A DNA stretch of 44,608 bases, from contig JARYLZ010000018.1 of the NCBI GenBank assembly GCA_029907355.1, positions 1 to 44,608 on the forward strand, given 5' to 3'. A model generated the notes under the pieces. The model searched no databases, had not been told where the DNA came from, and saw nothing but the letters and a program-made list of their open reading frames with translations. This document shows, one piece after another, positions 1 to 44,608 of the stretch (within the stretch, counting starts at the first letter, position 1; every line of letters starts with the position of its first letter). Made by a program: the position numbers and the translations under genes. Origin of the DNA: Bacteroidota bacterium. GTDB taxonomy: Bacteria; Bacteroidota; Ignavibacteria; SZUA-365.

Positions 1-130
1 TCCCCGCCGCAGAGAACGCCAGTGTACTTCTCGGCTGATGAACTGAAGGTTGTTCTTGCATCCATACGTGACCCACACTTGACGATCATCACACAGGTAG
101 GGATCTAGGTGCCGCGTTGGGGAGATCCTC
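1..130 (+). repeat. Recombinase repeat block, copy 1 (matches 2484-2613)
   Basis: A 130-bp block with about four mismatches to 2484-2613. It ends abruptly at 'ttggggagatcct', after which the two recombinase genes diverge strongly. Both copies carry the same in-frame TAG and frame change. Confidence 0.85.
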
Positions 131-565
131 AACCTGCACTGGGAGGACATCGACTCTGAGCGGCTGGAGATCACGATCCGCAACCGAGGGAGCTTCAATA
201 CGAAGACGAAGCGGGAACGGACGATTCCTCTCCATCCCACCTTGCGTGGATTCTTGCTTGACTGGAAGACAAGGTCGGGAGCCGATCTGGTTTTTTCGAG
301 AGAGGGCACGTTGCGCTGGAGCGTGGATCAGATCTCGATGAAGTTCAAGAGTGCGTTGAGGAAGTCGCCATTGCCTCCGGAGCAGCAACAGGAGCTTCAC
401 TACCACAGCTTGAGGCATTCGTTCGCGACACTCCTTCTCCAGAAGGGTGTGCCGATGTATACGGTTTCGCGGATGCTGGGTCATAGTAGCGTCACCACTA
501 CCGAGATCTATTCGTATGCCGTTCCGAACTCCTTCGGAGAACAGCTCGACAAGCTCACGTTGTGA
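1..565 (+). pseudogene. Tyrosine recombinase (phage-type integrase), 5'-truncated by window edge and frameshifted
   Basis: C-terminal two thirds of a tyrosine site-specific recombinase. The frame entering the window (ending ...IITQVGI) stops at a TAG at 106-108. The catalytic domain continues in the next frame from about 110 to the TGA at 563-565. Visible catalytic features are the first Arg in CRVGEILNLHWEDID, the box HSLRHSFAT (H-x-x-R-H) and the nucleophile Tyr in TTTEIYSYAV. The tail is EQLDKLTL. One base-level disruption near 106 is the only visible lesion. Bases 1-130 are about 97% identical to 2484-2613, and the last codons plus the first 50 bp after the stop also match the second recombinase. 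The middle is clearly diverged. A nonfunctional remnant is most likely; a +1 frameshift at 'atc tag g' is an outside possibility. Confidence 0.8.
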
Positions 566-655
566 GCGCGGCGGCGCGTTCATTCATGCTTTGTTGTGAT
601 CGCGCGAGAGTCGTAGGTTGGGAAGAGATTTCCACCAAGCACAAGGAGGTTTCAC

Positions 656-1318
656 TTGTGGGATAACGTCTACAACCTTATCAGGGACTGGCAACTCCCC
701 ACCGTCGCCATGGCGTTTTTTGGTATTCTGCTCGTCATTCAACAGCTTCGGCAGATCCGGAGGCAGAATGAACTGACCGAGAGGAGCATCAGGCAGACCT
801 ATCGACCTATTGGTGTCTTCTTTGGGAGCGAACTCGGGCTGAAGGGATCACGACTAGATGAGTTCAAGGTCACATACAACCAGGACGACTCAACCTATCA
901 CATGTCTCTGTATTTTCAGTGCTCCGTGCACAGCGGGATACTCAAGCTCATATCCCTTTTCACATTGAAACACACAGAACGTATCAGGGATGTGAAACGA
1001 CACTTGCTTGATCTGCAAAAGATAGTTCACCGATACATCGATGTTCAGCTTACGGACAAGCAAGTCCATAAAGAGCAGTTGGAGATCGACAAGTCGCTTG
1101 TCAATTCTCGGTATCTGTATGTGGTGGCATTGTATCTTGATCAGGATGACAACCTCTACGGCTCTGTCCTGGGACTTGGAATCCCACAGAACAGGACTCA
1201 ACATTGGGAGTTTGCCGTCAGGGAGCGTTTTCAGCATTTCCTATCGTTCAATGCGAAAGAGAAAGATATGCTGGAGAAAAAAGTGATATTTGAGGATAAG
1301 GTGACTGCTGTCTCTTGA
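656..1318 (+). CDS. Hypothetical single-pass membrane protein, recombinase-associated cargo 1
   Basis: A 220-residue protein that I do not recognise. It starts at TTG 656, supported by AAGGAGG at 643-649 six bases upstream; there is no ATG at this position. Residues about 14-30 (LPTVAMAFFGILLVI) form one N-terminal membrane segment. A basic stretch (RQIRRQNELTER) follows, then a soluble mixed alpha/beta region with charged helices around residues 95-150, so it is probably an inner-membrane anchored cytosolic domain. It lies 90 bp after the recombinase and the frame is intact. The second recombinase is also followed by a small membrane protein, but of unrelated sequence, which suggests a cargo position in a small integrating element. 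The function is unknown. Confidence 0.7.
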   Translation: MWDNVYNLIRDWQLPTVAMAFFGILLVIQQLRQIRRQNELTERSIRQTYRPIGVFFGSELGLKGSRLDEFKVTYNQDDSTYHMSLYFQCSVHSGILKLISLFTLKHTERIRDVKRHLLDLQKIVHRYIDVQLTDKQVHKEQLEIDKSLVNSRYLYVVALYLDQDDNLYGSVLGLGIPQNRTQHWEFAVRERFQHFLSFNAKEKDMLEKKVIFEDKVTAVS

Positions 1319-1819
1319 GACATGGAATCACATTACAGTTTCTTCCCTCCTTCAGCATCCTCCTCAGCCTAGAAAGATACATTATTGCACGCTGGACATA
1401 GTCCGTTGCCTCAAATGGTTTGAGGGGGGGCGTGCGAGATCCTTCTCTGGGGGCGATTTAAGAGCACGGCTTGGATGAAATGGGTTTACCTCGGATAGGT
1501 GTCGCGCGGCGCGTCATTTTTGGTCTCGATAAGTAAGGTTGAGCGGCTCTGCACCGAGCGGCACAAACGAAGGGATGAGCGAGGTGTGCGAATGCCCTCA
1601 AATACGATTGATTGAAACATAATGCGGCTCGAAAATCGAACAAGTGGTTCGTGCGCACTTGACAAGTGCCGATCTCAGGCTCATCTTTATAGAGTGACCA
1701 ACGACATAACCAATCGATGCCAGTAGGTTGGTTTTGCGGGGTCTTGACTGAGAAATCCAGTCGCATAGCTAAGAGCCACAGGCTGGGTTTTGAAGCAAGG
1801 AAATCGCGCTAGCAGCCAG
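1319..1819. other. Gene-free stretch left of the tRNA-Ser fragment
   Basis: About 500 bp with no convincing gene. It has short frames with poor composition and a small perfect hairpin (CCTCAAA-TGG-TTTGAGG near 1411-1427) without a T tract. It separates cargo gene 1 from the displaced tRNA-Ser 3' end and its terminator. Confidence 0.5.
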
Positions 1820-1854
1820 AAAACGAAGAACCAGACCTTTCGATCTGGTTCGTT
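1820..1854 (-). terminator. Likely native rho-independent terminator of tRNA-Ser, displaced with the tRNA 3' fragment
   Basis: On the minus strand the arms AACCAGA and TCTGGTT enclose TCGAAAGG, flanked by AACGA/TCGTT, and are followed by TTTT. The hairpin sits directly after the tRNA-Ser 3' fragment (1860-1919). A weaker relative with the shared core CCAGATCGAAAGG lies at 24288-24309, just after the intact tRNA. Confidence 0.6.
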
Positions 1855-1859
1855 TTCAA

Positions 1860-1919
1860 CGGAGAGGGAGAGATTCGAACTCTCGATACCCGAAACGGGT
1901 ATAACGGTTTTCGAGACCG
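1860..1919 (-). repeat. attachment-site copy: 3' part of tRNA-Ser(CGA)
   Basis: Sixty bases identical to 24318-24377, covering the discriminator base, acceptor 3' strand, T arm, variable arm and the anticodon stem-loop 3' part. Identity ends at 1920, where the rest of a tRNA would be needed and is absent. This is the classic footprint of tyrosine-recombinase integration into a tRNA gene. It marks the left end of the 22.5-kb island. Confidence 0.9.
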
Positions 1920-2025
1920 GTTCAGGTGAGCACTCAGACCGATTTCAAAGGGCTTACCGCTGTCCCAGCACCAGCGAGTCAGAGGCAGTGGCTACCACCT
2001 TTGCAACCAGCAACAGGAGGTATCC

Positions 2026-3046
2026 ATCCTTCTCGGCAAGCGATCCAATGGGGTCTACTACGTCTGGTACACCCATCACCATGGTCGGAAGTCGAAAAGA
2101 TCCACCAAGGCGACAACGAAGAGCGAGGCACTACGTTTTCTCCAACGATTCAAGATCGAGCAGAATGAGCGGGAGCACCTAGCCCCGAAGGTCATCACAT
2201 TTCGGAGCTTCGTCGTAGAGTTCCTTGAATTCTCCAAGTCTATCCACACCGAGGCGAAGGGGCGGCACTTTGCGAAGGCGGCGCGGGAGTTCGAGAAGTG
2301 CCTGGGCAACCCGAAGCTCAGGGAGATCGCCACGCGCGACATCGAGAGGTTCCTCGCCGTCAAGTCCGAGGAGGCAACGAGGTGTTAATCGCGTTAATAC
2401 TACTCCCTCTCGCCAGTGTGTTCGAGAAGGCACGGGGGTGGGGCTACGTCGAGGTGAACCCCTTTCGATCCATCAAGAGACCGTCCCCGCTGCAGAGAAC
2501 GCCAGTGTACTTCTCGGCTGATGAACTGAAGGTTGTTCTTGCATCCATACGTGACCCAGACCTGACGATCATCACACAGGTAGGGATCTAGGTGCCGCAT
2601 TGGGGAGATCCTATCGCTCTCGTGGGACTCAGTGGATTTCGAGAGAGGTGAGCTTCGGATCAGCAACGCCAACGGGTTCGTCACCAAGTCGAAGAGGGAG
2701 CGCGTCATCCCACCCCATCCCGCTCTGAAGAAGGTGCTGGAGCCGTTGAAGAAGGAGGCAAGATCCCAGTGGGTGATCCCACGAGAGGAGACGCTGAAGT
2801 GGTCTGTGTCGCAGATGTCGATCAGGTTCAAGAGTTCCCTGCGACGTTCCATTGGAGAAGAAGCGGAAGAAGGGGCTTCACTTCCACTCGTTGCGGCACA
2901 GCCACGCCACATGGTTGTTGGAACAGGGTGTTCCGATCTCTTCGGTGTCCAAGTTCTTGGGTCATGCCTCGTTCAAAACCACGGAGGTCTACAGCCACGC
3001 CGTGCCTCATGACTTCAAGGGCCAGCTCGACAAGCTCACGTTGTGA
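2026..3046 (+). pseudogene. Tyrosine recombinase (integrase) of the island, multiply frameshifted
   Basis: Pieces in three frames rebuild one integrase of about 340 residues. Fragment 1 (2026-2388) has the arm-binding/SAM-like part (SNGVYYVWYTHHHGRKSKRS and LREIATRDIERFLAVKSEE) and ends at TAA. Fragment 2 (about 2399-2591) has ASVFEKARGWGYVEVNPF and ends at the same TAG as copy 1. Fragment 3 (about 2593-2850) has CRIGEILSLSWDSVD. Fragment 4 (2852-3046) has HSLRHSHATWLL and the nucleophile context KTTEVYSHAV. AGGAGG at 2015-2020 precedes codon ATC at 2026, where an ATG would be expected. The gene begins about 105 bp from the left attachment repeat. At least three indels make it nonfunctional. 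Confidence 0.85.
2484..2613 (+). repeat. Recombinase repeat block, copy 2 (matches 1-130)
   Basis: Second copy of the 130-bp near-identical block. The offset to copy 1 is 2483 bp at the 5' side and 2481 bp at the recombinase stop codons, so the two recombinase units are collinear. Confidence 0.85.
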
Positions 3047-3134
3047 GCGCGGCGGCGCGTTCATTCCTGCTTTGTGCGACCGCGCGACAGTGGTAGGATT
3101 GAAGCAGTTGTTTTCAACGTGATTAAGGAAGAGC

Positions 3135-3748
3135 ATGGACGACACGAAGTTTGAAGGGAAAGCGACAATCCCACACAAGTCGATCCTCGACCATCTGCGG
3201 GACTCCTGAAGCACGGTGGGGTCTTTGGCAAATATATCGTCGCATGTCTGCTGGCATGTGGGGCATTCTATCCAGCCGTGCAGGGATTCTTCCCCCAAGG
3301 TTTCGATCCATGGGCTTGCGTCTGGATGCTGGGGGTGATCGTCCTGATCTACTCGCTCTGGAGAACAGTCTCTGCCTCCTACAGTGATGTCCCCTCATCC
3401 ATCAAGGACAACGCCTTTCTGAAGTGGGTGTCCTTCTGGCAACGCACCGGAGGGACGCTCTTGATCACACATCATCTCATCAAGGTGCATGTCAAACAGA
3501 TGCAGAGCCCGTATGAACGTCTCGGCAAGAAGAGCAAGTTCATGTCTGCGCGGGAGCTTGACGATGAAGAATTCCGGCAATGGGCAAGCACCAAGGTGAC
3601 GGAGTGTGCCAGACTTCTGGCGGCGACAACAGGTACCGTCTGCGACCGGCTTCTCTCTATGCTCAGCACGATCAAATCAGGGGATGACTTCCACAAGATC
3701 CTCGACGGCGTGAGCGCGGTTGGTGAGTCTTGTGACGCAATCGTATGA
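3135..3748 (+). pseudogene. Hypothetical membrane protein, recombinase-associated cargo 2, N-terminal frameshift
   Basis: ATG at 3135 opens a 24-codon frame (MDDTKFEGKATIPHKSILDH...) that stops at TGA 3207-3209. A second frame then runs uninterrupted to 3748 and encodes KHGGVFGKYIVACLLACGAF..., two close hydrophobic segments (about IVACLLACGAFYPAV and WMLGVIVLIYSLW), and a soluble tail with an acidic stretch (SARELDDEEFRQW). The two parts join sensibly, so one gene of about 205 residues with a 1-base indel is likely. It follows its recombinase as cargo 1 follows copy 1, but the proteins do not resemble each other. The function is unknown. The 3' end abuts the ABC-F remnant. Confidence 0.6.
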
Positions 3749-4377
3749 TTTAAGATGCTCCTCAAGCCGTTCCAGGGCTTCGATATCGAGGGGGTTGGTC
3801 GGCTCGTCGTGCAGCAGAATAGCGGGTTCGCTCAGGAGCATTTTCGCGAACGCTATGCGCATCTGCCAGCCGCCACTGAACTCCACCCTCATTCGGCGGA
3901 ATTCCCGCTCGTGGAAACCGAGGCCGGAGAGTACCTGCGCGGCTTTCGTTTCGATGTTCCAGCCCTCGCGGTGCTCGAGCACGTGCTGGATGCGCTGACT
4001 TCTTCGACCAGTTCATGAAGTACGGCGGAGTCGGTATGGCCCTCTTCCGAGAGTTGCGATATTCGCCTGCTCAGATCGTCCGCACGATCGTGCAAGGCGA
4101 TGACATCGTCGAAAGCGTGCTATGCCTCTTCCATGAGTGTTCGCCCCGCATGATGCACGCCGTCCTGCGGGAGGTAGCCGACGGCGTTCGAACGCGATTG
4201 GGAAATCTCACCGGAATCCGGTTCAATCTGCCCAACGATGATTTTCATGGGCGTGGATTTACCGGCGTCGTTGGAGCCGACAATGGCCGCGCGCTCACGG
4301 TCGCCGAAACGTATCGAGAGGTCCAGGAAAAGATTCTCATCGCCGTATTGTTTGGAGATGTTGTTGAGAGCGACCAT
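3745..4377 (-). pseudogene. ABC-F family ATPase, remnant of the first nucleotide-binding domain
   Basis: Minus-strand remnant of an ABC-F protein (Uup/EttA type, ribosome-associated ATPases). From MVALNNISKQYG the frame reads to a TAG at 4120-4122, continues in the same frame to about 4005, then shifts to ...EHREGWNIETKAAQVLSGLGF. Motifs are recognisable but eroded: Walker A is GSNDAGKST where Gly is usual before AGKST, the signature is FSGGWQMR, and Walker B is AILLHDEPTNPLD where LLDEPTNHLD is usual. The second domain is absent; similarity stops at LKSYD near 3745, beside the cargo-2 stop codon. One nonsense codon, one frameshift, lost motif residues and truncation make this a decayed fragment. 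Confidence 0.85.
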
Positions 4378-4777
4378 GCCAGCGCCATTTCGGCACGGGG
4401 AGGGTTTCTTGGAAATGCGGGAAGGGGAGGGTAAGGGGTGGGGAGTGGCCGAACAGAATCAAATAGCGTTGACCCTTGTACGGCTGTGACCGGAGAGCTT
4501 TGTAACGTGTTCATCGCGCAGCGCTGGATCCTCCACTTGAGATCCCTTGGTGTGGATGTTTTGTGGACCGCATTTGCCGTGGCTCGAACGCCACCCTTCG
4601 CGACCACTTGTGCGCCGCCGACTCTGCCTCGTACGCAGGTAGATTCTAGCGAATCAAAACCATTAATAAGATACGAAGGTCCACTTTGTCTCCTCAGCAC
4701 TGCATGGAACATGAATATTTCGGGTCCGTGCTCCGTTACCGGCGCCATTCATCATTCATCATCCCGCATACATCATT
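4378..4777. other. Gene-free stretch between the ABC-F remnant and the response regulator
   Basis: Four hundred bases without a convincing gene. They contain a purine-rich tract (4396-4447) and, at 4751-4780, one copy of a dispersed repeat that touches the regulator stop codon. Confidence 0.5.
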
Positions 4778-4780
4778 TCA
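4751..4780 (-). repeat. Dispersed 3'-end repeat, copy 1
   Basis: The plus-strand core TCATCCCGCATACATCATTT matches 8341-8369 with few changes and more loosely 22001-22030. Each copy sits at the 3' end of a minus-strand gene and includes or touches its stop codon. Confidence 0.6.
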
Positions 4781-5437
4781 TATCACTGCCTTGTTTTCAA
4801 CCGCGAAGCGCAGGAGTGCGTGGCTGCCGCTGATGTCGAGTTTGCGGCAGATGTTGTAGCGGTGGGATTCGACGGTGCGGAGCGATATCGAGAGCTGCGC
4901 GGCTATCTGGCTGCTGCTTTGCGCCTCGGCTATCAACCGGAGCACGCGGCGCTCCAGCGGCGACAGACGGTCGAGGTTGAGACGCCGCTCGATTCTTGTC
5001 CCCAAGGCGCGATTCCGCTGCAGGAGGAGGTTTGTCAACGCCGTGCTGATGTAATATTCCCCGGCCGCCACCTGCTCCAGTCCGTGGAGGATATCGGGCA
5101 CAGCCGTCTCTTTCAGCATGTAGCCGGCAACTCCTGCATCCATGGCGAGGTTGAAGAGCGAGGGTTCGTCATGCATAGTGAGTATGATGACCGAAACGGG
5201 GAGCCCGTCCGCGTTGACGCGCCTGGCGACGTCAAGCCCTGTCAGCTTCGGCATCTCCACGTCGAGTATCGCCACGCGCGGCGCCAGCTCGATGATCATC
5301 CGGAGCGCTTCTTCCCCGTCGCACGCCTCGCCGACCACGGCGTACGTCGTGCTCCGCTGAATGGCGTCGCAAAGGCCTCTGCGGAAGAGAGGATGGTCGT
5401 CTGCGAGGACGATAGTGACGGGATTGGAATTTTTCAT
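4778..5437 (-). CDS. NarL/FixJ-family response regulator
   Basis: A 219-residue transcriptional regulator. The receiver (about 7-125) has the acidic pair in LADDHPLF (D13-D14), phospho-acceptor D59 in AILDVEM, Thr in IILTMHD and Lys in YMLKET. A LuxR-type HTH (about 155-212) reads LSPLERRVLRLIAE...SISLRTVESHRYNICRKL. The chosen start, MKNSNPVTIVLADD, aligns with the family; a longer frame to 5497 adds 20 residues unlike a receiver. It lies 124 bp after the histidine kinase, in the same direction, and should receive phosphate from it and act on promoters. A decayed HTH half of a close paralogue is at 22032-22255. Targets are unknown; the flanking surface-protein genes are the obvious candidates. 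Confidence 0.93.
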   Translation of the reverse strand: MKNSNPVTIVLADDHPLFRRGLCDAIQRSTTYAVVGEACDGEEALRMIIELAPRVAILDVEMPKLTGLDVARRVNADGLPVSVIILTMHDEPSLFNLAMDAGVAGYMLKETAVPDILHGLEQVAAGEYYISTALTNLLLQRNRALGTRIERRLNLDRLSPLERRVLRLIAEAQSSSQIAAQLSISLRTVESHRYNICRKLDISGSHALLRFAVENKAVI

Positions 5438-5561
5438 CTGCCGCCGCACTGTGAGGATGCAATGCATGAATGTATGCAACCGCATCGGGAAGGGCAATTG
5501 CGGGCAGCAGTCCGGTCGAGACCGCGGTGGGATAACGTATCCGCGCAGCCAGCGGCGCAGT

Positions 5562-8090
5562 TCAGCTTTCGCGCTCCGTTGAGCATACCTCGTTCATCAC
5601 GGGTTGCGGCGGGTGGACGGGAAACAGGATGTCCAGCGTCGTACCCTTTCCCGGCCTCGACTGTATGGTGAGAGCGCCGCCGAGCATCCGAGCCCACTCG
5701 CCCATGCCCTGAAGCCCGAAGCCGAGGCGCATCGGATCCTCATGCCGCGAAGCCCCGGGATCGAAGCCCTGGCCGTTGTCCGTTATCGTGAGCCGCACGC
5801 CGCCGTCCTCGCGCGCCGCCCGCACCGCCGCTTCCGTCGCGCCGGAATGCTTCAAGACGTTGTTGAGCGCCTCCTGTACGATCCGGTACACGTTTATCCG
5901 GTCTTCACTCGAGAAAAGTCCGTCTATGTCGCCGATATCCGCCGAGAAACGGATCCCCGAAGATCTCGCCGCCTGATGCACCGTGTCGCGTATCGTCTCG
6001 GCGAGACCCGAACGCTCGAGCTGCAGCGGGCGGAGGTTGCGGGAAATAACGCGCACGTCATCGAGGGCTTGCTTCGCCATAGCAGCGATTTTCACGAAGC
6101 CCTCGCGCGCGGCGGCATCGGGCTCGTCGAGCAACGACAGGTTCGCCTGGTTGCCGATGACGAGTATCTCCTGTCCTAAGCTGTCGTGCAGCTCGGCGGC
6201 GATGCGCTTGCGCTCCTCCTCCTGCGAATCGAGAAGTTTTTTCGAGAAATGTTTCTGCGCTTCCTTCTCCTTCCGCTCTGTTTCGGCCAGCAAGGCGAGC
6301 GACTGCGCCTCGGCCGCCCCGGCCCGGAGCTCCGCGGCTTCGGCCTTCAGCGCCGCCTCGCGTCTCTTCTCCCGAAGGCGGTGCGCGACAAGCAGCGATA
6401 CGAGGAACACGACCAGCAGCGCCGCGGCCAGACCGCCGATGGCCGTGTTACGGAGACTTTTTTGGTATTCGAACGCGGCCGCCTGCAGCTGCCGGTCCTT
6501 TTCTGCGAGAGCCAGATCCTTGCGATTGCGGGCGATTTCGCTCTGCCGCCGCTCGAGCAGCGATGCCGCGTTGCGGAACTCGAGGTCGCGGATCTCCTTG
6601 TCCCTCGATAGGAGAATGTTCCGCTGCTTCGCGCTCTCCATCTCGGCTGTCCGCTGCTGCAGCTGCAGATCCTTCAGCCGCGCGTCCTGCTCCAGCAGGC
6701 GTATCGCGTCCTCACGTTTGTCGGCATCGTAGCGGGCGGTCAGCTCGGCGATGGTTTTCGCGCTGCGCTCGCTGTAGATTTCGTCCTTGAGCGTCGCCGC
6801 CTGGCGGTGGTATTCCAAGGCGACGTCATAATGCCCAGCCGCGGCATAGGCCTCCGAAAGAAAGGCGTTGACTTTCATTCTTCCATCCTTGTCGCCTGTT
6901 TTAAGGGCGATGTCCAACGCGCGTTTCCCATACATGATTGCAGAGTCAGGATTCTCGACGCAGTTCAGATATAAGCGGCCGAGACCAATCAAGGGCATCG
7001 ACAGGTCCGTCTCGTTTCCACCCTTTTCCGCCACCGCTATTGAGAGGAGAAACTCCTTCCGGGCTGTTCCGCAATCGTTCATCTGTGAGGCAACGAGACC
7101 GAGGGCGTTGTGTACAAGGCACATCATCACTGCGTCATGGATATCCTCCGCGATCTTCAGAGCCCGCGAATGGGCGGCAAGACCTTCGTCGATTCTGCCT
7201 GTTTCGAGAGACAGGTTCCCTATGCTGTATAACGCCGTGGCAGTGCCACCTTTCCAGCCGATTTCCTCGCACAGCGACTCGGCTCGACGGAAATACAAAA
7301 GTGCTTTTGCCTTGGCGTCACCGCCTTGGACGTAACCGAGACTTTGAAACACCTGCCCGAGGTTGATCAGGGTGCTCGCCATGAGGGGCCGGTATCCCAG
7401 TTGTTCGCTTGCGCGCAGGACGCGTTCGTAATAGATGGCGGCCGAGTCCAGCATGTCCAACTCGAAATATATGGCGCCGACGAGGTTCATCGTTTCGGCA
7501 ATCCGAGTGGGTTTTCCAATCTTCTCATACAGCGCGAGACTTTTCTTGGCCCAGGAAAGGGCTTCCGCCTGTTTCCCGCTCAACCGGCAGCACAGCCCGA
7601 GATGGAGCATGCTGTATGCGGTCCCCTTCTCGTCGTTGAGGCTTCGATAAACGTCGAGGGCTTCACCCAGGCAGCTCAGCGCGCTATCGAAGGAACCTTT
7701 TGCCGTATAATATCTGCCGTACATCAGTTGGGCGCCGGCGTATATGCTCCGGTGGCCGAAGCGCGATGCAGCCGATTTTACTTCGTCGAGCAGAGCCGGC
7801 GTCCTGCCCGGGTCTTCTCCGATTTGCCGCTGGTCTTTCCCCATGCAGCGCTCCGCCAGGTTCATAAGGGCGATCATTCGGTTGGTGTCGCTTGGAGCGA
7901 GTTGGTGGATTTCATGCAGCGTTTCATCCACCGACTTCCGCTGCGAGTATGAGATCCCCTGCGGTAGAAGAAGCAGCGAGAGAAAAGCCGCGCATACCCG
8001 CGCCCGCAAAGGGAACGAAGCATGGTTTTCATGCTCGCGTGTTGCGAAGGAAGCGGTCGAGCCGCGCAATAGGATCCATGAACGGTTCAT
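5562..8090 (-). CDS. TPR-containing sensor histidine kinase (HisKA_3 / NarL-partner type)
   Basis: A protein of about 842 residues. The start MNRSWILLRG at 8090 is chosen because a hydrophobic export segment (ARVCAAFLSLLLLPQGIS) follows near residues 30-47; the open frame extends further upstream with low-complexity sequence. A periplasmic array of about seven tetratricopeptide repeats follows (e.g. YRSLNDEKGTAYSMLHLGLC, IAETMNLVGAIYFELDMLDS), then a coiled coil rich in RxxEI/LEQ, one membrane helix (AIGGLAAALLVVFLVSLLV), a dimerisation box with the phospho-His in RIAAELHDSLGQ (about His635), and a HATPase domain with the N box VQEALNNVLKHSGA, G1 DNGQGF and G2 GFGLQGMGEW. Family knowledge: such kinases phosphorylate a neighbouring LuxR-type regulator, here the next gene. 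The ligand is unknown. Confidence 0.93.
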   Translation of the reverse strand: MNRSWILLRGSTASFATREHENHASFPLRARVCAAFLSLLLLPQGISYSQRKSVDETLHEIHQLAPSDTNRMIALMNLAERCMGKDQRQIGEDPGRTPALLDEVKSAASRFGHRSIYAGAQLMYGRYYTAKGSFDSALSCLGEALDVYRSLNDEKGTAYSMLHLGLCCRLSGKQAEALSWAKKSLALYEKIGKPTRIAETMNLVGAIYFELDMLDSAAIYYERVLRASEQLGYRPLMASTLINLGQVFQSLGYVQGGDAKAKALLYFRRAESLCEEIGWKGGTATALYSIGNLSLETGRIDEGLAAHSRALKIAEDIHDAVMMCLVHNALGLVASQMNDCGTARKEFLLSIAVAEKGGNETDLSMPLIGLGRLYLNCVENPDSAIMYGKRALDIALKTGDKDGRMKVNAFLSEAYAAAGHYDVALEYHRQAATLKDEIYSERSAKTIAELTARYDADKREDAIRLLEQDARLKDLQLQQRTAEMESAKQRNILLSRDKEIRDLEFRNAASLLERRQSEIARNRKDLALAEKDRQLQAAAFEYQKSLRNTAIGGLAAALLVVFLVSLLVAHRLREKRREAALKAEAAELRAGAAEAQSLALLAETERKEKEAQKHFSKKLLDSQEEERKRIAAELHDSLGQEILVIGNQANLSLLDEPDAAAREGFVKIAAMAKQALDDVRVISRNLRPLQLERSGLAETIRDTVHQAARSSGIRFSADIGDIDGLFSSEDRINVYRIVQEALNNVLKHSGATEAAVRAAREDGGVRLTITDNGQGFDPGASRHEDPMRLGFGLQGMGEWARMLGGALTIQSRPGKGTTLDILFPVHPPQPVMNEVCSTERES

Positions 8091-8340
8091 AATGGCGCCT
8101 GATTGATGTATCCGGAGCTGCCGGTGGTGCGACCGTAGAGGTGAAGGTAAAGATGAAGGTGAAGGTGAATGCCTCTCTGCCGGTGTGCAAGCGGATCGGA
8201 GCGATGCGAGTCCGCCGCAGGTGGAGGATCCGAGAACGCGGAGGCCCGAGGTTTTGTGCTTCGGTACGACAGGGGACAAGCTCCGATGGGGCGCCAGGTG
8301 AGGATGCGTCCGGGTGAGGGTGCCGCGCGGGAGCGCAACC

Positions 8341-8369
8341 TCATGCATCATTCCGCATTCATCATTTCA
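8341..8369 (-). repeat. Dispersed 3'-end repeat, copy 2
   Basis: The plus-strand core TCATTCCGCATTCATCATTT overlaps the TGA stop of the 2051-residue protein and nearly equals copy 1 at 4751-4780. Confidence 0.6.
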
Positions 8370-11300
8370 CCACCGCCATCCTCCTCGCCAATACCGCTCC
8401 TCCCGCCTCGAGACGGTATATGTACACCCCGCTCGGCAGCGACGAGGCGTCGAAACACGCGCTGTGCATGCCGGCGAGTCGGTATTCGTTCTCCACAAGA
8501 CGCGCTATCTCCATGCCGAGCGCATTCGTAATCACGAGACGCACAACCATGGGCTTCGGGATGGAATACTCTATCGTAGTTGCCGGATTGAACGGATTCG
8601 GGTAATTCTGCGCGAGCGTGATCACGCCCGGCGGCGGAACGGCCGTCTCTATTCCCGTCGGCCCGGCGGGCACCGCGAGAGTCACGTGGTCTGTGAAACT
8701 CCGCCCCTTCTCGATGGTCATCTCCACCGCAAAAGTGACAGTCTCCGTGCCGGCCGGTATCTGCATGTCCATGCTGTCCGCGCGGGCAACACCCTTCGCC
8801 ATGTCTCCCATGGTGAAATGTGAAGGTGAAGGTGAAACGGGGGAGACGTTCGAGTCGAGGGGCGTTATCTGAGCCGTGACTGACTGCGCGTCGGCGCCGC
8901 CTGCGTTAAGAACGGTGAATCGAAGCCTGTATACGGGAGGGGAAGAGGGGGAGAGGGGAAGAAGGGAAGCATCCCCGAGACTCAGGACCGGTTCTGTGAT
9001 CTTCAACGCCGCCGCCGGGCCGATGTCCGTGAGGGCGGCCGCAGCCTGGTCGAAGCAGCCGAGTATCGTGTCTATCTCTGCCACCAGTGGCGCGTTCTTC
9101 GACTCCTGCGGGTCGACCAGGTAATCGGCCAATGCCGCCGACAGCACGGTGCGAAGGGCGCGGGCGCGGTTCGCTTTGGCCAGCGCGTCCAGAACGCCTC
9201 CGAGCAACGGGCCGTCCACCACGAGCCGGGACGGGAGTATGCCTTCCAGCGGGCGCGCGCGACGCGAAAGCTCGGCAACCGCTCCCCTGCCGCTGCCGCG
9301 CAGGACGTGGAACCTGGCATTGATGTAACCGGTGTCCTTCTCTATCACCTTTGAGCGAAGCTCGAGCAGAAGGGTGCGGTCGGCGTCGAGCGCCGCCTGA
9401 TCCGCCGTCCTTTCGAACGGACCGCTTTTCGACAAGGTTCGGAATATGTTGCCTGATCCATCGGCGTTGTTCGTCACCGGATCGAACGCCGCTTCAGCAG
9501 CGGAGTTGATTTCCGAGGGCAGCGAACCGATACCGGGCAGCGGCGATGCGGATGTCAGGTAAGCTGCGCGTGTGAGGGGAGTCTCGCCTCCCAGTATCGC
9601 CTTCCGCACGTTGTCGATGAGCCGCGGGCGAAGGTTCACCATCTTCCTCAGGAAGGGGCCGAACTCCACGTTGCCCGAGGATGAGATCGCATAAGCGGCA
9701 TCCAGATCAGTAAGACCGTTGCCGTAAGCGGTGAAATCCGTCTTCAAAGCTGTGGTCGTGCTCTTTGCAGCATCCACGTGCCTTGTCGTTTTGACTGCCG
9801 CCGAATCGTAGCTCCCGGCTATGTCCACCCGCCAGGTCCGATCCGCAAAGGTTGCTATCATCTGCTCTGTTGCGGGGATATAGTCTTCGGCCAGGTACTT
9901 CTGCTGATAATATGGGAGCACCGAGATGAGCATGCCAGAGGTCAGATCCGCGACGTCGCCGCTGCGGCGCACGGCCTCGGCGTAAAGCGTGGCGCTTCCC
10001 GCGGCGCCTTTCGCGCCGGTCATTGCCGACAGCGTCTTCTCGCCGTCCAGCGCGGCGAATGCAAGGTCGTCCATCACGGCGTCGTAGAGCGGCAATTTCT
10101 CCTGAGCGATCTTCACCCTTTCCAGTTTCCAGAGCAGCGCGAGGGCGCCGAGGTTTTTCGCGCAGAGGGCCGGCGCTAACACCGCCTCGCGAGCCATCTC
10201 CTTTGCGCCGGGGAAATCCGCATCGTTGCCCCAGGCGACGAGCAAGGCCTGCTCGGCCAGCGCGTAACGATGCATCGCCTCCGCCGCCTTTTCCGGCTCC
10301 GCCGAGCCCGTCTTCTTCCACGATGCGATCAGCCCTATCGCCGCCGTCTCGTCGTAGCCGCGCGCGTGGTCGCCGAGCAGTCCGCGCAGCGCAGCCATGT
10401 CCGCGCTTCCCTCGGGGATCAGCGCTTCCAGCCGGCCGATCAACGTGTCCTTGGCATCCATCGCCGCCAGCATCTCGGGAGTCACCGTGATGTCGAGCGT
10501 CTTCGCGCTCGCCGTGTTCGACCAGGCGGACTCCCCGTACCTGTTCGCGGCGCGGATCCGGTACCAGTACGTCGTGTTGATTGCCAGTCCCGTGTCGCTG
10601 AAACCGCGGTCCGATGCGATCGGTCCTGCTATGCGGGCAAACCCCCCCTGGTCGGATGTGAGCGAGCGCTCGAGATCATAGCTCTCGACGAAGGTCGTGT
10701 CCGGTATCTCCCACGAAAGCCGGATCGACGTCGTCGACTGCGGCGCTGCGGTCAGCATGCGCGGAGGTCCCGGCGGTGTGGGACTCGCCGTGCCCGTCGT
10801 CGCGCTTACGATGGGTGAGTAACCGGATGCGCCGCTCTTGTTCACCGCACGGATCCGGTAATAATAGATTGTAGAGGGTTGCAGGCCGGTCCTGTCGTAC
10901 GACCGCGCGCCCGGCCCCGCATCCGGCGACACCTTTCGGAAATCCGTCTCCCTGTCCGTCAGCGACTCCTCGATCTCGAAGCCCGCCTCCACCGCCGGCT
11001 CTGGCTGCAGCCAGGCGAGGCGGATCGAGAACGGGCCTGTCAGCGTCGCGGACAGGCCGAACGGCCTGCCCGGCACTGGCAGCGCAGGCGTTGTCGCGCT
11101 CGCCTCGTTCGACCAGTCGCTCGCCCCGGCACCATTCACCGCGCGGACCCGGTACGAGTATGTCGTCTGGTCCGCAAGACCCTCGTCCAGCACCGTCGTG
11201 ACGCCACGGGCCGCGGTCTTCGCCGCAGCCCACGCTCCCCCCTGCGTCTGACGTTCGATCTCGTAATACTGCTCGTTCGCCGACCCCTGTTTCCAGTTCA

Positions 11301-14300
11301 GGCGCACCGATCGGTAGTCCACCGCCGTCGCCGACAGCGACGTGGGCGCATCCGGATGGAACGCCATCACCACCGTCTGCTCCGCGGACCAGTCGCTCGC
11401 GGCGTCGTCCCCTACCGCACGCACGCGGAGCACGTACGTCGAATCCGGAGCGAGGCCTGTGCACACGTGCAACGTCGCGTTCGCCGCAGCCGTCGCGGCC
11501 TGCGACCACGCGCCTCCGGCGAGACGCTGCCAGACCTCGTACCCCGTCTCCCCCGTCGCGTTGTCCGTCCACGTCAGCCGCGCCTGCGTGGCCGACAGCA
11601 CCTCCGCCTGGAAGGCGGTCGGAGCCGCGAGGAACATTTTCGTCTTCACGTCCGCAGTATTCGAATACGCTGAACGCACCTGCCCGTCATATGCCATCAC
11701 GCGGAACTCGTACCGCGTATCCGGCTGAAGGCCCGCCACCGCCACGTGCTCGGCATTCTCCCCGACCGTGTCGACTGCGGTCCACGAACCCGGCGGCACT
11801 GCTAGTTCGAGGATGAATCCCTCCTCGCTGCCGCTGTTGTCTTTCCACGTGAGGTCCGCGCCGCTGTTCCCGGTCGCCGTTGCGGCGAGACCGGACGGGG
11901 CGGGGAACGGCCCGGTCGTCGCATCCGCGGTGTTCGAGTATGCGGATGCGACGGTGAAATACATCGCCAGGACGCGGAAGGAATACGCGGTCTGCGGTTT
12001 CCTGCCCGTCAGCAGCACGTCTGTGGTGTTGAACCGCACCGTGTCCACGGCTGCCCACGGCGAAGCGCCGTATTTCTGCTCGATAATGAAGCACGTTTCC
12101 GTCGAGGAGTTGTCTTCCCATGCAAGGTGAACCCTCGTGCCGCCTAAAGCAGTTGCAGTAAGGCCGGACGGCGCCGGCGGCGGAGCACTTAGTAAGGACT
12201 CGAATTTCGCGAGGTAGGCCGATTCTGAACTGAGCATGCTCGTCTGATATGCTCCCGGTGTTGCGATGCCTGATTTGCTTCTAGTGCTTCCACAGATGTA
12301 TGTGCTGCCGTTCGGATCGACGGCGAGGCCCCCCAGTTCTTCATACAACTTTCCTCCGAAATATGTTCCGAGCTGCCGCACTCCCGCCGGGCTGAATTTC
12401 GCTATAAAAGCGTCATGATCTCCGCCGATTGCGCTTTGATAGGTGCCTAAGGTCGCGATGCCTGAGAAACTCGCAGTTCTACCGGCGATGTATACAGCGC
12501 CTGCGGCATCGACCGCTACTGATTCTCCATCGTCCTCATTTTCGCCCCCGTAATATGTGGCCCACTGCCGCACGCCGTCTGCGTCAAACTTCACCAGGAA
12601 CGCGTCTAGGCTCCCGGCCTGTGTTACTTGATGCCCGCCTGATGTTGCGAGGCCGGAAAGGCTCCCTGTCGCCCCTCCGAGATACACCGCTCCGCCGGGA
12701 CCGGTTACGACTGAGTTCGCCCAATCCTCATCCTCTCCTCCGTAGTAGGTTCCCCACTGCCGTACTCCGGAAGAGTTGAATTTCACCAGGAACCCATCTC
12801 TCCATTTTTTATAGGAAGTTTGATGCGCTCCCGGTGTGGCTATGTTGTCGGGACTCCATGTATACCCGCAAACATAGACGTTCCCCCCTGCATCTACTGC
12901 AATGGAGCAACAGACTTCATCGTCGTTCCCACCGTAAAACGTTCCCCATTGCCGCACACCGTTCGCATCGAATTTCACGATAAACCCGTCATTCCCTCCG
13001 CCGCCAAATGTTACCTGATGCGCGCCCGGCGTGGCACAATCGTGGATGGCCTTAACAAAACCACCAGCCATGTATACGTATCCACCTGGATCGATAGCCA
13101 CAATTGGATTGCTACCATGATAATACGTTCCCCACTGCCGAATGCCGTTAGCATCGAATTTTACGAGAAACGTACCGATTGTCATCGGTTCGTAAGTCGT
13201 CAGGTGCGCTCCTGCCGTCGCGATGCCTGTCGTGCTGGCTGTCCTACCGCACAGATATATATTTCCCAAGATATCGACAGCAACGCCCTCGCCAACGTCC
13301 TGTGTTTCACCTCCGTAATAGGTCGCCCACAATCTCGTACCATCCGCGTCGAACTTCACCAGAAATGCATCAGATAAATAGGGTCCGGTAGGTCCACCCA
13401 ACCCGAATGTGGTTTGATGCGCGCCCGGCGTGGCGATATTGGTCGCGCTCTCCGTTGTCCCGGCCATGACGACGTTTCCACTTGCATCGACCGCCACGTC
13501 AGCTCCACCACCGTTTCTTTCCCCGCCGTAATACGTGGCCCAGGGATCAATCACCAGCGTGCGACCCCCATCATAGGAATCCGTACGGAAACCCACCGTC
13601 GCGCCGTCGCGCACGAAGCGCGTCTGCACCGGTCTGTGGTCGCCTTCCGTCCAGCACGCGGGCGCGGCTTCCTCTATCGCGCCCAGCGGCGTCGTGACCG
13701 ACAACCCGCCGTCGCCCAGCAGGGATACATCACCCCCGCTCTCGTAACGCATGCGTATGTCCTCCGGCCTGCCTCCGGGACGGACGACGAAATTGTACTT
13801 CATCAGGCCACCGGAGGAGAACAATTCCAGATCGATCTTATCGTATACCTCCTCGTACACGACGCGGCGGTACTCCCGCACGCCGAGCAGACCGTCGGGA
13901 CACTGCGGCAGGTAGTAGTTCACCACGCCGTCGAGTTGCTCCTCCCCGCGTACCCGCGCGGCGGGGTTGCAGCCGGCCAGCGTCATGTCCAGACGGTACG
14001 TCTCCACCGTCACCGTCTCCCCGGCCTCCGTCCTGTCCGATCTGCTGAGAAAGGGATCGGCATCCCAGTCCGCTTCTCCGCTCGTCCGGGTGAACACCGT
14101 GCTGATGCCGTCAAGCCGCAGGTACAGCTGCGCCCCCGGTACATCCGCCTTGAAGAGGATTTCCGGATGCCTGCGCCCGTCGGCGTCTATGAACTGGCCG
14201 CGGTTCTCGGTGAAGCGGATGGAGGAGTTAGGAGTAGAGAGTGGGGAGTAGGGAGTGGGGTGTAGAAACCGGGTCTGACCGCCAGCGTTCCCCCCAGGTG

Positions 14301-14517
14301 GATGTAGGCGGGGAGCACTTGATCGAGGACCGGGAAGCAGGCAGCGGGTGCCGAGCAAAAGGCGTTCCGATCGCGGGAGCCGCAGCGAAGGCCCCTGCGC
14401 GACCCGCGCCGCCGCGATTGTGCGCGTATTGTCCGGGGTGCAAACCGGCGCCGCGCCCCCGCCCGCAATCAAATATTGAGCATACACGCACACGCTCAGA
14501 ATCCAGAATAGAACCAT
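8362..14517 (-). CDS. 2051-residue T9SS-secreted protein: SBBP propeller repeats, six FnIII domains, helical module, sorting domain
   Basis: Start MVLFWILSVCVYAQY gives a plausible signal peptide; GAGTAAGG just before the ATG may serve as ribosome site. A proline-rich, repeat-like stretch follows to about residue 100. Next comes an N-terminal beta domain (IRFTENRGQF..., 100-325), then about seven SBBP repeats (325-775, pattern VAVDAxGNVYxxGxT...DAFLVKFDAxGVRQWGTYYGG), six fibronectin III domains (about 780-1340), a mostly helical module of about 490 residues (1345-1835) with no family I recognise, an Ig-like segment, and a T9SS type A sorting domain (LAQNYPNPFNPATT...LPSGVYIYRLEAGG). It is probably displayed on the cell surface as an adhesin or sensor. 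Part of the helical module recurs as a pseudogene at 22256-23080. The histidine kinase begins 272 bp downstream. Confidence 0.9.
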   Translation of the reverse strand: MVLFWILSVCVYAQYLIAGGGAAPVCTPDNTRTIAAARVAQGPSLRLPRSERLLLGTRCLLPGPRSSAPRLHPPGGNAGGQTRFLHPTPYSPLSTPNSSIRFTENRGQFIDADGRRHPEILFKADVPGAQLYLRLDGISTVFTRTSGEADWDADPFLSRSDRTEAGETVTVETYRLDMTLAGCNPAARVRGEEQLDGVVNYYLPQCPDGLLGVREYRRVVYEEVYDKIDLELFSSGGLMKYNFVVRPGGRPEDIRMRYESGGDVSLLGDGGLSVTTPLGAIEEAAPACWTEGDHRPVQTRFVRDGATVGFRTDSYDGGRTLVIDPWATYYGGERNGGGADVAVDASGNVVMAGTTESATNIATPGAHQTTFGLGGPTGPYLSDAFLVKFDADGTRLWATYYGGETQDVGEGVAVDILGNIYLCGRTASTTGIATAGAHLTTYEPMTIGTFLVKFDANGIRQWGTYYHGSNPIVAIDPGGYVYMAGGFVKAIHDCATPGAHQVTFGGGGNDGFIVKFDANGVRQWGTFYGGNDDEVCCSIAVDAGGNVYVCGYTWSPDNIATPGAHQTSYKKWRDGFLVKFNSSGVRQWGTYYGGEDEDWANSVVTGPGGAVYLGGATGSLSGLATSGGHQVTQAGSLDAFLVKFDADGVRQWATYYGGENEDDGESVAVDAAGAVYIAGRTASFSGIATLGTYQSAIGGDHDAFIAKFSPAGVRQLGTYFGGKLYEELGGLAVDPNGSTYICGSTRSKSGIATPGAYQTSMLSSESAYLAKFESLLSAPPPAPSGLTATALGGTRVHLAWEDNSSTETCFIIEQKYGASPWAAVDTVRFNTTDVLLTGRKPQTAYSFRVLAMYFTVASAYSNTADATTGPFPAPSGLAATATGNSGADLTWKDNSGSEEGFILELAVPPGSWTAVDTVGENAEHVAVAGLQPDTRYEFRVMAYDGQVRSAYSNTADVKTKMFLAAPTAFQAEVLSATQARLTWTDNATGETGYEVWQRLAGGAWSQAATAAANATLHVCTGLAPDSTYVLRVRAVGDDAASDWSAEQTVVMAFHPDAPTSLSATAVDYRSVRLNWKQGSANEQYYEIERQTQGGAWAAAKTAARGVTTVLDEGLADQTTYSYRVRAVNGAGASDWSNEASATTPALPVPGRPFGLSATLTGPFSIRLAWLQPEPAVEAGFEIEESLTDRETDFRKVSPDAGPGARSYDRTGLQPSTIYYYRIRAVNKSGASGYSPIVSATTGTASPTPPGPPRMLTAAPQSTTSIRLSWEIPDTTFVESYDLERSLTSDQGGFARIAGPIASDRGFSDTGLAINTTYWYRIRAANRYGESAWSNTASAKTLDITVTPEMLAAMDAKDTLIGRLEALIPEGSADMAALRGLLGDHARGYDETAAIGLIASWKKTGSAEPEKAAEAMHRYALAEQALLVAWGNDADFPGAKEMAREAVLAPALCAKNLGALALLWKLERVKIAQEKLPLYDAVMDDLAFAALDGEKTLSAMTGAKGAAGSATLYAEAVRRSGDVADLTSGMLISVLPYYQQKYLAEDYIPATEQMIATFADRTWRVDIAGSYDSAAVKTTRHVDAAKSTTTALKTDFTAYGNGLTDLDAAYAISSSGNVEFGPFLRKMVNLRPRLIDNVRKAILGGETPLTRAAYLTSASPLPGIGSLPSEINSAAEAAFDPVTNNADGSGNIFRTLSKSGPFERTADQAALDADRTLLLELRSKVIEKDTGYINARFHVLRGSGRGAVAELSRRARPLEGILPSRLVVDGPLLGGVLDALAKANRARALRTVLSAALADYLVDPQESKNAPLVAEIDTILGCFDQAAAALTDIGPAAALKITEPVLSLGDASLLPLSPSSPPVYRLRFTVLNAGGADAQSVTAQITPLDSNVSPVSPSPSHFTMGDMAKGVARADSMDMQIPAGTETVTFAVEMTIEKGRSFTDHVTLAVPAGPTGIETAVPPPGVITLAQNYPNPFNPATTIEYSIPKPMVVRLVITNALGMEIARLVENEYRLAGMHSACFDASSLPSGVYIYRLEAGGAVLARRMAVVK

Positions 14518-14769
14518 CCTTACTCATGACCCACTCCTTGACTTGATGTCGGATTACCATCGAAAGACTCCCCACTCCCTCCTCGCTGCTCCCCACTTTC
14601 CGGAAAAAGAACGCATCGCGACCATCTACCCGCCTCCCGGATAAGACAGCTTCTTCGAAAACAATAACGGACAACTATGATCAACATATACACATTTCTT
14701 GAATCAAAGGCAAACGCCCCGTGCCTCTCCGCTTCCCCTTCACCCTTCACTCTATGTCCTTTACCCGCC

Positions 14770-16557
14770 TCATCTCACCAGATTGACCATTCTCGTCACC
14801 GTCTGCCCGTCCGATTCCAGACGGCACAGGTACATGCCCGAGGGCAGTGCCGCGGCATTCCATTCCACCGCATGGCGGCCCGCGCCGTGCAATCCGTCCG
14901 CCAACACGGCCACCTCGCGGCCGAGCAGATCGAGAACGCGGAGCAATACGCGGCCTTCAGCCGGGACGGCATACTCGAAAGTCGTGGTGGAGCTGAAGGG
15001 ATTCGGATAGTTCTGCGCCAGTTCCAGTCCCACCGGCAGGGCCGCCGGGTGCTTAGGCGACGGCGCGAGAGACGGATCGAATTTCCACAGCTCATTTCCG
15101 TACGTGTCGTCATAAGCGATGAACAGCAGCATGTTGTTGATGGCAGTCAGGTAACGCGGCTTCGAAGCGCCCAGCTTCTCCGTCGTCATGCCGTCGCTTC
15201 TCCACAGGGCGAAGCCCGTCCCGTCATCCGCCGGGAAGTACACGTACGATCCCAGTGCTTCCATCCCGTACCTGTGCTCCGGGTCGTCATCGACGAAGGG
15301 AGGATTGGTCGGCTGAGGGGAGGTGAAATAGTTCGGATTGGAACTCGCGCCGCCGGCCGCAATGCCTCCGTTGGCGGCGTCGAGCATTACCGTCACGGCG
15401 GCGGGATTGTTGTAGGGCAGGCCATTGCTCACCCAGAGCTCACGCCCGTACTCGGGCGTGTAGGCCGAGAAGAACAGCTTTCCGTTGAGGGGCGTCAGCC
15501 ACATCGGATCGGCGCCGAGCGTACCGCCGTCGATGTCCGTCACGCGCTCGGCCGGGCCGCCCGCGAGCGGCAGGCGCCAGATCTGGAAACCGTTGCTACC
15601 GTCATTTGCGGAAAAGTACAGGTATTCGCCCATGCGCGCGACCATGGTCGGGAAGGAGTTGCCGCTACCGGGGTTGATGTCCGTCACTGCTACTGTGCCG
15701 GCCGGGGTCCCGTCCGTGCGCCATAGCTCCCTCCCGCCCGTGGCGGGATTTCCCCACGTGAAATAGATGGCGGCGGCATCCACAACGGCGAATGTCGCGA
15801 GCTCTCTGTACAAATCGGTGGAGGCCTGCACGGAGATATTCTCCAGTACGGGCAGGTCCACGATTTTGACGGTGCCCTTGCCTGTCCCGTTGCTTTTCCA
15901 GATACTGTGCGTTGCAGGGTTGGGATAATTGACCTTCATGGCCAGCAACAGAAGCGTCCCGTTGACATCGGCCATCCAACCTATTCCGTCATCGACGGTT
16001 TTCAGCAACGTGGTGGCGCCTGTGGCCGGATCGGTGGCATGGAGATAGCCGGCAAACCTTGTGCTTTTGAACCTGATGGTTCCGCCGTACTCAACTAAAT
16101 TCTGGGAGGAAAAAATCTTGCCCTGCGACACTGCCGATCCCTGGAAAAAGCCGTCTTTGCCGGTAGTCAGCACCGCTGTGCCCTGCGTTGTGCCATTGCT
16201 CCAGCAAAGCGCGGATTTGTCGCCCGCAAAGCCGCTGAAAAACAGCTTGCCGAAGGCCGGGAGATAATTCCCCCAGGAACCTTTTTCCGTCCCGGGATTC
16301 AGATCCTTTACAAGGGCGGCGCCGGTATACGACGGAACGGACTTCCACAGCTCGGTGCCGCTGATCGGATCGTACGCCTGGATGTACAAAACATCGTCGA
16401 GTATGTCGCGGTGCACCCAGTAGTTGTTGGCGGCGAAGAACGCAGACCCGGCGCCTGGGTTGATGTCGGTGATCCTGACCGGATTCTGCGCGAGCAGAAC
16501 GAAGGGCAGCAGCCCGGCGAAGAGCAGGCAGCGGGCGAGAAAGCGAAACGTGTCCAT
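14770..16557 (-). CDS. ELWxxDGT-repeat T9SS-secreted protein
   Basis: A 595-residue secreted protein. It has a signal peptide (MDTFRFLARCLLFAGLLPFV..LAQ) and GGAG about 7 bases before the ATG. The body is a beta-propeller-like series of ELWxxDGTxxGTVxVxDINPG repeats, e.g. ELWRTDGTPAGTVAVTDINP (about 275-295), IWKSNGTGKGTVKI, ELWVSNGLP and ELWKFDPS. A T9SS type A sorting domain ends it (LAQNYPNPFSSTTTFEYAVP... LPSGMYLCRLESDGQ). The frame is intact. The gene lies 252 bp before the 2051-residue gene and 72 bp after the stand-alone receiver, all in the same direction. The substrate or partner is unknown; an extracellular binding role is inferred. Confidence 0.9.
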   Translation of the reverse strand: MDTFRFLARCLLFAGLLPFVLLAQNPVRITDINPGAGSAFFAANNYWVHRDILDDVLYIQAYDPISGTELWKSVPSYTGAALVKDLNPGTEKGSWGNYLPAFGKLFFSGFAGDKSALCWSNGTTQGTAVLTTGKDGFFQGSAVSQGKIFSSQNLVEYGGTIRFKSTRFAGYLHATDPATGATTLLKTVDDGIGWMADVNGTLLLLAMKVNYPNPATHSIWKSNGTGKGTVKIVDLPVLENISVQASTDLYRELATFAVVDAAAIYFTWGNPATGGRELWRTDGTPAGTVAVTDINPGSGNSFPTMVARMGEYLYFSANDGSNGFQIWRLPLAGGPAERVTDIDGGTLGADPMWLTPLNGKLFFSAYTPEYGRELWVSNGLPYNNPAAVTVMLDAANGGIAAGGASSNPNYFTSPQPTNPPFVDDDPEHRYGMEALGSYVYFPADDGTGFALWRSDGMTTEKLGASKPRYLTAINNMLLFIAYDDTYGNELWKFDPSLAPSPKHPAALPVGLELAQNYPNPFSSTTTFEYAVPAEGRVLLRVLDLLGREVAVLADGLHGAGRHAVEWNAAALPSGMYLCRLESDGQTVTRMVNLVR

Positions 16558-16629
16558 GATGTGACTCCGATGCAGTTGTGAAAAAATTGAGTTGTTGTAT
16601 CGGCATGTGCCGATTATTTCGGGATCGTG

Positions 16630-16989
16630 TTACTTCGGGTTCATGTATTCGTCACGCAGGTAGCGGAGCAGGTCCATGAGGTCCTCTTTCAGGAAATACG
16701 CGACCGCACCGGCCTGTCGCGCCTCTTCGCGATACCACTCCTTGTCGTGTTCGGTCACTATCACGATACTGGCGGAGGGATCCAGGGCCCGTATCCTCGC
16801 GGTGGCGGTTATTCCGTCCATGCGCGGCATGCGCACGTCCATCAGCACGACGTCGGGCATTTCCGATTCATAGCGCTGAACCGCCGTGTCGCCATCGTCC
16901 GCGGTAGAGACGTTGGGCGTCAGCCGCAGCATCAGGTCGCGAAGGAAGGCGCGCATCGGTCCGCTGTCGTCCACGATCAGGATTTTCAT
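16630..16989 (-). CDS. Stand-alone CheY-like receiver, copy 1
   Basis: A 119-residue single-domain receiver, starting at MKILIVDDSGPM (16989). A 14-residue upstream extension is open but unlike the family. Key residues are D7-D8, phospho-acceptor D51 (VLMDVRMPRMDG), T79 (IVIVTEHD) and K101 (YFLKEDL), so phosphorylation should work. No output domain is present, so it acts by protein contact or as a phosphate relay. The nearest kinase is at 5562-8090. The gene is within a 716-bp direct repeat; copy 2 (21129-21488) differs by one residue, Glu here and Gly there near the C-terminus (DEYMNPK versus DGYMNPK). Confidence 0.93.
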   Translation of the reverse strand: MKILIVDDSGPMRAFLRDLMLRLTPNVSTADDGDTAVQRYESEMPDVVLMDVRMPRMDGITATARIRALDPSASIVIVTEHDKEWYREEARQAGAVAYFLKEDLMDLLRYLRDEYMNPK

Positions 16990-17347
16990 CGCTTTCCCGT
17001 TATCCGGTTCTATCTCGGTCCTCAAATGCAAATACGTCCGCGCTCAATGGAATGTCAATCAGTGTTACTACTGAAAAACCTAAGTAGGAACACTGAGTCC
17101 TCCCCCCTTCGCCCCCCTGGAAAAGGGAGGGTAGGGGGGGTGATCATTTCAGCAGCGTCATCGTCCGGCTGATCCGCCTGTCGCCCGCCTCGAGACGGTA
17201 GATGTATATGCCGCTGGGCAGGTCGCTGCCGTCGAACTCCACGCGGTGGGATCCCGCCGGCTTGACCGCGTCGACGAGACTGCGCACCCGGCGCCCGTAG
17301 GAATCCAGCACCCGGATGCGCACGAAAGTCTCTTCCGGTAACGCGTA
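16632..17347 (-). repeat. 716-bp direct repeat, copy 1: T9SS sorting-domain 3' end plus receiver gene
   Basis: Matches 21131-21846 at a constant offset of 4499 bp with two mismatches (16649 and 17147). It covers the last 68 codons of the beta-helix/HYR protein, a 154-bp spacer with a C-rich/G-rich hairpin (about 17100-17141) and the whole receiver gene. The sorting-domain change is synonymous (AAA/AAG). Confidence 0.95.
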
Positions 17348-20080
17348 CGAGATGGTTGTGGACGGGTTGAAGGGGTTGGGGTAGTTCTGTTCCAGTGAGT
17401 ATCCGTCCGCAACCGCAGCGGAAGATGAAGGCGCCTTGGACGTGTAACACGCGCTGTACACCGTGTACGCCGCCGCATCCTCTATCGCCGGTGTGTTCGA
17501 ATTATGCTGTACGGACACGCAGAACGAGGTGTTTGTCTTGTTGCCGTTCGCGTCCTCCGCCTCGAGGAATATCCGGTAGACGCGGCCGTTGCGCCCGCCG
17601 TCCCGCTCGGAGCGGATCTGCAATGACTGGCAGTTGGATGCGATGACGATGTCGTCCAACGTGCTGCCGTCGCCCGATCCGGGATCGTCCTCCGGCTCGT
17701 CGCTCGTCACGTGCATGATCCTGATGTTCGCCGCGCCGCAGTTGTCAGTCAGGGAGGCGACGATCTGCGGCATGGTGATCGTCTCGTACTGGTGGTTCGG
17801 AGACCATAGATACAGCGCGGCCTGGTTCAGCCCGATCACCGGACCACTCACATCTTGCACGATGACCCGCTGCGTCTGCTGTGCGATGTTGCCGTTGCCG
17901 TCGTTGAATATCCAGGTCACGATGTGCACGCCCTGCGTCGAGTACGTCAGCGGATCGCTCGTCGTACCGATTATTGTCCCAGCGCAGTTGTCGGTTGCGG
18001 TGGGGGTGGTCGTAATGGCGGCGCTGCATTCACCTATGACATCGGGCAGGGAGGGGAGCGCCGGAACGGGTGCGGCGGCGTCGACAACGGTAACCAGGAA
18101 AGAGCATTCGGATGAATTATCCGAGTTGTCCTTCGCGACAACGCGCACTGGTGTAACACCTAAAGGGAATACATGCGGCGAAGTGATTTCCATCGATCCC
18201 GAATAGTACTTCAGAACCCCTACCGAGCAGTTGTCTGTTGCGATCGCTGAGAATGGGATGATGGCGGTGCATAGTCCGGCATCGGTATTCTGCTCGATCG
18301 CTGCAGGACACGATATCAAAGGCGGTATGTCGTCGTGTACGGTTACAGTAAATACGCACTCGGATTCGTTACCCGATCCGTCTCTCGCAACGGAGCGTAC
18401 CTGTGTCGGTCCCAGAGGGAAAGCATGAGGGGAAATGATTTCTGTTGAACCTATGTAATAATTGATGCTGGTGATAGAGCAATTGTCCGAGGCGGTCGCC
18501 GAAAATGCCACGACAGCGTGACATTGCCCCGCATCGACGGCTATCTCGATGTCCGCTGGACAGAATATCTGCGGAGCTGCCGCATCTTCCACCGTTACCG
18601 TTCCGGTGCAGGTCGACGAGTCCCCATGCTCATCCTTTACGACAAGAACCACCGTCGTGATTCCTACCGGGTACGGCCCATGTGGATTCTGGATTATCGT
18701 GATAGGATCATTGTCGGGATCCGTAGAACCGTCATCTATCGATGCTGTCGCGGAACAACCGATCTGGATGGGTTGGATGATATTTCTGCACCTTGCTATC
18801 GGAGGCTGGTTGGATCCATAGAAATTACCCGCATCCGCACCGATATCCACCGGTGTAAGAATGTTTCGCACTTGGCCATCAAAATCAAAGATGATCCCCG
18901 GCTCAGGGACACCATTGCCCTCGGCGGGCGACAATATTGACGCGTCGATATGAAGATCGAGACTTGAAATGGAGCCGGCTGGCGAGATAAACTGCGGATC
19001 GGCGTACAGACTGTTCGCATCTTGACCGAGATCATCCCTCCACGAAGATAAATCAGGAATATTCGTGCTGTTGAAACATCCGAACACGCTACCACGGCCG
19101 CTGACGAAGTACACGTTGCCATCCATAGTCAGGCCTGGTGGATTTGTGGAGCTACCGGCCACCCGCGCTGCGTAATGTTTACCACCCGGAATTCCGGCGT
19201 TCGATCTTGCGTTTACAAAAATATTGTTCTTGTATGTTCTTTCAAGGTCTAGCGCTTCACTGAACAAAGCATACGTATTGTTCAATTGATAACTGACATC
19301 TTGCCCACCGATATACACGCTGTTGGAGTACATGCTGTTTGTTGCCCCATGATCTTGGATGCCGACGATTCTGCATCCGGTGGAAACCGATGCGCCTGTG
19401 CCACGGATCCCCAATCTGATCATGTTGTTGGCATAGCACGCGCGTACATTGGCTGCATATATACCGATTAATGACGCTGTGCTTGCTGAGCACTCAAAAG
19501 AATGAATGAAGTTGCGCTCTATCAACGATGCTCTCTCCCTGGAGGACGCATAGTATATTCCAGTAATGGATACGGAGGAGGATGAGTTTGTATTTACAAG
19601 CGAATGGACGGTGTTCGATGAGATAAGATTCCAGCCGCTGTCGCTCGTGATACTGATACCGAGCATACTGTAATTATGCATTATCGCGGACGAGATCAGC
19701 TTGCGAACGACGTTTCCTTCAACGATCATACTGTCGCCGTCACACTCGATCCCGGTGATTCTCGAGCCCATGCTGCCGCCCGATATGAATAGGCTGGCGA
19801 AATCGGTTGGACCTCCGATAGTATTGCCCTTGACGACAATGCTCTTGCACTTTGTGTATATTCCGTATACTTCTCCGCTGCCATACACATTAACGCTATT
19901 GAACACATTGCCAGCAATGACTATACCGCTTGTCTTATATGCATAAATGCCATATATATGAACTCGGGCCTGTGGAGATGTTTGAGACACTAATTGTCGA
20001 ACTAGCGACACTGCCGATTGTATTCCAACATATGCTGTCGACTCCTCTCTGAGCATAAATTGCATGAAATCGTAATCCAA
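17144..20080 (-). CDS. T9SS-secreted beta-helix / HYR-domain protein, 3' part of a frameshifted gene
   Basis: C-terminal part of one gene whose 5' part is 19935-21065. The true junction is the AT tract at 19952-19959; sequence before it in this frame (MDYDFMQF...) is out of register. From there it has beta-helix rungs (IYGIYAYKTSGIVIAGNVF, VYGIYTKCKSIVVKGNTIGG), a Pro/Asp-rich linker, two clear HYR domains (ISCPAAIEQNTDAGLC, FCPADIEIAVDAGQC) and further Ig-like units with DNC motifs. A T9SS type A sorting domain ends it (LEQNYPNPFNPSTTISYALP). HYR domains are Ig-like extracellular modules. The last 204 bp are duplicated at 21643-21846. The upper part of the gene is more AT-rich than its neighbours, which fits a separate origin. 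Confidence 0.85.
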   Translation of the reverse strand: MDYDFMQFMLREESTAYVGIQSAVSLVRQLVSQTSPQARVHIYGIYAYKTSGIVIAGNVFNSVNVYGSGEVYGIYTKCKSIVVKGNTIGGPTDFASLFISGGSMGSRITGIECDGDSMIVEGNVVRKLISSAIMHNYSMLGISITSDSGWNLISSNTVHSLVNTNSSSSVSITGIYYASSRERASLIERNFIHSFECSASTASLIGIYAANVRACYANNMIRLGIRGTGASVSTGCRIVGIQDHGATNSMYSNSVYIGGQDVSYQLNNTYALFSEALDLERTYKNNIFVNARSNAGIPGGKHYAARVAGSSTNPPGLTMDGNVYFVSGRGSVFGCFNSTNIPDLSSWRDDLGQDANSLYADPQFISPAGSISSLDLHIDASILSPAEGNGVPEPGIIFDFDGQVRNILTPVDIGADAGNFYGSNQPPIARCRNIIQPIQIGCSATASIDDGSTDPDNDPITIIQNPHGPYPVGITTVVLVVKDEHGDSSTCTGTVTVEDAAAPQIFCPADIEIAVDAGQCHAVVAFSATASDNCSITSINYYIGSTEIISPHAFPLGPTQVRSVARDGSGNESECVFTVTVHDDIPPLISCPAAIEQNTDAGLCTAIIPFSAIATDNCSVGVLKYYSGSMEITSPHVFPLGVTPVRVVAKDNSDNSSECSFLVTVVDAAAPVPALPSLPDVIGECSAAITTTPTATDNCAGTIIGTTSDPLTYSTQGVHIVTWIFNDGNGNIAQQTQRVIVQDVSGPVIGLNQAALYLWSPNHQYETITMPQIVASLTDNCGAANIRIMHVTSDEPEDDPGSGDGSTLDDIVIASNCQSLQIRSERDGGRNGRVYRIFLEAEDANGNKTNTSFCVSVQHNSNTPAIEDAAAYTVYSACYTSKAPSSSAAVADGYSLEQNYPNPFNPSTTISYALPEETFVRIRVLDSYGRRVRSLVDAVKPAGSHRVEFDGSDLPSGIYIYRLEAGDRRISRTMTLLK

Positions 20081-21065
20081 GAACCATACCTGTGAATGAT
20101 CCGCTTAGGCTTATGGCGTTCACCGTGTTATTCATGATCTTCGAAGGATACGTCTCTGCCCCATTGCAATAGATGCCGTAAAAGGACGATCCAGCTACAC
20201 CTCTGAGTTCATACGTGCTTTGAATGATCAATTCCGACTTTCCGATGATATTACCACGGATGATATGGCCATAGCTGAAGGTGCCATCAGCAATCCAGAT
20301 TGCGGAGTGCGATACGCCTGCAGTGTAGGTCTTCGCTGATGTATGAAAAAAGTAGTTTCCTTCTATTGTCCAAAACGAATTGTTTTCATTTATATACACA
20401 CCCGAGCTTATCATATCGCCGACAAAATAATCATGAATCCTGTTGTTGATGATTTTGATATTGTCGTTGTTCCGACCCAGCGATCCGTAGCCCCACACTG
20501 CATATTGTAGGGCTGGGCCGTACGGCCCGATATCGCAATCGCTGATGGTATTATCCTCGTTTCCATTTCCGGCAGTAGCGGATCCAGCACCGCTGATGGT
20601 GATCGAACCCTTAATATCACAGCGTGTGAGAATGTTGTTTGTAGCACCACCCGTGAAGTAAACTGAGGTGCCGTTGCTCATGGATGCGATCGTCAATGAG
20701 TTCGAATTATCCCGAAGGCCGTCTATACGTACATTGTCGGCGCCATCGAGATGGATCACTCCTTTGTATGATGAGAAGGAGCCTTGAACGAATCTAGATC
20801 CACCGCCACTAGGCATAATAACGATGGAGGAATAAAATGAAGATCCTGTTCCGCTCGCATACAGAACGGCTGCTTCAATCTCGACAGTATTCCCAGTGAG
20901 CAAAATTGTTATGTCACCTTTGTGCGTCCCTGCATTTATTGCATCGAATGCGAGCTTCAATCTTGGGTACGTATTGCTACTCGCTTCGCTGAAAACTTCG
21001 ACCTGTGAAAAGGATGACAAAGACGCGAAAATAAACACGATTGCAATTCGAATGAGGGCATTCAT
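19935..21065 (-). CDS. T9SS-secreted beta-helix protein, 5' part of the same frameshifted gene
   Basis: The start at ATG 21065 has GGAGGAACC directly before it. The signal peptide is MNALIRIAIVFIFASLSSFSQ. The rest is right-handed parallel beta-helix, with rungs such as GVIHLDGADNVRIDGLRDNS, NNILTRCDIKGSITISG and NIKIINNRIHDYFVGDM. The frame is correct until SSYI near 19960, then runs out of register into HLCI and TAA. Restoring one frame at the (AT)4 tract gives SSYIYGIYAYKT, which fits the rung pattern and joins 17144-19950 into a protein of roughly 1300 residues. It is either broken, switchable by slippage, or affected by a sequence error. Confidence 0.85.
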   Translation of the reverse strand: MNALIRIAIVFIFASLSSFSQVEVFSEASSNTYPRLKLAFDAINAGTHKGDITILLTGNTVEIEAAVLYASGTGSSFYSSIVIMPSGGGSRFVQGSFSSYKGVIHLDGADNVRIDGLRDNSNSLTIASMSNGTSVYFTGGATNNILTRCDIKGSITISGAGSATAGNGNEDNTISDCDIGPYGPALQYAVWGYGSLGRNNDNIKIINNRIHDYFVGDMISSGVYINENNSFWTIEGNYFFHTSAKTYTAGVSHSAIWIADGTFSYGHIIRGNIIGKSELIIQSTYELRGVAGSSFYGIYCNGAETYPSKIMNNTVNAISLSGSFTGMVLGLRFHAIYAQRGVDSICWNTIGSVASSTISVSNISTGPSSYIWHLCI

Positions 21066-21128
21066 GGTTCCTCCGTGAAAGTAAAAGGCATGGTATATGT
21101 CTGTCCGATCGATGATTGCACAGTTATA

Positions 21129-21488
21129 TCACTTCGGGTTCATGTATCCGTCACGCAGGTAGCGGAGCAGGTCCATGAGGTCCTCTTTCAGGAAATACGC
21201 GACCGCACCGGCCTGTCGCGCCTCTTCGCGATACCACTCCTTGTCGTGTTCGGTCACTATCACGATACTGGCGGAGGGATCCAGGGCCCGTATCCTCGCG
21301 GTGGCGGTTATTCCGTCCATGCGCGGCATGCGCACGTCCATCAGCACGACGTCGGGCATTTCCGATTCATAGCGCTGAACCGCCGTGTCGCCATCGTCCG
21401 CGGTAGAGACGTTGGGCGTCAGCCGCAGCATCAGGTCGCGAAGGAAGGCGCGCATCGGTCCGCTGTCGTCCACGATCAGGATTTTCAT
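21129..21488 (-). CDS. Stand-alone CheY-like receiver, copy 2
   Basis: A 119-residue receiver identical to copy 1 (16630-16989) except Gly for Glu near the C-terminus (DGYMNPK). All phosphorylation residues (D7-D8, D51, T79, K101) are kept. It lies 63 bp upstream of the beta-helix gene and in the same direction, so it could be co-transcribed with it. It belongs to the 716-bp direct repeat. Confidence 0.93.
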   Translation of the reverse strand: MKILIVDDSGPMRAFLRDLMLRLTPNVSTADDGDTAVQRYESEMPDVVLMDVRMPRMDGITATARIRALDPSASIVIVTEHDKEWYREEARQAGAVAYFLKEDLMDLLRYLRDGYMNPK

Positions 21489-21846
21489 CGCTTTCCCGTT
21501 ATCCGGTTCTATCTCGGTCCTCAAATGCAAATACGTCCGCGCTCAATGGAATGTCAATCAGTGTTACTACTGAAAAACCTAAGTAGGAACACTGAGTCCT
21601 CCCCCCTTCGCCCCCCTGGAAAAGGGAGGGTAGGGGGGGTGATCACTTCAGCAGCGTCATCGTCCGGCTGATCCGCCTGTCGCCCGCCTCGAGACGGTAG
21701 ATGTATATGCCGCTGGGCAGGTCGCTGCCGTCGAACTCCACGCGGTGGGATCCCGCCGGCTTGACCGCGTCGACGAGACTGCGCACCCGGCGCCCGTAGG
21801 AATCCAGCACCCGGATGCGCACGAAAGTCTCTTCCGGTAACGCGTA
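21131..21846 (-). repeat. 716-bp direct repeat, copy 2
   Basis: Second copy of 16632-17347, ending abruptly at 21846 within codons for SYALPEETF. Beyond that point the sequence is unrelated to the beta-helix gene body. Confidence 0.95.
21643..21846 (-). pseudogene. Orphan T9SS sorting-domain 3' end
   Basis: Sixty-eight codons (YALPEETFVRIRVLDSY... to TMTLLK, stop) identical at the protein level to the end of the beta-helix/HYR protein. Upstream (21850-22000) there is no cargo domain or NYPNPFNP motif, only gene-free sequence, so this tail has lost its protein. Confidence 0.85.
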
Positions 21847-22000
21847 TGAATCGTTAGACGTTGGACAGTGGACGGAAAATCGAGATGCGACGGGGATCGA
21901 GAAGGCGGATATCGGATTTGAGACGCTTGAAAAGCGACCGTACGGGTGTCTCCACACATCTACTTCACTCAGGCGGATCAATGCTTCCGGAGCAAACGGC

Positions 22001-22030
22001 TATTCATCATTCCGATTTCATCATCCATGA
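22001..22030 (-). repeat. Dispersed 3'-end repeat, copy 3 (diverged)
   Basis: The core TATTCATCATTCCGATTTCA resembles the copies at 4751-4780 and 8341-8369 and lies immediately after the stop codon of the regulator remnant. Confidence 0.45.
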
Positions 22031-22031
22031 T

Positions 22032-22255
22032 TCAAATCATCGCATTGTTCTCCATCGCGAAACGCAGCAGGCTGTGGCTCCACGTTATGCCGAGTATCCT
22101 GCAGATGTGATAGCGGTGGGCTTCCACCGTTCGTGTGGAAATGGAAAGCAACTCGGCTATGCCGCGATTGGACAAGCCGTCGGTGATGAGGCGCAATACA
22201 CGGCGTTCTATTCCGGTCAGGTCGTCGAGTCTCAGGCGATGGTCGATACGCGAGG
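22032..22255 (-). pseudogene. HTH half of a second NarL-type response regulator (remnant)
   Basis: The minus-strand frame reads RIDHRLRLDDLTGIERRVLR... SISTRTVEAHRYHICRILG... SLLRFAMENNAMI, stop. It aligns without gaps to the C-terminal 70 residues of the regulator at 4778-5437 (RIERRLNLDRLSPLERRVLR... AVENKAVI). The receiver half is missing. Directly upstream is the remnant of the helical module at 22256-23080, with the join at about 22255. It is a deletion product of a paralogous surface-protein/kinase/regulator locus. Confidence 0.85.
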
Positions 22256-23080
22256 CGGCGCGTTTTTCGCGTCATGCTGGTCCACCAGGTAGTTAGCCTG
22301 CGCTACCGACAGAACCGTCCTCTACGTGAGAGTGCGGTTGGCCTTCGCCACCACGCCCAGGCAGGCGTTGCGCAGCGAGGCGTCCGACGCGAGCGCCGCA
22401 GGCGAGATACCGCCCTCGAACGGCAGCGTGCAGCGCGCAAGTTCCGCGGATGCACACCGACCGCTCTCTCGGAGGTTGTAAAACTTCGACGCTATGTACG
22501 CCGTATCCTTCCCGATCACATTCGCCCGCAGTTTTAGCAGCAGTGCCCGTTCCACGTCAAGCGCAGTCTAGTCGGCGGTCCTATCAATCGGATATCCCTT
22601 CGAAAGCGAACGGAATATGTTATCCGCTCCCGTTATGTTGTTCGTCGCCGGATAGAACGCCACGGAGGTCAGGTATGCGGCCCGTAGCAGCGGCGCCTCC
22701 GCCGTGGGTATCGCCTTGCGCACGTTGTCGATGAAACGCGGGCGCAGGGCCACCATCTACCTCGGAAAGGAGCGAGTTGCACATTCCCCGACGAGGATAT
22801 CGCGAACGCCGCATCCAGGTCCGTCAGGCTGTTGCCGTACTAAGGGAAGTCGCTCTTGAGAGCGGCTATAGCCGCCTTCGCCGACTCCACATGCCGCGCA
22901 GTTCGTGACAACGGCTGCGTTGCGGATGTGTAATCGCGGACCGCGAGCGCTGCTGATAATACGGAAGAATCGAAGTCAGCATCCCTGACGCGAGACCGGC
23001 CACGTCTCCGCTCCCGCGTACCGCCTCGACGTGCAGGGCGGCGCCGCCGCCCGTCCCAGCGCCGCCGGTCAGCGGCTCCA
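22256..23080 (-). pseudogene. Remnant of the helical module of a paralogue of the 2051-residue protein
   Basis: Minus-strand pieces match residues about 1500-1790 of the protein at 8362-14517: VEAVRGSGDVAGLASGMLTS...LPYYQQ (about 22940-23045), RPRFIDNVRKAIPTAEAPLL...IFRSLSKG (about 22600-22750), and LLLKLRANVIGKDTAYIASK through VVAKANRTLT (22322-22555), then ANYLVDQHDAKNAP. Stop codons and frameshifts separate the pieces. No SBBP, FnIII or sorting domain remains. Confidence 0.85.
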
Positions 23081-24032
23081 TGATGTTGAAGTTGTTGAAG
23101 GTGAGGCCCAGGGCTCCCGTTGCGCCGAAAGTCCCGCTGTAGCCGACCGAAGCATTGACGTATCGCTCGATCTCTCCTTGACGCTGTACACGATATCGAC
23201 TGGGGAATCGTTCACGATGGCCGGTTTTGGACGTATGGCTTCCGGATATGAATAGTTAAGTGTAGCCAGCTCGCCAATGCTGCGTATGATGGCCGGGCGG
23301 TTGAAGAAATCACCCGGCCACGTGTACAACAATGTATCTCCTCGCTCACCGGTCACATTGAGCGGGTCTCGGAGTCGAAAAAACTCATCCATCGCTACGA
23401 TCTGCGAGTACACGGTGTAGTGTTCATGCATCGAGATGTCCCGCAATGGGCTGTCTTGATTTTGGATGCCGAGGTAGTTCAGCGAGTTGAGAACATTTTC
23501 CAGATAAGAGTAGAGCACATTGAAAATGCCGTCCACGAAGAAGAGAGGGGCGATGGCTGACTGAGGGATACGAATCGTCCGCACCTGTCCGACAATACCG
23601 ATGAGAAGGTGGATGGTCGCAAGCGGATATTTGAGCCGGAATTCGTTTTTGCCGTGGTAGCGTCGGAGGATGTTCGGCTGAAGACATGAACCATATTTTC
23701 CGTTCCAGTCCGGCGGTTGCATCTTCCTGTTCCAGATAACCATATGGTGCCCAACACTCATGACATGAGGTCGGTAGATCTCCATGTCCAAGAAAACACA
23801 GTTATCGTCGTGTGTCGAAAACTATTCTTCAGCAACAGCACCTTGCATCGTAATACCCCGCGATCTTCCAACCGACGTATTTCGACGTAAAGAGTCCACA
23901 GAGCAGTCCATCGCTATCTGGGTTGAGAATGCAGTTCATGTTTCCGCGCACGATCCAAGGAAAGCGCGTCAAAACGTCTTGATAGTTCAGTTCATTGACT
24001 CGTCCGGCGAGCAATTCTTGAGTGTGTGCCAT
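23080..24032 (-). pseudogene. Frameshifted gene of unknown function with DHH-phosphoesterase-like motifs
   Basis: Pieces in several frames rebuild about 315 residues. The 5' piece starts at ATG 24032: MAHTQELLAGRVNELNYQDV...GNMNCILNPDSDGLLCGLFT...IAGYYDA, with TGA following. After indels near 23850 and 23810 the main frame (23791 down to about 23175) reads NCVFLDMEIYRPHVMSVGHHMVIWN, then ILRRYHGKNEFRLKYPLATI. A last shift near 23170 gives ERYVNASVGYSGTFGATGAL. The order D-SDG, FLDME, VGHH resembles motifs I-III of DHH-family phosphoesterases, but spacing and fold are unverified. The gene lies at the tRNA end of the island. It is clearly broken; the family assignment is tentative. Confidence 0.55.
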
Positions 24033-24287
24033 TCGTGCAGTCCTTCAGATGAGTTGGCATAGGGAATCGCTTGATTTGAGTCTCGCTTGCGACTGCCCAG
24101 CAGGATTTGACCGAGCAGGAGCCAATGTTCATCAGGAGCCAATGTTCATATGGTGACCAGAATGGTAACCACCGGTTCTGGATCACCGTCTTGGACATCC
24201 ATCTCCATGCCCGGCGCAGTGAATGGATGTGTCGGCAATCCGAGGATCTGCCGCCGATAAATTCCGGGTACTCACGGGATACACGAA

Positions 24288-24309
24288 CGCCATACCTTTC
24301 GATCTGGCG
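24288..24309 (-). terminator. Weak hairpin downstream of tRNA-Ser
   Basis: CGCCA/TGGCG arms around the core GATCGAAAGGTA on the minus strand, 8 bp after the tRNA, without a good T tract. The core matches the stronger hairpin at 1820-1854. Confidence 0.35.
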
Positions 24310-24317
24310 CTCGGCTG

Positions 24318-24377
24318 CGGAGAGGGAGAGATTCGAACTCTCGATACCCGAAACGGGTATAACGGTTTTCGAGACCG
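24318..24377 (-). repeat. attachment-site copy within intact tRNA-Ser
   Basis: Identical to 1860-1919 over 60 bases. The crossover must lie somewhere within this block; it cannot be placed more finely from one sequence. Confidence 0.9.
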
Positions 24378-24405
24378 CCGCATTCAACCACTCTGCCACC
24401 TCTCC
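24318..24405 (-). tRNA. tRNA-Ser(CGA)
   Basis: An 88-nt cloverleaf on the minus strand. Acceptor GGAGAGG pairs with CCTCTCC, the discriminator is G, and CCA is not encoded. The D-arm region is GTGGCAGAGTGGTTGAATG. The anticodon loop CTCGAAA gives anticodon CGA (plus 24369-24371). The long variable arm contains TACCCGTTTCGGGTA and the T loop is TTCGAAT. It decodes UCG. Its 3' 60 bases are the integration target, and the gene remains complete at the right end of the island. Confidence 0.95.
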
Positions 24406-25151
24406 GGTCTCGCAACAAAATACAAAAAGTCTGTATTTCCATGGCTGTTTCCTCAACATGCATGCGGAAGAAGGCGTCGATACGTTCGAAGCATTGCCGG
24501 TGATCGGTCTGCGAAAGACATGCGAGAGGCTGGTGTTTGATATCCGACGATGCATGCCCATCCGGTAAAACGCTGGGGGACCACTCGTCCATGCCGAACA
24601 GAACACCCGCCGCGACGTGCGAAGATGAAGTGAAAGGGTATCGATCTTGTCCGCCTTGCGACCGGTTCAAACGGGAATTCGCGATTGCAGGCCGGAAAGA
24701 GGGTGCTGCAGTTTGTGATGCATCGCATGTGTTCTCACGATGCGAAGCGTGAGTGGAATCGCACCGCGGAAGTCACCTGTGGGAATCCTCCTCTCCCCAT
24801 GATGCACGCCTGTCGTTTCGATGCGTTCTCGTCTGAGGATACGGATTCCTGCGTGTATGAAGGACCAGACTTCGGGAAGTATTTTCCCTGTAAGCATACG
24901 TTAGACGAAGAGATGAGAGGGAAAGGGGAAGTGGGCTGTCCTGCCTATTTACCGTTTATACCCGCAGCCGGTTTCTCGTTAGAGTGAGGAACGGCACAGC
25001 CGAATCGGAGGGTTGAAGAGGGGAATGCGCATCACCCGCACGGAATGAACGATACTCGTGCACATGCTCGCCTGTCCCGCCTCTGGTTCCGGAAGCTGTC
25101 CACGAAAGGTGGAGGGGAATAGGGGAGTTTCCCGATGTCGAGAGTATTCGT
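24406..25151. other. Gene-free stretch between tRNA-Ser and the antiporter
   Basis: About 750 bp. Short frames exist on both strands but none has a recognisable domain, a ribosome site or convincing composition. It may hold degraded DNA and the tRNA promoter (an AT-rich stretch at 24414-24436). Confidence 0.5.
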
Positions 25152-25180
25152 TTGACTCGAGGGACGACCCGCTCTATATT
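25152..25180 (+). promoter_or_regulatory. Sigma70-like promoter for the antiporter gene
   Basis: TTGACT (25152-25157), a 17-bp spacer, then TATATT (25175-25180). The predicted transcription start near 25187 leaves a leader of about 250 nt before ATG 25437. It rules out the longer reading frame that would begin at 25152. Confidence 0.65.
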
Positions 25181-25436
25181 CTCGGGCGAGCCGTTCAAAG
25201 GTAGAACCCTCGTTCTGTATCATCACGGTTCGAGCGCACCGGCTGCATGTCTTTGTTTCAGCGCAGTACGCCGCATCACCTTCAAGAAACGATGGTCGTT
25301 CCCGGACAGGGAGTTCGATCGCCTTCTCTCCCAGAAGGTTCTCTCGGCAACGGAATCGGTTGTCCTTCCCCTCGCGGTCCGTTTGCAGCGCATCATGCGA
25401 GGGGAGCCGACTCGGGACGGAAAAGCATCTGTGCGC

Positions 25437-27182
25437 ATGCCGGTCGTCGCACAGGATCATTTCTCTCAAGCATTGGATAACACTCTTCTTCGGGATTTCT
25501 CGATCGCCGCCGTTGCAGGCGCCGTCGTCTCTTCGCTGCTCCGCCGCATCGGTTTGCCGACGGTTGCAGGTCTCATCGCGGCCGGCGTCCTTGTCGGGCC
25601 GTACGGTCTTCGCCTCATCGGGGATGCACCGCATATCACGACGCTGGCGGAAGCGGGGGTGATCCTTCTCCTCTTCACGATCGGGTTGGAGTTCTCTCTC
25701 AGGCGCTTGAGACATATCGGCCGGTACGTCGTGTTGGGCGGAGCTCTACAGATGATCCTGACATCGGTGCTGGCGTACGGGGTCGTGCTCTGGTGGGGTA
25801 TGGAATTCAGGCAGGCCCTGGCGCTGGCGCTCGTCGTGGCGATGTCGAGCACGGCGATCGTCCTCCGCACCCTCGCGGAACGCGGGGAGTCGGACGCCCC
25901 GCACGGACGCTTCATCATCGGTGTCCTCATTTTCCAGGACCTCCTCGTCGTTCCTCTCCTCCTCTTCGTGCCTGTACTCGCAGGCACATCGGGGCCGCAC
26001 CCCGGGCTTGCCGTCTTCCGCGTCGCCGTTCTCTCCGTTCTGCTGCTCGTTGCGACGATCGCCTCGGGTCGCTACCTCATCCCACCGGTGTTCTCGGCCA
26101 TCGAGAAAACGAGGAGCAGGGAGGCGTTCCTGCTGTCGGTTCTCGCCCTCTGTCTCGGGGCGGCATGGGTGGCTTCGCTCGCCGGGCTCTCGCTGGCGCT
26201 GGGTGCGTTTCTCGCCGGCATCATGCTTGCCGACAGCGATTACAGCCATCGTGCACTCACCGACGTCCTTCCGCTCCGTGACGTGCTCTCGAGCCTGTTC
26301 TTCATCTCGATGGGCATGCTGTTCGATATCCGAGCGGTTATCCGGGAACCCGGGCTGTTCGCTTCCGCCGTCGTTCTTTTCCTCGCGGGCAAGACCGCCG
26401 CGGCTGCGCTTGCTGCCGTCCTGATGCGATTCCCGTCGCGAGTCGTGTGGCAGGCGGCCGTCGGGCTCGCTCAGTTCGGCGAGTTCGGTTATGTTCTCCT
26501 GCTCGCGGCCGTCCGGTACGGGATCTTCCCTCACGAAAATGTCCAAGCTGTTCTTGCCGCCGGTATCGTCAGCATGTTCGTCACGCCGATCATGATGCAC
26601 CTTGCGCCCCATGTCACAGCGGGGGAACGCATTCTACGTCCGCTTGCGCGCTTGATGCAGGCGCGTTCCATCGAGGAAGCGAATCCTCGGGAGCTTCCCC
26701 TCCGGGATCACGTGGTGATTGCCGGATACGGAGCGGCGGGCCGTCTCCTCGGCAAAGCGCTGGAACGTGCCGGAATCCCGTTCATCGCGATCGAGTTGAA
26801 CGCCGAGACCGTCCGGCACTCCCGCATGCTCGGGGAACGCGTGTATTACGGCGATGCGACGAGTCCGGAAGTCCTCGCCTCCGCCCGGACACAAGACGCC
26901 CGTGCCCTCGTCGTGTTCGTGCGCGACGTTTCTGCGGCGAGGCGATCGGTCGAAGCGGCGAGGCGGGCGGCTCCCGGCGTCCCTGTATTCGTGCGGACCG
27001 CTTTCCTCGCGGAAGCCGACGAGCTCCGGCGTCTCGGAGCGCACGATGTCGCGTGCGAGGAACTGGCGGGCGGCCTCGATCTCGCCGACCGCCTTTTCCG
27101 AAACCTCGCGTTCCCCGACGAACTCCGCGAGCGCCTCATCCAGTCCATGCGTGTTCGCTGCGTGGTGGAGAACGAAACCTGA
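25437..27182 (+). CDS. CPA2-family monovalent cation:proton antiporter with RCK/TrkA-N domain (KefB-like)
   Basis: About 581 residues. The N-terminal Na+/H+ exchanger domain (about 10-385) has some twelve membrane helices, with RRIGLPTVAGLIAAGVLVGP at the first inverted-repeat unit and ALGAFLAGIMLADSDY and GMLFDIRAV further on, as in the CPA2 family. A cytosolic TrkA-N Rossmann domain follows (about 425-545; DHVVIAGYGAAGRLLGKALE, GxGxxG nucleotide-binding loop). Family role: exchange of K+ or Na+ for H+, gated by nucleotide. The start at ATG 25437 follows from the domain boundary and promoter; no strong ribosome site is seen. The arsenic operon begins 104 bp downstream in the same direction but has its own promoter. 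Confidence 0.88.
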   Translation: MPVVAQDHFSQALDNTLLRDFSIAAVAGAVVSSLLRRIGLPTVAGLIAAGVLVGPYGLRLIGDAPHITTLAEAGVILLLFTIGLEFSLRRLRHIGRYVVLGGALQMILTSVLAYGVVLWWGMEFRQALALALVVAMSSTAIVLRTLAERGESDAPHGRFIIGVLIFQDLLVVPLLLFVPVLAGTSGPHPGLAVFRVAVLSVLLLVATIASGRYLIPPVFSAIEKTRSREAFLLSVLALCLGAAWVASLAGLSLALGAFLAGIMLADSDYSHRALTDVLPLRDVLSSLFFISMGMLFDIRAVIREPGLFASAVVLFLAGKTAAAALAAVLMRFPSRVVWQAAVGLAQFGEFGYVLLLAAVRYGIFPHENVQAVLAAGIVSMFVTPIMMHLAPHVTAGERILRPLARLMQARSIEEANPRELPLRDHVVIAGYGAAGRLLGKALERAGIPFIAIELNAETVRHSRMLGERVYYGDATSPEVLASARTQDARALVVFVRDVSAARRSVEAARRAAPGVPVFVRTAFLAEADELRRLGAHDVACEELAGGLDLADRLFRNLAFPDELRERLIQSMRVRCVVENET

Positions 27183-27240
27183 GACCGGCACGGGAAAGAG
27201 GAAAAGAATGCGCCGATGTCTGAAGACGGGGAAACGACAT

Positions 27241-27286
27241 TTGCGCGAAACAAAAATATTCATATATTCGCATAAGTAAATATATC
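27241..27286 (+). promoter_or_regulatory. ars operon promoter with overlapping ArsR operator
   Basis: TTGCGC (27241-27246), N16, TATATT (27263-27268). The AT-rich imperfect dyad at 27256-27285 (ATATTCATATATTCGCATAA, then GTAAATATAT) resembles ArsR/SmtB-family operators and covers the -10 box. The predicted leader is only about 10-15 nt, with no Shine-Dalgarno before ATG 27287. Confidence 0.6.
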
Positions 27287-27634
27287 ATGGACGATACCGT
27301 TCTCCTCTTCCGGGCTCTTGCCGACCCGAACCGCCTCCGCATCGTGACCCTTCTCCTGGCTGCCGGAGAGTTATGCGTCTGCGATATTCAACGGGTGCTC
27401 CACTTGCCGCAACCGCGGGTTTCGCGGCACCTCGGTATCCTGCAGAACGCAGGTGTCGTTACCTCCACACGCAGGGGTCGATGGATGCATTACACGCTCT
27501 GCAAGGGAAATCCGCTCGCGCGAGCTGTGTTTCGGATCCTGGAGAAGACTGCCGAGGAAAATCCGCAGTACCGTAAAGACCGAGTCTCGCTCCAGCGCTG
27601 CGACGAGGCACGATGCCGTGGGGTCACGACGTAA
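27287..27634 (+). CDS. arsR: ArsR-family arsenite-responsive repressor
   Basis: A 115-residue winged-helix repressor. ALADPNRLRIVTLLLAAGEL leads into the metal-binding box ELCVCDI (C30 and C32 on helix alpha3), then the recognition helix LPQPRVSRHLGILQNAGVV and wing RRGRWMHYTL. Two more cysteines near the C-terminus (LQRCDEARCRG) may add a third ligand. Arsenite binding to such cysteines releases the repressor from DNA. It is first in an operon with acr3, arsM and arsC and sits directly behind the AT-rich dyad, so autoregulation is likely. Confidence 0.93.
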   Translation: MDDTVLLFRALADPNRLRIVTLLLAAGELCVCDIQRVLHLPQPRVSRHLGILQNAGVVTSTRRGRWMHYTLCKGNPLARAVFRILEKTAEENPQYRKDRVSLQRCDEARCRGVTT

Positions 27635-27691
27635 AAGAACGCGGCGCTGAAAGTCCTTGGAGGATCTAACCAGCAATTCATTGAGGGCCAA

Positions 27692-28750
27692 ATGAAGCGT
27701 CTCACCATTCTCGATCGGTACCTGACAGTCTGGATCATCCTGGCCATGCTCGCCGGTGTCGGTGTCGGGCATTTCTTCCCGTCCGTCGCGACGTTCTGGA
27801 ATTCTTTCCGGAGCGGGACGACGAACATCCCAATTGCCATCGGCCTGATCCTGATGATGTACCCTGTTCTGGCGAAAGTCCGGTACGAGAAGTTCGGGAC
27901 GGTGTTCCGGCACCGGAAGGTGCTCGCGCTCTCCCTGTTCCAGAATTGGATCATCGGCCCGATCGTCATGTTCGTTCTCGCGATACTCCTCCTGGCCGAT
28001 CTCCCCGCTTATGCCGTCGGTTTGATCCTCGTGGGACTTGCTCGTTGTATCGCCATGGTCCTCGTCTGGAACGACCTCGCGGAGGCCGACCCGGACCTCG
28101 TCGCGGGCCTCGTAGCATTCAACGCCGTATTCCAGGTGCTCTTCTACAGCATATACGCCTGGGTATTCGTCACGATTCTTCCCCCCCTCTTCGGGCTGTC
28201 GGGGTCAGTGGTGGACGTCGGCATCGGGGAAATCGCCGCGAGCGTGTTCATTTACCTCGGCATCCCTTTCCTCGCAGCAGTCGCCACGCGTTTCGGCTTG
28301 ATTCGGCTCAAAGGATTCGAGTGGTACCAGCAGCGGTTCGTCCCGAGAATAGGCCTGGTGACGCTCATCGCACTGCTGTTCACCATATTCGTCATGTTCT
28401 CGTTGAAAGGGGATCTCATCGTCCGCTTACCGATGGATGTCGTCCGGGTCGCCGTGCCGTTGACCTTCTACTTCGTGATCATGTTCATCGTGACGTTTTT
28501 CCTCTCGCGCGCGCTAGGCGCGCCCTACGCCCCCACGGCGACGGTTGCCCTCACCGCCGCGAGCAACGATTTCGAATTGGCTATCGCCGTGGCCATAGCC
28601 GTGTTCGGAATCGGATCCGGCCAGGCGTTCGCGACCGTGATCGGGCCCCTCGTCGAAGTTCCCGTCATGCTCGCGCTGGTCAAACTATCCCTGGCCTTCC
28701 GAAAGAAATGGTGGCCTGCGAACGTTCCGGCGGGCACCGCGACATCCTGA
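27692..28750 (+). CDS. acr3: ACR3-family arsenite efflux permease
   Basis: A 352-residue, ten-helix inner-membrane carrier expelling As(III). Family hallmarks are [19 protein letters not shown], the conserved-Cys helix [19 protein letters not shown] and the C-terminal [17 protein letters not shown]. The start [12 protein letters not shown] is preceded by GAGGG. It lies 57 bp after arsR and is co-directional. The length is typical of the family and the frame is intact. No ArsA ATPase is present, so transport should be driven by the membrane potential. Confidence 0.95.
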
Positions 28751-28869
28751 TGCTGATGTCGTTTTCGATATCTCGTCGCATCTTCCACACAAGAGTGTCT
28801 CTCGGAGAAATAGCGGGAATGAGGTGTTCAACGAACGGATGATTTTATCCCGTCTCATAAGGAGGAGTA

Positions 28870-29676
28870 ATGGATCAGAATAACGATCACAAGGACATGA
28901 AACGCTCCGTGCGGAAAATCTACAGCGAAATTGCGCGAGGCAGACAACAGAGCTGCTGCGGCACTTCGACATCGTGCTGCGGTCCGGTGGGCGCGATGAC
29001 AGACGGGGTATATGAGGGGATCGGCGGGTATATCCCCGAAACGGATCTGGGGCTGGGATGCGGGGTCCCGACGGAATTCGCAGGGATTGAACCCGGCATG
29101 ACGGTCGTCGATCTCGGCTCGGGCGCGGGAATCGATGCTTTCATCGCCGCGCGACTCGTCGGCCCGACTGGTTTTGTCATCGGCGTCGACATGACGACGG
29201 AAATGATCGAACGGGCGAACGAGAACAAAAGCAGGCTGAATGTAGACAACGTGGAATTTCGTCTCGGGGAAATCGAGCGACTGCCGGTCGATGACGCATC
29301 CGTAGACGTCGTCATCTCGAACTGTGTTTTGAATCTCGTCCCGAACAAGGAGCGGGCCTTTCGGGAAACGGCGCGCGTTCTGAAATCAGGTGGGTGGTTC
29401 TGCGTGTCGGATATCGTCCTGGAAGGCGAGATCCCACCGGAATGGCGGGACGATCCGACCATGTATGCCGGTTGCATATCCGGAGCGGCGCAGAAGGCAG
29501 AGTTCATCGCCATGGTCGAGCGAGCGGGTTTTCAACGCATTGAGATCGTTCAGGAGAAGGAAATTCCACCGTCATTCCTCGATGCGCTTCTGACCGAAAA
29601 ACCTGCCGGGCAGGCCGGCAAACCGCCGGCCACTGTGCGGGTATTCAGTATAACCGTGCGCGGGGTACGCCCATGA
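28870..29676 (+). CDS. arsM: ArsM-family arsenite S-adenosylmethionine methyltransferase
   Basis: A 268-residue class I methyltransferase. AAGGAGGAG lies just before ATG 28870. The N-terminus carries paired cysteines (QQSCCGTSTSCCG). SAM-binding motif I is VVDLGSGAGIDAF (79-91), followed by GVDMT. The three conserved arsenic-binding cysteines appear to be C64 (LGCGVP), C152 (SNCVLNLV) and C202 (AGCISGA). Family role: stepwise methylation of arsenite to methylated species. The stop overlaps the arsC start by 4 bp (ATGA), so translation is coupled. There is a 119-bp gap after acr3. Confidence 0.94.
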   Translation: MDQNNDHKDMKRSVRKIYSEIARGRQQSCCGTSTSCCGPVGAMTDGVYEGIGGYIPETDLGLGCGVPTEFAGIEPGMTVVDLGSGAGIDAFIAARLVGPTGFVIGVDMTTEMIERANENKSRLNVDNVEFRLGEIERLPVDDASVDVVISNCVLNLVPNKERAFRETARVLKSGGWFCVSDIVLEGEIPPEWRDDPTMYAGCISGAAQKAEFIAMVERAGFQRIEIVQEKEIPPSFLDALLTEKPAGQAGKPPATVRVFSITVRGVRP

Positions 29677-30116
29677 GGAAGCGCGTTCTCTTACTCTGTA
29701 CGGCGAATTCCTGCCGCTCGCAAATGGCCGAGGGCATAGTGCGGCACGAACTCGGAAGCGAATGGGATGCCTTTTCTGCAGGGACCAGACCGGGAATCGT
29801 AAATCCCTATGCGGTTCTCGTGATGAACGAAATCGGAATCGATATCTCGGGACAGGCATCCAAGCATGTCGACGAGTTTTCCGGTCGGGAATTCGACCTC
29901 GTGATCACCCTTTGCGGCGAAGCGGCTGAGGAATGCCCTCTCTGGCTCGGCCTGGCTCGAAAGATGCACATCCCCTTCGACGATCCCGCGAAAGCGGTGG
30001 GGAGCGAGGAGGAAATTCTCTCCGCATTCCGCCGCGTTCGGAATGAGATCCGGGAACGCATACCGCCCGTCCTGAAAACGTCGCGTCCGGTCTTTCGCAG
30101 TAACGGAAGCGGATGA
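29673..30116 (+). CDS. arsC: Arsenate reductase, thioredoxin-coupled (low-MW phosphatase fold)
   Basis: A 147-residue reductase converting arsenate to arsenite for export by Acr3. The P-loop is C9-TANSC-R15 (CX5R) followed by SQMAEG. The redox relay cysteines C81 and C88 in ITLCGEAAEECPLW match the pI258-type thioredoxin-linked enzyme, and the general-acid Asp is in PFDDPAKA. The start ATG overlaps the arsM stop. The C-terminus is slightly longer than usual (KTSRPVFRSNGSG). It is the last gene of the operon; the next gene is convergent with a 32-bp gap. Confidence 0.95.
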   Translation: MRKRVLLLCTANSCRSQMAEGIVRHELGSEWDAFSAGTRPGIVNPYAVLVMNEIGIDISGQASKHVDEFSGREFDLVITLCGEAAEECPLWLGLARKMHIPFDDPAKAVGSEEEILSAFRRVRNEIRERIPPVLKTSRPVFRSNGSG

Positions 30117-30148
30117 ACCGGCGGTATCCGAACGGTCGACCCCTCGTT

Positions 30149-30811
30149 TCAGTCGGACCTGCGCAGATGTCGAGCAACGGCATCGACCGTCGTCACACGG
30201 GCGAAGCCGTATGCGAGGTTGAGAAGGCTCGCCACGTGCATCTCCTCGCAGATCGTCGCGGTCGCATCGGCGCAGAAGAATACGCGGTAGTCGCGGAAGT
30301 ATGCGTCCCTCGCCGTCGACTCGCAGCAGAGATTGGTCATGACCCCCGCGACGACGAGGTCTTTGACGTTCAGGCAGCGAAGGATCGTACCGAGATCGGT
30401 GTCGAAAAAAGCGGAGTAACGGTGCTTGAGTACGACTTTCTCAGCGGGGAGCGGTGCGAGATCGGGGTGGATTTCGCTCTCGGGGCTTCCCTCGAGGCAC
30501 ATACCATCCCACCACCAGCCCATGATACCGGCGTCGAGCCCGGAAGGGTGATGGACATGGCGGGTGAAGATGACGGGACGGCGCGCGCGTCGGAATGCCG
30601 CGACGAGGCTCTTGACGCGGGGGAGAACCACCACTCCACCGCACGTGAACGTCGGGGACGCGGGATCGAGGAAAAACCTCTGCATATCGATGACGAGCAG
30701 TGCGCTCTCGGCTCCGTTCAGCCGCATCTCACGCCTGTCGTACGGGCGAAGACCTTTTATCCAGAGAAGGGTTTTGGCCCGCAGGTTTTCCTGTGTGATA
30801 TAGGATTCCAT
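30149..30811 (-). CDS. Isochorismatase-family cysteine hydrolase
   Basis: A 220-residue alpha/beta hydrolase of the isochorismatase-like superfamily. The catalytic triad is readable as D42 (LLVIDMQRFFLDP), K129 (VVLKHRYSAF) and C162 (GVMTNLCCESTARDA). The start MESYITQENL is supported by CCGGAGGATGA just upstream. About 30 residues precede the core, which may form an oligomer arm. Members hydrolyse amides or imides such as nicotinamide or N-carbamoyl compounds; the substrate cannot be told here. It is last in a minus-strand run behind the ammonia-lyase with a 294-bp gap, so co-transcription is uncertain. Confidence 0.9.
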   Translation of the reverse strand: MESYITQENLRAKTLLWIKGLRPYDRREMRLNGAESALLVIDMQRFFLDPASPTFTCGGVVVLPRVKSLVAAFRRARRPVIFTRHVHHPSGLDAGIMGWWWDGMCLEGSPESEIHPDLAPLPAEKVVLKHRYSAFFDTDLGTILRCLNVKDLVVAGVMTNLCCESTARDAYFRDYRVFFCADATATICEEMHVASLLNLAYGFARVTTVDAVARHLRRSD

Positions 30812-31105
30812 TCATCCTCCGGTTTATGGGACATTGTGTCGTGAACGGTTGGTTTTTCCGTCGTAAGGGTGAACCGGAGACACCCCGGCGTGGAGGAGAG
30901 TCGTTTCGGAGTTTACGACCTGCCTTGTTTCTCCGACAACTTCCCGTAGAATGAGGATGAGCGCCGGGTTCTCGCCCACCGGGAATGGCGGACGAGAAGA
31001 CGTGGACAAGGCTGGGGTTCGTGGACGGTTCGGATGGTTTCCCGCTTGCGTGTACAGCGAGGAAGGCGTGCACGCCCCACCGGTACCCTTCGCCCGGGTG
31101 TGAAA
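30812..31105 (-). other. Interval between the lyase and the hydrolase; possible small ORF
   Basis: A 61-codon minus-strand frame (30824-31009; ...NPALILILREVVGETRQVVN...) has coding-like composition but no known domain or ribosome site. Treat it as unassigned. Confidence 0.3.
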
Positions 31106-32629
31106 TCACACGAGCGGGCCGACGACCGCTTCGACTTCTTCGAGGATCTCGCAGGATCGGACGACCTCCTTCATCCTCGTGTGGTCGGGGAAAAGAGGAC
31201 GGTCTTCGTCGAGGTGGGGCACCGAGCGGCGGACGACGGAGCGGGCGGTCCGGACGCCGACGCCGGGTGTGAAATCCCGGAAATCGAGCGCCTGGGAAGC
31301 AGCGATGAACTCGATGCCGAGGACCCCGCATGCATTGTCGATGATCTGCGCGTTCTTGACAGCCGTGTTCATTCCCATCGAGACGAAATCCTCCTGGTCG
31401 GCTGCAGCGGGAATAGACATGGTGGATGCGGGCGCGGAAAGTATTCGCTGCTCGACGATGAGGCTGTCGGCGGTGTACTGGCTGAGCATCAGGCCGGAGA
31501 ACATCCCGGCGCCGCGCGTGAGGAACGCGGGGAGACCGACACTGAGTGCAGGGTTCAACAGGCGGTTCAGCCTCCGTTCCGAGAGCACGCACACCATGGT
31601 GAGAGCTGCACCCGCCATGTCCATCGGCAGGGAAACCGGCGTCCCCTGGAAATTCGCCCCCGTCAGCGTGAGGCGCTCCTCGGTCAGGAAAACGGGGTTG
31701 TCCGCCACCGCGTTGAGCTCGATTTCGACCTGCGAACGCGCGTAAGCGACCGCGTCGTGTGCGGCACCGATCACCTGCGGGCTCGAACGCATCGAATAAG
31801 CGTCTTGCACCTTCGTCTTGATTTTCCCGCTCTTGAGATCGCTCCCCTCGATGCACCGCATGATGGATCGCGCGCTGCGTATCGCGCCGGGGAAACCGCG
31901 GAGCTCGTGCAGGCGCACATCGTACGGCTTCAGGTTCGCGAGAAGGGCTTCGAGAGACATGGCGCAGGCGATTTCCGCCTGCCGCAGGAGCCGGTCCATG
32001 TCGTAGAGGTGCAGGGCGCTCATCGCCGTCAAGAGGTTGGACCCGTTTATGGCGGCAAGACCGTCCCGCGCTTGGAGGCCGGGAATCGGGATGCCCGCGC
32101 GTTCCATCGCCACACGGCCGGGTAGGCGTTCGCCTCGATAATACGCTTCGCCTTCTCCCATGAGGAGGAGCGCGATCTGCGACATAGGAGCGAGATCGCC
32201 GCAGGCGCCGACGGAACCTTTCTGGCAAACGACGGGGGTCACCCCACGGTTCAACATCTCGACGAGGGTCAGCGTGATCTCGGGTCGGCATCCCGAATAG
32301 CCGCGCGCGTGGACGTTGACGCGGCTCGCCATCGCCCCGCGCACGTACTCGATGGGGGCAGGGTCCCCGATGCCCGCCGCGTGGTTGTAAATCAGGTACT
32401 TCTGGAACTGCCGCACTTGCTCGTCCGTGAGGACGATTTCCGAGAACTCGCCGATACCGGTGTTGATGCCGTACATGATCTCGCCCGCTGCGATTTTGTC
32501 TTCGAGCATAGCGCGGCACGCCGCGATGCGGCGTATCGCATCCGGGTGGATCTCGACCGGCTCGTTGTGCCGGGCAATACGGACAAGTGCTTCGATCGTG
32601 AGGTGTTTCCCGTCGAGAGTGATGGCCAT
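31106..32629 (-). CDS. MIO-type aromatic amino acid / histidine ammonia-lyase-like enzyme with Ala-Cys-Gly
   Basis: About 507 residues, the usual HAL length. Start MAITLDGKHL is preceded by AGAGGAAACAGAT; an upstream in-frame extension is unlike the family. Active-site features include Y53 (IMYGINTGIG), H83 (YNHAAGIGDP), NGSN, VQDAYSMRSSPQVIGA and the Glu in QEDFVSMG. The MIO-forming triad is A142-C143-G144 (GSVGACGDLAPMS); nearly all relatives have Ser at this place. Family chemistry: elimination of ammonia from His, Phe or Tyr, or a 2,3-aminomutase reaction. HAL-like H83 and Glu suggest histidine, but QEDF replaces QEDH and no hutU/hutI is nearby, so the substrate is open. Confidence 0.9.
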   Translation of the reverse strand: MAITLDGKHLTIEALVRIARHNEPVEIHPDAIRRIAACRAMLEDKIAAGEIMYGINTGIGEFSEIVLTDEQVRQFQKYLIYNHAAGIGDPAPIEYVRGAMASRVNVHARGYSGCRPEITLTLVEMLNRGVTPVVCQKGSVGACGDLAPMSQIALLLMGEGEAYYRGERLPGRVAMERAGIPIPGLQARDGLAAINGSNLLTAMSALHLYDMDRLLRQAEIACAMSLEALLANLKPYDVRLHELRGFPGAIRSARSIMRCIEGSDLKSGKIKTKVQDAYSMRSSPQVIGAAHDAVAYARSQVEIELNAVADNPVFLTEERLTLTGANFQGTPVSLPMDMAGAALTMVCVLSERRLNRLLNPALSVGLPAFLTRGAGMFSGLMLSQYTADSLIVEQRILSAPASTMSIPAAADQEDFVSMGMNTAVKNAQIIDNACGVLGIEFIAASQALDFRDFTPGVGVRTARSVVRRSVPHLDEDRPLFPDHTRMKEVVRSCEILEEVEAVVGPLV

Positions 32630-32733
32630 ATCTGTTTCCTCTGGTGAATGGATGAAAAGTGCATCGGAATTGTCAAGGGGAAAGTCGACATCGCCGCGGA
32701 ACGTGCGCGGTTCCAGCTTCAGTGTGCCTCGGC

Positions 32734-33483
32734 TCATGGGGCGGATGGACGGAACATGCTCTTCTCGGATTTCAATCTTCCATGATTCCCTCGCCTTCCA
32801 AGTCCTGTGGACGTTCCAATGAGATAATGCAAGGGGACTCGTTCAACCGCAAAGCCCTTCTCGATTATCGAAGGGACGATGCTCGCACCGTTCAGAAGGA
32901 TGATCGATGCGACCCCTTTCTTCAGCGAGGCACTCATGGCTTCGGGTGTGAAATTCGAGATCGTGGAAAAGATCCCCTGCTCGAATTCGTCCTGGGGAGC
33001 AGCTCTGAACCGGTTCCCCGTGGGACGTCCGACAATCCCCCGCCGTCTCTTGCAAAGGAGTGCCACGTTCATTGTGGCCAAACCCAATCGGAGGTTTCCG
33101 TACCCGTCGGTATCACCGGCGCACGACGTCTTGCTCACCTTCACCTCAGCGAGTGCGCATGCCATGAGCAGCCTTCGCGCGAACTGCTCGAACCGTGATG
33201 GGGGGAAGTCCCGTAAGGTGTCGGGGACATCGGAACGGAAGGAAGTCTCGTACTCTTCATACGACTCCGAGAAAGTTGCCTTCACTTCCGGTTTCCCATC
33301 ATCCTTGTTTCCATCTTCGAGGTTCGGGCTGCCATTTCCCGTGCTTCGCTGTATGTGATCACGCGGGATCGTAACATCCCCGTCAGCGAGAAGTATTCGT
33401 CGCAGCTGAATGATCCGCCTCTTCAATTCCTTGCCCTCGCTCCCGATGGGATCCTCTTCACGTATGTCGGAACGGTCTTTCAT
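32734..33483 (-). CDS. Mrr-family restriction endonuclease-like protein, degenerate
   Basis: A 249-residue frame with a C-terminal Mrr_cat-like fold: FPPSRFEQFARRLL (93-106), then VSKTSCAGDTDGYGNLRLG, NVALLCKRRRGIVG, GIFSTISNFTPEA and IILLNGASIV. Active members carry GGIDG and Q-x-K; here the Asp is kept in DTDG (D126) and Lys145 is kept, but the Gln position reads Leu143. The frame is open, yet several invariant residues are changed, so activity is doubtful. A 32-codon frame immediately upstream (33578 to 33480, MLTKLHEIEI...) ends in TGA overlapping this ATG; it may be the lost N-terminal part or a small coupled gene. Confidence 0.7.
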   Translation of the reverse strand: MKDRSDIREEDPIGSEGKELKRRIIQLRRILLADGDVTIPRDHIQRSTGNGSPNLEDGNKDDGKPEVKATFSESYEEYETSFRSDVPDTLRDFPPSRFEQFARRLLMACALAEVKVSKTSCAGDTDGYGNLRLGLATMNVALLCKRRRGIVGRPTGNRFRAAPQDEFEQGIFSTISNFTPEAMSASLKKGVASIILLNGASIVPSIIEKGFAVERVPLHYLIGTSTGLGRRGNHGRLKSEKSMFRPSAP

Positions 33484-33635
33484 GCCGATAGGGTTGGAGT
33501 CCCAGAGCCTGCCTTCACCACCCCGAGCACGAGCGTTCCCAGGAGGGAGATCTCTATCTCATGCAGTTTCGTCAGCATGGGAAACTTCGTCCTCTCCTAG
33601 GAGATGTCGTGTGCATGGGTTCGATTGCATGTCGG

Positions 33636-34736
33636 TCAGCGGATGTCTGTCGAGAGTTTGAAGCGGAGAACGCGGTTGTTCCCCGTGTCCGCGATGTAGA
33701 GCGTCCTGTCGAAATGGGCGACGCCTTCGGGATGGAGGAACACGGCAGGTCCTCCGAAGGCCTGCGTGATATTCCCGCGCGGGTCGAAGCGATAGAGGCT
33801 GTCGTTTTCCGCATCGATGATGTAGATGTTGCCATCGTTGTCCACCGCCGCGTCTTCGGGTCTGCGGAACAGGGAGACACGGAGGAAATCCACATTGCCG
33901 TCACGTGCGGGCGTGAAATACGACTCCCATTGGGTCACGTCCCCCGTTGTGCGATGGGTGATCCACTGGGCGCGGAACAAGGACTTCTCCCCACGCTGGG
34001 TGAAGAGGAAGTCTGTCGTCCGCCGTGGGAATGTCGCTACCGCCGTGGGGCGGCTGATCGTGGTCAAACCGGTCCCGTCCGGCGTGAGGAGCGGCCACGT
34101 GACCCTCGGTTGGAGAACGTCGTTCCTATCGAACAGCATGACCGCATCGTCGGGGTCCACTTTGCTCGCATTGTTCGGGCCGGTTCGGGCCACGTAATAG
34201 GAGTTGTCGGCGAGGACGGCGATGCCGGTGTAGCGCCTTTGCGCGCTGACAGGGTCGAACCAGACACGGTGGACCGGTGCGCGGGAGATGTCGTGACCGG
34301 CGGAAACGAGGCCGATGCGATAGATCGCCCCGAACGTCACCGGTGTGCCTGCAATGACCGTGTCGAACTCGGCGCAGACAAGGAGATCCAAACGGTAGTC
34401 CTGCGCGACGGCAATAGGATTTCTCAACGGTTGGGAGTACCCGACAAGGTGTCCCGAGAGGTCAAGCATGGCGATACGGTCGTTTCCGGCATCTGCGACG
34501 TACACGAACGGTTCCCTTCCCACGAGAATATCCGTCGGACGGTCGAAGCCGTTCCACACCGGTTGTTGCAGGACGTAGGTCGTGTCGCCGTAGACGTCGG
34601 AAGGCGGGGGGGCGACGAGTTCGTCGAGGGAAAACCGTCGTTCACAGCCCATACCGGTCATGAGCAGTGCGCTGACTGCAAGGAGAAAGCGCCTGGGAGT
34701 AAGGCGAACGCGGCAATGGGCGGGTTGGGCGGTCAT
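33636..34736 (-). CDS. NHL-repeat beta-propeller lipoprotein
   Basis: A 366-residue lipoprotein. The signal peptide is FLLAVSALLMTGMGC with a lipobox ending at Cys31, so it is a lipid-anchored envelope protein. NHL-type blades are clear: RPTDILVGREPFVYVADAGN, PEDAAVDNDGNIYIIDAEND and PEGVAHFDRTLYIADTGNNR. Such propellers bind proteins or ligands. The start lies 3 bp after the PorV-like stop, so translation is probably coupled. It is the last gene of the 11-kb envelope operon. Confidence 0.88.
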   Translation of the reverse strand: MTAQPAHCRVRLTPRRFLLAVSALLMTGMGCERRFSLDELVAPPPSDVYGDTTYVLQQPVWNGFDRPTDILVGREPFVYVADAGNDRIAMLDLSGHLVGYSQPLRNPIAVAQDYRLDLLVCAEFDTVIAGTPVTFGAIYRIGLVSAGHDISRAPVHRVWFDPVSAQRRYTGIAVLADNSYYVARTGPNNASKVDPDDAVMLFDRNDVLQPRVTWPLLTPDGTGLTTISRPTAVATFPRRTTDFLFTQRGEKSLFRAQWITHRTTGDVTQWESYFTPARDGNVDFLRVSLFRRPEDAAVDNDGNIYIIDAENDSLYRFDPRGNITQAFGGPAVFLHPEGVAHFDRTLYIADTGNNRVLRFKLSTDIR

Positions 34737-34739
34737 GGT

Positions 34740-35738
34740 TCAGAGGGCAAGTGTAATCGTAACACGGTGCACGGAATTCAGCGTTTTATACAGCGAGAAT
34801 GCGTAATCGACACCGGTCCGGGCGAAACCGAGCGGGGCGGAGATGCCGACACCGGCGGTGAGGCCCTCTTCATCGGTGTTGATCTTATAACCGGCGCGTG
34901 CGAAGAAGATCCGTTCCCAGGCATACTCCGCTCCCACGCCCAGGTTCTCGCTATTGTCGTTCGGGTGGTTGAGCTGGATGGACGCAGTGAGCCTGTGATG
35001 CTCGTCCTCGTAGGGCTCGAATGCGAACCCGATGCGGAACACCGTCGGAGGGGAGAAATCCTGGAACGAGGAAACCGTGCTGCCGTCCCGTTGCGTGATG
35101 GAGCCTGCGGGGGAGATATTTGCGCCGAAGTTGTTGACCGTCACGGCAAAACGCGTGCTCCCCAGACCTGTCAGGTAAAACGTTCCGATGTCGACCATCA
35201 CGGCGCGTGTCTTCAGGGCATCGATCTTTTCCTCCGCGTAGCGTATCGTGATGCCGGCCGAAAAGCGGTCCGTGAGGGAGCGTGCATATGTGCATGTGAC
35301 TCCGATATCGCCGTATGAGAAGTACCGCCCTGTACCGAAAGGCTGCGTCTCCGTCCTGATTTCCATGTCGTCCGTGCCGAGCGAAGTGATGGACACGCCG
35401 ACAGCGTCCGCAGGGGAAAGACGGTATGTCACGGCGGCGTATTCGTGCCGGATGTCCACCAGCCAAGCCGTATGGGAAAAGGTCACCTGGAAACCGTCCA
35501 TCCTCGCGATTCCCGCGGGGTTGAAATGGAGGGCCGTAGGGTCGTCGGCGAGCGCCGTGAAGGCTTCCGCCATGGCCGCCGCGCGGGCACCGGGCGCAAT
35601 CTTGAGGAACTGTAAGGAGGAGATCCCTGCGCGCTGGCCGCCCAGGAAGGGGATGAGCTGGGCCGCCGCAGGCACGGCACACGCGCCGACGGAAAACAGG
35701 AACATGGCAACCAGTACGTGGGAAAAACGCTGTCGCAT
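34740..35738 (-). CDS. PorV/PorQ-family outer-membrane beta-barrel protein
   Basis: A 332-residue predicted FadL-like barrel. The signal peptide is FSHVLVAMFLFSVGACAVPAAAQ. The family signature follows: FLKIAPGARAAAMAEAFTAL, then DDPTALHFNPAGIARMDGFQ, and HTAWLVDIRHEYAAV. Beta-strand alternation runs to a C-terminal HRVTITLAL. In T9SS organisms PorV shuttles cargo from the translocon to the attachment complex and PorQ relatives act similarly. Its place in an operon with two sorting-domain proteins supports such a role. The ribosome site is AAAGGACAG. It lies 33 bp after the TonB-dependent receptor. Confidence 0.88.
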   Translation of the reverse strand: MRQRFSHVLVAMFLFSVGACAVPAAAQLIPFLGGQRAGISSLQFLKIAPGARAAAMAEAFTALADDPTALHFNPAGIARMDGFQVTFSHTAWLVDIRHEYAAVTYRLSPADAVGVSITSLGTDDMEIRTETQPFGTGRYFSYGDIGVTCTYARSLTDRFSAGITIRYAEEKIDALKTRAVMVDIGTFYLTGLGSTRFAVTVNNFGANISPAGSITQRDGSTVSSFQDFSPPTVFRIGFAFEPYEDEHHRLTASIQLNHPNDNSENLGVGAEYAWERIFFARAGYKINTDEEGLTAGVGISAPLGFARTGVDYAFSLYKTLNSVHRVTITLAL

Positions 35739-35771
35739 AGGTAGCTCTGTCCTTTCGCGCGGCTCCTTCAG

Positions 35772-38702
35772 TCAGAACGAGAGAGACAGCCCTGCCTTGA
35801 TGTTCCGTGGGGGCAGGTAACGGGCAGGATTGTACGGGTACGGGTTGATCGGGGCTTGGAGATCGGGGAAAAGAGGGTCGTTCCACAACGGTGGTGTAGG
35901 ATCGCCGTACTCGTATGCGCGACCGGTGACGGGGTTGATGATCGCGTCGTTCCGCGCGTCGAGGAGGTTCGCGATCTCGATGATGAAAGCGGCATCCAGG
36001 CCTGCGATTCGAACACGCTTTTCGAAATTGACGTCGACGATAAACCAATCTTCCCCGACCGCGCCGTAAAGACGGCTTCTGTCCCGGTCGTAGATCGGTC
36101 TGCCCGTCTTCGGGTCCGTTCCCGTGAGGATGTACGGGGTGTACCGTTTCCCCGACTGGAAGAACAGGCGCATGTACAGGGTCCAGTCGTCGAGAACTCC
36201 TTTCCCAGCACCGAAAAGACCTTCCCCGCGTTGCCGGGAGAATGTCGCGCTCATCGAAGCCTGGACGGGGCGGTCCCACACGAGGTAATTTTCCTTGACG
36301 GATTCCTCGAGGTCCCCGCGCTGGATCAGGACGCCTTCGTCCGCGGACGAACTCTTTCCCGTCGCAACGGAGTACGCGAACGACGCGGTCGCCTGGAACC
36401 ATTTGCCGACTCTCTTCCGGTATTCCGCTTCCGCTCCTCGGACCCTGGCGTAATCCTGGTTGACGTAAGTGATGAACGTCCCCCCCGAAAAACGGGTGCT
36501 CGATATACGCGCGCTCTTCGTCGTCACGTAATCGAAGATGTCCTTGTAATAGGCTGTGAGGGTAAGGACATCATTCTCCGTGAACTGGTTGCGCAGGCCG
36601 AGCTCGTACGCGACCGTCGTTTCGGGGTTGAGGTCGGGGTTGCCGAACTTCTGGAACGTCGACTTCGCGCTGACGGGATTCAGTTTCGCGTAGACGAATT
36701 GCGGTCGGGGTCGCTTGGTGAAATGGCCGTAGGAAAAGAACAGTGTCTGGTTGTCCGAGACGGGATGCGAGATGCCGAGGCGCGGGCTGAGTCGCGCCTT
36801 GAAACGACGTCCGAACAGGCCGAAGGTGTGCTCCCTGTATGCGTCCCGGACGCTTTGCGGGATGGTCACGACGTCGGGGTTCGCCACGGCATCGTCGACG
36901 AACTTGCCCGGCATCCACCAGTCCATGCGAAGCCCGACGTTCAGGATCATGCCGTCGAAATTCACATTCTCCTGAGCATAGAGAGCGCCGGAAGCGGGAA
37001 ACACTCGATACACGTCGTTGTTCAACCCGAGATCGCCGATCCACGGCTTGTAGATATCGACGACCTGCATCTCGCCGACGGTGGCTTCTAAGCCGGCCTT
37101 GAACTTGTTGCGTTCGCTCAGTGCGCTCGTGATGTCCGCCCGAAGCGTGTAGTCGACGACGTAATGGTCGTGCCAAGTGAAACCGTTCCCGGTGTCCCAG
37201 AACCCGTCACCGGGGATGACGCCGACCGTGTCGCGGTCCCGGTTGTAATACTCCACAGGGAAATGGACGACGTCCGCAGGCTCCTCGTATTCGTACCAAT
37301 GTTTCCCGTTGGCGTCGGCGCGAAGGTTCGTGAAGAACCGGCTGAGCTTCACTTCGTAGAACGTCCGTGAATTGACGGTATGGGTCAACGCCAACGTGTG
37401 GAAAACCGTATTGTGCGTGTACGTCAGCGCCCCGTCGAGGATGTCGCGGAACTCGTATTGATAGCCGGGGCTGGGTTCCACGTACTCGAGGTTCGTCTGT
37501 AAGGATTGGGAATTCTGGTTGATCGAGATCGACTGGCTGAACGAGTACCGCAGTTTGAGTGTCGGCGTCACCGCCCACGTCAGTTTGCCGAGCCAGAACC
37601 AGTCGTTCTCCTGGCGCGGCGCGAAACGGCTGCCCCCGAACGTGGAGGAGAACAGCCGGCTGGCTTTCACCTCTTTCAGGTCGGCGGTCTCGCGTCCGCC
37701 CGCGATGATGGGCGACAGGCGCGTAAAGCCGTCCGATATGCGGTTGTAAAAAGTCCCGAAAAAGGAAAGCGAGCCGGGAATGCTGACCCCGAGTGCCGGC
37801 AACAGATAGGATGTGATCGGTTCCGGTCCGCTCAGGGACGTTTCCCGGATGTCGGTGTTCCAGCAGGTTCGGGATTTCTCGTTGAATCCGAAATGGTCAA
37901 TGCGGTACGAGAGAGAACCGCTGTACCGGGACGTGGCTTCCCTCGTACTGACATTCACGACGCCCGAAGTGGCCTGCCCGTACTCGGCGTTGAATCCGCC
38001 CGTCATCACCTCGACTTCCTTGATAGCGCCCGCGCTGAGCTGGAGGCCGAATCCCGTCCCCGATAACGGGTCCTGGACAGAGATCCCGTCGACGAGGAGA
38101 GCGTTTTCATACCCGCGGCCCCCGCGGATGTACACGGTGTTGTCGCTTTGTACCACGCCGGTCTGCTGGGCGACGACGTCGACGACGTTCTCGATGGATG
38201 CCGGTGCGATGTCGTCGGCCGTGACGACACGGGAGCTCGAAGTCTGCTCGATATCGAGGAGCGGTTTCTCCCCGATGATGACGATTTCCTCATTCAGGGA
38301 AAGGACGGTTTCCTCCAGGGGGACGTCCAAGCGCGTCGTTTTCCCCTCTGAAACCTTGACACCCGTTCGGCGGACTTTCGTGTACCCGACAAGGGAAATC
38401 TCGACGGTGTATTGACCGGGTGCAACGTTGGGAATGCGGAACCCGCCATCCATCCCTGATGCCGCACCGTGGTATGTTCCCTTGACGAGGATCGTCGCCC
38501 CGATCAGCGGCTCGCTGGTCTTTGCATCCGTTATTTTCCCTTCGATGACCCCTTTCTGGGCGTAGAGCGATATGGTCCCGGCGACGAAGAACAGGAGGGG
38601 CAGCATGGCATGTGTCCGCGTAAACGGACATGCGCTCTCCCGGATGCCGGGATTTCCGGAAACCAGAGGAAAAAGACGAGTGAAGTATGAGGCGTATAGC
38701 AT
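35772..38702 (-). CDS. TonB-dependent outer-membrane receptor with carboxypeptidase-like regulatory domain
   Basis: About 976 residues from ATG 38702, which sits 5 bp after the preceding TGA and gives MLYASYF...; an internal start at 38606 (MLPLLFFVAGTISLYAQ) is the alternative. After the signal peptide comes a CarboxypepD_reg-like domain (GVIEGKITDAKTSEPLIGAT... VEISLVGYT), a plug (VDVVAQQTGVVQSDNTVYIR, GGFNAEYGQATSGVVNVST) and a 22-strand type barrel ending in KAGLSLSF. Family role: TonB-energised uptake, though the SusC-like regulatory domain also occurs in surface receptors. No SusD partner is visible; the neighbouring lipoprotein is not SusD-like. The substrate is unknown. Confidence 0.9.
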   Translation of the reverse strand: MLYASYFTRLFPLVSGNPGIRESACPFTRTHAMLPLLFFVAGTISLYAQKGVIEGKITDAKTSEPLIGATILVKGTYHGAASGMDGGFRIPNVAPGQYTVEISLVGYTKVRRTGVKVSEGKTTRLDVPLEETVLSLNEEIVIIGEKPLLDIEQTSSSRVVTADDIAPASIENVVDVVAQQTGVVQSDNTVYIRGGRGYENALLVDGISVQDPLSGTGFGLQLSAGAIKEVEVMTGGFNAEYGQATSGVVNVSTREATSRYSGSLSYRIDHFGFNEKSRTCWNTDIRETSLSGPEPITSYLLPALGVSIPGSLSFFGTFYNRISDGFTRLSPIIAGGRETADLKEVKASRLFSSTFGGSRFAPRQENDWFWLGKLTWAVTPTLKLRYSFSQSISINQNSQSLQTNLEYVEPSPGYQYEFRDILDGALTYTHNTVFHTLALTHTVNSRTFYEVKLSRFFTNLRADANGKHWYEYEEPADVVHFPVEYYNRDRDTVGVIPGDGFWDTGNGFTWHDHYVVDYTLRADITSALSERNKFKAGLEATVGEMQVVDIYKPWIGDLGLNNDVYRVFPASGALYAQENVNFDGMILNVGLRMDWWMPGKFVDDAVANPDVVTIPQSVRDAYREHTFGLFGRRFKARLSPRLGISHPVSDNQTLFFSYGHFTKRPRPQFVYAKLNPVSAKSTFQKFGNPDLNPETTVAYELGLRNQFTENDVLTLTAYYKDIFDYVTTKSARISSTRFSGGTFITYVNQDYARVRGAEAEYRKRVGKWFQATASFAYSVATGKSSSADEGVLIQRGDLEESVKENYLVWDRPVQASMSATFSRQRGEGLFGAGKGVLDDWTLYMRLFFQSGKRYTPYILTGTDPKTGRPIYDRDRSRLYGAVGEDWFIVDVNFEKRVRIAGLDAAFIIEIANLLDARNDAIINPVTGRAYEYGDPTPPLWNDPLFPDLQAPINPYPYNPARYLPPRNIKAGLSLSF

Positions 38703-38707
38703 GAGCC

Positions 38708-40252
38708 TCAACGCAAACCGAATTCCCGGGTGAACAGCTCGAAGAACAGCGTGCCGACATTCCCGTCCCTGTCGAAACGATGGAGGGGGACGGAGAAGAG
38801 TGCGAAGCGTCTGTCGCCGCTGAGAACGGCGACGACAGGACGCCCATTCCATCGGGGGTCCGGGGCGAGCCGATAGAGATCCAAGGCATTGATTTTTCGA
38901 TACAGCGCCCGGACGAATGCGACCGGCGTCCCCTTCGTGTCGCGGGCGAGCACCGGGTAACCTGGTGTCGAAGGGTCTGGTTCCAGGAGTGTACCCGCCG
39001 GGATGAACGTGATCAGGAGGGGTGAGATACTATCCACGGGCGCGAAATCGGTGATTCCGCCTCGAGGATCGATCACACTCTCGGGGAACGAGGCGGTGAA
39101 AAGGATTCTCCCGCCTGCCTGCTGGTAGGCGGGCAGTGAGAGTTGTGCGAGGTCGAGCGTGGGGTTGTTGTCGCCGTACCAGAGGACGACGCGGAAGAGT
39201 TTGAACGTCTCGATCAACGTCGGGTTGACATAGGGCGGTACGAAAATGCCCCTCGTCGTCGACGTCGCTCCGTACTTGATATCGAGAACGTCCGCGTCTC
39301 GGTAACGACCGCCGAGCAGCGTGTCCAGAACCGAGCGGTAGTACACCGCCGTCTCGTCGACAGGTCCGTAATCGTCCACGATCAAGAGGTCGGTGCGCGG
39401 GACGCGTACGAACCAGGATCTCCCGTTTCTCGGCATCCGGATTATCGGGCTTTCAGCCCCCGCGATATCGACGGCTTTGATGTAGAATGCGTTGTCCCCG
39501 GGTCGTATACCATCCCTGGCTGTCAGTGTGATGAACGTCTGCGAGCGCGGGAGGGAACGCCAGGAAGCCGGATCGAGCGTATCGTTGAGTGCATATCGGA
39601 ATTCGGCGATGGTTCCATCACCGTCGGCATCCGTACCTGTCCATGCGAAGGAAGCGACTGTGAACGTCGTGTCCGGGACATCCGAGCCCGGCACGAACCG
39701 AACCATCGGCGGGGTGTTGACGACGGGGAAACGCAGAACGGCGGGTGTTGGGTCCCAGAGACCGAGATCGACAAACGGTTCGCCCGCATCATGCTTCCCG
39801 TTGCCGTTCAGATCGGTGAACGGCTCGGGGCCGTAAGGGGACGCGCAGTCGTACACGTGATTCCCCTGGTCGTCCACTGCGCGGACCGAGAACGTGAATG
39901 TCGTGTCCGTCCCGGAAAACGTGCATGCGAACACGCTGTCGGTCGAGCGGGTGAAGTTCCACGTCACCCCATCGAAACTGATGAAATAACCGGCGACGAA
40001 GCCGTCCGGGTCGTCACCCCACCAGTGGATGTGCAGGCGGCTCGTGCTCGGGCGGAGCGCACTGTCGGGGCGAAGGGAGAGATAGGTTTCCGGAGGGATG
40101 TTTTCCCGAGGCGCACCGACCGGATTTTCGGAACAGGAAAGATGGAGAAACACGCCGGCTAAGAGCATCGCGGCACATACACAGCCGGGTGTGGGTCTCC
40201 CCCCTCGGCTTGCCGGGAGCGCCGCAGCCATACATGCCTGGTGCGCTGTCAT
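38708..40252 (-). CDS. Surface lipoprotein with Ig/FnIII-like domains
   Basis: A 514-residue protein. ATG 40252 overlaps the preceding stop as ATGA, which fixes this start over the longer frame to 40357. The lipoprotein signal is CAAMLLAGVFLHLSC followed by SENPVGA. Two Ig/FnIII-like regions follow (DPDGFVAGYFISFDGVTWNF; GTDADGDGTIAEFRYALND), with a calcium-loop-like DLNGNGKHDAGEPF between them. The C-terminal half starts at LLIVDDYGPVDETAVYYRSV and contains AYQQAGGRILFTASFPES, reminiscent of a class I amidotransferase-like fold (inference). The function is unknown; it could be a partner of the receptor or protease. Confidence 0.75.
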   Translation of the reverse strand: MTAHQACMAAALPASRGGRPTPGCVCAAMLLAGVFLHLSCSENPVGAPRENIPPETYLSLRPDSALRPSTSRLHIHWWGDDPDGFVAGYFISFDGVTWNFTRSTDSVFACTFSGTDTTFTFSVRAVDDQGNHVYDCASPYGPEPFTDLNGNGKHDAGEPFVDLGLWDPTPAVLRFPVVNTPPMVRFVPGSDVPDTTFTVASFAWTGTDADGDGTIAEFRYALNDTLDPASWRSLPRSQTFITLTARDGIRPGDNAFYIKAVDIAGAESPIIRMPRNGRSWFVRVPRTDLLIVDDYGPVDETAVYYRSVLDTLLGGRYRDADVLDIKYGATSTTRGIFVPPYVNPTLIETFKLFRVVLWYGDNNPTLDLAQLSLPAYQQAGGRILFTASFPESVIDPRGGITDFAPVDSISPLLITFIPAGTLLEPDPSTPGYPVLARDTKGTPVAFVRALYRKINALDLYRLAPDPRWNGRPVVAVLSGDRRFALFSVPLHRFDRDGNVGTLFFELFTREFGLR

Positions 40253-43200
40253 CGCAGGAGAACAATAGGACGGGTTTGCACGGTGTCTTCTGTTCGGTAC
40301 ACCGCGTAGTAGACGCCCGGTGCGCAGGGTTCGCCCGCCGCATTCGTTGCGTCCCAAGTGACGGCATACGCTCCCGGTGTGTGCATCCCTTTGGCGAGGA
40401 CACGGACCTCGCGTCCGAGTGCATCGTACACGGCGATGCGGAGAGGTTGCGCGACGGCGACGGTGAAGGGGACCGTGGCCACACGACCCGATGCCGGGTT
40501 GGGGTAGGGGGACGCGAGGATGGGAACGTTGAGTGTGCCCGCAGTTTCGACCGCGGTGGGGCGGGTCCCCGTCCTGTACCAGACGGGGAGCATTGCATAG
40601 GAGAGGAAGGCAATAGGGGGACCTTCGGGTGTCATGGCGTCCAAACCGAGCGGCATGATGTAGATGGAATCGATCCCAGGCGTTTCGAACAGCGATTGGG
40701 CGCTGAACGAAAGGGCACGGTCATCGCCGCGGAAGGATGGGACACCGTTGTTGTTGAAGGGAAGCTCCACGACGATGCGGTGTGCGCCCGTCAAGAGATC
40801 GGCGATGACGATAGAACACCTGCGTTTCAGCGGGTCATATGCGTCGAATGCGATGATGGTTTGATGGTTCTTGGCGAATGTCGGGTTACAGAGATCGCGC
40901 CTGGGGTCGGCCGGAACGACGCGGAATATCGACCCGCTGTCGAATCGTGACGCCGTGGCATTCCAGACGTCGATGCGGAGAATATCCCGGAAATGGGAGA
41001 GCGAGTCCTCGAGGGTGATTTCGCTGTACGTGTCGAAGAGAAGGGAAGCACCGTCCGGGGAGAATTCGAGCGCGTTGGCGAAAAGCGCAGTGCTCGTCGT
41101 GTGTTCGTCAGCCAGCATGGGCGTGGAGATGTCGAAAGTTTTCCACCCCGCAACCCCGGCGAGGTCGACGACATGGATGAACGGTTCATCGGTAAATGCC
41201 GTCAATGCCGCCAGTGTCCCGTCCCTGCTGATGGCCGCGGTGTTCCAGACGACGAGGGAATCCAGCACCGTCTCGTTGGGGGCGAATGGGTCGAGGGACA
41301 CGGCGCGGAGTTTCCCTTCCATATCGACGAAGATGGCGGTAGACCCGTCTTCCGTCACGCTGGGTCGCGAAATCACGGGTGTGCTCGTGATGGAATAGAA
41401 GTCGTTCGGGTTGGCAGGGGGAGCGACGCTCCAGAGGAAGACAGGATCCATCGGGTCGGTGCTGAGGAAAAGCATTCGATCGGGGCCTTCCACAGCGGGG
41501 AGAATGCGCGGAGGAGGTGTCGGGAGACCATCTGGAATCCCGACGCGATCGCAGGCATCCGCGCAGGCGAGCACTTCGGGGGAGGAATCGCCGAAGAGTT
41601 CCCGCGCACTCTCCGTCAATGCGAGACGGAAATCCACGAAACGCGAGAGTGCCGTCAGCTTCGTCGTCAATGCACGATAGAGAAGGCGTTCGGTCTTCTC
41701 CCGCCCCACGGCCTTTGAGAGGAGGTAAGCGGCATGGTTCGGTATCCCGCTGTTGACGTGCACGCCGCCGTTATCCTGGCTGACGGGAAGAGGGACGTAT
41801 TCACGCGTGTGAGACGGTTGCCATGCCGCGGTGCCCGCGACGGTACCGTTATGCGGGTCGGAAAGATCGCGGTATGCCCCGCGGGGGTAAACCGTCGTGT
41901 CGGGGAGAAGATCCTCGCCGATGAACCAGTCGTCGCGGTCTACCATCGCGGCGAACATGTCGCAGAACGCCTCGTGGAGTGCACCGGATTCGTGAAGGTA
42001 TAACAGATTCGCGCTATGCTCCACCACGCCGTGGGTGAACTCATGTGCCGCGATATCCAGCGCAGCGGGGGGAGGGCGGTTGCCCCCATTGCCGTAAACG
42101 ACGAAGCGCCCGTTCCAGAATGCGCGGTCGGTGGGAACCCCGGCAGCGGATACATTCACGACCGATACGATATTGCCGCCGCGGCCGTCCATGGATTCGC
42201 GGTCATGGACGGTGTGGAAGTACTCGTAGGCCACACCTGCGTTGGCATGCGCGGAAACAGCGGCACGGTCCGGCCACGCATTGTCGGGGGAAGTCGCGAA
42301 CCCGAGATCAGCCGGCGCGCCGTTACGCGCGTCCAGCGTGAGAATCGCACCGACGGGTGAATACGGCAGGATCGACGAAACGGAATCGAACATCGACCGC
42401 GAGCCGTCGAGCAGGTAGTACAAGCCGTTGAACCGGTAGGTGTCGATCGTCCGTACAGCGCCGAGAAGATCCACGGCCTGCGCTTTGGCCGGACCGTCCG
42501 AGCATAGCGCATCGTAGCAGAGATGCGGGAATCCGGACGTTGCGTCGACGAGGCAGATGCGGCGCACAAGGAACGAAGGCTGGAGCACGATCTCGTAGCA
42601 GAGATGCGCTTCCTCCGCCGGCGAAGGAGCGTACCAGACGAGCCTCGCTGTGAAGGGGGGTGGGTTGTGGCTGTCGGCGAGGGAAGTCTGAGGGACACCC
42701 GAGACAGCGCAGGCGATGTCGACCGCGCGGGGAATATCGATCTCCGCTGTTTGGAAACCTTTGCGAAAGCTGGCGTGATAGCGCCCCATGAAGAGACATG
42801 GCGAGCCGTCAGGCATGATTTGCAGGACGATGCCTGCCAACCAGACCGGTATGCCTTCATGGAATTGAGAATATCGTGCGTGTGTCGTCCCGTCCTCTTC
42901 CTGCAGAGAGGAAGTTAAGCGAAACTCATCTATCGGGGGGGTAAGGTTAAGCAGTTCCGCGAATTGCCGGAGGAATTCCACTCCTGTCGCCTGCAAATCG
43001 AGGTATGTCCCGTACATCGACGGTTGTTGATTCCACAGGGGTTTACCGGCGAGAAGAATCGGGACCGTCCCGCTTTCATCCCATACAGCTCGAAAGGAGG
43101 GGAGTTTGTCCTTGCAATCGGCATAGGCCAGGATTTGCCGGGGAGACAGCCGCCGCAGGGAACGGAGTTCGGGATGACGCGTGAGCGCAGCATTCGAGAG

Positions 43201-43443
43201 TCGCCAGTCGCGGTATGCTTGGATGATCGCCGGAAATCGTTCGGCGGGGAGGTGCACGAGCGCAGAAGATCGGCGCTCGAGACAAAGAGCCTTGGCTCGG
43301 CCGGGTATCGTTTTCTGTGCCTCGACCGGCGAGAGGGATGAGAGCAGTGCCCAGAGAACGGTCACAGGGATGACCATATGGGCAACGATATGATGCGATC
43401 GGACCGAAGGATCCTTCAGCCGATGTTTCGCGTCATGAAGCAT
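40249..43443 (-). CDS. M4 (thermolysin-like) metallopeptidase fused to a beta-propeller and T9SS sorting domain
   Basis: A 1064-residue secreted zinc protease. The start at 43443 has GAAAGG six bases upstream; the signal peptide core is MVIPVTVLWALLSSLSPVEA. The propeptide region shows FTP/PepSY-like sequence (about 120-310). The catalytic domain has H467-EFT-H471, the third zinc ligand E491 in GALHEAFCD (20 residues on, as in thermolysin) and HVNSGIPNHAAYLL for the catalytic-His region. After it (about 655-960) comes a TolB/WD40-like propeller (ISRDGTLAALTAFTDEP, LEFSPDGASLLFDTYSE). A T9SS sorting domain ends it (ILASPYPNPASGRVATVPFT... APGVYYAVYRTED). The active residues are intact, so an active extracellular protease is expected. 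Confidence 0.92.
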   Translation of the reverse strand: MLHDAKHRLKDPSVRSHHIVAHMVIPVTVLWALLSSLSPVEAQKTIPGRAKALCLERRSSALVHLPAERFPAIIQAYRDWRLSNAALTRHPELRSLRRLSPRQILAYADCKDKLPSFRAVWDESGTVPILLAGKPLWNQQPSMYGTYLDLQATGVEFLRQFAELLNLTPPIDEFRLTSSLQEEDGTTHARYSQFHEGIPVWLAGIVLQIMPDGSPCLFMGRYHASFRKGFQTAEIDIPRAVDIACAVSGVPQTSLADSHNPPPFTARLVWYAPSPAEEAHLCYEIVLQPSFLVRRICLVDATSGFPHLCYDALCSDGPAKAQAVDLLGAVRTIDTYRFNGLYYLLDGSRSMFDSVSSILPYSPVGAILTLDARNGAPADLGFATSPDNAWPDRAAVSAHANAGVAYEYFHTVHDRESMDGRGGNIVSVVNVSAAGVPTDRAFWNGRFVVYGNGGNRPPPAALDIAAHEFTHGVVEHSANLLYLHESGALHEAFCDMFAAMVDRDDWFIGEDLLPDTTVYPRGAYRDLSDPHNGTVAGTAAWQPSHTREYVPLPVSQDNGGVHVNSGIPNHAAYLLSKAVGREKTERLLYRALTTKLTALSRFVDFRLALTESARELFGDSSPEVLACADACDRVGIPDGLPTPPPRILPAVEGPDRMLFLSTDPMDPVFLWSVAPPANPNDFYSITSTPVISRPSVTEDGSTAIFVDMEGKLRAVSLDPFAPNETVLDSLVVWNTAAISRDGTLAALTAFTDEPFIHVVDLAGVAGWKTFDISTPMLADEHTTSTALFANALEFSPDGASLLFDTYSEITLEDSLSHFRDILRIDVWNATASRFDSGSIFRVVPADPRRDLCNPTFAKNHQTIIAFDAYDPLKRRCSIVIADLLTGAHRIVVELPFNNNGVPSFRGDDRALSFSAQSLFETPGIDSIYIMPLGLDAMTPEGPPIAFLSYAMLPVWYRTGTRPTAVETAGTLNVPILASPYPNPASGRVATVPFTVAVAQPLRIAVYDALGREVRVLAKGMHTPGAYAVTWDATNAAGEPCAPGVYYAVYRTEDTVQTRPIVLLR

Positions 43444-43497
43444 GGAACCTTTCTCCCCGGAATTGAGTTTGGGCGGTCGTGCCTCTTATCCGGGTTT

Positions 43498-44608
43498 TCA
43501 ATGGATCAGAAAACGTCCGAATGCCGTCCATCCTCCGCCCTGAAGGCGCGTGATGTACATTCCCGCCGGAAGTCCACTCGTGGGGAAACGGAAAGAATGC
43601 GCACCGGCCCCTAACCGAGTATCCAGCAAGGAAGCGACGCGACGCCCGAGAGCATCGAAAACGTCTAGGGTGATTGGGCCGGGAACCGGTGTGACGAATC
43701 GAATCGTCGTCGTCTCTCCTGCAGGGGCAGGGTTGGGATACAGTTCGATGGCATGAATGGAGAGAGGAAGCGGGGATGCCTTGTCGACATCGGTCAACCC
43801 GTCGAAGTCCGCGACATTCCGAGGTTCGAGCTTGTAGTTCCCGTAACTGTAGAACATGATTCCCGTCAGGGAACGTATCGTCATCCCGGCTTCGAGCAGG
43901 ATGAGATTTTTCTTGGTTGTATCGTTCGTGTAGACGGTTTTCCACTGCCCGAGATCGTCGACCCGCATCGGGCCACTGCCGTCATCGACGAGAAATTCTC
44001 CGTAGAACCCCGAACCCTCGTCCGCGTTTCTCGCAGTGATCGTCAAATCATTGAACCGAAGGAGCATGCCTTCGTACATCTCGGCTTCGGGTGTGCCGTC
44101 GGTCACGAGGCCGGACTGGAACCTGCCTGTCGTGAGGACGATCGGGTCGGGCAGTGCCGCCTTCCCATGCGTATCCACGACAGTGGCGTCGATGAGAGCA
44201 GTGTTCCCCGCTGTGGAGGAGCTGTAACCCTCTGCAACCGTTCCCCGGACCGTCACGTCGTCGCCGAGAGTGAGGGCGCGGACCGCCGCATCGCCCCGCA
44301 CGAGAATGCCGGACCAGGGTTCCTCCGCGTCCTGGATATACACGATGCCGAGCGACGACGTGTCCGCTTGTGAGATGACAGTCCCACGGACGGTCGCCGT
44401 GGCACCGAGGCAGCCCGGTACGCCGTCGCTGAACGGCGTGTACTGGATATCGCGGATTCGCAAGGCGCCGTCACGCACGATGAAGAACGGTTTGGATTTC
44501 GCCCCCTGCGGGGGGAAGTCGGCGTATTGTCCGAGGTTGTCCTCGGCCCGCAATGTGTACCAGATGACGGAACCGTCCGGTTGGGTGGGTATGGTCGCCG
44601 TGGCGGTG
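43498..44608 (-). CDS. T9SS-secreted protein with OB-fold-like repeats, 5' end beyond the window
   Basis: The frame is open to the right window edge, so at least 369 residues are seen and the start is missing. It has two OB-fold-like (nucleic-acid-binding or YhcR/DUF5689-like) units: CLGATATVRGTVISQADTSS...VYIQDAEEPWSGILVRG...LGDDVTVRGTVAEG, and GMLLRFNDLTITARNADEGS...EFLVDDGSGPMRVDDLG. A sorting domain ends it (IHAIELYPNPAPAGETTTIR... LPAGMYITRLQGG). The upstream residues (SVIWYTLRAEDNLGQ) look like an Ig-like unit. It lies 54 bp before the M4 protease and probably in the same operon. Similar proteins are often annotated as secreted nucleases or lamin-tail proteins; no catalytic domain is visible in this part. 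Confidence 0.8.
   Translation of the reverse strand, partial: TATATIPTQPDGSVIWYTLRAEDNLGQYADFPPQGAKSKPFFIVRDGALRIRDIQYTPFSDGVPGCLGATATVRGTVISQADTSSLGIVYIQDAEEPWSGILVRGDAAVRALTLGDDVTVRGTVAEGYSSSTAGNTALIDATVVDTHGKAALPDPIVLTTGRFQSGLVTDGTPEAEMYEGMLLRFNDLTITARNADEGSGFYGEFLVDDGSGPMRVDDLGQWKTVYTNDTTKKNLILLEAGMTIRSLTGIMFYSYGNYKLEPRNVADFDGLTDVDKASPLPLSIHAIELYPNPAPAGETTTIRFVTPVPGPITLDVFDALGRRVASLLDTRLGAGAHSFRFPTSGLPAGMYITRLQGGGWTAFGRFLIH

Follow-up and report, generated by a model that had tools for sequence, protein, structure and literature searches.

A probable collapsed second copy of a surface-protein and NarL-type regulator gene set in a decayed tRNA-Ser island of an Ignavibacteria genome

The sensor kinase FimS carries TPRs, and FimR is a regulator of the LuxR type. 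In Porphyromonas gingivalis, the two are described as a sensor kinase and a regulator that activate the FimA fimbriae (PMC11053733). The locus analyzed here shares with this pair the combination of a sensor kinase with a regulator that would control a surface structure, and its kinase matches the FimS family NF053520 over two stretches. The score of 96 bits, however, falls far under the family's cut-off of 600, which places the kinase outside the FimS type. The neighboring gene differs as well: it encodes a T9SS-exported SBBP/FnIII protein of a kind found in many copies per genome, and its regulation here is putative. A non-exhaustive literature search, which is no proof of absence, found no locus uniting an SBBP protein, a TPR kinase and a NarL regulator.

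Such a triplet is intact between 4.8 and 14.5 kb of the window, the whole stretch of 44,608 nucleotides that was analyzed (Table 1). The T9SS type A tail of its big protein reaches 26.2 bits with TIGR04183 (cut-off 23) and 21.9 bits with Pfam PF18962, under the cut-off of 27. The helical module of this protein matched no Pfam or NCBIfam family. It has about 40 invariant positions across 14 to 15 relatives, and a model built from 15 sequences (pLDDT 82) predicts it to be nearly all helical. Comparison of the model with the PDB gave no significant Foldseek match (best E 0.47), and the best E of a profile search of the PDB was 0.054. Against vinculin, apolipoprotein E and designed bundles, VIA Z values did not exceed 12.6 and covered residues 303-432 only, the usual range for helical bundles. 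Of 61 genomes searched, 9 have the module, and these all belong to the window's family; a scan of 84,980 species (one genome each) located it at 17 loci, all in MAGs titled Ignavibacteria or Bacteroidetes.

Table 1. Positions of the intact triplet, the fossil and the island features in the window.
Feature	Position	Strand	Evidence or remark
Intact big protein: DUF7948, SBBP propeller, six FnIII, helical module, T9SS type A tail	8362..14517	-	Pfam, NCBIfam
Helical module in intact big protein	9022-10317	-	~430 residues
Intact TPR sensor histidine kinase (HisKA_3)	5562..8351	-	Pfam
Intact NarL/FixJ-type response regulator	4778..5497	-	Pfam, NCBIfam
Module remnant, piece 1	22947..23081	-	Big-protein residues 1496-1540, 60%; third frame; first part overlaps BamA-like reading
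Module remnant, piece 2	22765..22905	-	Big-protein residues 1576-1622, 66%; one in-frame TAG; different frame
Module remnant, piece 3	22256..22768	-	Big-protein residues 1622-1810, 53%; three in-frame TAG; ~20 residues missing internally
HTH remnant: last 79 codons of NarL/FixJ-type regulator (GerE HTH), without receiver half	22035..22271	-	tblastn, Pfam
Module-HTH join	22256..22271	-	CGCGCC common to fossil and both intact genes
BamA (Omp85) fragment, one frameshift	23055..23332	-	Host BamA residues 389-481; fused to module remnant
Remains of open frame upstream of BamA fragment	23333..24032	-	Frame broken
tRNA-Ser(CGA)	24317..24405	-	Right island border; ARAGORN
Exact 60-base copy of tRNA-Ser 3' part, att-like	1860..1919	-	Left island border, 100%
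Decayed tyrosine recombinase, several frameshifts	about 1990..3100	+	Pfam PF00589 on two pieces, E 1.6e-7 and 7.6e-14
Tyrosine recombinase (PF00589) cut by contig end	1-617		Second integrase by left tRNA copy
Decayed ABC-F ATPase gene, N-terminal third, frameshifted	3719..4389	-	Adjoins intact regulator

Positions 23081 to 22256 of the minus strand contain a pseudogene, spread over three frames with four in-frame stops, that corresponds to the C-terminal helical module in the big SBBP/FnIII protein. A tblastn search with the intact big protein recovered it as three collinear minus-strand pieces (joint E 2.4e-67). The adjoining regulator remnant is 58% identical to residues 161-239 of the intact regulator (tblastn, E 1.3e-22) and matches Pfam GerE (E 8e-13); it runs without an inner stop, and its stop codon aligns with the end of the intact regulator gene. 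With these two tblastn E values in a target of 44.6 kb, chance is ruled out as the source of the matches. The original prediction, a helical-module remnant fused at about 22255 to the HTH half of a NarL regulator, was therefore borne out both in its parts and in the position of the join. Its limits, 22032-23080, hold for the module and HTH parts and missed the BamA fragment upstream; because the stretch continues into that fragment, the composite has at least three parts.

The module remnant has the marks of an unprocessed pseudogene, with homology over several hundred bases (255 aligned codons) and inactivation and gene loss evident in four stops, two frame changes and the absence of both ends. 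All four in-frame stops of the module remnant (22256-22905) are TAG. The regulator remnant retains the HTH alone and does not qualify as a NarL/FixJ regulator, while the intact gene has both the GerE HTH and the receiver. The BamA fragment is 79% identical to the host's BamA over 58 aa and 91% over 34 aa (tblastn, E 2e-38); taken alone, its two pieces gave zero Pfam matches. The broken frame upstream of it had no match in Pfam, PHROGs or NCBIfam, and its first 150 aa had no relative in 21 genomes, plasmids and viral contigs. No match to the fossil DNA was found among plasmids. The fossil is an ordinary collapsed pseudogene inside a decayed island, itself without function.

Both joins within the composite carry short shared sequences. 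The six-base microhomology at the module-HTH join is the kind of trace that a deletion would leave, and up to nine bases (TGACCGGCG) are common to the fossil and the intact module at the BamA-module join, whose BamA side can be compared by reading only and not by letters. On a plain reading, the joins would have arisen by deletion between short repeats. We searched the fossil for a kinase remnant and found none (best tblastn E 0.5); a receiver remnant is absent as well. Traces of all three genes of a collapsed triplet are accordingly not present, and what remains, the module and the HTH, lies in the same order and on the same strand as in the intact locus, each piece being nearest to its partner there. 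The original prediction of a second triplet joined by deletion thus stands as regards relatives, order, strand and microhomology, and lacks its kinase and receiver; because of this lack, we infer the complete second triplet from two of its parts.

The explanation that we favor, with a probability of about 0.7, is that the fossil is a second, diverged copy of an SBBP/FnIII/module gene and a NarL-type regulator, collapsed by deletions in a decayed and probably foreign tRNA-Ser island. On this view, a chromosomal segment carrying such gene sets would have been acquired from a related bacterium, leaving ABC-F and BamA remnants at its ends. Its redundant parts would then have decayed, while one triplet stayed whole. 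One deletion may have removed the remainder of the big-protein gene along with the kinase and receiver, joining module to HTH, and another may have fused a BamA gene to the module partway along its length. The TPR kinase of the intact set would sense something at the membrane and phosphorylate the NarL regulator, which would in turn control the neighboring T9SS-exported surface protein.

An island of 22.4 kb is bounded by direct repeats of the tRNA-Ser(CGA) 3' part. With a tRNA and a direct repeat of its 3' part at the ends and an integrase near one end, the region has the features of a tRNA-associated island. The integrases and the ABC-F remnant were detected from a six-frame reading; ten frames of 89-4748 and 23992-24606 gave no Pfam match. 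Because a third copy of the tRNA-Ser 3' part, 58 bases long, sits on another contig of the host (G000:C158:641-698), islands may be stacked at tRNA-Ser(CGA). In two relatives, a module gene or an SBBP gene lies near this tRNA: the sole module gene of G004 (L043, 5656-11229) starts 1.8 kb from tRNA-Ser(CGA) at 3756-3843, and an SBBP gene of G001 (L143, 10796-13375) lies 3 kb from tRNA-Ser(CGA) at 7715-7802. The tRNA may be a landing site for SBBP/module genes.

The island also contains a 719-base direct repeat (16632-17350 and 21131-21849, 99.6% identical), within which lie a single-domain receiver and a T9SS gene tail; the second copy stands downstream of the HTH remnant. It resembles a recent tandem duplication that has lost the gene body upstream. 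An HYR/T9SS gene at 17144-21065 is apparently split by one frameshift near 20.0 kb, its frames 19935-21065 and 17144-20080 overlapping; no simple repeat was seen at the frameshift site.

The BamA and ABC-F remnants point to the source of the region. The ABC-F remnant is 69-76% identical to the host's ABC-F on contig C17 (tblastn, E 3e-81). At third codon positions, the BamA remnant is identical to host BamA at 43 of 92 and to five other genomes at 36-51 of 92; for the ABC-F remnant the count against the host gene is 97 of 215, with 285 of 660 between the host gene and that of G001. Judged by these sequence comparisons, the remnants appear as distant from the host's intact genes as other genera are. 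The host's intact BamA (C160; TIGR03303, 407 bits) and ABC-F (C17) are neighbors, in the order seen in G001 and with one Dpp5 gene spanning both contig ends; in G001 and G012, BamA and ABC-F lie about 7.5 kb apart on one strand. The remnants in the window keep this chromosomal order and strand; 18.7 kb separates them, a span that contains the surface-protein sets. No trace of LpxD, prenyl synthase and Dpp5, which lie between BamA and ABC-F in the host, survives in the window. In G003 and G006, ABC-F and BamA likewise flank a kinase/regulator pair of the window's kind, with regulators only 47% identical to the window's and not specially close; no such pair was found there in G004.

These comparisons make a foreign origin of the region appear likelier than duplication in this genome. 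The region would most simply be read as a chromosome segment from a relative that integrated at tRNA-Ser and then lost its redundant parts to decay; as an alternative, the lineage itself may have kept a very old copy. The original prediction had spoken of two paralogous triplets in the island. Both the BamA join and the remoteness of the BamA and ABC-F remnants from the host genes point towards a foreign segment, so that "paralogous" would be more aptly taken to mean a diverged second copy whose origin probably lies outside the genome.

Since the BamA piece fused to the module shows that such joins occur here, the module-HTH join could likewise unite different loci. The module, HTH and BamA pieces and the broken upstream frame might then all come from separate loci brought together by illegitimate recombination, with the adjacency of module and HTH due to chance. 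There are at least three joins within 1.1 kb, BamA belongs to no triplet, and the 719-base repeat ends about 180 bases from the stop codon of the HTH remnant, all of which suits such an origin. We nevertheless consider it improbable, for the order, strand and nearest relatives of the module and HTH pieces match the intact triplet, and the remnants at either end of the island preserve the chromosomal order and strand of BamA and ABC-F. The closest of 25 modules to the module remnant is the window's own intact one (156 of 250 columns, 62.4%), followed by G010:C134 (132 of 250, 52.8%), with the other 23 at about 33% or less. These three form one clade with 100/100 support, within which the sister pairing of the remnant and the window's module against G010:C134 has support of only 90/46. 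With the window's intact regulator the HTH remnant shares 58.2% identity, and the next of 46 regulators stands at 47.4%.

This closeness of the module remnant to the window's own copy would also fit a triplet doubled within the island, one copy of which then collapsed, and the recent 719-base duplication demonstrates that the island does duplicate. The codon positions argue against it. Identity at positions 1, 2 and 3 is 186, 205 and 115 of 255 in the module and 53, 59 and 30 of 79 in the HTH, so that third positions are near saturation (45% and 38% identical, respectively). Second positions are conserved far better than third positions, which rules out that a recent copy decayed neutrally; module and HTH diverged under protein-level selection as working genes, their decay being recent or short. 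Duplication in this genome also accords poorly with neighboring remnants as far from the host genes as other genera, and a functional copy is unlikely to have been kept so long beside useless BamA and ABC-F pieces. We regard it as quite unlikely. The host genome contains no further regulator of the window's kind and no further module gene.

An assembly chimera in this metagenome-derived genome could be suspected from its 173 contigs, its 3.65% contamination and the long near-exact repeat adjoining the join. A chimera would unite intact pieces, however, and here there are several independent stops and frameshifts and a short shared sequence at the module-HTH join, making this a very remote explanation. 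Continued production of the HTH remnant as a small, free-standing DNA-binding protein that tunes the intact regulator's targets is scarcely credible despite its stop-free 79-codon frame and good GerE match, since it is out of frame after the module remnant, its sole listed in-frame start would give 54 aa, and 42% of its residues differ from the intact HTH.

The favored reading of the fossil as a collapsed second gene set leads to the question of how often such sets occur. After our grouping of matches, the 9 genomes hold 28 module genes, with 11 in G003 and 5 each in G008 and G010. The triplet and the multiple copies per genome that the original prediction proposed to look for were both found. 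Three of the 27 other module genes (L041, L044, L046) show the window's order (SBBP/FnIII/module gene, TPR kinase and NarL regulator on one strand); a kinase/regulator pair lies directly upstream of the module gene at 2 of 27 (L029, L033) and is convergent with it at one (L045). Downstream of G010:C134, the gene most closely related to the intact module gene (66%), neither a kinase nor a regulator lies within 7.2 kb.

We define regulators of the window's kind as those with at least 43% identity (45 genes), a line set after inspecting the list; full receiver-HTH matches show an identity gap between 43% and 35%. Such a regulator is found no more than 10 kb from 11 of the 28 module genes, compared to 1.08 expected (10 of 27 without the window); the other 17 have none at this distance, partly owing to contig ends. 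For DUF7948 genes above 140 bits the count is 18 of 29 (1.01 expected), and 24 of the 45 regulators have a DUF7948 or module gene nearby. Among DUF7948 genes under 140 bits, 4 of 43 lie within 10 kb (0.95 expected), all four being partial (at most 129 of 214 profile positions). There is no link to NarL regulators in general, other NarL regulators lying within 10 kb of 1 of 28 module genes (0.62 expected). General clustering of T9SS cargo near these regulators was not seen either: among the matches listed for three genomes, with module genes removed, 2 of 124 other T9SS cargo tails lie within 10 kb (2.72 expected). The expected counts assume independent positions, which paralogous or inherited clusters violate, and short contigs hide neighbors, so it is the contrast, rather than any p value, that should be read.

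The link between surface protein and regulator is real as a genome arrangement, with variable gene order. It is at least as strong with DUF7948/SBBP proteins generally as with the helical module, and it centers on the former. The original prediction had taken the fossil as support for a functional link between module and regulator; such a putative link is supported by gene neighborhoods in the 9 genomes, and the fossil itself says little for it. A single-domain receiver often stands beside a DUF7948/SBBP gene or NarL regulator (L027, L037, L041, L044, L046, L048, L049, L080, L083, L088), and the window has two, at 16.6 and 21.1 kb. It is a possible fourth member of the set.

We tentatively propose, as a view that is still rather doubtful, that one Ignavibacteria family carries a repertoire of cassettes, each comprising a T9SS-exported DUF7948/SBBP surface protein (often with FnIII and the helical module), its own TPR kinase, a NarL regulator and often a single-domain receiver. 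These might spread partly via tRNA-Ser islands and interspecies chromosome exchange and then decay like variable surface-antigen loci, each regulator serving its own protein. If the regulator controls its neighbor, the surface proteins of these bacteria form a repertoire whose members are switched separately. The fossil's value is in leading to this family of repeated surface-protein/two-component gene sets. The linkage test, with its negative control, finds one exported surface-protein kind and one two-component kind co-located far above chance in little-studied uncultured bacteria, and the remains of two neighboring housekeeping genes at the island ends suggest uptake of a piece of a relative's chromosome.

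Compared to known tRNA-associated islands with tyrosine recombinases, the window is alike in its intact tRNA-Ser, the exact 60-base 3' copy opposite and the adjoining integrase remnants. It differs in that its integrases are broken or cut by the contig end and in that it carries decayed housekeeping genes (BamA, ABC-F) and surface-protein sets. The big protein itself resembles secreted SBBP/DUF7948 proteins with T9SS type A tails in having DUF7948, SBBP, FnIII and the T9SS tail, to which it adds an all-helical module of about 430 residues.
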